From positions 1-48,418 of IMG/VR virus record IMGVR_UViG_3300035180_002605: 48,418 nt of DNA; one strand, given 5' to 3'. This document shows, piece after piece, positions 1-48,418 of this stretch. The DNA is from a virus. The notes under the pieces are model-generated. The model had not been told where the DNA came from and ran no database searches. It worked only from the letters and a program-made list of their open reading frames with translations. Numbering within the stretch: position 1 is the stretch's first letter; each line of letters opens with the position of its first letter. The position numbers and the translations under genes are program-made.

Positions 1-869
1 GACACTAGCATCTGGAGGGTATAAGACATTGATGTCCTGTACGCCGTGAACAGCTGACCGCTTTTATTGTAAGGCAGAGCTTCTACGACCCATCCATTTT
101 CGAGCACCTTGGTGAAGGTTGACATGTCCTCTGTGTAATATGCATTGTCAACTATGACCCCCTTTGAAGTTGGGCCGGTACCTGTTATTTTAAAGCCCAC
201 CGGACCTACAATGGGGTTCCTGGTCATCGTCGGCGATGCTGACAATGGCTTATTGATTACTAACGGTATTCCCACTACACCGCTGTCATTCTTCAAAGTA
301 GTAAAGATCTTTGTTTGAGTAGCTGCTGACTGGATGCCATTGCCATATGATAGCAAAGCTTCTGTGATAGAAATTGTGAATTGCGTCCAACCCGACAACC
401 CGTCCGCTGAATAGCAGCCAAATGTGCGAGTGTTGACAAAATCATAGCAGAACATTAGGTACTCGCTACCTGTCCATAAAATGCTACCTGCAAACTGGGT
501 GCTAGCCCACGCAATTGATGATGTCTCCCAATTAACAAAGTCAGCGGTTTTCCAAACTAGCAAATTCGCGCCGCTGGCGTCATAAGTGACTAGGAGGTAT
601 GCAGGGCCACCTATGCATACAATTGCGCCCGGCGCAAGGGTCAAGACATCAGTGCCAGGAACAAACAGCATGGGTGTAGAGTTAACTACACCGAAGCGCT
701 GCTGTTGCAGCAACGTCATCTTAGACGTGTCAACGGGTTGCCCACCTTGGTTAAGGTCGATCTCGTCAGGATGCGTTAGCATTGAGTAGGTAAGCTTACC
801 TACTTCACTGTTGGTTACATCGGCTGGATTCTTGTCGCCTCGAAAGCCGATTCGCTGACCCTTATTCAT
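1..869 (-). CDS. Virion adhesin-like protein, partial (C-terminus beyond left edge)
   Basis: The frame starts at ATG 869 and stays open to the window edge, giving 289 visible residues. The start overlaps the stop of the upstream gene as ATGA (866-869), which fixes the start. The N-terminus (MNKGQRIGFRGDKNPADVT) and the phrases 'GKLTY', 'LLVTYDASG' and 'ILWTGSEYLMFCYD' echo the next gene upstream (866-2101), with the same 'IWTGSLW'-type strand, so the two look like diverged paralogues. The composition is beta-rich, with many Ser/Thr/Gly and few charges, as in phage receptor-binding or tail-fibre proteins. I infer a secreted-side, virion-attached role. No catalytic motif is visible. Confidence 0.75.
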   Translation of the reverse strand, partial: MNKGQRIGFRGDKNPADVTNSEVGKLTYSMLTHPDEIDLNQGGQPVDTSKMTLLQQQRFGVVNSTPMLFVPGTDVLTLAPGAIVCIGGPAYLLVTYDASGANLLVWKTADFVNWETSSIAWASTQFAGSILWTGSEYLMFCYDFVNTRTFGCYSADGLSGWTQFTISITEALLSYGNGIQSAATQTKIFTTLKNDSGVVGIPLVINKPLSASPTMTRNPIVGPVGFKITGTGPTSKGVIVDNAYYTEDMSTFTKVLENGWVVEALPYNKSGQLFTAYRTSMSYTLQMLV

Positions 870-2101
870 CTGACCTTCACGTAAAGGTTGTTAGCTGTTA
901 AGAGGTCCCAAGTAATTAACGGTACCTGCATAGTAGATGGATCGATGATAACTTCACCGATAAATGGAGCCGTCATGAATTCATCATCCGCTGAGTATTT
1001 AGTATACATGAATGCCCTGCTATTAGCAGCATACACTCCATTCAAAATCATCGGAACTTCGTAAAAGTCATATACTACCGGAACTTGATCTAGCCCAGCG
1101 CTAACTGAAAGCAAGTTTTCGCCTTGGCATGGCACATCGTCATAGCCTGATCGTGCACTAATGTTGACAAAGGCTCTTAACCAATAGCTGCCTAGGCTCA
1201 TCACCGGCGAATTTGCACACGCCAATATGTTGTCATCATCTCCCGCGGCTAGATTAAAGGTGCCTGTCCAGGACGTGCCGTTAGCCGATGACATCAGCCT
1301 ACCATTTCGAGTAGAGACTACCCACGTGCTGTTAACATAGCAGAACGGGTGAGCGCTAGAAGCATATCCGGCACGAGTCCAAGTCACGCCATGGTCTGTT
1401 GACTTATAGATTTCGGTAGTACCTGGTACGGTAGTTGCTAAAAGCAATGAGCTTGTGCCGCTTACATGCTTAACGTCACGACCGCTAAACACCGTTGTCC
1501 AAGTTGACCCGTTAGTCGACCTAATCATGCCACCATAATCAGTTTGGTATGAATCATGCTGCATGATGCTAGCGATCCAAGCTGTGCCGTCCCACAAGAG
1601 AGCGCTTATAAGCGCGCCTGTTGAAGCGCAAAAGCCAGTCAGCGTCGAACCTGCAGTCCAAGTTGTACCGGCTGTCGAATATGCTGTATAGACGCTGGCG
1701 CCAAGCGTGTCGAAGGGTGACCGTTTTCCTATAGCTGTGCCGATTACGACATACTGCGAGCCGTTATAGCCTAGCATACGCCAAACATAGCCTGTATTTG
1801 CAGGCAGTGTAACAGGCGATGACCACGTGATAAAGTCGGTTGTTGTTGAAAATTGAGTAGCGCTTATAGCCGCCCACAACGACCCTGTCCAAATGATGTC
1901 GACAACCAAGAACGGGGTGAAGTGCTGTTTAAGCGTGATCTTGGGATAGATCCTCTTAAGATCCGCAGGTGCATTCGTAACATAGGTCTTTTGACCCATC
2001 ACGGGTGCATAGTCCTTGTTCTGATAGTCGATGCCGTAAGTCAGCTTGCCAAAGCCGACAATAGGCCTTGCGCCTGCACCCGCAAACACACCCTTGTTCA
2101 T
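866..2101 (-). CDS. Tail adhesin with Asp-box (BNR-like) beta-propeller repeats
   Basis: A 411-residue protein. Several blades carry the Asp-box pattern S-x-[D/N]-x-G-x-[T/S]-W: STAGTTW, STNGSTW, STDHGVTW and SANGTSW, roughly between residues 140 and 290. Asp-box repeats are the hallmark of sialidase-type beta-propellers and also occur in many non-enzymatic phage adhesins. No sialidase Arg triad or FRIP motif is evident, so binding rather than cleavage is the safer inference. It overlaps its neighbours by one to four bases on both sides, in a run of virion genes transcribed leftwards. The C-terminal 100 residues form a beta-rich end domain without recognisable motifs. Confidence 0.75.
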   Translation of the reverse strand: MNKGVFAGAGARPIVGFGKLTYGIDYQNKDYAPVMGQKTYVTNAPADLKRIYPKITLKQHFTPFLVVDIIWTGSLWAAISATQFSTTTDFITWSSPVTLPANTGYVWRMLGYNGSQYVVIGTAIGKRSPFDTLGASVYTAYSTAGTTWTAGSTLTGFCASTGALISALLWDGTAWIASIMQHDSYQTDYGGMIRSTNGSTWTTVFSGRDVKHVSGTSSLLLATTVPGTTEIYKSTDHGVTWTRAGYASSAHPFCYVNSTWVVSTRNGRLMSSANGTSWTGTFNLAAGDDDNILACANSPVMSLGSYWLRAFVNISARSGYDDVPCQGENLLSVSAGLDQVPVVYDFYEVPMILNGVYAANSRAFMYTKYSADDEFMTAPFIGEVIIDPSTMQVPLITWDLLTANNLYVKVR

Positions 2102-2484
2102 TAGAAGTCACCGGCCCGAGTCACAAGCACGTTGAAGGACTCAGCGTTGTGAGTGCTAGCGCGCAGCTTCCAGCCTGACTTAATGATGAGCGCAAGGTCA
2201 GACACGCTATAGGACCAAGTGGCGTTGGTCGTTGACGGTGTATTTGCCGGCACCAGGATTTCCTTCCACAAGCGCGTGTTCGTGCCGTCTGAAACGAAGA
2301 TGCGCACTACGCCGGCCGTGGTAGTACCTTGGGCCGTGACCGTCAGGTCATCAATGCGAGTACCGCTTGAACCACCGGTTAGCACGTCTACGATCGTGCC
2401 TGTGCCGTCACGGGCTGTGTTAGCGGCGCTGATGACAACGGCTGCGGCCGCAACGGTTGACGCATACTGTGCATATTGGGACAT
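2101..2484 (-). CDS. Small beta-rich virion-associated protein
   Basis: A 127-residue protein starting at ATG 2484, preceded on the minus strand by AGAGG about five bases upstream. Its layout is an Ala-rich N-terminus (STVAAAAVVISAANTARDG), then alternating strands ending in 'WSYSVSDLALIIKSGWKLRAS'-type sequence. Proteins of this size and layout are common near tail-fibre genes of large phages, usually annotated as hypothetical. It lies between two fibre genes with one-base overlap downstream, so a structural or fibre-capping role is inferred. No enzyme motif is seen. Confidence 0.7.
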   Translation of the reverse strand: MSQYAQYASTVAAAAVVISAANTARDGTGTIVDVLTGGSSGTRIDDLTVTAQGTTTAGVVRIFVSDGTNTRLWKEILVPANTPSTTNATWSYSVSDLALIIKSGWKLRASTHNAESFNVLVTRAGDF

Positions 2485-2493
2485 GGGAACCTC

Positions 2494-4206
2494 TTAGATG
2501 ATGTTAGCCGCTTGGAGCGTGAAGTCAGGAACCGTCGGTTGACCCGACGTGATGAACATTTGCGATGTGCCGACCTTCGCCGTCACTTGGCAGATGCGTT
2601 GGCCTTTGATCGGGCTTGTAGACGTGCCTAGCAGCAGCAGCGTGTCAGCGGTTACGACCTTGCCGACCCATTGCAGCACGCCGAACTCATGCTCGTCAAA
2701 GTAGACGCCGATTGGTGTGTAGCCTGAGGTGACACACTGCACACGCTGACCAACCTGTAGGCCTGCAAGGGAGATTGAGAACTGCTTAGCATAAGTTGGG
2801 ATCGTGCCGAAGTCAACGGTCACATCAGTCGAGATTATGACTGTGCCGTTCTGGCTGATCTGCGTGAAGGCGAGGGACGTGGTGTTAAGGGTGATCGGCT
2901 GGTAGGTGCTTAGCATCCACACCGTTGTGGCGTTTGCGGTGCCTTCAGCCACGGTTACCAGCAAGCCAGTGATCGCTTCGGCGCTTGAATCCAGGCCTGA
3001 GATGCGCGTCATCGTTGACGCTGAGCCGTTGTAAGTGTAGACGCCGTTTTGAGAGCCGGTGGTCTGATTCTTAACCAGCACCATGTCACCGCTCACCATG
3101 ATGACACCGTCAATTGTCGGGCCAGGAGCTGTTAGGGTCAGGTTAGCTGTTGACGCCACGCGAGCGTTGATGCCTGTACCGCCGCTTGAAGACGGTAAGA
3201 CTGCCGGGTCGATCAAGTCTCCGCTTTGCATAACGGTCAAGCGACCATTCTTAAGCACAACAGGCTTTAAGCCGACAACCACTGTCAAGGTAGCAGCCGT
3301 TGTTGTCGACGACCCGTTGCTATCCGTGACTACGCACTGGTACCAGTCGCCGTTGTTTGCGCTGCCACCTGTAACGGTCGCTGCAGCGGTTGTATAAGAG
3401 GCTGTCGTGCCACCAGTACCTGTTGAGACATTTGACCAGCTCGAACCGCTATTGACGCTGCACTGCCATTGATAAGTCAGCGAGCCTGCATTTGCGGTCG
3501 CGGTAACAGTAAATGTAGCCGTAACGCCTGCTGTTACAGTTACGCTTGATGGCTGGTTGTTGATCGTCGGTCCGAGAACTGTAGCAGGCGCAGCAAAGTA
3601 TGCGTCGAGCTCAGCTTGCGTGAGCGTACGCGACCAAACAGCGACATTCTTAAAACGCCAGCCGGTGTTAACATTGCCCGACGCTGTAGTACCGTCAAAG
3701 ATCGAGCCGATAGTTAGGTACTTCGAGCTACCCGTAGGTGTAACCGATGTTGTATTAGCGGATGACAGCGTGCCACCCAGGTATACCTGACGACTTGTAG
3801 CACCGCCGTATACACACGCCGTGTTGTTATAAACAGCTCCAGAAAGAGCGGCGCTTAGCGCTTCATCCGCGGTGCCACCGTTACGCGTCTTAGCGCTTGC
3901 TGTGTTTGTGCTACCGGTTTGATAAAGCTGCCAATAGTTACCTGCGCTTGTCGTGTAACCGATGAACGTGTAGTCACCGCTTGCACCACCGTTAACGTAA
4001 GCCTGTACAGCTATAGTAAACGGCGTGCCCAATGTGATCGTGGTGCACAGCAAGTACGGATTCGTAGCTGAAGTTACGGTCCAGCATGAATTTGTCGAGT
4101 CCCATGTCAAGCCGCCACCTTGTGAGAAGGTGTTGCCTCCGAATGAACCGACCAGATTGTTAGTCGTTAGCGGCCAGTATTCTACGAGGTTGGTATTGAG
4201 GGACAT
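2494..4206 (-). CDS. Tail fibre with LamG-like and Ig-like domains
   Basis: A 570-residue protein. Residues about 1-205 resemble a LamG/concanavalin-type jelly roll ('NTGWRFKNVAVWSRTLTQAE' is a typical LamG ending). Residues about 210-310 form an Ig-like domain ('INNQPSSVTVTAGVTATFTV', 'YQWQCSVNSG', 'YQCVVTDSNG'). The C-terminal 250 residues match the beta-structured segment seen in many tail fibres ('ISGDMVLVKNQTTGSQNGVY'-like). LamG and Ig-like domains in phage virions bind carbohydrate or help display. The start has no Shine-Dalgarno sequence: only GCAGC separates the promoter-like TAATAAATA from the ATG, so the message may be leaderless. A strong terminator isolates it from the gene upstream. 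Confidence 0.8.
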   Translation of the reverse strand: MSLNTNLVEYWPLTTNNLVGSFGGNTFSQGGGLTWDSTNSCWTVTSATNPYLLCTTITLGTPFTIAVQAYVNGGASGDYTFIGYTTSAGNYWQLYQTGSTNTASAKTRNGGTADEALSAALSGAVYNNTACVYGGATSRQVYLGGTLSSANTTSVTPTGSSKYLTIGSIFDGTTASGNVNTGWRFKNVAVWSRTLTQAELDAYFAAPATVLGPTINNQPSSVTVTAGVTATFTVTATANAGSLTYQWQCSVNSGSSWSNVSTGTGGTTASYTTAAATVTGGSANNGDWYQCVVTDSNGSSTTTAATLTVVVGLKPVVLKNGRLTVMQSGDLIDPAVLPSSSGGTGINARVASTANLTLTAPGPTIDGVIMVSGDMVLVKNQTTGSQNGVYTYNGSASTMTRISGLDSSAEAITGLLVTVAEGTANATTVWMLSTYQPITLNTTSLAFTQISQNGTVIISTDVTVDFGTIPTYAKQFSISLAGLQVGQRVQCVTSGYTPIGVYFDEHEFGVLQWVGKVVTADTLLLLGTSTSPIKGQRICQVTAKVGTSQMFITSGQPTVPDFTLQAANII

Positions 4207-4210
4207 GCTG

Positions 4211-4220
4211 CTATTTATTA
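4211..4220 (-). promoter_or_regulatory. Late-promoter-like motif TAATAAATAG
   Basis: Read on the minus strand, the sequence is GATAATAAATAGCAGC followed directly by ATG 4206. The core resembles the T4 late promoter element TATAAATA. Only five bases separate the core from the start codon. If the core is the -10 element, transcription would begin at or next to the ATG. Confidence 0.5.
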
Positions 4221-4232
4221 TCGAGCAAAGTA

Positions 4233-4260
4233 AAAGGCCTGGTCAACTGACCAGGCCTTT
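4233..4260 (-). terminator. Intrinsic terminator, perfect 12-bp stem
   Basis: The arms AAAGGCCTGGTC (4233-4244) and GACCAGGCCTTT (4249-4260) pair perfectly around a four-base loop. On the minus strand the hairpin ends in TTTT, so it should stop transcripts of the gene at 4306-4599. The symmetric arms with A and T ends could give some bidirectional activity. Confidence 0.85.
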
Positions 4261-4305
4261 AGGTTTTAAGTTCGCACTTAAGGGTAGCGCATCACCCGAA
4301 CCAGC

Positions 4306-4599
4306 TTACGCGAGTTCGCCAGCGCCGTACTTGGTCGTGACAGCGCTTGAAGCGGCCGTGACCAGGTTAGCCAGCGTTGTGCTGGTTGCAGGCACCGAGC
4401 CGTTCGGGTAAGCGATCTTGACGGTGTACGTGTCATTGATCGTCATCGCGATGTCGTCCTTCGTGACCGAAGTTGCGGTAGCGGCGCCCGACTCATGGAT
4501 GAAGTCGACTGCGGAGAACGAAACCAGGGTGATGACTGGTGAACCAGACGGGCCGGTGCGGTTGATCGTGATGGTGTGAACTTTTCCGGTGAGGGACAT
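4306..4599 (-). CDS. Small beta-rich probable virion protein
   Basis: A 97-residue protein starting at ATG 4599 with a clear Shine-Dalgarno (CTAGGAGCTCACATG). The sequence alternates hydrophobic and Thr/Ser-rich strands (VHTITINRTGPSGSPVI, TYTVKIAYPNGSVPATSTT) and ends in 'TTKYGAGELA'. It has its own promoter-like motif upstream and a strong terminator downstream, so it is probably a monocistronic, highly expressed late gene. Small abundant beta proteins with this arrangement are often capsid decoration or head-surface proteins, but nothing in the sequence proves that here. Confidence 0.7.
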   Translation of the reverse strand: MSLTGKVHTITINRTGPSGSPVITLVSFSAVDFIHESGAATATSVTKDDIAMTINDTYTVKIAYPNGSVPATSTTLANLVTAASSAVTTKYGAGELA

Positions 4600-4623
4600 G
4601 TGAGCTCCTAGGCGTGAGGGTTC

Positions 4624-4660
4624 GCACGCCTATGCGTGCATTGTTGTACCCTTATTTATC
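4624..4660 (-). promoter_or_regulatory. Late-promoter-like motif and leader hairpin
   Basis: On the minus strand CGATAAATAAGG (about 4649-4661) contains the stop codon TAA of the glutaredoxin gene and matches the TATAAATA-type late core. It lies about 50 bases before ATG 4599. Between them is a small hairpin, GCACGC-ATAG-GCGTGC (4624-4639), without a U-run, so it is more likely a leader structure than a terminator. Confidence 0.5.
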
Positions 4661-4876
4661 GGCCAGCAACCTGCTAAGTTCATTAAAGCCGCCGACCGAC
4701 CGGTCTTCAGCGACGATGAACGGCACGGCTTTAACGGCTGGGTAAAGCTGACGGAAGGCTTCGAGTGTGATGTCAGCTCCGATCTTAACTGCTTGAAACG
4801 GCTCGCTCTTGGAGGTTAGCATGGCTTTTGCGCGGTCGCACTGGGGGCAGCCGTCTTTGGTGTAGACTGTGTACAT
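4652..4876 (-). CDS. Glutaredoxin/NrdH-type thiol-disulfide carrier
   Basis: A 74-residue protein starting MYTVYTKDGCPQCDRAK, with the redox pair Cys10-Pro-Gln-Cys13. The family cis-Pro motif is present (AVPFIVAEDRSVGGFNELS: 'VPF' and 'GGFNEL'). Glutaredoxins and NrdH proteins reduce the C-terminal cysteines of class I ribonucleotide reductase, and this gene lies immediately downstream of nrdB and nrdA, as in T4 (nrdC). The length is typical for NrdH-like proteins. It probably restores the phage reductase in the host cytoplasm. Choosing between glutaredoxin and NrdH would need a tree; the CPQC active site does not settle it. Confidence 0.85.
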   Translation of the reverse strand: MYTVYTKDGCPQCDRAKAMLTSKSEPFQAVKIGADITLEAFRQLYPAVKAVPFIVAEDRSVGGFNELSRLLADK

Positions 4877-5210
4877 GGTTGGTTAGGGTTTTAGGGAGGT
4901 GGCCTATGATATAGGTATGGGCTAGGTCAACGGTAGCAAGGATGTTTTGAATCGGCTGATCGACCCTGAAAAAGCCTGAGCTGGTGACCTTTACGGCTAT
5001 CCGCTCAACTTCGCGAAGGTTTAGCGCGTTAACCGCGATGTCTGAAACCACAGCCGCCGAGATGATGTAGTCGCCGACTCGTGTGCAGCTTAACACTGAC
5101 ACGCATGAGGTTGCCCTGCTGCTTAGCGGAGCTCGTGTTGACGCGCCGATTTGCTTAAGGGAAGTATCTATCCCTGAGTCGACTAGCAGCTGCTGCAGCT
5201 TGAGGGCCAC
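4785..5210 (-). CDS. Unknown small protein with N-terminal LKLQQLLVDSG motif
   Basis: A 141-residue frame starting at GTG 5210. It opens with VALKLQQLLVDSGIDTS, a motif shared with the genes at 6614-6730, 45655-46473 and 46498-47136. Residues about 30-100 look like a genuine beta-rich domain (VGDYIISAAVVSDIAVNALN). The last 31 codons overlap the glutaredoxin gene in another frame, which is unusual. Just upstream, codons in the next frame (from ATG about 5237, MSGIVPVKSQKR) also look coding and run into this frame, so the true start may lie there with a one-base shift near 5212. The function is not recognised. Confidence 0.5.
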   Translation of the reverse strand: MALKLQQLLVDSGIDTSLKQIGASTRAPLSSRATSCVSVLSCTRVGDYIISAAVVSDIAVNALNLREVERIAVKVTSSGFFRVDQPIQNILATVDLAHTYIIGHLPKTLTNHVHSLHQRRLPPVRPRKSHANLQERAVSSS

Positions 5211-5275
5211 AGCGCTTCTGGCTCTTGACCGGGACTATCCCGGACATGTACTCGCGCTGCAGTTCAAGCTCGTAG

Positions 5276-6364
5276 TCAGAGAGTCGGGAGTGTGCTGAGG
5301 TCAAGCTCATCGTCGAGGGCTCCGATGACGTAAGCGGTGGACTCGTTCTCCTGCAGCGCGGTCTGCTTCATCGAGGTGTTCGAGTGCTTGTTGAACCAGG
5401 GCAGCGGGTTGCTCTTCGGCACCACCGCGGTGTACTTGACGCCGATGGCCTTCAGCACGTCAATGGCTGTCCAATCCACGAAGTCCTTCATGATCTGTGC
5501 ATTCAAGCCTATGACCACGCCCTTCTTGAACAGGTAGTCAGCCCAAGCCTTCTCCTCAGCGATCACGTCGAGGTAAAGTTGGTAGGCCTTGTCCTTGCAG
5601 CGCTCCTTGGCGGCTTTGAACCGGTCATCATCCTTAACGCATTGGTTGATGATGTAGGCGGTCCAGTCCTTGTGCAGCAGCTCATCCTGCAGGATCAGGC
5701 TGATGATGTTGCCGTTGCCGATGAAGATCTTGTTCTCAACCATGCCGAGGCTGGTTGCGAATGAAACCATGAAACGGATCGCCTCGAGCGCGTAGCTGGC
5801 GTTAAGGGCCATCCAGATGGCGTCGACATGCAGCTCTTCATGCACATGTTGGCCGGTAGCGATCAGCGAATTAAGCCGATGAAGCTCATCATAGTGCTCG
5901 CCGATCCTGGCAGCCATCTGCACGATCTCGACCGTGTCATGGATCTTGTTGAACTCATCCTTGGGCTGGCCGTAGATGTTACGGATGATCCAGCTGTAGG
6001 CCTTCGAGTGGATGTTCGCCTCGAAGAAACCCCAGTTGTTGAACAACAGCTCAAGCTCAGGGATCGAAGCGATCGGTGTAAAGACCTGAGTTGGGCCTCG
6101 GCCCTGGATCGAATCGAGCGCTGTTTGCCGAAGGAGGTTACTCGTGAAGATGTGCCGAACGGCATCAGATGCCTCCTTAAAGTCGGTCTTGTCCTTCATT
6201 AAGGTGATTTCCTGCGGGCGCCAGAAAAACCCCTCCGCCGTGTCATTGAACTTCTCGATCTTTGGGTAGCGAACCTCCTCGAAGCGCTGAACGGTCACGC
6301 GACCGTCAAGGAACATCCGGCGGCTCAGGTAGTTTGTTGGCTTAGAAAAGTCGTAAGTGCTCAT
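5276..6364 (-). CDS. nrdB: Class Ia ribonucleotide reductase, small (beta) subunit
   Basis: A 362-residue protein that houses the diiron-tyrosyl radical for the NrdA subunit. Comparison with E. coli NrdB shows the LDSIQG motif (metal Asp), a Tyr after the helix IHSKAYSWIIRN (radical Tyr122 equivalent), ALEAIRFMVSFA (metal Glu) and QDELLHKDW (metal Glu and His). An oddity is that the segment is EANIH, so Glu and His are separated by three residues instead of the usual two (E-x-x-H). The C-terminus is acidic and hydrophobic (DDELDLSTLPTL), as needed to dock on NrdA. The start overlaps the stop of the 51-residue gene upstream as ATGA. Confidence 0.93.
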   Translation of the reverse strand: MSTYDFSKPTNYLSRRMFLDGRVTVQRFEEVRYPKIEKFNDTAEGFFWRPQEITLMKDKTDFKEASDAVRHIFTSNLLRQTALDSIQGRGPTQVFTPIASIPELELLFNNWGFFEANIHSKAYSWIIRNIYGQPKDEFNKIHDTVEIVQMAARIGEHYDELHRLNSLIATGQHVHEELHVDAIWMALNASYALEAIRFMVSFATSLGMVENKIFIGNGNIISLILQDELLHKDWTAYIINQCVKDDDRFKAAKERCKDKAYQLYLDVIAEEKAWADYLFKKGVVIGLNAQIMKDFVDWTAIDVLKAIGVKYTAVVPKSNPLPWFNKHSNTSMKQTALQENESTAYVIGALDDELDLSTLPTL

Positions 6365-6516
6365 ACGAAGATATTGTCGGTGAAGAATCGGGCTACATCG
6401 CTAGCGTCAGCAAATGAAGGCGTGTCGGTGTAGAGGTAGTCGGTGGGGGTCAAGGGAGTCAGGATCGCTGGCTCGACACTGATACAAATCTCATTTTCAT
6501 GGTTGTCAGGGGACAT
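6361..6516 (-). CDS. 51-residue protein coupled to nrdB
   Basis: Translating the minus strand from ATG 6516 gives 51 codons ending at 6361 and overlapping the nrdB start as ATGA. The protein (MSPDNHENEICISVEPAIL and so on, ending in 'DVARFFTDNIFV') is acidic with no membrane segment or motif I know. Its start lies inside the end of the preceding frame, which fits a translationally coupled chain of small genes. The function is unknown; the tight coupling suggests expression with the reductase. Confidence 0.6.
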   Translation of the reverse strand: MSPDNHENEICISVEPAILTPLTPTDYLYTDTPSFADASDVARFFTDNIFV

Positions 6517-6730
6517 GCACCATGTAGCGAGTTTGCACATACGGCTTTATCGGGCCGTTGATGAGCACGAACACGCAAACATTTGTGATGTCACCGATGT
6601 TGGTCTTTGCGATCTACCAAGTCAGCTTGCTCGAGACCTCGTAGCCTGCATCAATGAGCAGCTGCTGGAGCCTGAGAGCCTCTTGCCTGGTGTTCCAGCC
6701 CTCAAGCAGGCTCTTGAAGTAGCTGATCAC
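6506..6730 (-). pseudogene. Small protein gene with an in-frame amber codon
   Basis: A GTG at 6730 overlaps the previous stop as GTGA and opens a frame reading VISYFKSLLEGWNTRQ, then EALRLQQLLIDAGYEV, up to TAG at 6614-6616 (38 residues). The same frame continues with convincing coding sequence (IAKTNIGDITNVCVFVLIN, then GPIKPYVQTRYMVHVP) to TGA at 6506. The simplest view is one protein of about 74 residues split by TAG. The first half carries the motif seen at 5210, 45655 and 46498. It could be a sequencing error, a real nonsense mutation or suppressed readthrough. The function is unknown. Confidence 0.55.
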
Positions 6731-7062
6731 AGTAGCCGTGCGTGAGCAAACGAGATCGCGATGTCGGACTTCGTCCGCAGGTCAAGCGACTCAAACGAAC
6801 AGCAGTGGAGGTACCAGCACTCGCCCGTACCCAGGTCAACCTCCATGTCAAAGACGTTGTCATGCTCGTAAGCCTCAGCGATGGCCTCATTGGTGTCTTC
6901 GAAGCCGGCAATCGCCAATGCCCATCGCGGATTGGTCAGGTTCATAACACGCCCATCAGGCGATGCCTCGGTCGGAGGAATCATGACCTCTTGCTCGTCA
7001 TATTCCATGGACGGACGCGACATGTAAGTAACAGTCGCTTTTAGCTTAGGAAGGGATGTCAT
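6727..7062 (-). CDS. Unknown acidic protein downstream of nrdA
   Basis: An ATG at 7062 overlaps the nrdA stop as ATGA, giving 111 residues; an in-frame ATG at 7080 is six codons upstream inside nrdA and is less likely. The sequence is acidic with mixed strands and helices (VATYMSRPSMEYDEQEV-like start; 'FEDTNEAIAEAYEHDNVFDM'; 'TGECWYLHCCSFESLDL'). Two adjacent cysteines occur near residue 90. No family is recognised. Coupling to nrdA suggests co-expression with nucleotide reduction genes, but this does not prove a shared function. Confidence 0.7.
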   Translation of the reverse strand: MTSLPKLKATVTYMSRPSMEYDEQEVMIPPTEASPDGRVMNLTNPRWALAIAGFEDTNEAIAEAYEHDNVFDMEVDLGTGECWYLHCCSFESLDLRTKSDIAISFAHARLL

Positions 7063-9383
7063 AGTTTGCACGTCTCGCAATCATCTTCGAGCTCTAGCTC
7101 GGGAGTGGGTGTCATGGATGGGGCGACCTCAGCGTCAGCCTTGGCACCTTGCTTGTCAATCAGGCTGTAGTAGAAGGTCTTCAAGCCCCACTTGTAGCCC
7201 TTCATCAGGTTGCCGATGACCAGGTTAACAGGGACCTTGCGGTCCTTCTTCGGGTCATCGCTTCGGAAGAATTTCGGGTTGTAGAACGTGTTGGTGCTGA
7301 TGGATTGATCGGTGTAAGCCGCAATGACCGCCACCGTTTTGAGGTACTGGATGCAGTCGGTCTGTTCCCACATCAGCTGATAGCGGTTCTTCAGCTTCGA
7401 GTACTCAGGCACCACCTGGATCAGCAGCGAGCCCTTGGACTCCTTGATCGAGATGAGGGCCATCGGCATCTCAACGCCGTTGGTTGAGTTGATGACCACG
7501 GAGGAGCTCTCAACCGGCGCCACCGCGCTGTTAGTAGCACAGCGCACGCCGTGCTGTAGCATGCGGTCGCGCAACGGCTCCCAATCAATCTCAGGCGAGA
7601 AGTCGGTCAGCTCGTTGACGCCGAAAGCTCGACGCTCCCAAGGGAAGACGCCGTGGCCGTAGTAGGTATGCTGTGAGCGAGTGCATGCGCCGCGCTCTTC
7701 AGCCAGGTCAACGGAAGCTTCTGTCAGGAAGTAGACCTGCTGCTCCATCCAACGCTTGACCTCGCCTAGGGCTTCATCATCACCGTACTTGAAGTTGCGC
7801 TTAGCGTGCCAGTAAGCCAAGTTGGTGATGCCGACGCCTAACGGCCTGAACTCAAGGTTGGACAGTTCAGACTGGACGGACAGGAAGTCCTGGTAGGAGA
7901 GCAGGTTGTCAAGCGAGCGGACCAGCACGCGGCAAGCGCGCTTCATGTCCTCCGGGTTGCGGAAGGCACCCCAGTTGATCGAGCCCAAGGTGCACAGCGC
8001 GATCCGACCGTTCGGGTCATCAACGCGTTGGAAGGCGCGAGTCGGCAGCAGGATCTCTTGACAGAGGTTGGACTGGTAGATCGGGTCGAGCGTGGTGTCA
8101 AACGGGCCTTGCTTCTGCACGTTGTCGACGAACATCATGTAGATGCGACCGGTGTCGGTGCGCTCCTTGATGAAGAGCGCGCGGACAACCTGGTCAGCCG
8201 TCAGCACCTTCTTGGTAATGTCGGTACGACGTTCAGCCTCTACGTACAGCTTGTCGAAGAGGTCGATGTCCGAGTAGAAGGCCTCATACAGCTCGGGGAC
8301 TTGGCTCGGGTCAAACAGCGTAATCGTGCCTTGGCTCAACAGGCGCTTCCAGAATAAGCCTGACAGCGCAACGCTGTAGTCCATGTGGCGGACACGAGTC
8401 TCGTCGGTGCCTTGGTTGTTCTTCAGGACGATCAGGTCTTCAAACTGCGCGTGCCAGATCGGGAAGGTGACCGTAGCCGAAGCGTTGCGGATGCCGCCTT
8501 GCGAGCATGAACGGAGGTCAGCGAACCACTTCTTGAGAAACGGAACCAGACCAGTGTGCTTGATCTCACCGCCTCGGATTGCGGCTCCCAACGGGCGGAT
8601 CCTACCAACTTCGAGGCCGATTCCTGCCCGCTTTGAGGCGTAGTCGGCCATCATTTCACCCGCCGCAAAGATGCTCTTCAGAGTGTCGTCGGACTTGATG
8701 AGAACGCAGGAGCTGAACTGCTTGGTCGGGGTGCCGAGGCCGGCGAGCACCGGCGTGGCCAGCGTGAACAGGCCGTCGGAGCCGCAGTTGTAGTAGTCCT
8801 TGACCCAGCGCATCCGCACGTTCTTGGCTTCAGCGTGGAAGGCCGTAGCGCCCGCAACTGCATAGCGGACCTGCGGGGTCTCGTACATCTTGCCGGTCAC
8901 CCTGTTGCGCACCAAGTACTTGTCGATAAGCTGCTCGATGGCCGCGTACGAGTAGTCCTCATCCTTCTCATGGTCAATGAAGGAGCCGATCTGGTCCCAC
9001 TCCTCCTTCGTGTACCACTCGAGGAGGTCCTTGGTGTAGACGCCGGCCGCAACATTGGTGACCACAATGTCGTAGAGGCTAGGCGGCGTGTACCTGCCGT
9101 AGACCTCCTTGCGCAGGGTCGAGACCCGAAGCCGACCTGCTACGTACTGATAGTTGACATGCCCAACCGGGTCGGTAATCAAGTTGACCGCTGAACGGAT
9201 CAGCAGCTCGTCAATGGTCGTGGTCTCAATGCCATCAAAGAGCTCAATGTTGGCCCGCATCTCAACCAAGGATTGGGACACGTCCGCGATGCCTGCGCAG
9301 GCCATCGCTACTTGCTTTTGGATCTTCTCAATCTGAAGCGGTACCCGCACCCCAGTGCGTTTGATCACCGTTATCTTTGTCAT
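7059..9383 (-). CDS. nrdA: Class Ia ribonucleotide reductase, large (alpha) subunit
   Basis: A 774-residue catalytic subunit reducing ribonucleoside diphosphates to deoxyribonucleotides. Residues about 1-95 form an ATP-cone (ITVIKRTGVRVPLQIEKIQK), so overall activity may be ATP/dATP regulated. Catalytic features are the FSSCVLI cysteine (E. coli Cys225), SNLCQEI with the Asn-Cys-Glu triad (437/439/441) and ALCTLGSINWG (Cys462). The tail DDCETCKL provides a CxxC pair that shuttles electrons from glutaredoxin. The length fits the family (E. coli 761). A structured leader and a terminator lie upstream, so the nrdA-nrdB-glutaredoxin run appears to start its own transcription unit. Confidence 0.95.
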   Translation of the reverse strand: MTKITVIKRTGVRVPLQIEKIQKQVAMACAGIADVSQSLVEMRANIELFDGIETTTIDELLIRSAVNLITDPVGHVNYQYVAGRLRVSTLRKEVYGRYTPPSLYDIVVTNVAAGVYTKDLLEWYTKEEWDQIGSFIDHEKDEDYSYAAIEQLIDKYLVRNRVTGKMYETPQVRYAVAGATAFHAEAKNVRMRWVKDYYNCGSDGLFTLATPVLAGLGTPTKQFSSCVLIKSDDTLKSIFAAGEMMADYASKRAGIGLEVGRIRPLGAAIRGGEIKHTGLVPFLKKWFADLRSCSQGGIRNASATVTFPIWHAQFEDLIVLKNNQGTDETRVRHMDYSVALSGLFWKRLLSQGTITLFDPSQVPELYEAFYSDIDLFDKLYVEAERRTDITKKVLTADQVVRALFIKERTDTGRIYMMFVDNVQKQGPFDTTLDPIYQSNLCQEILLPTRAFQRVDDPNGRIALCTLGSINWGAFRNPEDMKRACRVLVRSLDNLLSYQDFLSVQSELSNLEFRPLGVGITNLAYWHAKRNFKYGDDEALGEVKRWMEQQVYFLTEASVDLAEERGACTRSQHTYYGHGVFPWERRAFGVNELTDFSPEIDWEPLRDRMLQHGVRCATNSAVAPVESSSVVINSTNGVEMPMALISIKESKGSLLIQVVPEYSKLKNRYQLMWEQTDCIQYLKTVAVIAAYTDQSISTNTFYNPKFFRSDDPKKDRKVPVNLVIGNLMKGYKWGLKTFYYSLIDKQGAKADAEVAPSMTPTPELELEDDCETCKL

Positions 9384-9572
9384 TTGTCTGTAGCTAGAAG
9401 AGTAAAATGCCGCTATGATATTGTAATCACGGCGGCATTTGCGAGGCTAATTAGCCTGGTAGAATTAGGTGTAGCTGCAGCGAGGGTAAATCATTTCGGT
9501 CTGCATTGCACTTAGCGTGAGCAGCTTTTCTCAAGAATGCTTGCAGCTACACTTGTATTTACTAGTCAGCTT
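9384..9572 (-). other. Structured non-coding leader upstream of nrdA
   Basis: No convincing reading frame lies here. The segment holds three inverted repeats: a terminator at 9406-9440, a perfect 14-base palindrome AGGCTAATTAGCCT (9444-9457), and a wide pair of 11-base arms GTGTAGCTGCA (9469-9479) and TGCAGCTACAC (9542-9552) around about 60 bases. It is the spacer between the small genes at 9.6-10.1 kb and nrdA, so it probably carries the nrd promoter and possibly a regulatory RNA. It does not fold as a tRNA by eye. Confidence 0.5.
9406..9440 (-). terminator. Probable intrinsic terminator before nrdA
   Basis: The arms AAATGCCGC (9406-9414) and GCGGCATTT (9432-9440) pair over 9 bp with a 17-base loop. 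On the minus strand the hairpin ends in TTTTA. It would end transcripts of the small genes at 9573-10066. The loop is long for a terminator, so the confidence is moderate. Confidence 0.55.
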
Positions 9573-9806
9573 TCAAAGGACGTCAAATTCCGCTTGAGCT
9601 TGCTCGCGCCGACCGGTCATGATCTCGATCATCAGGTCAACGACCCGGTTGTACCCCTCATCGCCGAGGTAGGCGATCTTGACTTGCTGCGGGTACATGT
9701 AACTGTTCCGGTCCCGAATGTTCCGCATGCTATTGATCTCGGTCTCGAGGTCATCGATGAGGCCTTGGAGGCCGACGGCTTTCTTCAACAGCTCAGCGTT
9801 CATCAC
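9573..9806 (-). CDS. Small helical protein (possible tandem paralogue)
   Basis: A 77-residue protein starting at ATG 9806, overlapping the previous stop as ATGA. It is mostly helical: MMNAELLKKAVGLQGLIDDL, then a second helix and a C-terminal 'VVDLMIEIMTGRREQAQAEF'. The phrase AVGLQGLIDDL loosely resembles the LKLQQLLIDAG motif found elsewhere in the window. Its opening also resembles that of the adjacent 9803-10066 gene (leading Asn/Glu, LL-x(2)-A pattern), which suggests a duplicated pair. The function is unknown. Confidence 0.65.
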   Translation of the reverse strand: MMNAELLKKAVGLQGLIDDLETEINSMRNIRDRNSYMYPQQVKIAYLGDEGYNRVVDLMIEIMTGRREQAQAEFDVL

Positions 9807-10066
9807 AAGTCCCTGAAGCCTTCCTTGGCACGGCCGAGCTTCAGCTCATACAGCGTACGTACCTTCTCGAGCGCAGCGATGAAGAACTCCTTGCCCACCT
9901 TGCCAAGCTCGAGGTTGAAGTTGACGTCGATTGACATTTGCGGATCGAAGACTTCAGGTTGGCGCTTGGCGCATTCTAGAGCTTCATCAAGGCGGCGGAT
10001 ATTGACCGATTGACAGTTAATCTCTTCCTTGAGGGCGAGGGCTTCAGCGAGGGTTTCGTTATTCAT
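9803..10066 (-). CDS. Small helical protein
   Basis: An 87-residue protein starting at ATG 10066, overlapping the DUF4326 stop. The N-terminal 35 residues form a coiled-coil-like helix (MNNETLAEALALKEEINCQS, then RRLDEALECAKR), followed by a short beta stretch (SIDVNFNLEL) and another helix (FFIAALEKVRTLYELKLG). No known family is recognised. The four-base overlaps on both sides imply translational coupling within a small-gene operon that ends at the terminator near 9410. Confidence 0.65.
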   Translation of the reverse strand: MNNETLAEALALKEEINCQSVNIRRLDEALECAKRQPEVFDPQMSIDVNFNLELGKVGKEFFIAALEKVRTLYELKLGRAKEGFRDL

Positions 10067-10346
10067 AGTTTAGCAGCTGTTTTGGTGGGTTAAGCAGTTC
10101 TAGAAGCACGTCGCCGTGGCATGCCTTAGGCGCACAGTGGCAAACAAGCCACTTGCCGCGAAGCTCTTCAAGCTGTCCTAGGAGCTCTGGGTTATTCAAC
10201 AGGTAGGTGCGGTACTTTTCGATGACTACCGTCCTCGTGCCGTCCTGGCCAAGGATGAACGGGTTGCCCCACTTCCCGGGCCGCCCGATATAGACCGAGT
10301 TGAGGGGCGCGGGCCCATCCTTCAAGTTTACTAGCGAGCGGCTCAT
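10059..10346 (-). CDS. DUF4326 family protein
   Basis: A 95-residue protein if started at ATG 10346 (MSRSLVNLKDG). It shows the DUF4326 hallmarks: VNL near the start, VYIGRPGKWGNPF in the middle, then a helix (VIEKYRTYLLNNPELL), and the end motif KWLVCHCAPKACHGDVLLEL with two conserved cysteines and a histidine. DUF4326 proteins are widespread in phages and bacteria, and their activity is not established to my knowledge. An upstream in-frame ATG at 10394 exists, but the family match begins at 10346. Confidence 0.85.
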   Translation of the reverse strand: MSRSLVNLKDGPAPLNSVYIGRPGKWGNPFILGQDGTRTVVIEKYRTYLLNNPELLGQLEELRGKWLVCHCAPKACHGDVLLELLNPPKQLLNYE

Positions 10347-10593
10347 GCGGTGTATACGGGTGGTGCTTAGGCTTGATATCAAGCAAGGGTACATAAGGGC
10401 AATAGAAATAGCCGTCGGCTATCGGGCCATCTTTTGCCTTGTACCCTAATGCTACTATCTCTTCAAGAGCTTCCTCGATTGCTTCAGCTGCCGCTCGAGC
10501 AATTTCCTCGCTCAAGATCCTAGCAATTTCGTCCTCGAGATCCAGGCCATGCTCTTGCTGCTCTTGCTTTAGATCTTGCACCTGCTCGTCCAA
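10192..10593 (-). CDS. Acidic helical protein overlapping the DUF4326 gene
   Basis: A 133-residue frame starting at ATG 10593. The first 80 residues look genuine: a long acidic helix (EQVQDLKQEQQEHGLDLEDE; ARAAAEAIEEALEEIVALGY) followed by 'GYFYCPYVPL'. The last 50 codons overlap the DUF4326 gene by about 155 bases in another frame and look like a shadow, rich in Arg/Pro/His. Either the real stop is lost by a one-base shift near 10350-10380, or the overlap is genuine. The function is unknown. Confidence 0.5.
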   Translation of the reverse strand: MDEQVQDLKQEQQEHGLDLEDEIARILSEEIARAAAEAIEEALEEIVALGYKAKDGPIADGYFYCPYVPLLDIKPKHHPYTPHEPLASKLEGWARAPQLGLYRAAREVGQPVHPWPGRHEDGSHRKVPHLPVE

Positions 10594-10654
10594 TTAGCCT
10601 TAAGCTTACGCGGAGCCACTTCGATTGACCAGGAGCTTATGCTGAAGGTTGACA

Positions 10655-11890
10655 TCAGAAGCTAATCAGCTTGCTCTCGCCGTTGATCTTATCAACGGTA
10701 TGCTTGAAGTTGTTCTGCCAGACCACGTCGCCGTCGGTAAACGGTAGCCGACCTTCGAGGTAGTCAACCACACCGCGAGTCATGTCCGAAGCCGTGCAGA
10801 CTGGGACATTCTGGCAGATGTGGTTGATGGTCTTCGTCACGAGGTTGAAGTCGTTTGGCAGGGCCATCATGTGCAGGCACTCACGGATGGTCAGCGAGCG
10901 GTGCTCATACGGGTGAGCCGCATCGGTGGTCCGACCGATCAGGGCGTTGAAGTTGACCTCAGGTAGGAAGATGGACGGCGAGTCGTCCCAGATGCCCTTG
11001 TCCTCAACAAACATCTTGTGATGGATGCGGTCAAAGTAGGCCGCGGCGCGCGGGTCAGCCGCAGCTTGCGCAGGCTCGGAATACCAGTCACGCATCTCTT
11101 TTGGCCGCTCGGGAGCCTTCGGGTCCTTCAACACAAAGTCTTGAACGGTCACCATCGTCTTGCCCTGCTCACGCATCCGCTCACGGATCACGTCAGGGAA
11201 GCCTTCGCCGAAGCGTGCGTGGGCAAACTTGGCGAAGCGAGTGGAGCGCAGCTGCTTGTAGGCGCGTTCCTTGTCGTCATCATGCTGGGTAGCGCCGGCC
11301 GGGATCTGAGCCATATACTCGCCCCAGGTTGGAGCCTGCTTGTGGTAGTACGGCATGACCGGCACGCGGCCTTGCTCGCGCCAGAAGAAGTAGAACGTGC
11401 GGTGACGCCGTTGCGGCACTCCATGCAGGTGGGTGCTGGTGAAGTAGAACGACATCGTGTAGCCGTTGTCGTCGGCGATCTGCTTGAGGCGCTCACGGAC
11501 AGACTCGCCGAGCTTGCTCTCATACATCGCAGGAGCGTTCTCGCCCCAAAAGACCTTCGGCTTTAGCGTGCCGAGCACGTGCTTCGCTGAGGCAAACATC
11601 CAGCTGTTGGCGTTCTCACGCATCGTCGCATCGCCGGTGCCCAGCGTGGACAGGCCGGCACACGGGCAGAGAGCCGTGATGAAGTCAGCACCGGCGAGAG
11701 CAGCTTGGTCGCCGCCGTCATCCAGCACCTCATAAGGAACCTGCGGCATGTAAGCGCGGAGGTTCTTCTCATTGTCGGCGAAGGCCTTGTAGGTCAGCAA
11801 TGCTTCAGGATCATAACCTAGCACGTTCCTCGCGGCAATCGTGTTCCCACCGATAAGAGGGACAATACTGCCGTATCGGTATATAGTCAT
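10655..11890 (-). CDS. DNA (cytosine-5-)-methyltransferase
   Basis: A 411-residue protein that would transfer methyl from S-adenosylmethionine to C5 of cytosine in DNA. The ordered C5-MTase motifs are visible: a motif I-like PLIGGNTIAARNVLGYDPE near residue 12, motif IV ALCPCAGLST with the catalytic Pro-Cys near 93-96, motif VI WGENAPAMY (ENA instead of ENV), motif VIII HGVPQRRHRTFYF, motif IX LTIRECLHMMALPNDF, and motif X ICQNVPVCTASDM. No restriction enzyme is adjacent, so it is probably an orphan enzyme for self-protection. In a phage that may also carry hydroxymethylcytosine its role is open. The start is beside the relic of an HNH homing endonuclease. Confidence 0.88.
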   Translation of the reverse strand: MTIYRYGSIVPLIGGNTIAARNVLGYDPEALLTYKAFADNEKNLRAYMPQVPYEVLDDGGDQAALAGADFITALCPCAGLSTLGTGDATMRENANSWMFASAKHVLGTLKPKVFWGENAPAMYESKLGESVRERLKQIADDNGYTMSFYFTSTHLHGVPQRRHRTFYFFWREQGRVPVMPYYHKQAPTWGEYMAQIPAGATQHDDDKERAYKQLRSTRFAKFAHARFGEGFPDVIRERMREQGKTMVTVQDFVLKDPKAPERPKEMRDWYSEPAQAAADPRAAAYFDRIHHKMFVEDKGIWDDSPSIFLPEVNFNALIGRTTDAAHPYEHRSLTIRECLHMMALPNDFNLVTKTINHICQNVPVCTASDMTRGVVDYLEGRLPFTDGDVVWQNNFKHTVDKINGESKLISF

Positions 11891-11904
11891 ATATTTCTGC
11901 TTAA

Positions 11905-12286
11905 CAAATATACCATCTGGTATACAAAATTGTTGATCGTGCTAAGACTCGATCAAACAGTGGATATGTTGAAAACCATCATGTAATCCCACTGTCGTTG
12001 GGAGGATTAGATGATGACTCTAATAAGGTTCAATTAACAGCCTGTGAACATTTTCTTTGCCATAGGATGCTTATCAAGATGACTCAAGGTAAAGCCAAAA
12101 ACAAGATGTTGTTGGCAGTTCACATGATGCTTAACACAAAGAGCCGAACTCATGGAAGTAACCGTGAAGTTGACAATGACGCCGGAACATCGTGCTCATC
12201 TTTCGATGATGGCAAAGAAGCGACCGCCTGTTTCAGCTGAAACTCGTCAAAAGATGCGCGAGTCTCACTTGGCCATGCGCTGTTAA
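11905..12286 (+). pseudogene. Broken HNH/NUMOD3 homing endonuclease
   Basis: The plus-strand frame 11905-12240 has no start codon but reads like a free-standing HNH homing endonuclease: VYKIVDRAKTRSNSGYVE, then NHHVIPLSLGGLDDDSNKVQ, then LTACEHFLCHRMLIKMTQGK. This is the 'HHxIPxSLGGxDDxSNxVxLTAxEHFLCH' pattern. After a shift near 12130-12150, the frame 12152-12286 gives TPEHRAHLSMMAKKRPPVS and SAETRQKMRESH, a NUMOD3 DNA-binding motif. The gene thus lost its 5' end and one frame. It faces against all its neighbours and lies just upstream of the methyltransferase, typical of an intergenic homing element in decay. Confidence 0.8.
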
Positions 12287-12297
12287 GAAAACAGTGA

Positions 12298-12789
12298 TCA
12301 TTGCATATTGTCTGTGATGTGATGATCAACGCTAACGAACGCGATCTGTAGGAGCTTAGCTGACAGCTCCCGAGCCTCTGGCTGCTTAAGCTTCCCGATG
12401 TGGCTAATGTACTTATGGCTGCCCAGTTGAACCTCAAAACGCTCGTCTTGGCTCTCGCGAGTAAAGATTGAGTGCTGCACGGCATTAAGCATTGCGTGCT
12501 CAAACACGTAGAGGTCCTTGACGCCGCCGCCTTCTTTCAGCACCTTCATGCTCAAGGTGAACTGCGCGTTGCCCTTTTTGACCCAGGCGCGAATGGCTCC
12601 CATGACCTGGTTTGCCTCATCATCCTCGAGCCAGACGATGAGCGTGTGGGTCCGGTGATCAGTGCCGCCCGCTTCGTTGAAGAGCTCGGTGCCGAGGTCA
12701 ACGGCGAGCACGTGCGACTCGAGAGCGGCTAGCTCCGGCGCGCCGGTAAAGGTGACGCTGAATGCGTCTCGCTTGACGATATTTGTCAT
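12298..12789 (-). CDS. Unknown protein, possible tube-like fold
   Basis: A 163-residue protein starting at ATG 12789 (MTNIVKRDAFSVTFTGAPEL). The pattern of strands, a mid-protein helix (DEANQVMGAIRAWVKKG), and then paired strands ('LYVFEHAMLNAVQHSIF', 'ERFEVQLGSHKYISH') is reminiscent of the phage tail-tube/Hcp fold, and T4 gp19 has the same length. This is only a resemblance in layout; no diagnostic motif was found. It stands alone behind a hairpin and a late-promoter-like motif, next to the virion gene block. The function remains unassigned. Confidence 0.6.
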   Translation of the reverse strand: MTNIVKRDAFSVTFTGAPELAALESHVLAVDLGTELFNEAGGTDHRTHTLIVWLEDDEANQVMGAIRAWVKKGNAQFTLSMKVLKEGGGVKDLYVFEHAMLNAVQHSIFTRESQDERFEVQLGSHKYISHIGKLKQPEARELSAKLLQIAFVSVDHHITDNMQ

Positions 12790-12811
12790 GATATGCTATT
12801 CTAATATGAAG

Positions 12812-12834
12812 GCCGCTAAAGCGGCATTTATGAG
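12812..12834 (-). promoter_or_regulatory. Late-promoter-like CATAAATG plus hairpin
   Basis: On the minus strand, TACTCATAAATGCCGC contains the stop TAA of the 12828-14051 gene and a CATAAATG core resembling the T4 late promoter. It is followed by the hairpin GCCGCT-TT-AGCGGC (12812-12825), without a U-run. It lies about 40 bases before ATG 12789 and may drive that gene. Confidence 0.4.
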
Positions 12835-14051
12835 TAGTAGGGAAAGCCGATCATTACGTCATCAAAGGTAGGCGCATCGCTAGAAGTTGATGACGTGACC
12901 GTCACCGACGTGATCTTGTGGCCGCCGTTGCACTTGAAGCCCCAGAACGCACGGCTGCCTGTAGCCCCAGTCGTGGTGACAGGCAGCGTGAAGTTGTAAG
13001 TGGCTTGGGTCGTCACGACTTGGGCCGAGTAGGTTGTGCCTACGGTCTTGCCGTAGTCAAGCAGTGTCAAGCCGAAGGCCTTCATCGGGTTCGGGTTGAG
13101 CACCATCATGCCGCACGCAGTGATCACCTGATCAATGCCGTAGATGTCCACGGGTGTGGCACAGACTAGACGCACTCGGGTATACCGCTTGGTGGGGTTG
13201 GTGAAGCCAAAAAAGACTAGGTTGCCGTTAGTACCTGCCGTTGCCTTTGCCACCACAGACTCTTCAGCGCCGCCATCATCAGGCAGCATGTAAAGCATTA
13301 GGGCTCCTTCAACGTCGCCAAGGTCCGTAGCATAGAAGCCAAAAGCCGAAATACCATAGTCGAAGGTGAAGACGACGTCTGTGCCCGATGTACATGCTAG
13401 GTACTTGCCGTTGGTGCCCAGGCCGCCGTCCACGTTGAACCTGCCAAGGGTCTGAGTTGCGGCAACGGTAGCGCCTGTGACCGTGCATGTTGTTGGGCTA
13501 TAGATGGTTGGGGTGAAACCCGTGCCAGATTGGGTCGAGTAGTAGTTTGCAACGTCAATCGTCAGCGAGGTGGCGCCCGTAGTTTGACCTTCAAAGTTGA
13601 CCACTGTGGGCGGTGCCGAGTTCATCGACGAGCCGATAGCCGCAAGGTAACGCTGCTTTGCCAAGTACGGGCCCCCTAGCACGTCAGGCACGCCTGGTGT
13701 TGGGCTTGCGGTCTCACCGAAGTAAGTGACCAGCGCCGTCGAGTAAGCGGGCGTGAACGTCGTGCTAGCGCTTGTGCTCACAAAGCCGTTAGCCGCTACA
13801 GCGCCGGCTCCTGCAATGGCAAACGTCACCCCGCCGGCGCCCGATGCGCTCGCTGTCAGCGGCGCGACCTGGCCGTTCTCAGCGGTAAAGTCCGCGACGG
13901 CGGCCGCCTGCATAGTTCTCTTTAAGTTAGCAAACAGCGCTTGCGAGGGTGTTGCACCTTCAGCAAAGCAGGTTGTCACTGGCTCGATGAGGGCTGGACG
14001 AGGGGCGTGCCGCTCATACACGTCAAACTGGCTAATTGTAGTAAGTGTCAT
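12828..14051 (-). CDS. Virion protein with two AFGF-type beta domains
   Basis: A 407-residue protein. The domain around residues 225-310 carries AFGFYATDLGD, then 'LVFFGFTNPTKRYTRVRLV' and a closing 'YGIDQV'. A weaker second copy follows (AFGLTLLDYGK near residue 320, 'AFWGFKCNGGHKITSVTV', ending 'PTFDDVMIG'). The same domain occurs twice in the 1524-residue neighbour. Similar 'TAFGFxxTDxGD' modules are known from extracellular bacterial proteins, where they appear to be beta-sandwich surface modules. I infer a tail-fibre or adhesion role. It precedes other virion genes in a leftward operon. Confidence 0.75.
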   Translation of the reverse strand: MTLTTISQFDVYERHAPRPALIEPVTTCFAEGATPSQALFANLKRTMQAAAVADFTAENGQVAPLTASASGAGGVTFAIAGAGAVAANGFVSTSASTTFTPAYSTALVTYFGETASPTPGVPDVLGGPYLAKQRYLAAIGSSMNSAPPTVVNFEGQTTGATSLTIDVANYYSTQSGTGFTPTIYSPTTCTVTGATVAATQTLGRFNVDGGLGTNGKYLACTSGTDVVFTFDYGISAFGFYATDLGDVEGALMLYMLPDDGGAEESVVAKATAGTNGNLVFFGFTNPTKRYTRVRLVCATPVDIYGIDQVITACGMMVLNPNPMKAFGLTLLDYGKTVGTTYSAQVVTTQATYNFTLPVTTTGATGSRAFWGFKCNGGHKITSVTVTSSTSSDAPTFDDVMIGFPYYS

Positions 14052-14056
14052 ATCTG

Positions 14057-17000
14057 TTATAGCGAAGGTTGCTTGATGGTGAAGCCATGCTGAGTGCCTG
14101 TCAAATTACGGTCGTCGACAATTTGGCAGAGGATGCCGTCATAGTTAACGCCGCCAGGCAGCGCTGGGTTGTTGCCGTAAAATGACTCGACGTATAACGT
14201 ATGAGTGTTACCTTGAATGTCCCACCTGATGGTACCGAATGATGGGTCGCTGTAGTAGTACGGCCCAAAGAGCACCTCGCCCGACGGGTAGTGGGTCAAC
14301 GTAACCATAGTAGTCCAGTCGCCGTTATCATACGTGCGTTCAAAGGCAGGCGCGCCCGCCGCATAGTACGTATAGGTCAAGTGGTAGTAGTCATTGCCGT
14401 TCTTACGAGCGATGACTCCGAGCTCAAGATCAGGTTGAACAAAGAACAGCGGCGTGATGTTGAAGTTAACAAACAGCGTGACATCGGGCGTTGATGTGCC
14501 CTTATCAAGGTAGACGCCGTAGCGCGTGTTGCCCACCTTTGAGGTGTCAACTTGAACTGTACCAGCGCCTGTTTCAACAAGAGCTGTGTGGCTGTTGTTG
14601 CCGTACAGGTCAACCCAAGCACCGCCGTTGCTAGCACGAGAGCTGCCAATTGGTGACAGTGCTGAGGCGGTGAATGGGCTAGTAAGCGTTTGTACCAGCT
14701 GATTCAGCTGGCTCCGAGTGCCGACAAACAGGTCATCGATGCCCATGTCGCCGAAGGTAGTCGTGTTGCTGATCGTTACGCTAACATACTCGTTGCCTGG
14801 GTGGTGGAAGCCGATGTAGTTCTGCAACCCGCTAGCTTGAGCCAAGCTATGCTTCAGCACGACCTCCTTAACCGTGCCCGTCGTGTCTGTCAACAAGAGC
14901 TTGACATAGCCGCCGTCACCGATGTCTGTTGTGTAGCAGCCAAATGCTGTAATTGGCGAGTCAAAGGTGAAGGTCGTTGGACCGCTAAGCGAGAGCCAAC
15001 GTTGGCCTGCAACGGTAGTGTTACGTTGGCCTGTAGCCGACGAGCTAGCGATGACAGCTGAACCTGTAACCGTGCAGGTGATCAGCGAACCGTCGGCCTC
15101 ATCGACAAAGTTGAGAACCAACGGGGTCGCCGACCCCGATGTGAAGCTTTCAAAAGTCTCTTCACGGAACTTGAAATGCCTGTTACGCAGTGCGTTGCGC
15201 GCATCGCTAAACGTGCTCTGATCAGTAAAGACTTCGAACTTACCTTGAGTCAACAATGTTGTCTGGCGATAGATTAACTGAGCGCCGCCGACAATGGCGT
15301 GACCCACACCCTTCAAGTTAGCCGCACCGTTACCCAGCGACTCGGCCACGATGTTTGCGCCGGCGCTGTCTGTTGCAATTTGAAAGCGTAATGTCAGGAG
15401 ATTATTGTATCGGTGATTGATGCCAAATGAACGAGGCACGTCCATCTTATGCCAGGTGTAAAGCTCCTCGCCTGCATATGCATCAGGGATATTAAAGCCG
15501 CTGGCGGGATCTTGCTCGCCGGCCGCTGACGAAACAGGGTAAGCACGGATCCACCGGGTTTGACCCTCAAATTCATATGGGGTCTGAGCGGTGAAGGCTG
15601 CTGTCGGTAGGGTGTAAGCGCCGGTGTAACGCTGCGTGCCTCGAGTCAAACGCACGTCAGACAGGTAGTAGCTGAAGGTGCCTGTTCGGTCAGACTGACC
15701 AACGACAACGAGCGAGAAGTCAGGGTTCGAGTAGTTAACGCCGGTAACCGAGCCGGTTGCAACCTGCGCACCGTTAACAAAGAAGGTCATGAACTGACCA
15801 CCAGACCCGGCATTCAATGTAAATGCTACATGGTGGAACTGGCTATTAGCAACGGATATGCTGCCGATGAAGCGTTGATTGAGCCAGGCTTCGAGCACTG
15901 TTTGACCTGGTGTCGTACTAGCATGAGCGTAGATGATGCCCATGCCTGGTGTGTAAGCCGAGCCTGTGCTGCTGGCACCCTGGTTCCACGGCGTGCTGGT
16001 GTTACCATAGCCGTAGATCCAATACATGATGGCAGTTTTACCGTACGGCTCGGAAGCACCTACTTCAGGACGCACCCAAGCTTCAAGCGTGCCTACTTGC
16101 GATCGCAAGTAGAACATTGTCGGCCAAATCAGCTTGATGGCATGCTCACTGTTGTTCGGAGTCACGTGGAGCGATGACGTGCCCCACTTTGAAGCATTAG
16201 TGCTCGCTGAACAGTTTGAACCTGTTGAGCTCCAGGTACCGCCTAAAGTGCCGCTGTTCGGGAACGCGGTTGCGCCGTCTGTTAGCCCGTCAAATGAGAA
16301 CTGTACTAACGTACCTACGTTTGAATACGGCGTTGGCTCGCGCATCCAATGGCTAGCCGATGGGGAGAATTGGGTGTCTCGATAGATTAAACCGTCGGGT
16401 AGGAAAATGATCGGTGTTTCACTGTCATTGGTTAGTTGGTTTACACCTTCTACAATGTTTGTGGAATCTGAGTCAAAAATTTCAGGCGAAGGTACAGTGG
16501 GAATAATCGAGTTTGTTGATGAATAGCCAAAGCGCAAGCCATCAACAATAGCGGGATCGGTGTCAAAGGCAATCGAACGGGCCCAACCCCCAAATGTAAA
16601 CTTAGTGTAGCCTCCATCTGTATAGCTGTGCTGCACGTCGGGTGTACTTTGCAGTAATGTACCTGTACCGTTCAAGCCTGAGTAGACGCCTACAATTGTA
16701 CCCATGAGCACAAACAGCGAGCATTCATTGATGAAGCCGTCAACTACATTGATGTACTTTGGGTCATTGCTAAGGTTCTGCAGCGCGGTCCAGCTGTAGA
16801 TGCCTGGGTAGATGCCCTCGCCTGACTTGTAGTAAAAGTCAGGCGCAATCTCAGGGCCGTCAGAATAGCATGCACGAACCCAGCTAGGAGCCTGCACGCC
16901 GTAAATGTGCGGGTACGGTGGTCCAGACGGTACTAGCGGGCCTGAAATGCCACGCGAATCTGTGCCATTGTTGAAGTAGTCGTCAACCAGGTTATCAACT

Positions 17001-18631
17001 GTCGGCAGCGCACCTGACAGCGGGATCGGGTAGCCATTGGTCAGGTTATCGACCATCATGTTCGGATCAGCGCTTGAGATAGTCAGCGAGTTGATCGTAG
17101 CGTTTTCGCTCTCAAGCCTGCAAAGCTTCCACTGGCAGTAGACATTGTCAACGTCAGGCAAGCTGCAAGTGCCTGTAGCAGGCAATGTTTTAGTGCCGAC
17201 GCCAGCGATCAAAGTAACCGGAGAGGCTGATGCATAGTAGAACGAGATAGCACCTTTGGTGCTTGTGCTCGGCAACGCAATAGTCATGCTCGCCTGACCG
17301 GTCGCAACTTTCAGCGCCGTTTTGCCTAAGTTGAGCACCGCGCCTGACGGTGAGTCGAGCGTGCGAACGTTGAACTGGGCCGTGCCGCCGGTAGCCTTGG
17401 AGCGCACAGCTACCGCATTAGTAAAGACGGTGCCGGGGTACAAGCTATCGTAGAACGAGCCCACGCTGACAGGTGCATAGGTGCCGGCAGAGGCATTAGC
17501 TCCTGGAATGAGGCCCTCAAAGTCCATGCCGTACTTAACACCGTCCCATTGAGACTGACTGCTTGTTGTCAACAAGCCGCCTAGCTCCCAGTTAAACGTG
17601 AGAATAGGAGCGTCAGGCAAGTCAGGCGGTGTGCCGAATTCCATGTGGTCAAAGAAGACCTCATTGTTGAAGCTGGCTTTGCCTGTTGTAACCTTAATCG
17701 AGCGAGCAACCCCCGAGAAGTAAAACACAGTTTGGTAGAACGCATTCAAGAGACCTGCCGCTACGCCGCTAGGTCCGGCGAGCAACGTGCCAGTGCCGTT
17801 AACACCCGAGTAGATGCTAATGATCGGCGTTGCGTTGCTTACTGAAAGGCAGGTCCACACCGACCAACGATCCTTGAAACCTGCAGGCACGTTGATGTAA
17901 GCTACGTTCTGGTCCTCAGGCGGTGAGGATGTGATGCACTGCGTCGGAGCGTTAACAAAGGAGCCTACGCCGTTATAGGGCAGCTTGATGCTGTCAAGCG
18001 TGCCGTATACCATGTCATCGAAGCCAACGAGCTGCTCGTTGCCAGCTGTGGTACCAGGCCCTTGTGTAACCGTGAATCGAATCTCGTTGAACGGGTGGAC
18101 ATCGTTCGTGTAGCCGAAGAACAGCAGGGTTGCGTTGATCCCGCTGGTATCAGGGCCTACTTCAACGTTGAGGTCAACTGGGAAGCCGTTGCTGTAGAAG
18201 CTGAGCTTGACCGTGCCGCCGGCCGCTCCTAGGTCGCCGAAGTCAGTTCCGTAGAAGCCAAAGGCTTGGGTGTGGCTAGTAAACTTTAGCGTGAACTCAC
18301 CCGATGACTGCCACCACTTACCGTCTTCAAGCAGACCGCTACCTGAGTCAATGGTCGTGTTGAACCGACCTGGGAAGTCTTGCCCAACGGTCTTAATGCC
18401 TTGCACGTTGCCGTCAATCGGCGCGGCTTGTGTCAGCTGGCACGTGCTGCCGAAGAGGTAAAGCGTGAAGTCATCAGACGGCCTGCTACCCGCAATTGAG
18501 AACTCAAAGGTCTCCACCTTGGAGGTGGCGAGAGCCGTCATGAACTCGGCTCGCTTAGCGGCTGCAAGGCTGGTAACGGGGAACGTTCCGCCCGAGTTTG
18601 TATCTACGGCGTAGTAGGTAGTCGCGGTCAT
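14057..18631 (-). CDS. Giant multi-domain virion/tail-fibre protein
   Basis: The longest gene in the window, 1524 residues. Visible modules are an AFGFYGTDFGD beta domain at about 120-215, repeated beta-sandwich segments with 'GVYSGLNGTGTLL' phrases (two near-identical copies, about 285 and 680), a LamG-like jelly roll in the middle (from 'LVQFSFDGLTDGATAFPNSG' to 'YLSDVRLTRGTQRYTG'), and a second AFGCYTTDIGD domain at about 1225-1315, followed by a C-terminal beta domain. There are no transmembrane segments and no protease or hydrolase motif that I can see. LamG folds usually bind glycans, so receptor binding is likely. The ATG follows the motif TAAATA by only four bases. Confidence 0.8.
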   Translation of the reverse strand: MTATTYYAVDTNSGGTFPVTSLAAAKRAEFMTALATSKVETFEFSIAGSRPSDDFTLYLFGSTCQLTQAAPIDGNVQGIKTVGQDFPGRFNTTIDSGSGLLEDGKWWQSSGEFTLKFTSHTQAFGFYGTDFGDLGAAGGTVKLSFYSNGFPVDLNVEVGPDTSGINATLLFFGYTNDVHPFNEIRFTVTQGPGTTAGNEQLVGFDDMVYGTLDSIKLPYNGVGSFVNAPTQCITSSPPEDQNVAYINVPAGFKDRWSVWTCLSVSNATPIISIYSGVNGTGTLLAGPSGVAAGLLNAFYQTVFYFSGVARSIKVTTGKASFNNEVFFDHMEFGTPPDLPDAPILTFNWELGGLLTTSSQSQWDGVKYGMDFEGLIPGANASAGTYAPVSVGSFYDSLYPGTVFTNAVAVRSKATGGTAQFNVRTLDSPSGAVLNLGKTALKVATGQASMTIALPSTSTKGAISFYYASASPVTLIAGVGTKTLPATGTCSLPDVDNVYCQWKLCRLESENATINSLTISSADPNMMVDNLTNGYPIPLSGALPTVDNLVDDYFNNGTDSRGISGPLVPSGPPYPHIYGVQAPSWVRACYSDGPEIAPDFYYKSGEGIYPGIYSWTALQNLSNDPKYINVVDGFINECSLFVLMGTIVGVYSGLNGTGTLLQSTPDVQHSYTDGGYTKFTFGGWARSIAFDTDPAIVDGLRFGYSSTNSIIPTVPSPEIFDSDSTNIVEGVNQLTNDSETPIIFLPDGLIYRDTQFSPSASHWMREPTPYSNVGTLVQFSFDGLTDGATAFPNSGTLGGTWSSTGSNCSASTNASKWGTSSLHVTPNNSEHAIKLIWPTMFYLRSQVGTLEAWVRPEVGASEPYGKTAIMYWIYGYGNTSTPWNQGASSTGSAYTPGMGIIYAHASTTPGQTVLEAWLNQRFIGSISVANSQFHHVAFTLNAGSGGQFMTFFVNGAQVATGSVTGVNYSNPDFSLVVVGQSDRTGTFSYYLSDVRLTRGTQRYTGAYTLPTAAFTAQTPYEFEGQTRWIRAYPVSSAAGEQDPASGFNIPDAYAGEELYTWHKMDVPRSFGINHRYNNLLTLRFQIATDSAGANIVAESLGNGAANLKGVGHAIVGGAQLIYRQTTLLTQGKFEVFTDQSTFSDARNALRNRHFKFREETFESFTSGSATPLVLNFVDEADGSLITCTVTGSAVIASSSATGQRNTTVAGQRWLSLSGPTTFTFDSPITAFGCYTTDIGDGGYVKLLLTDTTGTVKEVVLKHSLAQASGLQNYIGFHHPGNEYVSVTISNTTTFGDMGIDDLFVGTRSQLNQLVQTLTSPFTASALSPIGSSRASNGGAWVDLYGNNSHTALVETGAGTVQVDTSKVGNTRYGVYLDKGTSTPDVTLFVNFNITPLFFVQPDLELGVIARKNGNDYYHLTYTYYAAGAPAFERTYDNGDWTTMVTLTHYPSGEVLFGPYYYSDPSFGTIRWDIQGNTHTLYVESFYGNNPALPGGVNYDGILCQIVDDRNLTGTQHGFTIKQPSL

Positions 18632-18634
18632 CGA

Positions 18635-18645
18635 CTATTTACTAC
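18635..18645 (-). promoter_or_regulatory. Late-promoter-like motif GTAGTAAATAG
   Basis: On the minus strand GTAGTAAATAGTCG runs straight into ATG 18631. The core TAAATAG is shared with the other sites. There is no Shine-Dalgarno sequence between core and start, so if this is a -10 element the giant fibre message would be leaderless. Confidence 0.45.
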
Positions 18646-18659
18646 AGCCGATGGCCTGC

Positions 18660-19589
18660 TCAGAGAGTCAGCATGAGAGCTTGCTGAATGGTGACGCCCG
18701 AGTACACGCCGATGGAGTCGATGCACTTTGCGTCATTCGGGTTCAAGATCTCGACATAAGCTGTGTGCATGTTGGCAGAGCTGCCGATATTAGCGGACTG
18801 GCCTACTTGAGCGCCGTTCGCCATCGAGATAGTGGTTGACGCCGTGACATAGATTCCGATCTTGTTAGTGCCTGGCGTGAGCGGGAAGCGAGGCAGGTTG
18901 TTGTTGCCCGTCTCACCGACCTGCTTGATCTCAACGAGCCCGTCGGAAGCTACCGTTAGCTTTGTCTCAGACAATGATGAACCGTACAAGCCGAACCGCA
19001 CGTAGCTGGTGGCTGGGTTACCTGCGGTCTCGCTGTTTGTCGCGGTCATTGTAACGAAGTAAGGGAATGACGTGACGAAGGGCGTTCTAGAAGGCGTTGC
19101 ATGACATTCCAGCAGCACAGGCAGGTTATCTATCGTCGCTGGGCCAAAGAGCGCCTTGTACATGACTTTCCCAGCGTTCTTGGCGTCACCTGTGGTTGTT
19201 ACCCACTGTGACAGCCCAGTTACCACAGGGAAGGTAGTCAGGGTGCTGGTTGTCGGATCCGTGCCGTCAACCGAGTTGAACTGGTCATAAAGCAGTGCTG
19301 CTGGACCCACTGTTGAGATCGAGCATGAGGTTGACACGCACTTGTACCAGCCGTATGGGAAGCTGATGCCCCATGACGGGCCAAAGACGCCGCCGATCTC
19401 AGTGCCGCCGTTATAGAACTCTTGGATCTGGTTTAGGTTGCCGGTTGCATCAGATGATGTGCCTGCAACCGGTCGTTCAGCATTAACCTGCCCGACATCA
19501 TTGAAGATGAGCAAGCGGTATGGGATCGGCGGAATGTCGCCGGTTAGCTTCTTGACCCAGTAGGGGCCTAGCTTCTCCGGAGTTGTCAT
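18660..19589 (-). CDS. Virion-associated beta-rich protein
   Basis: A 309-residue protein (MTTPEKLGPYWVKKLTGDIP) with mostly beta character. Its middle reads like a lectin-type jelly roll (ATSYVRFGLYGSSLSETKL; 'NNNLPRFPLTPGTNKIGIYV'). It ends with 'CIDSIGVYSGVTIQQALML', echoing the 'GVYSG' phrases in the 1524-residue protein. It overlaps the upstream gene by four bases (ATGA). No enzymatic motif is visible. The position and composition suggest a tail-fibre subunit or baseplate-attached adhesin. Confidence 0.7.
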   Translation of the reverse strand: MTTPEKLGPYWVKKLTGDIPPIPYRLLIFNDVGQVNAERPVAGTSSDATGNLNQIQEFYNGGTEIGGVFGPSWGISFPYGWYKCVSTSCSISTVGPAALLYDQFNSVDGTDPTTSTLTTFPVVTGLSQWVTTTGDAKNAGKVMYKALFGPATIDNLPVLLECHATPSRTPFVTSFPYFVTMTATNSETAGNPATSYVRFGLYGSSLSETKLTVASDGLVEIKQVGETGNNNLPRFPLTPGTNKIGIYVTASTTISMANGAQVGQSANIGSSANMHTAYVEILNPNDAKCIDSIGVYSGVTIQQALMLTL

Positions 19590-20050
19590 ACGTGAACGAC
19601 GGGAACGATGTCTCGATATGCTACAACGTTACGCATGTCGCCGGCAGCTGGGATAGCGATGACAGTCACCTTGGCTTCATTTGCACAGACAAGCTGCAAC
19701 GTAAATGCACCGGTTGACGGGTCACTAACTGATGAGCCAACGACAGCGTTATTTGTTTGGCTGATTGCAATGACCGTGCGTGCAATGCCGGTACCCGCCC
19801 CGTTTTGTACGAAGCCGCGGAGCTCTTTAGTATTTGGGTACAGGTCAAAGGATGACCGATTGGCGTTATTGCCTAGAACAAACTCTGGCCAACCTGTAGC
19901 TGTCCACAAGCTACCGCCAAAAGCGCCAGGGATTCGGTCAGTGTAGCCCTTTGTGAAGGCGCGTCCGATTGTTTGAACAGCGCCAGCTTGCGTGACCTGC
20001 GCGGCGATTCGCTGGTCAAACGTTGTGCCGACATATGAAAGAGCTGCCAT
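19586..20050 (-). CDS. Virion protein with carboxypeptidase-regulatory-like fold
   Basis: A 154-residue protein. The C-terminal half follows the CarboxypepD-regulatory/transthyretin-like plan: an opening strand (ELRGFVQNGAGTGIARTVIA), then a turn with 'VVGSSVSDPSTGAFTLQL' (the T/D-x-x-G-x-F/Y step) and 'AKVTVIAIPAAGD'. Such small beta domains occur in phage tail proteins, where they act as spacers or assist surface attachment. It lies between fibre genes with short overlaps. Assignment to the fold is by pattern only. Confidence 0.65.
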   Translation of the reverse strand: MAALSYVGTTFDQRIAAQVTQAGAVQTIGRAFTKGYTDRIPGAFGGSLWTATGWPEFVLGNNANRSSFDLYPNTKELRGFVQNGAGTGIARTVIAISQTNNAVVGSSVSDPSTGAFTLQLVCANEAKVTVIAIPAAGDMRNVVAYRDIVPVVHV

Positions 20051-20053
20051 GGC

Positions 20054-21028
20054 TTACCAGGTATCGCTGATTTCAATGAAGCACCGACCTGCTGTGCTGC
20101 CTGTGTACACAACAACGCAAAGCAGGGTCTTGCCAGCTACTACGCCGGTGCCGGTGATGATGTCGCCGTGCGAGCCGGCGAGAGACGAGATCGGAGCCCA
20201 CATGCCTGGCATCCGCCCGCGCACGACATGGTAGCTGCTTGCCACAATCTCAGCAAGCTCAACCGACGTTAGTAAGATGCCGCCTGTCAGTGGGTCGGGA
20301 TACGTGTTTGACGAGCTAGACGCGCCCATCGTAGTTACGCTGGCATACTGGCCTGGAAGCCCCTTGTGGAACTTAACGCCGCCCTGACCTTGGCCCAAGT
20401 AGCCACGGCAGATGTAGTGCCCGCTGGCTGCCGATGAGGAGATGCTGTTTGAGCAAGAGCCGAACTGTCCGGTACCGGCCGTTGTGTTCACAGGCCCGAA
20501 GATAGCCGTGTTGTATGTGTCGCCCGGACGGTAGCTAATGAAGTCACCGAAGAAGAACTGCCCGTTGCTCGAGTTTGTGGTGTTGGTCGAAGCCTCCCAC
20601 GTAGTCGGGGTCGAGGTTGGCTCGATGAACATGTACATCGCGGTAGCCGATGTAATGATTACCCACGCACGAGCGGTAGCATCAGCGGTGCTGCTCTTCA
20701 TGATCGGGTAGCCAGCCGCTTGCGAGAATGACGTGCCTAGGTCTTGTGAAAAATTATTGACTCCCACTGAGTCGCTTGACATCGTTTCATAGCCGTGGAA
20801 ACGCGCTGGCGTAGCGTTTGAGTCATCCAGGCGCAGGTATCGTTGATTGCCGCCTGCAGTACGGTAAACAGCGATATTGGTAGCGCTATACGGCTTGGTC
20901 CAACCAGAACCAGTAGACGAGCCATAGCCGCTAATGAGGACCGAATCTAGCAAGGCTAGAAGGCTACCGGTTGTGCCGGAAAGGGTCGGCGCACCTGCGT
21001 CGGACGAGCGATAAACGCGAACAGTCAT
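20054..21028 (-). CDS. Virion protein paralogue A of a tandem triplet
   Basis: A 324-residue protein starting at ATG 21028 with Shine-Dalgarno TAGGAG. It shares its whole plan with the next two genes upstream: start VRVYRSSDAGAPTLSGTTGS, then ALLDSVLISGYGS, 'GWTKPYSATNIAVYRTAGG', 'RYLRLDDS', and the end 'GRCFIEISDTW'. This family is often found in multiple copies among tail genes of large phages and is generally unannotated. The conserved N-terminal block with variable middles suggests a virion-anchor domain carrying different external parts. No enzyme motif is seen. Confidence 0.75.
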   Translation of the reverse strand: MTVRVYRSSDAGAPTLSGTTGSLLALLDSVLISGYGSSTGSGWTKPYSATNIAVYRTAGGNQRYLRLDDSNATPARFHGYETMSSDSVGVNNFSQDLGTSFSQAAGYPIMKSSTADATARAWVIITSATAMYMFIEPTSTPTTWEASTNTTNSSNGQFFFGDFISYRPGDTYNTAIFGPVNTTAGTGQFGSCSNSISSSAASGHYICRGYLGQGQGGVKFHKGLPGQYASVTTMGASSSSNTYPDPLTGGILLTSVELAEIVASSYHVVRGRMPGMWAPISSLAGSHGDIITGTGVVAGKTLLCVVVYTGSTAGRCFIEISDTW

Positions 21029-21041
21029 ATGATCTCCTAAG

Positions 21042-21050
21042 CTATTTACC
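21042..21050 (-). promoter_or_regulatory. Late-promoter-like motif GGTAAATAG
   Basis: On the minus strand, TGGTAAATAGCTTAGGAGATCAT precedes ATG 21028. The stop codon TAA of the 21046-22026 gene is embedded in the motif. Unlike other copies, here a proper Shine-Dalgarno (AGGAG) follows. Confidence 0.45.
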
Positions 21051-22026
21051 AGGTATTGCTAGTCTCGAGAAAGGCTTTCCCGGTGACAGTTGTAGTTAGC
21101 GCGTTGTTGCGCGTGTAAGCGGTGACAACGAGATAGGTCTGTGAAGCGGTGCCATTGAACGTATCACCGTGGTTGAAGCCAGTCTGTTGCGGAGCCCACA
21201 AGCCAGGCAGGTAGCCGCGCGCCACAATTATGTCCGTGGCTAGGTTAGGATTTTGTTGCAACCCACGTTCAGAAATTTGAATCCGTTGCATCGTGATCAT
21301 TCCAGAGACAGGATCAGGATACGATGTCACAAAGCCGTTCCACACGCCCAGGGCAAAGTCCGAGTAGTTATTGCTGGCAAGGTACCGCATGGCTGACTTA
21401 TAGCAACCGATTGACCTCTTTAGCTGCAGGATGCCGCGGCAGATGTAGTGGCCAAGATGACCTGCAGCCGGTGAGCCGCTTGAGTTTAGCTGTGCAAAGT
21501 TACCCATGCCAGCGGTGCTCGAAGTTGAGCCGATGATCATTGTGTTGAACTGGTCACCAGAACGATAGCTAATAAAGTCACCAAAGAAGAACTGTCCGCA
21601 TGATGAACCGGTTGTAGAACCTGCAGCCCACGCATTTCCAACCTCAGGGAAGAAGTAGAAGCAACGGTCATTACCCGCTAGGATCCAACCCGACGTGCCG
21701 CCGCTGGTCTTTCGCAAGTACAAGCCACCCGATACCTGCGCATCAGTTGGGAACTGGTTAAAGCCTGTGCTCAATCCGGTCATTGACTCAAAACCTACCA
21801 CGCGTACAACTTGCGTGTCAGTATCGTCAACTCGGATGTAGTGCCTGTTACCGCCTGGTGCCCGGTAAACAGCAACATTGGTACCTGAATAGTCCTTGGT
21901 CCAACCAAGGCCTGTTTTTGAACCGTACCCTGTGACCAAGCATGCGTCAAGCAGCGCGATGAACGAACCTGCGCTGCTTGTCAGAGTCGGCGCGGAGGCA
22001 TCGCTGTCATAGAAAGTTGTTGCCAT
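21046..22026 (-). CDS. Virion protein paralogue B of a tandem triplet
   Basis: A 326-residue protein (start ATTFYDSDASAPTLTSSAGS) that aligns over its full length with 20054-21028 and 22026-23045: LLDACLVTGYGS, 'GWTKDYSGTNVAVYRAPGG', 'YIRVDDTDTQ', and the final 'GKAFLETSNTW'. The middle region differs most (residues about 85-200), consistent with diversification of a surface part. The gene overlaps its upstream neighbour by one base. It is probably a virion-surface or fibre component; nothing supports an enzymatic role. Confidence 0.75.
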   Translation of the reverse strand: MATTFYDSDASAPTLTSSAGSFIALLDACLVTGYGSKTGLGWTKDYSGTNVAVYRAPGGNRHYIRVDDTDTQVVRVVGFESMTGLSTGFNQFPTDAQVSGGLYLRKTSGGTSGWILAGNDRCFYFFPEVGNAWAAGSTTGSSCGQFFFGDFISYRSGDQFNTMIIGSTSSTAGMGNFAQLNSSGSPAAGHLGHYICRGILQLKRSIGCYKSAMRYLASNNYSDFALGVWNGFVTSYPDPVSGMITMQRIQISERGLQQNPNLATDIIVARGYLPGLWAPQQTGFNHGDTFNGTASQTYLVVTAYTRNNALTTTVTGKAFLETSNTW

Positions 22027-23045
22027 TATGCGTACCAGTTATCCGTTAGTTCGATGATGAAAGGGGCAACACCGTTGCTGCTGGTATAGTAGAACGTAAG
22101 GCCTATAAACTGGCGACCTGCATACGCGCCTGTACCGTTCCAAATATAGCCTGAATTTTCAAGACCACCGTTGATAACCGACGCAGCATATGTCAGGCCA
22201 CCATAACCTCCTGGCAAACGGCCACGAATCAGCCATTGCACCAAATTGGTAGAATTTTCAGACTGCTCAGCAAGCTCAATGCCCACAATACCTACTTCGC
22301 CCGTACCCTGCTCAGGGAAACCCAAGAAGCCCGTAGAGTCAGGTGCCATGATAGTCATGCCGTTGACCATGCCGGTGACTTGGCATGCACAAGGGTGAGA
22401 GATCTTAGCACCGTTGTAGTTGCGCGCCATCCAGTGATTGGACATCGTTGTCCCCCAGGTTGATTCAGAGCCTAAGCCTTGATACAGTGTATTTGTCAGG
22501 TTGGTCAGCAGGAAGCAATTGTACGTGTCCGTAGTCTGCTTGTGACTCTTGATCTCGCCAAAGAACCACATATCAAACGCTTGGTTCAAGCCAGAACCGG
22601 TGATTTGTGTATAGACAGCCGACGAGCTAGCGCTGCCGCACATGAAGTAAAACGCGCGGTCATGAACGATGGCCATCCACGGGCGCGCGGTTGCGCTAAC
22701 TGTTGAGCTTTTATTAACGGTCTGCCCGTTTGTTGCTTGAGCGACGCTTGGAAACGGATTCGTGCCATCATCCGTTGCGTCAGTCATTGTCTCATAGCCG
22801 CGCAGCTCGGCAAAGGCGGCTGTCACAAAAGTAGCTGAATCATCAACCATCAAGTAATAGCGGGTGCCGGTTGCTGCACGATATGAAGCGGTGTTGGTAC
22901 CTGCAAATGCTTTTGACCAGCCAGCGCCAGGCTGCGAGCCGTAACCGTTCACAAGCACAGCATCGAGCAGCGCGACAAGCGCGCCGGCGGTGCCGCTCAA
23001 GACCGGCGCTCCAGTATCTGTTGACTTATAAAGGCGAACTGTCAT
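22026..23045 (-). CDS. Virion protein paralogue C of a tandem triplet
   Basis: A 339-residue protein, start [20 protein letters not shown], then LLDAVLVNGYGSQPGAGWSK, 'YYLMVDDS', and an end 'APFIIELTDNWYA'. It is closest to paralogue A at the N-terminus (V-R-[VL]-Y-[RK]-S). The first gene of the triplet in transcription order, it is coupled to the 54-residue gene upstream by an ATGA overlap. The role is inferred to be the same as its paralogues, a virion-exposed beta protein. Confidence 0.75.
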   Translation of the reverse strand: MTVRLYKSTDTGAPVLSGTAGALVALLDAVLVNGYGSQPGAGWSKAFAGTNTASYRAATGTRYYLMVDDSATFVTAAFAELRGYETMTDATDDGTNPFPSVAQATNGQTVNKSSTVSATARPWMAIVHDRAFYFMCGSASSSAVYTQITGSGLNQAFDMWFFGEIKSHKQTTDTYNCFLLTNLTNTLYQGLGSESTWGTTMSNHWMARNYNGAKISHPCACQVTGMVNGMTIMAPDSTGFLGFPEQGTGEVGIVGIELAEQSENSTNLVQWLIRGRLPGGYGGLTYAASVINGGLENSGYIWNGTGAYAGRQFIGLTFYYTSSNGVAPFIIELTDNWYA

Positions 23046-23206
23046 ACAGTAGGTGGTGTGTAGTTTGAGTTGGAAAACTGCAGGATCAAGCTGTCACCGG
23101 CTTGAGGCGTATATGTCAGGCTGGTCTGCTTAAGCACCAAGTTGAGCGGCATGGTAGACAGCCGAAGTTCGGCTGAAACTACAGCATTTGAAAAGCCATT
23201 GTTCAC
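23042..23206 (-). CDS. 54-residue protein between fibre genes
   Basis: A GTG at 23206 has a good Shine-Dalgarno (AGGAG, eight bases upstream) and overlaps the previous stop as GTGA. The frame ends at 23042, overlapping the next start as ATGA. The peptide ([20 protein letters not shown], continuing '[20 protein letters not shown]' to 'NYTPPTV') is beta-like. The tight overlaps on both ends make it a real gene. It is possibly a small fibre adaptor; the function is unknown. Confidence 0.7.
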
Positions 23207-24438
23207 GCTACGTCTCCTGTCACGTCCCAGGTATCTGAACCCACGTACATCGCTAGGATGACAGCGCCGCGGCGACCCGTCGCGCCCGCATACCCAACGG
23301 GGATGTTGAGCGTCACACCGCCTGCTGGTGAAAGCGTAATCTGACCTGTGCCGACTTGTCGAACGCTGATAAACTGCCCGAGCGTGAACGGCACGGTCGA
23401 GTTGAGTGGCACCGACACGATACCTGCACCTGACACATTGATGCGGATTAAGCCACCGGCGTCAGCAAGCAAGAAGCTCTCAGTTGTCGATGTAGAGTTC
23501 CGAAAGGCGATGGCTGTTGCCCCGCCTGCTGGACCGGTTGGGCCAGGACCTCCCATGCCGTTAGCGCCGGTCGGACCCGTCGGACCACCGAACGCTCCTG
23601 TTGGGCCAAGCGGGCCTGTTGGGCCGGTGACATTTGAAGCAGCGCCGGTTGGGCCGGTGACTGAGTCGCCGGTTGGGCCGGTGATGCTTAGGCCGTTAAG
23701 GCCGGTTGGACCTGCATTCCCGGTTGCGCCCTTAGCGCCAGTTGGGCCTGTCAAAGACGGTCCTGTTGGGCCGCGGGCGCCGGCAGGACCAGCCGGGCCT
23801 GTAGCCAGGATCGAGCCAGTGACCGAAACACCGAAGCCGAACAGGTTGCCCTCGATATCCCACTCGTTGGCACCTACCTTCGTGACTGAGACCTTGCCGT
23901 AGCGTTGGCCGATCTGGAGGGTGCCGCCAGGCGAGTTGAGGGTAACCGAGCCGTTCTTTGGGGTGATAAATGTAGGGTCAGTGCCTACTTGCGACGCCAC
24001 CACGGTCGTGCCGATGGGGAAGTTAACCGTTGCGTCATCAGGAATGACCAGCGATGCATTGACTCCACCTGTGCTGTTAAAGCGGAACAAGTAAGAGACA
24101 TCCGTGATGACAAGCTCGTAGTTAACGGCCTTCGTGCGGATACGGGGCGACGACAAGTCAAAGTAGGTACCGCTGTCAACTACGGACGGGTATTCGATGG
24201 TGTCTCGGGTGGCGTTGTAACGTACAGGGCTCGAGCCGATAGGGATCCACGTGTCCCGGGCGGCGTTCATGATGTAGGCTACATCCTCCTCCAGGTCTGC
24301 AACGATCTGGCCACCGTAACGGCGAGGTGAAGTCAGGTAGTCGAGCCGCTCAGCCGTTGTCGCAAACGAGCTATCGATGTCAATCGGAACTGAGTCCTGC
24401 CGCTTATACTGGAGCGGAAAGAGAGTAAGCGCAGCCAT
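23203..24438 (-). CDS. Collagen-like fibre protein
   Basis: A 411-residue protein. An N-terminal beta domain (about 1-210, including '[20 protein letters not shown]') is followed by roughly 35 Gly-x-y triplets, mostly GPT/GPA, between residues about 220 and 325. A C-terminal beta head follows (about 330-411, with '[20 protein letters not shown]'). The same sheet pattern ('[20 protein letters not shown]') occurs just before the collagen stretch, so head-like domains flank it. Phage collagen-like segments form rigid trimeric rods in tail fibres. Thr in the third position is the usual bacterial/phage substitute for hydroxyproline. Confidence 0.85.
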
Positions 24439-26351
24439 TAGATGAAGACCCTGTAGTGGTTCGTGATCGAGAAGGGCTCAACCGGGGTATAGGTGTAGAC
24501 TCGGTAGGTTATGGGGCCGTACCCATTATTGCCGTACACTTGCATCGAGCTTTCTACAAAGTTGCCCTTAACTTCAGAGTCAGCGAGCTCTTGATAACGC
24601 ACGGAGGCAACCGCTCGCCGGTCCGCTGGGTATGCAAAAGTTACGCTAGGTGAGCCAGGCGGGATCGTAATGACAAAGTTCGGAAGAATCGACCCACCGA
24701 TGGCTACACCGGCTGAATCCACCGTAGCATTTACGTCTGAGCTAAACGTCGGTGTCAGGTTGTTTCGCACGTCGGCGCCGGTCATCGGCGCGCCTTCAGA
24801 TGGCGAGCCATAGTATGCCAGCCATTTACCTACATAAGAGATGGAATTTGAGGGCGCTGTACCTGCAAGAATATGGCCAGTGCAATCCTCAACGCCCATG
24901 TTGTTGAGCTTGCAGTCGCCCTCGTTATAGCTCGTCGTACCCGAATAGACAACAGGCGAGAGCGTCTGTTGTATAAAATTGTCGGTGTTCGGGTAGCTAG
25001 TTGCAAGCAGCACCGAGTTCTTTGACAGCGTAGTGCCGTTTTCAGGGCCACCGTCCCCTGGGTTGTAGCTTCGGTTGACCTCGATGTCCAAGAACGTGCC
25101 GATCTCAGACACAGTAATTGAACCGATTTGATAGCTGTTCAGCAGCGGAATCTGAGATGACGGGTCCGGGTCAGGGATGCTGTTGCCTGTGATGCCCATT
25201 GACGGCGCAACATAGCCAGGAGGCAGGGTACGCTGCGAGACTAGCAGCACAAACTGCGAGAATGTCAAGCCTTGAGTGAAGGTAAAGCCCTCATCGACCG
25301 CGCCGACGGAAGTGCCGATGACCTCAACGTCTTGGTCAAGCGGGCCCATGCCTTGACCGCCCATGCCTGCGGCGCCGAAGCGGTCAATGTCAAGCTGAAT
25401 CGAGACCTCAGAGAGGATCGTGCCGACCTTTAGCTCGCCTAGCTGCGTTGCGTTGGACGGCGGACCCTGGTACAGCACGCCGTTCACGCCGCAGAAGATG
25501 TCCTTGCCGAGCGAGAAGTCCCAGTTCCACTGGTCATTGTAAAGGATGCCGTCCTGCAGGTACTCGACCACGTCTCCGACGGCGGCTTCATGCGTAGAGA
25601 TGCCGATCGGCCACTTCATGGCGTCAACGGGGCTTGCGAGTGCGGCGGTTGACAGGTTGATGTTGGTGACGCACACGAAGGCCGGAATCGGCTCTTGGGC
25701 GATCATCGCTGTCGAGCCAGCCTCGAGGTTGACCGGCGAGCTGTAGCGGCCAGTGTTGATGACGATGTTCGTCGCCGAAGTCAGCAGGGTGCCGTCGTCA
25801 AGCCTGATCGCTTTCAGGTCCTCGCCGTAGGTGATGTAACCCGCAGTGACGTTGACGTTTAAGCCCACCTGCGAGCCGAAGCTCCGGTGCGTGATGACTT
25901 GTGTGCTCGGGCCAAACGAAGCGGCGAAGACGCGGCAGCACTGCTTCCAGGTCGTCGAGTCCCAGTAGTACATGATGTGCTCGTTCGTGTTGAACCAGCA
26001 CTGGTCAACACGTTGGCCTGTAGGCGCTGTCGGGCCGTAGGTGACCGACCACGGCGTGTAGCCCTTGGTCACATGACCTGTAGCCAGGTTGATGTCCCAA
26101 TACAGCTGATAGGTGATCAGCGAAGGAGGCGCGCCCCAAATAGGCAGCCAGTTGAACGGGCCCCATGACTGGGACTGGTTCACGCGCTCCTCGATGAGGT
26201 AATCCTTGTCACGATACGCGGCAGCCACGATCAACCACGGCGACGTGATGTTCACGTTTACGGTGCTATGGGTGTTGTTGTAGGTGAGGAAGTCGGGCTT
26301 GGACAGGATAGACCGAGCGCGAACGATGCCTTGACGAAAGTTGAGTTGCAT
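24438..26351 (-). CDS. Fibre protein, paralogous to the collagen-fibre N-terminus
   Basis: A 637-residue protein. Residues about 1-270 align with those of the 28341-29708 protein: '[20 protein letters not shown]' against '[18 protein letters not shown]', '[19 protein letters not shown]' against '[19 protein letters not shown]', and '[18 protein letters not shown]' against '[18 protein letters not shown]'. This copy lacks collagen triplets and instead carries further beta domains. The shared part is probably the virion-attachment module. The start is 11 bases after a TAAATA motif and has no Shine-Dalgarno. Confidence 0.75.
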
Positions 26352-26364
26352 AACTAGCCGCTAT

Positions 26365-28340
<1,976 letters not shown>

Positions 28341-28344
<4 letters not shown>

Positions 28345-29708
28345 TGTGGAACGATCATCCAAGAGATCAGCGATGTATCAGCCGCCTGAACAGCACCGAG
28401 ATAGTCTCGAGAGGTAATCGTGAAGCTGTTTTCAAGCTTCACGATTGAGTAGCTGCAACCGATGGTGCCGCCGTCTGACAGCCGGTTGACAAACACAAGG
28501 TCAGAGTCGCCCATCGTAGCTGTGACTGTAGCCGTACCGTTGACAAGCGTAGTGATGCCGACGGTTGTCGTAGTTTGCGGCGCTGGGCCAGTCGGACCTT
28601 CGGGACCCGTTGGCCCAGCAGAACCGTCTGCCCCTGTCGGGCCAGCGGCTCCAGCTGGGCCGGTAGAACCTACACCCCCTAAGGCTCCGGTCGGGCCGGT
28701 AAGGCCGCGCGGGCCCGTCGGGCCTGCATCGCCGCCACCAGGGCCAGTAGGACCGACAACCGAAGACATGTTGTCCAGCATGAAGCTGAGCAACAGCGAC
28801 TTGTGGCCTCGTACCACGCCGACGGCTTGCGCGATGCTATTGAACGGCCGGGAGGTCGTAACGGCGCCGCCTGAGTCGAGCCAAAGCAGCTTGCCGATGT
28901 CTTCATCATCGAAGTCAAACTGGTCATTGATGACCACGCCGCTCGACACGACATGTGCAGGCAGACCTGTGCCTGTTGCCTGCCGAACATAGCCAGACGC
29001 CCACCGATCAAGGTCAGGGTCAGCGACTACGAGTGCACCTGGCGCTTGAATGGCGACAAATGAGCCGGCTGGGATCGGCTCAGCGGCCAGCGTGTACTCC
29101 TGCTCGGCATCGAGCGAGACCACGTTGTCGAAGCCGCCGACTATGACCTTGAAGCCGTTGGCCGAGTTGATGAAGGTGCCGTCAAGCGGGTCTTGCACGC
29201 CGCGGCCGCTCAGGCCGTACACGATGTAGCCGGCGCTAGAAGGAGTGGCAAGACCTACCTGTGACGCAAACGGCCAAGGCTCTACGGCGAGGTTCAGCAC
29301 GTGGCCAGCAAACACTCGGATCTTAGGGACCCAGGCGCCGTCGTAGCCGTAGTACATGACCTTTTCTGTCGTGTTGAAGTAGTGGAGGCCGTTCGTAACA
29401 GTCAACGGCATCAACGGGCCATACTGCGGCGCCGTAGTTGTGAAGCCGCGTGAGACAGCGGCTGTTGCGGTGTTGATGTCCCAATAGAGCCATGCGTTGC
29501 CTGTTGTCGGCAGCGGGCCCCAAGCGTGCGAGACGTTATATGGCTCGTCAAGCAGGTAGTTTCGAGTCTTGTGAGCGGTCGTAGCGAGGAGCTTTTGATC
29601 CGTGACGTAGATGTCAACGTAAGCTCCGTCCATCTGAAGAAACAGGCGCGCATTGCCAGGCAGGGCGGTCTGTCCCTTAAGAATGCCTTGAATGTACGGT
29701 ACCTGCAT
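28341..29708 (-). CDS. Fibre protein with short collagen segment
   Basis: A 455-residue protein starting at ATG 29708 with Shine-Dalgarno AGAGGG. The N-terminal 300 residues are paralogous to the 24438-26351 protein (see shared YWDIN and YFNT/WFNT blocks). Residues about 325-375 hold about 17 Gly-x-y triplets ([20 protein letters not shown]). A C-terminal head of about 80 residues resembles a small beta sandwich ('[20 protein letters not shown]'). It is the first gene of the leftward virion operon, behind the divergent promoter region at 29.71-29.81 kb. Confidence 0.83.
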
Positions 29709-29767
29709 GAAGACCCTCTTAAAATGCTTCTATGTGACAGCCATAGATATAATGTCTGTCGGTCAAT

Positions 29768-29789
29768 CCCTCTATTTATGCATAGAGGG
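29768..29789. promoter_or_regulatory. Divergent region: hairpin with late-promoter-like CATAAATAG
   Basis: The arms CCCTCTAT and ATAGAGGG flank TTATGC. On the minus strand the hairpin contains CATAAATAGAGGG, a T4-late-like core about 64 bases before ATG 29708, which would drive the whole leftward virion operon. The rightward gene starts at 29815 with AGGA six bases upstream of the ATG. No clear promoter for that direction is recognised. Confidence 0.45.
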
Positions 29790-29814
29790 CTGACAGCTAT
29801 AGAATAGGATACAC

Positions 29815-31581
29815 ATGCCGTATAGCTCAGAATCGGGTAAGCCGATCATCAAAGCCGTCCTCCAACGGCTCGCAAGCCGTCGCAAGAATGAAGAGCTCAA
29901 AGCTCTCGACATTGGTGCGGGTAGTGGGACCTACCCGAAGCTCGTCAACCAGCTCTTTCCAAAGATCGCTTGGACAGGGGTTGAAATCTGGGAGCCGTAT
30001 GTCGAACAGTTTGGCCTCAACGAGCTATATGACCAGCTGCTAATCCAGGACGCGCAGTCAGCCATGGCTTGGCTGCTCACCGAACAGCAGCATCTTCAGC
30101 GCTTCGACCTGATCTTCATCGGTGACGTGCTTGAGCACATGACACGACCTGTTGCGCTGTACGTGCTCAACATGGCGAAGCAGCTGCTCAGCGAACGTGG
30201 CATGCTGATTGTGTCGGTGCCTATCGGCGACTACCCCCAAGGCGAGTACTTGGGCAACCCGCACGAAGCGCACGTTGACACCTGGTTGACCCTTAAGGAG
30301 CTAGAGCTGGCGTTAATGCCCGAGTCTGTCAAGAGCGGTCACATTGGGCCGTGGTCATCACGGGCTGTGCAAGATAATGAGATCGGCGTGGGCTTCTACT
30401 ACGCATCGCATATCTACGGCACGCTTCGACCTAGCATTGGCGCTTACCTGATTTGCAAGAACGAGGGTGAGTTCATCAATCGTTGCTTAGACAGCCTGGA
30501 TGACTGCAATGTCGTTATCGCTTGCGACACCGGCTCGACCGATGACACGCTTGCCAGGCTCAATACGTATGCCGAGTCGCCTGACTTCGGCCCAGAGATG
30601 CAAGTGCACGAGCTTTGCGTCTCTCCTTGGCGCTTTGATGACGCGCGCAACGCCGCGCTCAGCTTCATGCCGAGCGACATCGACTTGTGCATCTCAATCG
30701 ATGCCGATGAGACTCTCGAAGGCTCATTCGTGCCTGACCTGCGCAAAGCGTGGTGGGACACCTTCTGGCAAGGTAAAATCATCGACCGGGTCTACCACTC
30801 GTTTTCGACCCACTGGAACTGGGACAAGCCTGACGAAGCCCCGAACGTCTCGAACCACTTCCATGAGCGGATCCATAGCCGGTTCGGCTACCGCTGGTTC
30901 CACCCAGTGCATGAGAAGCTGGTAGCGAGCAATGAAGCTTGCGCGATCTGGCGCACTGGCCTGCTGATGAAGCAACAGCCTGACAATAGCAAGAGCAGGT
31001 CATCCTACTTGCCGCTGCTCGAACAGGCTGTCAAAGAGGACCCGACCGACTGGAAGCTGTGGTCCTTCTTATCGAGCGACCTCGCTGCAGCCGGACGAAT
31101 TGATGAGGCTCTGGCAGCCCTTGAAACTTGCGGCCAACAGCCTGAGGCTGACAAGGCGTTCATCTGCTGGCGTAAAGCAGGCCTCTATGAGCACAAGGGC
31201 GACATCGACAAGGCCTTGGTTGAGCTCGAAAGCTCAACCAAGCTGAAGCGAATCCGTGAAAGCTTCGTGCTGTGGGCTGAGATGCTTGAACGGCATGCCA
31301 GGCCAGCACAGAACGCCTGGCATGCAGCTCTTCGCTGTGAACAACCCACCCAAGGCTACATGCGGCGCGAGGACGTGTGGACGCCTGAGTTCAAGGCGAT
31401 GCTCGAAGAGAAGGTGGACTGGGAGCCACCTAACTTTGTCTACAATGCAGGCGGCGAGCTGCTCAAGCTCTATAACGCGGGCTCGATCGGCGCCGATGAG
31501 TACTTGTCGGTGATGAACGCGCTCGGCGCCGCCATCGATCCAGCAACATTCAAAGCCTCAGAGGCAGAACGGAAGACCTAA
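29815..31581 (+). CDS. Methyltransferase-glycosyltransferase (GT2) fusion with TPR-like tail
   Basis: A 588-residue protein. Residues about 1-195 are a class I SAM-dependent methyltransferase: LDIGAGSGTYPKLV (motif I), then 'FDLIFIGDVLEHMTRP' (motif IV/post-IV). Residues about 203-400 are a family 2 glycosyltransferase: AYLICKNEGEFINRCLDSL, ACDTGSTDDT, and a metal-binding SIDADET (DxD). The rest has TPR-like helices (EALAALETCGQQPEADKAF). It begins a block with a dCMP-hydroxymethylase-type enzyme, so attachment of a sugar to hydroxymethylated DNA and methylation of that sugar is an attractive inference. Modification of a virion protein or host glycan is the alternative. Confidence 0.85.
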   Translation: MPYSSESGKPIIKAVLQRLASRRKNEELKALDIGAGSGTYPKLVNQLFPKIAWTGVEIWEPYVEQFGLNELYDQLLIQDAQSAMAWLLTEQQHLQRFDLIFIGDVLEHMTRPVALYVLNMAKQLLSERGMLIVSVPIGDYPQGEYLGNPHEAHVDTWLTLKELELALMPESVKSGHIGPWSSRAVQDNEIGVGFYYASHIYGTLRPSIGAYLICKNEGEFINRCLDSLDDCNVVIACDTGSTDDTLARLNTYAESPDFGPEMQVHELCVSPWRFDDARNAALSFMPSDIDLCISIDADETLEGSFVPDLRKAWWDTFWQGKIIDRVYHSFSTHWNWDKPDEAPNVSNHFHERIHSRFGYRWFHPVHEKLVASNEACAIWRTGLLMKQQPDNSKSRSSYLPLLEQAVKEDPTDWKLWSFLSSDLAAAGRIDEALAALETCGQQPEADKAFICWRKAGLYEHKGDIDKALVELESSTKLKRIRESFVLWAEMLERHARPAQNAWHAALRCEQPTQGYMRREDVWTPEFKAMLEEKVDWEPPNFVYNAGGELLKLYNAGSIGADEYLSVMNALGAAIDPATFKASEAERKT

Positions 31582-31584
31582 GTA

Positions 31585-32139
31585 GTGTTTCATTACATCT
31601 ACAAAACTACTTGTTTAGTTACAGGTCGATATTACATCGGCATGCATACTACCAAGAAGCTCGAAGATGGCTATTTGGGCTCTGGGAAGTTGATCCGTAG
31701 GTCTATTGAAAAATATAGATCGGATCAACATGCCAAGATCATCCTCGAGTATTGCCAGAGCTTAGATGAAGTAAAGCGACGTGAACGCGAAATCGTCACA
31801 CATGCGTTAATTGCCGATGACCTATGCATGAATTTGAAAATCGGTGGTGAAGGTGGCGGTGAGCGCGGCGTTAAACGATCAGCTGAAACGCGGGCACGAA
31901 TGTCGGCTTCAATGAAAGGCATTCCTAAAAGCCCCGAGCATGCTGAGAAAATGTGGCAAGCTAAAATAGGCACAACCGCATCCGCAGAAACCCGTGCCAA
32001 AATGTCAACATCTCGGATAGGGAAGAAATTGCCCTTCAGTGCTGAGCACATTGCAAAACTAACAGAAGCACGCCAAAACCGCCGCGATGAAGGTCGAGAC
32101 AAGCATAATCTAGGACGTAAATTTCCAAGGACCGAATAA
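31585..32139 (+). CDS. GIY-YIG homing endonuclease with NUMOD3 repeats
   Basis: A 184-residue protein starting at GTG 31585 (MFHYIYKTTCLVTGRYYIGM). The N-terminal GIY-YIG core is clear: HYIYK, then ten residues on YYIGMHT, then an Arg/Glu-rich helix. The C-terminal half holds several NUMOD3-type DNA-binding repeats: SAETRARMSASMKG, SPEHAEKMWQAKIG and SAETRAKMSTSRIG. This is the plan of Seg-type free-standing homing endonucleases of T4-like phages. It is more AT-rich than its neighbours and sits between two related glycosyltransferase genes. Its TAA overlaps the next ATG by one base (TAATG), so it is well integrated. Confidence 0.9.
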   Translation: MFHYIYKTTCLVTGRYYIGMHTTKKLEDGYLGSGKLIRRSIEKYRSDQHAKIILEYCQSLDEVKRREREIVTHALIADDLCMNLKIGGEGGGERGVKRSAETRARMSASMKGIPKSPEHAEKMWQAKIGTTASAETRAKMSTSRIGKKLPFSAEHIAKLTEARQNRRDEGRDKHNLGRKFPRTE

Positions 32140-33227
32140 TGAAAGTTTCTGTTTATACAATTGCCCTCAATGAGTCCAAGCATGTGAACCGCTTCATGGA
32201 CTGCCTGGTCAATGAGGCTGATGATGTCTACGTGCTTGACACGGGCTCCACAGACGACACGGTAAAAAAGCTCCGAGCACGCGGCGCTATAGTCAAGACG
32301 GGCGTCTTCTCTCCGTGGCGCTTTGACACGCCGCGCAACGCTTCGCTCGCTATGGTGCCTGCAAGCACCGACATCTGCGTCTGTATCGACCTTGACGAGG
32401 TCCTGACACCCGGCTGGCGGGCGGCCGTGGAGAGGGCTTGGGTGCCTGGCACGACACGCCTACGTTACAAGTACGCATGGAGCCACAACGCCGACGATAC
32501 GCCGGCTACCACATTCTACTACGACAAGATCCACCAGCGCAAGAACTACCGTTGGGTCAAGCCTGTGCACGAAATCCTTCAGCTCTACAACGAGCCCGAG
32601 GTGCAAGCGTGGTCGGAGGAGTTCATGCTTCACCACTACCCAGACGTGTCCAAGAGCAGGTCATCCTACCTGCCGCTGCTCGAGCTAGCTGTCAAGGAGG
32701 AGCCGCATGATGACCGCAGCTGCCATTATCTGGGCCGTGAGTATATGTACTATGGCCACTACGACAAGGCTATCACAGAGCTGCAACGTCACCTGAGCTT
32801 GCCGTCGGCTACGTGGGCCTCCGAGCGCGCGGCATCGATGCGGTTCATCAGTCGCTGCCACATGTTCAGAGGTGACTATGAGGCCGCCAAGGTCTGGGCG
32901 CTGAAGGCGTGCGCTGAAGCACCTAATGACCGCGAGCCGTGGTACGAGCTAGCCAAGGTCGCCTACTTGCTGAAGGACTTCAACCTGCTATACAGCTCAG
33001 CCGAAGCAACCCTGAAGACCGGCGAGCAAGGCCGTACCTACATCAGCGATCCAGAGGCATGGGGCTACTTGCCGTATGACTATGCGGCGCTCGGAGCTTG
33101 GAACATCGGCTTCAAGAGCAAGGCGCTTGAGCACGGCCGACTGGCTTATGAGCGGGCGTTGAAGCTGCAAGAGCCTGAGCAGGTTATTGAAAGGCTCAAA
33201 ACAAACATCACATTCTACAACAGCTGA
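32139..33227 (+). CDS. Family 2 glycosyltransferase with TPR-like tail
   Basis: A 362-residue protein. The GT2 domain covers residues about 1-185: VYTIALNESKHVNRFMDCL, LDTGSTDDT, 'FDTPRNASLAMVPAS' and IDLDEVL in the DxD position. Residues about 190-360 are helical repeats (YDKAITELQRHLSL; YEAAKVWALKACAEAP), TPR-like. It is clearly paralogous to the GT domain of the 29815 protein, sharing the stretch SKSRSSYLPLLE almost unchanged. The substrate may be hydroxymethylcytosine in DNA, given the adjacent hydroxymethylase gene, but this is inference; protein or lipid targets are possible. Confidence 0.85.
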   Translation: MKVSVYTIALNESKHVNRFMDCLVNEADDVYVLDTGSTDDTVKKLRARGAIVKTGVFSPWRFDTPRNASLAMVPASTDICVCIDLDEVLTPGWRAAVERAWVPGTTRLRYKYAWSHNADDTPATTFYYDKIHQRKNYRWVKPVHEILQLYNEPEVQAWSEEFMLHHYPDVSKSRSSYLPLLELAVKEEPHDDRSCHYLGREYMYYGHYDKAITELQRHLSLPSATWASERAASMRFISRCHMFRGDYEAAKVWALKACAEAPNDREPWYELAKVAYLLKDFNLLYSSAEATLKTGEQGRTYISDPEAWGYLPYDYAALGAWNIGFKSKALEHGRLAYERALKLQEPEQVIERLKTNITFYNS

Positions 33228-33241
33228 ATACAATCAAATCT

Positions 33242-34084
33242 ATGTCTGAAATTGAACAAGCATTCCGCAAGATCTACGCTGATGTCGCTGCCGGCCAAGA
33301 GTGCTCACCCCGTGGCCAGAAGGTCATCGAGGTCGAGAACTATGCTTACGAGCTGCCGCCTTATGCTCGCTTCGCCAACTTTGACGCTCGCAAGCTGAAG
33401 CTTGGCTACGTCAAGAAAGAGCTTCTCTGGTACCTGAAGGCCGACCCGTTTGACCTCAGCATCGTGGACGCCGCCTCTCTCTGGCAAGAGCTGCCCAACC
33501 CCGACGGCACCATCAACTCGCACTACGGCGCTCACGTCTTCGGTCGTGGTGATGATCAGTGGCGCACGCCGTTGAGCATCGGAGTTCCGTTGGCGCACAA
33601 GAGCCAGTTCTCGGCGATCATCGCTGAGCTGCAGCGCGACAAGGACTCTCGCCGTGCCTCGGCGACCATCCTCAATCGCAGCCACCTGCTCAACCCAGCG
33701 ACCAAGGACTTTCCTTGCACCTACGCCCTCAACTTCCGCATCCGCGACAACGAGCTAAAGATGAGCGTGCACATGCGCAGTCAGGACGCTGTCTTCGGCA
33801 TGGGCAATGACGCGCCGGCTTTCTCGTTGATTCAAGAGATGGTCTACGTCTGTCTGCGTGACTTCGCTTACCCTGACCTGCAGATGGGCTCTTACCACCA
33901 CATCGCCGACTCGTTCCACTACTACGAGAGGCACTTCGACATGGTGAAGGAAATCAATGCAGGCTCGGCCTTCACGCCCATCGAAGTACCCCGCATCCGT
34001 GACGCTAGCGAGGTAATCTACCTGCTAGGTAACATCAGCAAGGATTCCAAGCCGGGCGACTTCACCGCCTGGCTCAACTCTTAA
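33242..34084 (+). CDS. Thymidylate-synthase-family enzyme, dCMP-hydroxymethylase type
   Basis: A 280-residue protein. It carries the TS-family catalytic cysteine (DFPCTYALNF, Cys159), the phosphate-binding Arg pair (DSRRASATI), and the folate/nucleotide block MRSQDAVFGMGND (residues 178-190). In thymidylate synthases the last position is Asn (E. coli Asn177); here it is Asp190, as in T4 gp42 dCMP hydroxymethylase, whose block reads MRSNDVVFGFRND. That residue is known to select cytosine over uracil. The enzyme would make 5-hydroxymethyl-dCMP with methylene-tetrahydrofolate. It sits between glycosyltransferases and a dNMP kinase, as expected for a modified-cytosine pathway. A dUMP hydroxymethylase is less likely but cannot be excluded by eye. 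Confidence 0.85.
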   Translation: MSEIEQAFRKIYADVAAGQECSPRGQKVIEVENYAYELPPYARFANFDARKLKLGYVKKELLWYLKADPFDLSIVDAASLWQELPNPDGTINSHYGAHVFGRGDDQWRTPLSIGVPLAHKSQFSAIIAELQRDKDSRRASATILNRSHLLNPATKDFPCTYALNFRIRDNELKMSVHMRSQDAVFGMGNDAPAFSLIQEMVYVCLRDFAYPDLQMGSYHHIADSFHYYERHFDMVKEINAGSAFTPIEVPRIRDASEVIYLLGNISKDSKPGDFTAWLNS

Positions 34085-34108
34085 CCTAACAGTATCGGAA
34101 ATAACATC

Positions 34109-34384
34109 ATGAAGATCATCGCAATCAAGTTCCCGCAAGGTGACGAAATCATCGGCCGCCTGGCCTCCGAGACCGATACCACGGTCACCATCGAGTCGCC
34201 GCGAGCCATCGGCATTCAAGAGAATGAAAATGGTGTCGGCTTGGGATTCATGCCTTGGCTTTTGTCCGCTCCTGACGCCACGGTCACGATTGACCGTAAC
34301 CAGGTGGCAGCCCTATTTGAGCCGCGTGCGGACATCGAGAAGGCCTACCTCCAACAGACCTCCCGCATTCAGCTGATGGGCTGA
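34109..34384 (+). CDS. Small Lsm/SH3-like phage protein
   Basis: A 91-residue protein (MKIIAIKFPQGDEIIGRLAS) that follows a pattern common in T4-like and cyanophages: an N-terminal 'GDEIIGRL' strand, a central 'GLGFMPWLLSAPDATVTIDR' and a C-terminal 'DIEKAYLQQTSRIQL'. The layout resembles a small five-stranded Lsm-like barrel. Its role in these phages is not known to me. It lies 24 bases after the hydroxymethylase and 4 bases before the next gene, within the nucleotide/modification operon. Confidence 0.65.
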   Translation: MKIIAIKFPQGDEIIGRLASETDTTVTIESPRAIGIQENENGVGLGFMPWLLSAPDATVTIDRNQVAALFEPRADIEKAYLQQTSRIQLMG

Positions 34385-34388
34385 AATA

Positions 34389-34877
34389 ATGCATAAGATC
34401 TACCTTGCAGGCCCGATTACGGGCTGTTCTTGGGGAGAGTCCGAAAATTGGCGTGACAAGTTCAAAGCCTTCGAGATTCCCAATGTCCAGTGCTACAGTC
34501 CGCTTCGGGGCAAGGAGTACCTCAAGGGTGACCGCATGATCGCCGACAGCTACATGCAGCATCGCATGAGCACAGCCAAGGCGATCATGGTCAGGGACGC
34601 CTTTGATGTGCGCAGCGCAGACGCCGTCGTGGTCAACTTCCAGGGTGCTCAACGAGTTAGCATTGGCACCGTCATGGAGATCGCTTGGGCTTGGGACCGC
34701 AACAAGCCTGTGATCGCCATCTTTGACGAGCCAGGAACGCCAGACCCAGCCGTCTACGCTCCTGGTACCGCACCGCGAGACATTCATGAGCATGCTATGC
34801 TAAATGAGGCAATCTCGTGGAAGGTGTACAATCTCGAAGACGCCGCTGAAATTTGTCGGCTGTTGTTCAACGCATAA
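34389..34877 (+). CDS. Nucleoside 2-deoxyribosyltransferase-like protein
   Basis: A 162-residue protein. The family features are KIYLAGPIT at the N-terminus, an Asp-rich turn (AFDVRSADAVVVNF) and SIGTVMEIAWAW, with the catalytic Glu following GT. The superfamily includes nucleoside deoxyribosyltransferases, RCL and MilB/BlsM-type 5'-monophosphate N-glycosidases, which cleave (hydroxymethyl-)CMP. Next to a dCMP-hydroxymethylase-type gene, an activity on deoxycytidine nucleotides is plausible, either salvage or removal of a competing nucleotide. The sequence alone cannot distinguish transferase from hydrolase. Confidence 0.75.
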   Translation: MHKIYLAGPITGCSWGESENWRDKFKAFEIPNVQCYSPLRGKEYLKGDRMIADSYMQHRMSTAKAIMVRDAFDVRSADAVVVNFQGAQRVSIGTVMEIAWAWDRNKPVIAIFDEPGTPDPAVYAPGTAPRDIHEHAMLNEAISWKVYNLEDAAEICRLLFNA

Positions 34878-34900
34878 AATATCTAATCGGTCAATGCCTT

Positions 34901-34924
34901 CTACAGATACATATTTGTAGGAGG
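34901..34924 (+). promoter_or_regulatory. Hairpin next to the ribosome-binding site of the homing endonuclease
   Basis: The arms CTACA (34901-34905) and TGTAG (34916-34920) are followed immediately by GAGG and ATG 34929. The 3' arm contributes TAG to the Shine-Dalgarno sequence TAGGAGG. Such hairpins are known to limit translation of T4 homing endonucleases from early transcripts. The stem is short, so this is tentative. Confidence 0.35.
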
Positions 34925-34928
34925 TATT

Positions 34929-35834
34929 ATGCTATTAGAGATTATTGATACATCACAAAAGTTTGACAGAGCTATTAGGCTATGGAAAGTTGCTTGTGAT
35001 GACTGCACAATAGAACAACTTAGAACATTCAATCAAATTCGTAACAGCGAACAACGATGGAACGGATTCCATATTTGTAAGCCTTGTGCAACACGAAGAA
35101 CCAACAAGACCAAGACACAAGAGGATTATGCAATCGCTGGAGAGGCTGGGCGATTGGCAACCAAAAATAAACGCTTAGAAGAAATCGTGGGTGAGACTAA
35201 GGCAAAACGAATCAAAACGGAGTATACAGCTAAAAGATCTGGGAAAAATAATCCAAACTTTGGTGGCAAATTATCACGCGGATTCGCGGATAGACCTCTC
35301 AGAGGAAAATGGGAGGATTTGTTCGGAATAGAAAAAGCAGCTGACATGAAACTTAACATGTCAATTCGCAATAGCGGTTCTGGCAATCCAATGTACGGTC
35401 AACCTACACCAAAGAAGGCCGGGTGTGGTATTAGCGGTCACTACAAAAACTTCTATTTTCGCAGCTTGCTTGAGTTATCAATGATGCTCATGTTAGAAGC
35501 AAATAGCATAGTTTGGATATCAGCAGAGTCTAAAAATCATCGTTTCAAATATATGATAGACGGAAGAGAACGATCATACTTCCCTGATTTCTATCTACCG
35601 GCAACTGATGAGTACATCGAAATCAAACCGAAATCGCTTAGCAGATCTAGAGAGGTCCTAGCTAAACTTGATGCAGTACGAGCTACTGGGAAGAGAATAA
35701 AATTGCTCTCGGATGAGAATGTGAATAAAATCTCATATGCTAAGTTGATAAAGTTGATGGCTGATCAAACAATTGTCATTGACAATAGTAAGTTAAAAAG
35801 AGTTGAAAAATATGCTGCAAAACATAATTTGTGA
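34929..35834 (+). CDS. Homing endonuclease: zinc finger, NUMOD3, PD-(D/E)XK nuclease
   Basis: A 301-residue protein, distinctly AT-rich with AGA/ATA codons unlike its neighbours, a sign of recent transfer. Order of parts: a CxxC...CxxC zinc-finger-like region at about 23-60 (ACDDCTI; ICKPCATRR), two NUMOD3-type motifs (GKNNPNFGG and GSGNPMYGQ), and a C-terminal nuclease fold with FRSLLEL (Glu), YFPDFYL (Asp) and YIEIKPKS (E-x-K), the PD-(D/E)XK signature. It would cut DNA at an insertion site in related phages to spread itself. Its last 23 bases overlap the start of the kinase gene, so insertion preserved downstream translation. Strong ribosome site TAGGAGG. Confidence 0.85.
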   Translation: MLLEIIDTSQKFDRAIRLWKVACDDCTIEQLRTFNQIRNSEQRWNGFHICKPCATRRTNKTKTQEDYAIAGEAGRLATKNKRLEEIVGETKAKRIKTEYTAKRSGKNNPNFGGKLSRGFADRPLRGKWEDLFGIEKAADMKLNMSIRNSGSGNPMYGQPTPKKAGCGISGHYKNFYFRSLLELSMMLMLEANSIVWISAESKNHRFKYMIDGRERSYFPDFYLPATDEYIEIKPKSLSRSREVLAKLDAVRATGKRIKLLSDENVNKISYAKLIKLMADQTIVIDNSKLKRVEKYAAKHNL

Positions 35835-36393
35835 AGGTTTGGACAGGCTTGGTAAAAGCACGCTTGTTGACAACCTTAAGCAACGGCTCGGCCACTTCAC
35901 CAGCCTGCATTACAGCAAGCCTGAGCTGCTGTCCTACTACGAGCTACGAGTCGGGCGGGGCAAGGCGCACGAGTTCTACCAGCGCGATTCCTTCGGTGGC
36001 ATGTTCAAGCTTCTCGCTTCGGACGCTCGGGTCATCATGGACCGCGGCCACCTCGGCGAGATGGTCTATGCCCATCGCTATCGCGGCTATGACGGCAGCT
36101 ACGTGCTCGACCTCGAGCAAGGCAAGGGCGTTGACAACACCCTGCTCGTCCTGCTCGTCAATCATGACGTGGACCTCGAAGCAAGGCTCGTCGATGACGG
36201 CCTCGGCTTTGACTGGGGCAAGCGCAAGGAGGAGCAAGAGGACTTCATCACCGCCTTCCGCCGCTCCAAGATCAGCCACAAGGCGCTCATCAATGTAGGA
36301 CGACAGGGCCACTTCATCGACCAAGCGGAGATCATCGATGCTGTCTCCCAAGCCTACCTCAAAGCCGCCTGGTACACCAGCATCGATGCTTGA
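35812..36393 (+). CDS. dNMP/thymidylate-kinase-like P-loop kinase
   Basis: A 193-residue protein started at ATG 35812; a TTG three codons earlier is possible. The P-loop is GLDRLGKST (residues 9-17), as in thymidylate kinases (EGLDGxGKST). A DR-x motif follows (MDRGHLGEMVYAHRYRGYDG), typical of deoxynucleotide kinases, with a lid-like basic segment (WGKRKEEQEDF). It probably phosphorylates deoxynucleoside monophosphates. In this neighbourhood 5-hydroxymethyl-dCMP is a likely substrate, as for T4 gp1, although it is not of the gp1 sequence type. The homing endonuclease gene overlaps its 5' end. Confidence 0.8.
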   Translation: MLQNIICEGLDRLGKSTLVDNLKQRLGHFTSLHYSKPELLSYYELRVGRGKAHEFYQRDSFGGMFKLLASDARVIMDRGHLGEMVYAHRYRGYDGSYVLDLEQGKGVDNTLLVLLVNHDVDLEARLVDDGLGFDWGKRKEEQEDFITAFRRSKISHKALINVGRQGHFIDQAEIIDAVSQAYLKAAWYTSIDA

Positions 36394-37007
36394 CTTCTCC
36401 CACGAAGCGGCTTACAAGCTGCTTCTTAGGTTTAGGCACGTACCGACGGCGATCAAGGGTTTCCTCGCCCTCACCTCGGCAAATGTGCACATCACGGATG
36501 CGAGCATGTCTCAGACGCTGATTGGCAGCACCGACGGCAACGTCCTGACCGGCACCGTACTGAACTTTAGCGGCGGGCCGTACGTTGAGCTGTTTGACGG
36601 CTTATGCGCGCTAAGCTCAAGCTCAACGCCGATGCTAACGGTTCACGAGCTAAGCTCATATGATACAATCGAGGCCGCCTACATAGACTCGAGGCTGGGC
36701 TCATTCTTGGTGAGCAAGGTTGCGTGCAGGACGCATCGAGGCCTCTCATTGACAGCTCACATCAAGTACCCAACATGGTGCTGATGCACTTTGACTCCAA
36801 GACCAAGTCGCCCAGCATGGCGGCGTAGCGCTCGGCTTGTTCGCTACCTCCGACAAGGTCTATGTCAGCTGTGCGCCTGAGTTCTGGCGCTACGGTAATG
36901 TCGAAATCGTCTGCCAACGGCATGGCATCCCGTTGCACCCAACCCTGCAAGAGCTGCTCGGCGCAACGCTGCCGCTCGTCCAAGGAGCCGGATTGTCATG
37001 GAGATAG
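36386..37007 (+). CDS. Unknown protein, reading frame interrupted by two shifts
   Basis: The first part is intact from ATG 36386 (overlapping the kinase stop) to 36784: MLDFSHEAAYKLLLRFRHVP and onward. Convincing codons then continue in the next frame around 36690-36832 (GEQGCVQDASRPLIDSSHQV, then PNMVLMHFDSKTKSPSMAA) and again in the third frame from about 36832 to TAG 37005-37007 (LGLFATSDKVYVSCAPEFW, then GNVEIVCQRHGIPLHPTLQE). Both shifts are consistent with one missing base each. The final frame overlaps the start of the next gene, as genes here usually do. I infer one gene of about 200 codons. The function is not recognised. Confidence 0.5.
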
Positions 37008-37201
37008 GATTCCTCATCTTCATGGTCGCTATCCTAGGTTTTGAGATGGCGATCAGCATCAAGGCCCGCGACGGCTATGAGCATGACAAGCGCATCAATG
37101 AACAGTTGCGTGCTGAGATTCGAGCAGGCTTGACACAGCTTGCCGAGAAAAATAGTGCCAAGCCAAAGCTGCGCAAGGTCAGCCGAAAGCGGCCGAGATA
37201 G
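36998..37201 (+). CDS. Small membrane protein
   Basis: A 67-residue protein, ATG 36998 overlapping the previous stop. Residues about 3-20 (IGFLIFMVAILGFEMAIS) form one transmembrane helix. A charged helix (KARDGYEHDKRINEQLRAEI) and a very basic end (KPKLRKVSRKRPR) follow, probably in the cytoplasm. Single-span phage proteins of this type can be holin-like, superinfection-related or membrane anchors; nothing here discriminates. No lysis genes are seen next to it. Confidence 0.7.
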   Translation: MEIGFLIFMVAILGFEMAISIKARDGYEHDKRINEQLRAEIRAGLTQLAEKNSAKPKLRKVSRKRPR

Positions 37202-37229
37202 GTTTACACCAAGCCGCTTTAGCGGTTAC

Positions 37230-37260
37230 AATCCTCATAGCTTAACTAACTGTGAGGATT
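37230..37260 (+). promoter_or_regulatory. Hairpin sequestering the ribosome-binding site of the CoaB-like gene
   Basis: AATCCTCA (37230-37237) pairs perfectly with TGAGGATT (37253-37260). The latter contains GAGG, the Shine-Dalgarno of ATG 37264. In mRNA the site would be hidden in an 8-bp stem with a 15-base loop. A weaker hairpin (AGCCGCTTTAGCGGTT) precedes it. This suggests translational control, although no ligand or protein can be named. Confidence 0.5.
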
Positions 37261-37263
37261 GCG

Positions 37264-38510
37264 ATGCCAAAGATCATCGTGATTGGCGGTGGGACATTCT
37301 CCCACGTACGAAACCACCTGAGCCTCTGCGCCTCTGCTTTCGGGGAGACGGCGCGTACGCTAGCCGAAACCCTCAGGGCCGAGGTCAGGAAGAGGGGCCA
37401 ACGCTTCTACGGCGTTGACCTTTACCTGACCAAGATGGCGGACCCGACCTCGAAGCTGGTCACCAATGAGGATGTCGACAAGCTGCTTGACAAGCTCATC
37501 GCCACCCTGATGTCCGCGCCATCATCTTCAACCCAGCGCTCGTGGACTTTGACGGCCATGTCGATGAACGCCGTGTCGCCTCAGGCAAGCAGAACGGCTT
37601 CGCACGGATGCCGGGGAGCAAGTGATGACGCTTCGGCCGGCGCCTAAGCTCATCGGCAAGATCCGCAAGACGCGCAAGGACATCTTCGTCGTCGGCTTCA
37701 AGACCACGACGGACGCCAATCCAGGTGAGCAGTATGCGGCAGACCTCAGGCTGCTGAAGACCAACTCGCTCAACCTGGTCCTGGCCAACGATACGATCAC
37801 GAGGCGCAACGTCATCATCGCGCCTGAAGAGACCCAATACACACCGACCACCGACCGCACCTACGCTCTCAATACGCTGGTCGAGATCATGCTGTCTCGC
37901 ATGACCAACACCTTCACCCGCAGCACGGTCGTGCCTGGCGATGCGGTACCCTGGAACTCTGAGCTGGTGCCTGTCAACCTCCGCGAGGTCGTGGACTTCT
38001 GCAAGACCGTGCTCGGCAAGACCGCCGGCCACTTCGCCGTCAAGCTCAGCGACACCGAGGTGCTGACTAGCATCCGCAAGTCCAACTTTAACGAGCTGGC
38101 CAAGGTCGGCATGGTCAAGATCGTGAGCTCTGGCCATGACTCCGTCGTGGCACATGGCTTCAAGCCCTCAGTCGGTGGCCAGTCGCAGCGCATCGTCTTC
38201 AGCAAGCACCAAGACGTGGACTGCATCGTCCACTTCCACTGCCCCGCTAAGCGGACCTACGACATTGCCACTCGGTCCCAGTGGCAAAACGAGTGCGGCT
38301 CGCATCAATGCGGCCAGAACACCGCCGACGGGCTGCAGGTCGTTGACCTCGGCGACGGTGACCGGCTGAAGGTCGTCTACCTCGAGGACCACGGCCCCCA
38401 ACATCGTCTTCGACCGCCATACGCCTGCTTGGAAGGTCAAGCAGTTCATCACCGACAACTTCGAGCTCGCCAGCAAGACCGGTGGCTTGATTCCTGAAAG
38501 CGTGCAGTGA
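37264..38510 (+). CDS. CoaB-like phosphopantothenoylcysteine synthetase with class II aldolase-like C-terminus (frame-interrupted)
   Basis: Reading through three one-base shifts (near 37495, 37620 and 38393) gives a protein of about 415 residues. The N-terminal part resembles CoaB, the CoA-synthesis enzyme that joins 4'-phosphopantothenate and cysteine: KIIVIGGGTFSHVRNHLSLC, AIIFNPALVDFDGHV, APKLIGKIRKTRKDIFVVGF, then NSLNLVLANDTITRRNVII. The C-terminal part (about 245-400) resembles the class II aldolase/adducin fold: VVAHGFKPSVGGQSQRIVF, VDCIVHFHCP (metal-ligand-like HxH), GSHQCGQNT and DHGPNIVFDRHTP. The last shift is an extra C in the run CCCCC at 38393. Either assembly errors or recent decay may explain the shifts. 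Confidence 0.7.
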
Positions 38511-38779
38511 TGCTCAAGCTTGCCCAACTTCGCCCTGGCCTCATCCTCGAGAAGGATGACGCGCCTTACATCATCAACACCCTGACGCTGGATGACGGTG
38601 ACACCCTTTGGAACGTGTACCGCTACGACCAGGTTGACCCGGAGCCGTTCTTCACAGAGTCGGCTGACTGGTACATCGTCGTCGCCCGTGACACCCACAA
38701 GGGCTTCCTGTCCAAGGACTTGCTGCTCGTAGCGCTCAATGTCAACAGCTTCAACCTTGACCATGCCGAGATTGACTGA
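38510..38779 (+). CDS. Unknown small acidic protein
   Basis: An 89-residue protein started at ATG 38510, sharing bases with the preceding TGA (TGATG); a GTG directly before is possible. The sequence (MLKLAQLRPGLILEKDDAPY) continues with 'DDGDTLWNVYRYDQVDPEPF' and 'DWYIVVARDTHKGFLSKDLL'. It is beta-rich and acidic. No family is recognised. It overlaps the next gene and so belongs to the same operon as the CoaB-like gene. Confidence 0.65.
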   Translation: MLKLAQLRPGLILEKDDAPYIINTLTLDDGDTLWNVYRYDQVDPEPFFTESADWYIVVARDTHKGFLSKDLLLVALNVNSFNLDHAEID

Positions 38780-39101
38780 CTTCGGCAAGAGCGACGTCGG
38801 CGTCTTCCGCTACTCGCTCGTAGCGGTAGCTGACTTCAGCCGCATCGCCGAGCTCAAGGCCAGGGTGACGCTAACAACCGGCGAGGTGCTGCCGCTCTCA
38901 GGGTCCCACGCCCTGGAAGCCGCCTACATCCTGCACCCGTCGGTGGTTGAAGGCCAACACCTTCGCTTCGCTCGCCACGCATGGGCCTTGCATAACCTGC
39001 TCGGCCACCCGGTCATGCAGCTGCTCGCATTCTGCAAGCTATACAAGCAAGCGATGTGGGTCCATGAGGTCACCGTGCCTAAGTGCAAGAGCCCAGAGTG
39101 A
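38763..39101 (+). CDS. Conserved-looking small protein with HNLxGHP motif
   Basis: A 112-residue protein from ATG 38763 (MPRLTDFGKSDVGVFRYSLV). The C-terminal half contains RHAWALHNLLGHPVMQLLAF and 'MWVHEVTVPKCK', a pattern I associate with small phage proteins of unknown role (HNL-x-[AG]-HP). The His residues and surrounding hydrophobic helix could suit metal binding or membrane association. It lies between the CoaB-like and NAD genes; the overlap with the previous gene is 17 bases. Confidence 0.65.
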   Translation: MPRLTDFGKSDVGVFRYSLVAVADFSRIAELKARVTLTTGEVLPLSGSHALEAAYILHPSVVEGQHLRFARHAWALHNLLGHPVMQLLAFCKLYKQAMWVHEVTVPKCKSPE

Positions 39102-39217
39102 CGCCGACGATGGCCGATGCCGAGGTGACGGCCCAGCTGCTGCTGAAGATCACCGAGATGTCACCGAGGTGTCGCATTGCTCTTCAGTGGCTGTCGTTGA
39201 GATGTGAACCTCATTGA
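39098..39217 (+). CDS. Short coupled reading frame (39 residues)
   Basis: A GTG at 39098 overlaps the previous stop as GTGA; ATG 39110 is an alternative. The peptide (VTPTMADAEVTAQLLLKITE, then 'MSPRCRIALQWLSLRCEPH') could form an amphipathic helix. It also overlaps the next frame, which starts at GTG 39204. Only the coupling supports it. Confidence 0.35.
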   Translation: MTPTMADAEVTAQLLLKITEMSPRCRIALQWLSLRCEPH

Positions 39218-39410
39218 TCTGCCGCCCGCTTTCCGATGCTGTACCGATTTTGACAACAGTAAAGCTCAGCTCAGCGTCAATGTCATCAACATCGCTCGGC
39301 TAGAAAAGCTTGAAGCTGAGGTGCTTGTGCTCAAGCGCATGAAGAACCAAGCCGTCATACACAAAGTTCCAAAAATCAGTGTACAACCAACGAAGGTTGG
39401 GGTACAATAA
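39204..39410 (+). CDS. Short coiled-coil-like protein
   Basis: A 68-residue frame starting at GTG 39204 (MNLIDLPPAFRCCTDFDNSK). Residues about 28-50 (VINIARLEKLEAEVLVLKRM) have a heptad pattern typical of a coiled coil. The stop TAA (39408-39410) is embedded in the promoter-like CAATAAATATG. No function is recognised; the start codon is uncertain. Confidence 0.5.
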   Translation: MNLIDLPPAFRCCTDFDNSKAQLSVNVINIARLEKLEAEVLVLKRMKNQAVIHKVPKISVQPTKVGVQ

Positions 39411-39415
39411 ATATG
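39381..39415 (+). promoter_or_regulatory. Hairpin and late-promoter-like CAATAAATATG before the NAD genes
   Basis: An imperfect hairpin (GTAC..CCAAC-GAA-GTTGG..GTAC, 39381-39405) is followed at once by CAATAAATATG (39405-39415), which resembles the other TAAATA motifs and again includes the stop codon of the preceding gene. It lies about 45 bases upstream of ATG 39460 and may start transcription of the NAD block. A short frame MSDAQRARQPTNGEFQWHQ (39413-39472) overlaps the next start and may be a leader peptide or chance. Confidence 0.4.
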
Positions 39416-39459
39416 TCTGACGCACAAAGAGCGCGTCAACCCACCAACGGAGAGTTCCA

Positions 39460-40647
39460 ATGGCATCAGTAATCCCCACCAAGAAGCATGAGGTTAGCGC
39501 CGTGTTTAGGGACGTCATCGTCTACAACGGTCGCTTCAATCCCTTCCACCTCGGGCACGCCCATGTCCTGCAAGAAGCGCTCAGGCGCGGCAGGTTGGTC
39601 ATCGTGCTTGTCGGTTCAAGTGGCCTATCCCGCTCGCTGAAGAACCCCTTCACGTTCGCCGAGCGGAAGCAGATGATCGTCCAGTGGTATGAACGCAACA
39701 TGCCGCTGGATGACAGCTGGGGCACGCTCTCCGTTCGGCCGTCGCGCGACTACCCGTACAACGACATGCTGTGGCAGCGCAGCGTCCAAAGCATCGTCAA
39801 GACCGCAATCGAAAGCCGGATGTGGAAGGAGCAAGCAGCTCCTAACATCAACCTGATCGGCTCTGATCGTGACGAGAGCACCTGGTACCTGCACGCCTTC
39901 CCGCAGTGGAAGACGATCTTTGTCGAGCCCTACCGGCAGAACGGCGTGCTCAATGTGAGCGCCACCGACGTGCGTTCGTGGCTGTTCGGCGGCGAGGGGA
40001 CTCACATCCCGGATGTCGTGCCTGACACAACACTTCTCAACATGGAGCGCTTCAAGAGCACGCCCGAGTTTGCATCGCTGGTCGAGACCTACAAACACGT
40101 CTGCGCCTACAAGGAGCGCGCCAAAGCCTACCCGTATCCGCCGATCTACCAGACGGTGGACGGCGTCATCGTGCAATCCGGTCACATCCTCACGGTGGTG
40201 CGTGGCCACGAGCCTGGCAAGGGTCTTTGGGCGCTTCCTGGCGGCTTTGTGAACGCCAATGAGCGCCTCCGTAGCGCATGCATTCGCGAAGTGATCGAAG
40301 AGACCAAGATCAAGCTGACCGAAGGCAAGGACCCAGTCAAGGTCAAGAAGATCACGACTGACATCCTGCGCGGCTCGATCCGTGCGGAGCAGGTCTTCGA
40401 CAAGCCGGACCGTTCGGACCGTGGCCGCACGATCACGCACGCCTACTTCTTCCGGCTCGATGACATGAAGCCGTTGCCCCAAGTCAAGGGCATGAAGCAG
40501 GGCAACACCGATCCTGAGTGCGACGTGATCGAATGCTTCTGGCTGCCGATCAGCGAGGCGCTCGAGCGCATGGACATGTGGTTCGAGGACCACCACGCAA
40601 TTGTTGAATGGGCCATGGGCCACATCGACCGCGAGACGTTGACGTGA
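39460..40647 (+). CDS. nadM: Bifunctional NMN adenylyltransferase-Nudix hydrolase
   Basis: A 395-residue protein. The N-terminal nucleotidyltransferase has GRFNPFHLGH (residues 24-33, GxFxPxHxGH signature) and the NadM-type SLKNPFTFAERKQMI; it would make NAD+ from NMN and ATP. The C-terminal Nudix domain has GGFVNANERLRSACIREVIE followed by ET (about 261-283), close to the Nudix box GX5EX7REUXEEXGU, with Lys at the last Gly position. The fusion matches cyanobacterial slr0787-type proteins and phage KVP40 NatV. It is followed by Nampt, giving a complete nicotinamide-to-NAD+ route, the composition of NARP2. Shine-Dalgarno GGAGAG precedes ATG 39460. Confidence 0.92.
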   Translation: MASVIPTKKHEVSAVFRDVIVYNGRFNPFHLGHAHVLQEALRRGRLVIVLVGSSGLSRSLKNPFTFAERKQMIVQWYERNMPLDDSWGTLSVRPSRDYPYNDMLWQRSVQSIVKTAIESRMWKEQAAPNINLIGSDRDESTWYLHAFPQWKTIFVEPYRQNGVLNVSATDVRSWLFGGEGTHIPDVVPDTTLLNMERFKSTPEFASLVETYKHVCAYKERAKAYPYPPIYQTVDGVIVQSGHILTVVRGHEPGKGLWALPGGFVNANERLRSACIREVIEETKIKLTEGKDPVKVKKITTDILRGSIRAEQVFDKPDRSDRGRTITHAYFFRLDDMKPLPQVKGMKQGNTDPECDVIECFWLPISEALERMDMWFEDHHAIVEWAMGHIDRETLT

Positions 40648-40823
40648 TCTACTACTGTCCAGTTCATCGGCTGTAGCTCTGACGACTATGTTTCTTCGGC
40701 ATCCTCATCATCCTCTTCTTTGCCGTGGACATCCCAATGCTGCTCATTGGCAAGATTCACGAGCTGATTCAAAAGTATCGTGCCACCCAAGCGGCAGCAC
40801 CGTTCTTCCTGATTGGAGCAATC
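40648..40823 (+). other. Spacer upstream of Nampt with an open hydrophobic frame
   Basis: From the stop at 40680 the frame stays open into Nampt and encodes a hydrophobic segment (FFGILIILFFAVDIPMLLIG), but it has no start codon before ATG 40725. Either a small membrane protein has lost its start by a one-base shift, or this is chance. The real Nampt start is ATG 40824 with GGAG upstream. Nothing else is seen. Confidence 0.4.
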
Positions 40824-42275
40824 ATGACAACCCTGCAATTCAACCCCATCCTGGACACCGACAGCTACAAGCTGTGCCACGCCTTCGCCTACCCTGAGTA
40901 TGTGAGGGGCATGTTCTCCTACATCGAAGCCCGCACCGGCGGTCGCGACATCATGGTCCCGTTCGGCCTGCAAGTCTGGCTGCGCGAGTACCTGTCGGTG
41001 CAGATCACGCTCGAGATGATCGACGAGGCTGAAGCCTTCGCCGCCGCCCACGGTGAGCCTTTCAGCCGTGACGGTTGGCTCAAGGTGGTTAACAAGTACA
41101 ACGGCTACCTGCCCCTGACGATCCGCGCCGTCCCTGAGGGCACGCCGGTCCGCAGCGGCAACGCCTTGGTCACGGTCAAGTGCGTCGACCCTGACCTCTA
41201 CTGGCTGACCTCCTACATCGAGACCTCGCTGCTCCGGGCCGTCTGGTACCCGACCACCATCGCCTCCTTGGACTACGACACCAAGCTCGAGATCAAGCGC
41301 TTCTACGAGGTCGCTGGCGCCGACCTCGGCTTCCTGCCCTTCTCGCTGCACGACTTCGGCGCACGCGGCGTCACCAGCCGCGGCCAAGCCTGCATCGGCG
41401 GCGCCGCCCACTTGGTCAACTTCATGGGCTCCGACACCATCGATGGCGTTCGGACCGCGAACTTCTACTACGACCACTCGATGGCTGGCTTCTCGGTGCG
41501 CGCCACGGAGCACAGCGTTGCCTGCTCTTTCGGCCTGTCTGTCGAAGATGAGATCGCCTACATCGACCACGCCCTGACCAAGTTTGAAGGCCAAGGCAAC
41601 ATCATTTCCCTGGTCGGCGACACGAAGGACATCTACCGCTTCGCTGAACAGCTGTGCACCGTCTTCAAGGACCGCATCATCGACCTGCACACCCGCCTGG
41701 GCATGAAGCTGGTCTGCCGCCCCGACAGCGGCGACGCCCTCGAGGTGATCCCGCGTGTGATGCGCCTCTTCTGCTCGGCCTTCCCGACCACGAAGACCAG
41801 CAAGGGCTACGTCAAGATGTATCCAGGCATCGGCATCCTGCAGGGCGACGGTGTTGACCGCATGACCCTGAAGACCCTGCTGGGCAACCTGATGGCGATG
41901 AACTTCTCGCCCGACAACATCGTCTTCGGCTCTGGCGGCGGCCTGCTGCAGAAGGTCAACCGTGATACCTTCAAGTTCGCGATGAAGGCTTCGGCGATCC
42001 TTGTCAAGGACACGAATACGAACAACCCGATTGATTTTCCGAAGGACCTCTGGGTCGGCATCGTCAAGGACCCGATCACGGACCCGGGCAAGAAGTCCAA
42101 GGAAGGCGTCTTGACGCTGGCTCGATCGAAGATGACCGGTGAGTACTCGACGGTACGCATCGATCAAGGCCCGCTGAGCGACGAGTTCGAGGACGTGATG
42201 GTGACGGTCTACGAGTACGGCGTGCTGAGCAATCAAACCACACTGGACGAAGTCCGCGCTCGCTGCGCTGTATGA
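40824..42275 (+). CDS. nadV: Nicotinamide phosphoribosyltransferase
   Basis: A 483-residue protein that makes NMN from nicotinamide and PRPP. Start ATG 40824 (MTTLQFNPILDTDSYKLCHA) agrees with the family N-terminus and has GGAG upstream. Family blocks are HDFGARGVTS (176-185), IGGAAHLVNFMGSDT, the catalytic-His block ATEHS (His230, human His247), RPDSGD (299-304), GILQGDGVDRMTLKTLLG and FGSGGGLLQKVNRDTFKFA. All active-site blocks are intact. Next to NadM-Nudix it completes a two-step NAD+ salvage pathway. In other phages this pair rebuilds NAD+ after depletion by Thoeris, DSR or SIR2-type defences. A long antisense frame exists but is a shadow. Confidence 0.95.
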   Translation: MTTLQFNPILDTDSYKLCHAFAYPEYVRGMFSYIEARTGGRDIMVPFGLQVWLREYLSVQITLEMIDEAEAFAAAHGEPFSRDGWLKVVNKYNGYLPLTIRAVPEGTPVRSGNALVTVKCVDPDLYWLTSYIETSLLRAVWYPTTIASLDYDTKLEIKRFYEVAGADLGFLPFSLHDFGARGVTSRGQACIGGAAHLVNFMGSDTIDGVRTANFYYDHSMAGFSVRATEHSVACSFGLSVEDEIAYIDHALTKFEGQGNIISLVGDTKDIYRFAEQLCTVFKDRIIDLHTRLGMKLVCRPDSGDALEVIPRVMRLFCSAFPTTKTSKGYVKMYPGIGILQGDGVDRMTLKTLLGNLMAMNFSPDNIVFGSGGGLLQKVNRDTFKFAMKASAILVKDTNTNNPIDFPKDLWVGIVKDPITDPGKKSKEGVLTLARSKMTGEYSTVRIDQGPLSDEFEDVMVTVYEYGVLSNQTTLDEVRARCAV

Positions 42276-42461
42276 GCTAGGGAGCTCACATGACCCATGT
42301 GGGTCCCGTGATAGCGCATAGCCTAGCGCCGTAGCCCTATCAAGCCGAGGGCAGAACGGCGAGCCATCAAGCCCGGCGACACTGCTGAGGTCCAGAACAT
42401 CCTGCGCACGATAGTCAAGGAAATCTTCGATGAGCGGTCATAAGGATGATTCAATCAAATA
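42276..42461 (+). other. Intergenic hairpin and small coding fragment
   Basis: After nadV there is a hairpin, CACATG-ACC-CATGTG extended by GGGA/TCCC (about 42280-42307), without a U-run. Further on, an open frame without start codon reads RRSPIKPRAERRAIKPGDTA, then EVQNILRTIVKEIFDERS, to TAA 42441-42443. It looks like the end of a small helical protein whose start is lost or frame-shifted; MTHVGPVIAHSLAP from ATG 42290 is a possible front part. Confidence 0.35.
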
Positions 42462-43082
42462 ATGCAACCCAATCCCATCCTCATTGACCAAGACGGCGTG
42501 CTCGCAGACTTCGTGCTAGGGCTCTACCAGGAGCTCGAGCGTCGCCTCGCACCAGCTGACTTCGCTCACATGCCTGACATGAACACGGCAGAGACCTTCT
42601 ACGTTGAGGACTGCATCAACAGCGGTGATCCTAAGTATGACATCTGGCTGAAGAACCAGGTCATCCATGTCGTGGATACTTGGGAGGGCATGTTCCGTGA
42701 CATCCCACCGATTCCCGGCGCTGTTGAGCACGTCCAACTGTTGCAGGACCTAGCAGCCAAGCATAACATCGGCGTCCGCATCTGCACAGCGCCGCACGTC
42801 GAGCACAAGACGTGCCACTCCGACAAAGCGGCCTGGGCGGCCAAGCACTTGGGAGACACCTGGGCCAAGCAGATGATCATGTCGCACGACAAGACCGTCG
42901 TCCGCGGCTTGGTGCTGCTCGATGACAAGCCCAAGGTGACCGGCTCGCTAGAGCCCATGTGGGAGCACGTGGTCTTCGGCGCACCCTGCAACCGACACAC
43001 CGATCGAATCCGGGTGGATGGCTGGTCAGAAGCCAGCGTCATGACGATCCTCAACCGAGCTCTGGAGCGTAACCGTGAATAA
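42462..43082 (+). CDS. 5'(3')-deoxyribonucleotidase-like HAD phosphatase
   Basis: A 206-residue protein. HAD motif I is ILIDQDGVLADF with nucleophile Asp9 and acid/base Asp11. Motif II lies in VRICTAPHVEH (Thr), motif III Lys in 'SHDKTVVRGL', and motif IV is LLDDKPKV. The DxDGVLADF opening and length are typical of bacterial and viral 5'(3')-deoxyribonucleotidases, which dephosphorylate dNMPs such as dUMP and dTMP. In this phage it may trim the pool of unmodified deoxynucleotides or act in NAD/nucleotide turnover. The stop overlaps the next start at 43075. Confidence 0.85.
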   Translation: MQPNPILIDQDGVLADFVLGLYQELERRLAPADFAHMPDMNTAETFYVEDCINSGDPKYDIWLKNQVIHVVDTWEGMFRDIPPIPGAVEHVQLLQDLAAKHNIGVRICTAPHVEHKTCHSDKAAWAAKHLGDTWAKQMIMSHDKTVVRGLVLLDDKPKVTGSLEPMWEHVVFGAPCNRHTDRIRVDGWSEASVMTILNRALERNRE

Positions 43083-43238
43083 GGGCCTTGCCTCCCTCGG
43101 GCTATGCGTTGTCGCATGCTACCTGCTCTACCTTGACCACTGCCGCGGCCGATCCACGAGGTCGTGTTATTTCCCAAGAACCACAAGAAGCGCTGCACCC
43201 TCTACTACGAGACGCCAGCTGAAAGGGACTTGCCATGA
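43075..43238 (+). CDS. Small N-terminally anchored membrane protein (frame-interrupted)
   Basis: From GTG 43075 the frame gives VNKGLASLGLCVVACYLLYL, a single membrane helix or signal anchor. Past about 43135 the coding sense moves to the next frame: PLPRPIHEVVLFPKNHKKRC, then TLYYETPAERDLP to TGA 43236-43238, which overlaps the next ATG (ATGA). A single missing base would join them into a protein of about 54 residues. Function unknown; it could be a small inner-membrane or periplasm-facing protein. Confidence 0.55.
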
Positions 43239-44011
43239 AGATCGTTGTCACCGGCGGCGCCGGGTCAGATAAATCCACGCTCATCAAGAGCCTCCGAGAG
43301 GCGCTAGGTTCGACCTTTGCTTACGCCAACGTAGACGACGCTGTTTGGGCGAACCCGCAGATCCTCTTACAGCCGAGCGAGCTTGAGACCTTCCGAGGCA
43401 TGGTCAACGGCAAGACCATGGAGCAGGTGCGTGAGCAGGTGTTCACCGACGAGCGCTTCAAGTTCAAGCTCGAGGAGGTCTTCAAGGGCGCCGTTCGGTA
43501 CCAGATCGAAGAGGCCATGGAGCACCTGGACTTGGTGCTCGAGTCCCGCTCTTGTATGAGCGCTTCGACCGCGAGCTCTATGATCGGTTTGACGCGGTCG
43601 TCGTGGTCGAAGCAGGCTATGATAACAACAACGAGCGGAAGCAGCGACTCAAGGCTCGTGGCTGGCAGCCACGATCAAGGGTGTGTTCAAGTCACAGATG
43701 ACTGACAGCGCTCGGCATGACTTCATCAGCGTCATCAAGAACGGCCTTAAGGTTTTCAGAGTCAACACCGGCAAGAGCGATGTATCTGCACCGCATGATC
43801 GGCTCCCAGCCAACATTCGCTTCATCGCCAACTGGCTAAAGGGTGAGAGCTACAAGCGGCGCTTACCTACAGCCAAAGTGGGCGTTGTCGCCGGCTCGTT
43901 TGACCCGGTCACCTCAAGGGTTGGGAGCTCATGCTTAAGGCTTACACCAGCGATCCAGTCTGGCGCTACATCCTTGAAACCTACGGGAAGGATCCTGATG
44001 ACTTCCAATGA
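43235..44011 (+). CDS. CoaE-like P-loop kinase (frame-interrupted)
   Basis: Frame 1 (43235-43550) begins MKIVVTGGAGSDKSTLIKSL and has VREQVFTDERFKFKLEEVF. Frame 2 (about 43548-43675) reads PLLYERFDRELYDRFDAVVV, then ERKQRLKARGW. Frame 3 (from about 43670) gives FKSQMTDSARHDFISVIKN. This follows the dephospho-CoA kinase order: P-loop, R-x-x-VF, PLL-[YF]-E, D-x-VVVV, ER-x-x-R, QM. Deoxynucleotide kinases of this fold are an alternative. The Walker A has Asp where Gly is expected (GSDKST for GSGKST). Further on VVAGSFDPV occurs, and after another shift HLKGWELMLKAYTSD to TGA 44009-44011; that end is uncertain. Confidence 0.6.
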
Positions 44012-44224
44012 CCCGAGGCTCGCCACCGTCTGGTATCGTCGGTCGGTGAAGGGCAAATATGAGCGAAACCACATCGAAGACGGCCGCGTGGTGAAAGCCA
44101 CGCCGACCATCAAGCATCCCGACCAAAGTGGCAATGGGAGCACGCGTTCCTGACGAGCGATGTGCCTCCGAAGCTGGTGTCACGGTTTACATTAGTCTCG
44201 GCGCTGAATATAATCCAACTGTGA
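43998..44224 (+). CDS. Unknown small basic protein (frame-interrupted)
   Basis: Starting at ATG 43998 (overlapping the previous stop): MTSNDPRLATVWYRRSVKGK, then ERNHIEDGRVVKATPTIKHP. Near 44113 the sequence GACCAAAG breaks the frame. With one more C it continues as PKWQWEHAFLTSDVPPKLVS to TGA 44222-44224, which overlaps the GTG start of the HNH gene (GTGA). The preserved overlap argues for a one-base loss rather than a true early stop. Function unknown. Confidence 0.5.
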
Positions 44225-44514
44225 CTGACCTCTGCCCGCTCTGCCACCGTACGCTCGGCCTCGAGAACATCGACCGGCATCATCTGGTGCCGAAGTCTCG
44301 TAAGGGCAAGGTGCAGGAGCCCATCCACAAGATCTGCCACCGCAAGATCCACGCCACCTACACCGAAAAGGAGCTGGAGAAGCGGTTTTACACATGGGAT
44401 GAGCTGCGCGCCCAAGAGCCGATTCAGGTCTTCATCGAGTGGGTCAAGGACAAGGACCCGGCGTTCTACCTGAGCACTCGCGAGACCGTTGAGCGCAAGG
44501 GAAAGCGGCGATGA
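44221..44514 (+). CDS. Small HNH-domain protein
   Basis: A 97-residue protein if started at GTG 44221 (MTDLCPLCHRTLGLENIDRH). It has CPLC (paired cysteines), RHHLVPKSRKGK, HKICHRKIHATY (the HNH His residues) and 'WVKDKDPAFY', matching a family of short bacterial HNH proteins with the tail pattern 'EALRAHPxI...FVRWVR'. An ATG at 44128 would extend it into the previous gene and is unlikely. Family members are usually annotated as HNH endonucleases. It lies inside an operon of accessory genes and lacks NUMOD motifs, so it is not an obvious homing enzyme. Confidence 0.8.
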   Translation: MTDLCPLCHRTLGLENIDRHHLVPKSRKGKVQEPIHKICHRKIHATYTEKELEKRFYTWDELRAQEPIQVFIEWVKDKDPAFYLSTRETVERKGKRR

Positions 44515-44814
44515 GCGGCGAGCTGTCTGATATTATCTACGACTACATTCGCTCGGCTCGCGGCGGCTGTCGTTGTCAGGACCCGGGCGCCTACCCACCT
44601 TGCAACAATTGCACCCGGGAAGAGACCATCGATGAAGTTGAAGAGGCTATCGAACAATGTGTTGGTCATGATGGCGCTGACAACCTCTCCAATGACGAAG
44701 TAGGGCGCGCTGCGCTGGCTGATCGAAGCTGAGATGCCCAAGACCGACTTCCTCAAGCTGCAAACTTGGCTCATCGACGAATGTGACTACGAAGGCAAGA
44801 TAGCCCCACCATGA
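44511..44814 (+). CDS. Unknown Cys-rich acidic protein (frame-interrupted)
   Basis: Starts at ATG 44511 (ATGA overlap): MSGELSDIIYDYIRSARGGC, then CQDPGAYPPCNNCTREETID. The four to five cysteines (GGCRCQ...CNNC) suggest a metal site. At GGG 44703-44705 one base seems extra. Removing it continues as GALRWLIEAEMPKTDFLKLQ and 'DECDYEGKIAPP' to TGA 44812-44814, overlapping the next ATG. Without correction the frame ends at 44732. Function unknown. Confidence 0.55.
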
Positions 44815-45650
44815 CCAAGAGCAAGCGACCCGTCATCCGCGTGGGTGACCGAATCCGCATCGTCAACTCGCGCTTCATTAAGCGGGTCGGCTACCCGGTC
44901 ATCTGGACAGACATCGCTCAGGACGTAGCCAAAGACAAGCGTACGCTTGCAGCTTACAGGCTGCTCGATGAAACGCTCACCGTCAGCAAGGTCACGACAA
45001 AGCTGCACCTCGACGCCGATGATGACATGTACGCGAATGACCCGCACTATCGTCGGTTTGTCCGCGCCGTGGCGATGAAGCGTGTCGAGCAGATGCGCTT
45101 CGGCGGTAACGAGCGCACGCTGCACTACTACATGACCGTTGACCGGACAGGCATGGGCTTGGGCAACCTGAATGAAGATCAAAGGCTGGACATGACGGGC
45201 GAGATCATGACCGTCATCGGCAAGAAGGTCGCCAAGACGGGCATCAGGTTTGCACCGTGGAGCGGCACCTCTGGCTATGACGGCGAATATAACTACGAGC
45301 CTGGAGGTCTTGAAAATGAGGTCACCCACGTCCTGCTCGACACAAGCCATGGCTTGATCAGCCGTGACGATGTCGAGCTCCTGAAGGATAAGGCCGAGCG
45401 AGTAGCGGACGCGATCAATGCCGCTTTCGGCAGGCTCTACGAGCCGATCACCATGCGCAGGCTCCAGGAGCTCCTACACGTGTATGACCCCGAACTGGTG
45501 CGCGAGGTTGCCCTGAAGCAGATCGCCGCAGGGAAGCTCAAGGTTGACGAGGGGTCGCAGCTGCTGCCCAGGCTGAATCGAATTCCATCGCTAGCTGAGC
45601 TGCGCGCTCGCTTCGCTGGCATCCCTGAGCTCTCAGGGAAAGTTCGTTAG
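44811..45650 (+). CDS. Unknown conserved-looking phage protein
   Basis: A 279-residue intact protein (MTKSKRPVIRVGDRIRIVNS) whose N-terminus 'VGDRIRIVNSRFIKRVGYPV' resembles a small SH3-like barrel seen at the start of some phage-encoded proteins of unknown function. The middle has a substantial alpha/beta domain ('RTLHYYMTVDRTGMGLGNLN') and the C-terminus is helical with 'LARNRIPSLAELRARFAG'-like sequence. It ends four bases before the convergent LRR gene. No catalytic motif is visible. Confidence 0.7.
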   Translation: MTKSKRPVIRVGDRIRIVNSRFIKRVGYPVIWTDIAQDVAKDKRTLAAYRLLDETLTVSKVTTKLHLDADDDMYANDPHYRRFVRAVAMKRVEQMRFGGNERTLHYYMTVDRTGMGLGNLNEDQRLDMTGEIMTVIGKKVAKTGIRFAPWSGTSGYDGEYNYEPGGLENEVTHVLLDTSHGLISRDDVELLKDKAERVADAINAAFGRLYEPITMRRLQELLHVYDPELVREVALKQIAAGKLKVDEGSQLLPRLNRIPSLAELRARFAGIPELSGKVR

Positions 45651-45654
45651 CCGG

Positions 45655-46473
45655 TTACTGATCAGCCATGTGATTCATGTTGGCGTCGATCAGCGCGTGC
45701 TGAAGCTTCAAGAACGCCTGCCGCTTGTTCTCTATCTGTAGGTGCTCGTTAAAGAGCTTGAGGATGTCGTCGCGGTAGCCGATGCCTTGAAAGACAATTT
45801 GCCTCAAGCCTGGCACGAGCACCAGCCTAGGCGAGAGCTTGTGAGCCTCATTCGCGCCGACAAAGAGTAGTCCCGAACCCTGCATTACAGTTGTACGCGG
45901 GAATCGAATTACTTCGAGCTTCTCACACCCGTCAACTACTAGCATATGCAGCTCTTTGGGCATGCTTTCGAGGCTAATCAAGCCATTGCAATTGTTGATG
46001 TGCAACTCGGCAGGCTTGTGGTCTTCGAGACCTTTCAGCGTTGTCAGCATGTGCATGTTGATCAGCTGCAGCTCATCATTGACAAGCGGAGCGCCTGTTA
46101 ATGATGTCATGCCACAGTCGACAAGCTTTAAATTTTCAACTTCGAGTGGCCCATGAGCCATGTTAGCTAAGCCTGCACAACCGTATAGCTTAATGTTTCT
46201 TAGCTGCGGAGGTAGATTGGCTAATGACTTGAGCTTGCTGCCTTTGGTTACGGTAATAGTTAGGCCTGGCCAGGCATTGAACTTGACCTTGGCCTCCTCC
46301 CAGTGCTGAGGTAGCGTGATCGCTCGATCTCCGATGTCCTTTATCGGGCTGATCGAGCCATCAGCTTCAATGACAAAGTCATCACCTTCGTCAATGTTCG
46401 TAAAAGCGGCTGACATTACCGCACGCACGGCGACTTTGTTTGTGACAGTTTCGCATAGTGTTGAAAGCAGCAT
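45655..46473 (-). CDS. Leucine-rich-repeat protein
   Basis: A 272-residue protein. From residue about 75 to 235 it has irregular LRR units of 20-23 residues: LPPQLRNIKLYGCAGLANM, PLEVENLKLVDCGMTSLTG, 'DELQLINMHMLTTLKGLEDH', 'AELHINNCNGLISLESMPK', 'LHMLVVDGCEKLEVIRFP'. Units of this kind are known from bacterial and T3SS-like LRR proteins and bind protein partners. The C-terminus ends with FLKLQHALIDANMNHM, the short motif shared with three other genes. It is divergent from the 46498 gene across 24 bases. Target unknown; a decoy or anti-host role is only a guess. Confidence 0.78.
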   Translation of the reverse strand: MLLSTLCETVTNKVAVRAVMSAAFTNIDEGDDFVIEADGSISPIKDIGDRAITLPQHWEEAKVKFNAWPGLTITVTKGSKLKSLANLPPQLRNIKLYGCAGLANMAHGPLEVENLKLVDCGMTSLTGAPLVNDELQLINMHMLTTLKGLEDHKPAELHINNCNGLISLESMPKELHMLVVDGCEKLEVIRFPRTTVMQGSGLLFVGANEAHKLSPRLVLVPGLRQIVFQGIGYRDDILKLFNEHLQIENKRQAFLKLQHALIDANMNHMADQ

Positions 46474-46497
46474 TGGCTATTTATTAAATAAGCCAGC
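46474..46497. promoter_or_regulatory. 24-bp divergent spacer with two opposed late-promoter-like cores
   Basis: The whole spacer reads TGGCTATTTATTAAATAAGCCAGC, nearly palindromic (TGGCT..AGCCA ends). On the minus strand AATAAATAGCCA leads into ATG 46473; on the plus strand ATTAAATAAGCCAGC leads into ATG 46498. There is no room for Shine-Dalgarno sequences or 5' leaders if the cores act as -10 elements. Confidence 0.55.
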
Positions 46498-47136
46498 ATG
46501 AAACTCGTCACCCTTCTCGAATCAAACAAACTAAGGGCCGAGGCTCTGAAGCTTCAGCAAGCGTTCATCGACGCATCCGACGGCTTGCTCGATATCAAGC
46601 TTGCGCCGTATGACGGAGGCATTCTTATCATTGCACGAAATCCTAAAAACAGGACGGCTCATGTTGAAGCGTGGGTGCATAGCTATGATAGCGACCCTGA
46701 CACGGTGCTCATTAACAGCAGAGGCAATAGCTGGCGTACAACTGATGAGCGCTATGTCTTAAGACTAACACGTCAAATTTTACGTTATACGCTCGGGTGG
46801 CGACTTGAAGAGTGCAAAAGCTTCGGCAGCAGTATGCTCAAGCTGCTAAAGACAGGTGACTGGGCTCTTGGCTTTAATGACCGCTGGTACAGCTTTGGAG
46901 CCAGAGTCAAGCACGGTGACCTCAAAGTAGGCAGCGAGTACTTTGTCGGTATTCAAAATCAGATTCAGATTCACATATCGTACACTTTTACGCCGGTGCG
47001 CTATGAAGCTGCCGCTGTTAAAGAGGGCGCGCGTTGGAAGACGCCGGCTAAGTGGATCAGGTTGTATGAAGGCGGGCCGTGGAAATGGCCTGAGTCAGCG
47101 ACACCCATATTCTTTGAGATGGTGAAATATGGCTAA
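46498..47136 (+). CDS. Unknown protein with N-terminal LKLQQ motif
   Basis: A 212-residue intact protein. It opens with MKLVTLLESNKLRAEALKLQ, then QAFIDASDGLLDIKLA, the motif shared with the genes at 5210, 6730 and the LRR C-terminus. The remainder is mixed alpha/beta with aromatic strands ('WALGFNDRWYSFGARVKHGD', 'IQIHISYTFTPVRYEAAAVK'). No known domain is recognised. It overlaps the next gene by eight bases, so they form an operon driven from the divergent spacer. Confidence 0.7.
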   Translation: MKLVTLLESNKLRAEALKLQQAFIDASDGLLDIKLAPYDGGILIIARNPKNRTAHVEAWVHSYDSDPDTVLINSRGNSWRTTDERYVLRLTRQILRYTLGWRLEECKSFGSSMLKLLKTGDWALGFNDRWYSFGARVKHGDLKVGSEYFVGIQNQIQIHISYTFTPVRYEAAAVKEGARWKTPAKWIRLYEGGPWKWPESATPIFFEMVKYG

Positions 47137-47665
47137 GTACCTTCAGCTTCAAAAGCTCTCCACCGACCTGGCAAGCACGTCGACCCTGCTGATCAACCAA
47201 GAGGACATCCTGATTGTTGATACGGTAGGGATGCAGAACAAGGTCACTCAGCTGGTCGAAGTCGTCTCACGTGTCGTGCTGGTAGGCTACCCGTCCTACA
47301 CCTTCTACACACGGACACCGATGGCTGCGTTCGAGGCCCAGCTCAGGGCTATTGACTTCACCGGAGGGATCGGCTCAGGCTCGTCATGCTCGATGCCAGG
47401 CGTGCTTGACATCGTCACCGTTTCAGCGACCTACCCATCAGTCAAGCTGCTGCGAGTCAAGAACAATACCGTCGTGGTCACCGACCCGCAGGTTGTCAAC
47501 TTGAACTACCTCTACTTCGCTGAAGAGGTCCCGTTTGTCGACGAGGAGCTCAATGTCCAAGTGTCGGCCTTCATGCTAACGCTGAAGGGACAGCCGAATG
47601 AGCGCTTCTTGGCCAAGGTCACGCTCGCTGAGCTGCAAGCCGCGCTAGATCCTACCGTCCTATAA
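47129..47665 (+). CDS. Unknown beta-rich protein
   Basis: A 178-residue protein (MAKYLQLQKLSTDLASTSTL) with alternating strands: 'ILIVDTVGMQNKVTQLVEVV', 'VVLVGYPSYTFYTRTPMAAF' and a final helix 'AKVTLAELQAALDPTVL'. The composition would fit a small virion or morphogenesis protein. It follows the 46498 gene with an eight-base overlap. Its stop TAA lies inside the next promoter-like motif. No family is recognised. Confidence 0.65.
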   Translation: MAKYLQLQKLSTDLASTSTLLINQEDILIVDTVGMQNKVTQLVEVVSRVVLVGYPSYTFYTRTPMAAFEAQLRAIDFTGGIGSGSSCSMPGVLDIVTVSATYPSVKLLRVKNNTVVVTDPQVVNLNYLYFAEEVPFVDEELNVQVSAFMLTLKGQPNERFLAKVTLAELQAALDPTVL

Positions 47666-47668
47666 ATG
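47661..47668 (+). promoter_or_regulatory. Late-promoter-like motif TATAAATG
   Basis: CCTATAAATGTAAAG overlaps the stop codon of the preceding gene and is the closest match in the window to the T4 late consensus TATAAATA. It lies 35 bases before ATG 47703, a normal leader length. Confidence 0.5.
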
Positions 47669-47702
47669 TAAAGTCGAGCGAACCAAGGATATAATCTCGG
47701 CC

Positions 47703-47862
47703 ATGGCTGACCCGAACGCTCCAACCCTCCCCGCGGCTTTGAAGAAGATCATGATGCCCATGATCAAGAAGGTCGTGCCGGCGTTCAGCCCATGTCGGCG
47801 CATGTGTCTTTGAGACATATGAGGATGTTTTGACAAAGTTCCAGCTCGCCGCTGGTTTCTAA
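47703..47862 (+). CDS. Small unknown protein, frame-interrupted
   Basis: ATG 47703 opens MADPNAPTLPAALKKIMMPM, then IKKVVPAFSP, but stops at TGA 47814-47816. From about 47790 the +1-shifted frame reads ACVFETYEDVLTKFQLAAGF to TAA 47860-47862. One extra base in 47770-47800 would explain this; the joined protein would have about 52 residues, basic helix first. Function unknown. Confidence 0.4.
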
Positions 47863-47887
47863 GCTCTCCCACCAGGAATCCGTCTCC

Positions 47888-48418
47888 ATGAAAGTCAACT
47901 TTCAACAGCTCGTCGGCGAGCTTAAACACCTGGGCGACAAGCCCCTGTTCATCGTGCTGGTGGGGGCGCCTGCTTCAGGTAAGTCGTCACTGATCAAGGT
48001 GCTGCAGGAGCTGTTTCATATCACCATCGGCAGCACAGATGACCAGATCGACGCCTATGCCCAGCTGAACAACCTGACCTACAGCCAGGCGTTCGACAAG
48101 ATTAACTTCAAGACGCTGAAGCGTTGCATGGAGGAGACCGTCTTGAGCGCCGTCAAGGATGGGCGCAACGTCATCATCGACCAGACCAACATGACCCGCA
48201 AATCGCGGTCTGACAAGCTTAAGTGGGCTAAGCAGGGTGACGGCCACGTCACGGTCGCCGTTGACTTCGAAGTCGACGACAAGGTCCTGCTGGAACGCTT
48301 GGACGCTCGGGCAAAGGCCACGGGCAAGAGCATCCCGCGCAGCATCGTCTTCTCAATGCTGAAGGGCCACCAGGCTCCGACTCGTGACGAAGGCTTTGAC
48401 TACGTCTTCACTTTGAAC
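47888..48418 (+). CDS. P-loop kinase, polynucleotide-kinase-like, partial
   Basis: The frame starts at ATG 47888 (MKVNFQQLVGELKHLGDKPL) and is open to the right edge (177 residues). Walker A is GAPASGKSS (26-34). The order continues with 'STDDQIDAYAQ' (Asp pair for substrate 5' hydroxyl), NVIIDQTNMTRKSR (the D-x-TN motif of PNK-type and zeta-type kinases) and ERLDARAKATGKSIP (lid arginines). T4 PseT-type enzymes have this N-terminal kinase followed by a phosphatase domain, which would lie beyond the window. It may repair anticodon-nuclease-cut tRNA together with a ligase. Nucleoside or zeta-toxin-like kinases are alternatives. Confidence 0.8.
   Translation, partial: MKVNFQQLVGELKHLGDKPLFIVLVGAPASGKSSLIKVLQELFHITIGSTDDQIDAYAQLNNLTYSQAFDKINFKTLKRCMEETVLSAVKDGRNVIIDQTNMTRKSRSDKLKWAKQGDGHVTVAVDFEVDDKVLLERLDARAKATGKSIPRSIVFSMLKGHQAPTRDEGFDYVFTLN

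Follow-up and report, generated by a model that had tools for sequence, protein, structure and literature searches.

Phages are known to salvage NAD+ with Nampt and NadM, as in Vibrio phage KVP40. In the synthesis of coenzyme A (CoA), CoaD converts 4'-phosphopantetheine to dephospho-CoA by adenylylation, and CoaE then phosphorylates this product to CoA; bifunctional CoA synthases of the COASY type join these last two steps in one chain, in the order PPAT-DPCK. In the parts of the respective papers cited here, NARP1 is presented as a related NAD+ route (PMC12774641), snow viruses are reported to carry coaD and coaE as auxiliary metabolic genes, the same samples also yielding NAMPT, nadM and nadE (PMC11097641), and phage coaD is reported again in PMC8093824.

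The window (the whole 48,418-nt stretch of DNA analyzed here) likewise carries intact Nampt and NadM-Nudix genes side by side, but this pair is flanked by CoA-type genes (Table 1). We think it likely that the block serves a large tailed phage as a cluster for cofactor maintenance and that, in this genome, part of it has decayed. An earlier note on this DNA had read it as CoaB-like, NadM-Nudix, Nampt and CoaE-like genes forming a system not known to be described in phages. Its CoaB-like and CoaE-like stretches are found where it placed them, and its NadM-Nudix and Nampt genes are both intact, with Pfam domains or NF006629 above cut-off. The gene content was thus real but partly misread: an NT5C-type gene went unlisted, and the first gene is longer than CoaB. 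By speaking of 'frame-corrected' proteins the note had already registered breaks in the CoaB-like and CoaE-like genes, and comparison with intact relatives confirms them. The claim of novelty holds in part. Phage coaD and coaE (PMC11097641) and coaD (PMC8093824) were on record, whereas neither a CoaE-CoaD polypeptide nor a CoaB-like/aldolase-like fusion was found among the matches listed from openly licensed papers. The cited part of PMC11097641 has the same two enzymes, but not the fusion, gene order or CoaB-like gene described here; that of PMC9503650 lacks CoA-pathway terms, bar one 'pantothen' entry among its references, and that of PMC13282480 has no CoA term. Judged by the openly licensed literature and the PHROG label 'unknown function', the CoaB-like/aldolase-like fusion appears undescribed.

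Table 1. Features of the cofactor block, in window coordinates.
Feature	Position	Strand	Evidence and remarks
Thymidylate-kinase-like gene	35803..36393	+	PF02223 28.8 bits, cut-off 27; flanks block
CoaB-like/class II aldolase-like fusion gene	37264..38498	+	Three frame changes; tblastn with five intact relatives; PF00596
Small 'HNLxGHP' protein	38739..39101	+	Recurrent partner downstream of fusion; phrog_36447, PHROG label function unknown
NadM-Nudix bifunctional NMN adenylyltransferase/Nudix hydrolase, intact, 395 aa	39460..40647	+	PF01467, PF00293
Nampt, intact	~40824..42275 (probable start)	+	NF006629; phrog_448; listed ORF from GTG 40725
NT5C-type 5'-nucleotidase, intact, 206 aa	42462..43082	+	PF06941 E 8e-20, above cut-off
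N-terminal part of broken CoaE domain	43235..43705	+	Homology stops at 43543-43663
Probable C-terminal part of broken CoaE domain and CoaD start (GSFDPVT), different frame	43674..44012	+	Weak tblastn pieces

NadM-Nudix matches its two Pfam domains at 54 bits (PF01467) and 51 bits (PF00293), both above the gathering scores, and phrog_395 at E 7e-70; against its best, PRK05379-type equivalog it scores 319 bits, below the cut-off of 397. The full-length Nampt ORF reaches 476 bits against NF006629 (cut-off 405), with PF04095 and PF18127 also above cut-off and phrog_448 at E 1e-127. Because Nampt alignments begin near residue 38, the true start, by eye, is probably the ATG rather than the GTG. By family assignment, Nampt would combine nicotinamide with PRPP to give NMN, which NadM-Nudix would then convert to NAD+. 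A PADLOC match of the Nudix part to PDC-S07 (E 2e-8) was taken as a shared-domain match. The thymidylate-kinase-like gene (TMK) is 45% identical to L081:734-1321 (E 2e-49) and syntenic with its counterpart in the phage of contig L010, which has the same gene order as the window: TMK, NadM, Nampt, CoaE and the gene at 47888. A near-identity DNA search of the block found no match among phage records, and in a search for more distant DNA the sole match was 169 bases long, shared with four records from Caulobacter phages CcrSC and CcrBL9.

Both CoA-type genes of the window are broken. In tblastn with relatives, the CoaE-like gene divides into a frame 2 piece, which with different relatives ends at 43543 or 43663, and a frame 3 piece. 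The N-terminal piece is 33% identical to the CoaE of L010 (E 3e-9) and 27% identical to that of L013 (E 9e-9); the frame 3 matches, 43674-43913 (E 0.001) and 43854-44012 (E 0.004), are weak and lie in the expected order. Against TIGR00152 the window CoaE scores 20 bits, below the cut-off of 65.55, and its P-loop reads GGAGSDKST against GGIGSGK in L010 and L011, with D replacing G of GxxGxGK. At its tail the gene is similar to roughly the first third of CoaD and no more, and tblastn with relatives found no CoaD similarity past 44012; the broken CoaE piece had no tblastn match among phage records. On these comparisons the gene looks like a broken remnant of a CoaE-CoaD gene. The other broken gene encodes a CoaB-fold domain joined to a C-terminal class II aldolase-type domain (PF00596 23.7 bits, cut-off 22.2; a second PF00596 match of the family scores 30.2 bits). 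The five intact relatives trace it through frame 1 (about 37264-37503), frame 2 (about 37586-38398) and frame 3 (38394-38498), with an extra short frame 3 piece (37506-37592) seen with one of the five. Together the pieces, at 41-63% identity, cover residues 4-418 of the 419-residue L036 protein.

Since the window retains a CoaE-CoaD remnant and a broken CoaB-like/aldolase-like gene, predicted function looks to be left only in the NAD+ arm, and the phage probably does not make CoA with its CoA-type genes. Alternatively, the breaks could be sequencing or assembly errors, in which case the actual phage would have the fusion and CoaE-CoaD unbroken and so carry both CoA-type genes; we regard this as possible but doubtful. 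It would fit the 24 of 27 distinct viral fusion loci that are intact in a single frame, and the window fusion pieces span nearly the full relative at identities unexpected for an old pseudogene. However, two further contigs (63 kb and 134 kb), from samples that may not be independent, are identical to window positions 35235-48418 over 13,184 bases, every break included. NadM, Nampt and the NT5C-type gene between the broken genes are themselves unbroken, and frame errors explain neither the P-loop substitution nor the lack of a CoaD match past 44012. Programmed frameshifting was rejected because it would have to occur three times in the fusion gene and at least once in the CoaE-like gene, and relatives are intact in a single frame.

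Related phages carry intact-looking counterparts. The L010 (345 kb) and L011 (55 kb) contigs have an intact CoaE-CoaD gene with NadM and Nampt, L088 has separate CoaE and CoaD genes with NadM and Nampt, and L013 and L090 have CoaE, CoaD and NadM with a PRPP synthetase, which in L013 matches a solved PRPP synthetase at E 3e-105. Equivalog scores in L010, L011 and L013 are 139, 141 and 148 bits for CoaD (cut-off 103.3) and 88.6, 98 and 76 bits for CoaE (cut-off 65.55). A profile search of solved structures with phage CoaE-CoaD matched CoaD, CoaE and the CoA synthase 2f6r. In the predicted L011 structure (pLDDT 88, pTM 0.69), the CoaD half resembles E. coli CoaD 6b7a (Z 24.6) and the CoaE half 4i1u (Z 22.7). 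The positions GSFDPIT.GH, R91, R94 and SSS, which we take to be the CoaD motif, are invariant across six phage rows. Like COASY-type CoA synthase, the phage protein places the last two CoA steps on one chain; the viral L102 and L097 and the bacterial L072 share the CoaD-CoaE order of that synthase, whereas the viral contigs L010, L011, L093, L094 and L099 have the reverse, CoaE-CoaD. A two-row CoaE-CoaD scan gained no further phage. The PADLOC match to VakA (E 3e-4) at the P-loop end of CoaE-CoaD was taken as a shared-domain match.

If the family assignments and the model are right, CoaE and CoaD of these phages would make CoA from host 4'-phosphopantetheine. The common logic would be that each gene pair starts from a host precursor without adenylate, either nicotinamide or 4'-phosphopantetheine, and turns it back into an adenylate cofactor; such phages may top up or restore NAD+ and CoA in infection, for instance after cleavage of NAD(P) or CoA. 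Related giant viruses with intact-looking CoA genes in the same type of cluster suggest that some phages maintain both cofactors; an attack of host defense on CoA pools is conjecture. Were phages to keep CoA and NAD+ topped up, CoA would be worth considering as a target of bacterial immunity and as a limit on large phages, an idea open to direct test. The intact CoaE-CoaD polypeptides of L010 or L011 are short and amenable to testing.

The clustering of NAD+ and CoA genes seen by the earlier note is borne out in related phages (L010, L011, L088, L013 and L090), but in the window itself both CoA-type genes are broken. A lack of co-occurrence in every related phage, which the note took as refuting, is not what is seen: in L102, 40 bases separate a CoaD-CoaE fusion from an unbroken CoaB-like fusion gene. 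Among 27 distinct viral CoaD loci (a check for duplicates used 100% identity), CoaE is fused to CoaD or lies within 2 kb in 13; five of these 13 have NadM within 10 kb, and three have Nampt too. Across all 27, the surrounding 10 kb holds NadM in seven, Nampt in five and PRPP synthetase in three. With full-length NadM defined as 160 bits or more, CoaD and NadM lie within 10 kb in five of the ten viral records that have both, which are partly related, against a random mean of 1.4 (P 0.003); in the other five the genes are 23-125 kb apart. One NadM query found no full-length NadM in 17 of the 27 CoaD-bearing records, many surveyed records being fragments, although a profile did pick up a divergent NadM close to CoaD in two of these 17, L108 and L109. 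One could read such counts to mean that only the NAD+ genes matter and that large phages carry CoaE/CoaD-type genes as ordinary passengers, unlinked to NAD+ salvage. Nampt is indeed common across phages (1,908 of 50,697 records), NadM is missing from the 10 kb around 20 of the 27 CoaD loci, and LR756500 has CoaE and CoaD with no NadM or Nampt match found. We nevertheless consider this reading unlikely, given the close linkage in half of the records with both genes relative to random placement, and its occurrence in at least three arrangements.

The earlier note called the first gene CoaB-like, and a predicted structure of its relative L025 does have the CoaB fold (Z 21.9, rmsd 2.8, 200 aligned to 2gk4; Z 19.9 to 1u7z) beside an aldolase half (Z 14.0, rmsd 3.2, 153 aligned to 1dzz). 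A 24-row fusion profile likewise found 2gk4 and 5int among solved structures; a phmmer search of such structures with a single intact fusion was uninformative, and the model had no match at E<=0.001 in a viral structure library. Despite the CoaB fold, every aligned fusion lacks the catalytic Asn of CoaB. This Asn of the NxSxGK-type loop, presumably E. coli CoaB N210, which binds the acyl-cytidylate, is present in seven of seven CoaB comparison rows and in none of 14 fusion or CoaB-like phage rows; its column in the 24-row fusion alignment has 23 Ala, one Met and no Asn. At the aligned column of the catalytic Lys, which we take to be E. coli K289, no fusion row has Lys, an invariant Lys162 lying two residues off; two candidate-phylum CoaB rows also lack Lys there. 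The fusion shares the fold and conserved AND loop of phosphopantothenoylcysteine synthetase (CoaB, DFP domain) but, besides missing the Asn, is joined to an aldolase-fold domain and stays under the curated CoaB cut-offs. With the catalytic Asn absent, it is probably not a CoaB. With class II aldolases of the FucA type it shares the fold and an HxH plus later His (H326, H328 and H374, in 24 of 24 rows), which would be metal ligands by analogy. It differs in an invariant CGSHxC motif, to our knowledge absent from FucA, and in an apparent Gly at the catalytic Glu position: counted by hand, the position of FucA E73, presumably the catalytic Glu, falls on invariant Gly307.

The fusion forms a distinct family without a name, whose link to CoA genes is loose. 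Its members are highly conserved, have a confidently predicted fold and no assigned reaction, and are carried by both giant phages and small-genome bacteria. One scan found 27 distinct viral loci and another 18 genomes. The fusion mostly occurs without CoaE/CoaD and Nampt; among 22 whole records searched (from 29 distinct viral loci), a CoaE/CoaD-type match appears in four, one of them marginal, and Nampt in three. Three of eight small candidate-phylum-type genomes have a clear CoaB, CoaC or CoaD, always within 7 kb of the fusion. It is improbable that the fusion is a new CoA-metabolism enzyme common to huge phages, candidate-phylum bacteria and Alphaproteobacteria. Such an enzyme would have a metal centre remodelled on the motifs HxH, CGSHxC and HGPN and would supply CoaD-CoaE with 4'-phosphopantetheine or one of its derivatives; alongside Nampt-NadM, it would let giant phages restore NAD+ and CoA when the host depletes them. 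Less probable still is a diverged CoaBC analogue, whose CoaB-like half would ligate cysteine to phosphopantothenate and whose aldolase-fold half would replace CoaC in a short CoA route with CoaD-CoaE: the CoaB fold, the CoaD-CoaE fusions adjoining it in L102 and near it in L072, and the CoaB or CoaB-CoaC beside it in L066 and L074 would fit, but the Asn is missing in 24 of 24 and 14 of 14 rows, seven of eight fusion-bearing alphaproteobacterial genomes keep a full CoaBC elsewhere, L074 has both CoaB and CoaC adjoining the fusion, and five small, possibly incomplete candidate-phylum genomes have the fusion without a CoaBC match or an above-cut-off CoaD match.

The 'HNLxGHP' profile, built from five of the 15 sequences concerned, matches at six of the 29 distinct viral loci, in one case about 5 kb downstream, and at nine of 18 genome loci. 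Among the Pfam families listed (best 25 of 69 and best 25 of 47), ADP-ribosylglycohydrolase is the commonest neighbour of the fusion, at six of 27 loci, a count without control for its commonness in such phages. Other neighbours include Macro (two members) and Nuc_deoxyri_tr2 (two), and a possible link to NAD or ADP-ribose through these three families was considered.

The earlier note had claimed that genes for NAD+ and CoA synthesis form one phage block, and in related phages these genes are indeed linked; its CoaB-like member, however, mostly lies outside the cluster. Two related phage contigs, L010 (345 kb) and L011 (55 kb), carry NadM and Nampt within 8 kb of an intact CoaE-CoaD protein of 363-364 residues, and the L010 contig and the window share the order thymidylate-kinase-like gene (TMK), NadM, Nampt, CoaE and a gene at 47888. 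A viral scan with phage CoaD returned 31 loci (27 distinct). CoaE is fused to CoaD or lies within 2 kb of it in 13 of the 27 (fused in 7); within 10 kb of CoaD, NadM occurs in 7/27, Nampt in 5/27 and PRPP synthetase in 3/27, and CoaE, CoaD and NadM occur together in 5/27. With one NadM query, 10 of the 27 CoaD records have a full-length NadM (160 bits or more). Among these records, which are partly kin (L010 and L011 share 61% identity in CoaE-CoaD), NadM lies within 10 kb of CoaD in 5/10, where random placement would give 1.4 (P 0.003), and in 3/7 of those over 150 kb (P 0.006); L108 and L109, where profiles place a divergent NadM near CoaD, were left out. In Caulobacter phage C1, genes annotated as NadM, Nampt and phosphopantetheine adenylyltransferase fall inside 8 kb. 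Some phages, LR756500 among them, have CoaE and CoaD but no NAD genes, and Nampt is widespread: tblastn matched it in 1,908 of 50,697 phage records.

Features of the window, a viral record of 48,418 bases, and of homologous loci
Feature	Coordinates	Strand	Remark
Thymidylate-kinase-like gene	35803-36393	+	
CoaB-like gene (earlier note)	37264-38498	+	not open
Small ORF	38507-38779	+	
Small ORF, HNLxGHP protein	38739-39101	+	
NadM-Nudix	39460-40647	+	open; over Pfam cut-offs only
Nampt	likely 40824-42275	+	open; over curated equivalog cut-off
NT5C-type nucleotidase	42462-43082	+	open
CoaE-like gene (earlier note)	43235-44012	+	not open
Stand-alone CoaB-like domain	L001:11517-12317 (CcrSC gp055c); L006:5653-6282; L007:4650-5270		
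Nucleoside 2-deoxyribosyltransferase-like gene	L003:14153-14602; L005:7128-7673		PF15891 on L003 copy; two members
Small HD hydrolase	L088:9020-9502; L019:13215-13793		L019 by eye
HTH-bearing fusions	L063-L065, L068-L070		about 5500-7240 in longer loci

The window's own CoaE-like gene is homologous to CoaE, as proposed, but is broken across two frames: CoaE homology begins at 43235 in one frame and is followed by weaker homology in another to 44012. This second stretch contains GSFDPVT, a motif typical of CoaD, and searches with the relatives matched no further CoaD in the window past 44012. A scan with the first CoaE piece recovered two contigs identical to the window, together with L010 and L011. 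In these two relatives, respectively, the CoaD half scores 139 and 141 bits (curated cut-off 103.3) and the CoaE half 88.6 and 98 bits (cut-off 65.55). Structure comparison of the L011 model (pLDDT 88.3, pTM 0.69) gives Z 24.6 with E. coli CoaD (rmsd 1.2, 158 aligned) and Z 22.7 with CoaE 4i1u (rmsd 2.3, 190 aligned). Given these scores and folds, the ancestor of the window gene was probably a CoaE-CoaD. In locus L088 and, by eye, in L019, CoaE and CoaD are separated by a gene for a small HD hydrolase. The L088 protein resembles a solved (p)ppApp hydrolase at E 5e-19 and has a weak match, at E 5e-4, to human MESH1-type HDDC3. MESH1 is reported to dephosphorylate CoA (PMC13221220).

In sequence, a P-loop substitution and the absent remainder of CoaD point to decay. 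Two contigs, of 62.6 and 133.9 kb, match the window without a difference across 13,184 bases, every break included, and the genes between the two broken ones are intact. Error could still lie behind the breaks, as these contigs may come from related samples. In the window only the NAD+ arm looks functional. Long minus-strand ORFs opposite Nampt (40686-42236) and NadM (39625-40623) were read as shadow ORFs of GC-rich coding DNA rather than as genes.

Nampt and NadM convert nicotinamide to NAD+, and CoaD and CoaE convert 4'-phosphopantetheine to CoA; by family, the phage enzymes would do the same, the CoA pair in the relatives. Each pair would start from a late host precursor and reach its product in a few steps, a short route that would suit a virus restoring a pool quickly. 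Host attack, high demand and turnover are candidate triggers; among the matches listed, our literature search showed no CoA-depleting host system. Of the genes of a snow viral fraction, coaE and coaD are reported as abundant, as are NAMPT and nadM, and one 321.7 kb contig is reported to carry six unnamed auxiliary genes (PMC11097641); a phosphopantetheine adenylyltransferase is reported from a phage (PMC8093824). A survey of viral NAD and ADP-ribose systems contains none of the CoA terms looked for except 'pantothen' in one reference-list entry (PMC9503650), and a 2026 jumbo-phage review contains none of them (PMC13282480). Among the matches listed in the literature searched, neither a phage CoaE-CoaD polypeptide nor the CoaB-like/aldolase fusion considered below was seen described.

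The CoaB-like gene does resemble CoaB at the level of fold, yet a second half of the protein, with an aldolase fold, had been overlooked. Five intact homologues match the window gene piecewise in frames 1, 2 and 3 (41-63% identity), and one, L036, finds an extra short frame 3 piece. The intact fusion has about 430 residues (429 in L004/L025; 442 in the 595 kb uncultured phage LR756511.1). A scan of viral records for the fusion turned up 32 loci, 27 of them distinct (the duplicates form four groups of 100% protein identity), and the longest contig measures 561 kb. The fusion is a single open frame in 24/27, including L030, whose match extends 48 bases beyond the stop; the three exceptions are the window lineage, L032 (one early break) and L044 (contig end). 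In the L025 model (AlphaFold2, 24 rows, pLDDT 90.7), residues 1-213 match CoaB structures (2gk4, Z 21.9, rmsd 2.8, 200 aligned; 1u7z, Z 19.9), and the chain from residue 228 on matches L-fuculose-phosphate aldolase (1dzz, Z 14.0, rmsd 3.2, 153 aligned).

From sequence we infer changed chemistry in both halves. CoaB carries in its NxSxGK-type loop an Asn that is essential in E. coli; this residue is present in 7/7 CoaB comparison rows versus 0/14 fusion or CoaB-like phage rows, and in 0/24 rows of the family alignment; the position of the catalytic Lys aligns ambiguously. The aldolase half keeps H326, H328 and H374 in 24/24 rows, and likewise C347, H350 and C352, which belong to a CGSHxC motif. 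FucA is not known to have this Cys motif. The CoaB-like domain also occurs alone, annotated as hypothetical and likewise without the catalytic Asn, in Caulobacter and Pseudomonas (Otagovirus) phages.

The fusion is mostly not a member of the NAD-CoA cluster, the exceptions being the window and L102; in L102 an intact CoaB-like fusion lies 40 bases downstream of a CoaD-CoaE fusion. Of the 29 distinct viral loci with the fusion, 22 were searched by whole record, and 4 of these 22 gave a CoaE/CoaD-type hit (one of them marginal at E 6e-4) and 3 a Nampt hit; fusion-bearing LR756511 and a 390 kb contig had no hit to NadM, Nampt or CoaE-CoaD. A recurrent partner is the HNLxGHP small protein, found in 6/29 distinct viral loci (once about 5 kb downstream) and 9/18 loci in genomes with a profile built from five of the counted sequences. 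In two huge phages a nucleoside 2-deoxyribosyltransferase-like gene lies upstream of the fusion, directly (L003) or one gene off (L005). In 6/27 viral loci (L026, L030, L032, L039, L049, L056) the fusion has an ADP-ribosylglycohydrolase gene no more than 4.5 kb away.

Bacterial genomes, scanned at one per species, yielded 18 fusion loci: eight in Alphaproteobacteria, one each in Armatimonadetes and Polyangiaceae, and eight of candidate-phylum type (seven so named plus L072, which has a genome of about 1.1 Mb and just the label 'bacterium'). Most contexts look chromosomal by eye, and some short contigs could be phage. The Armatimonadetes fusion (L059, a bacterial-labelled contig of 1.36 Mb) sits amid genes that look phage-like by eye; this could be a huge phage, either integrated or mis-binned, or else a chromosome that has taken in genes from phages.

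Whole-genome searches gave clear CoaBC/CoaD matches besides the fusion in 3/8 candidate-phylum-type genomes, all within 7 kb of it; the count excludes 22-32-bit hits on other contigs in G011, G017 (two) and G022, far below the 103-bit CoaD cut-off. In L074 the fusion precedes overlapping CoaB and CoaC genes, with CoaD 6.6 kb away, and in L066 CoaB is immediately upstream (these CoaB and CoaC genes pass Pfam but fall under NCBIfam equivalog cut-offs); in L072 a CoaD-CoaE fusion lies about 2 kb away, its CoaD at 100.1 against 103.3. A full CoaBC is encoded elsewhere in 7/8 fusion-bearing alphaproteobacterial genomes. The fusion thus lies close to CoA genes in those candidate-phylum genomes that have them, and is neither a substitute for CoaBC nor dependent on it.

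A TrmB-type regulator gene is nearby in 8/8 candidate-phylum-type loci; in L074 it scores over the PF01978 cut-off, and in the remaining seven it matches that family with E values of 3e-22 or better, although the L060 copy is under the Pfam cut-off. In 6/8 alphaproteobacterial loci the fusion itself bears an N-terminal Xre-type HTH (by eye; Pfam on L063), reminiscent of NadR and BirA, cofactor enzymes that double as regulators.
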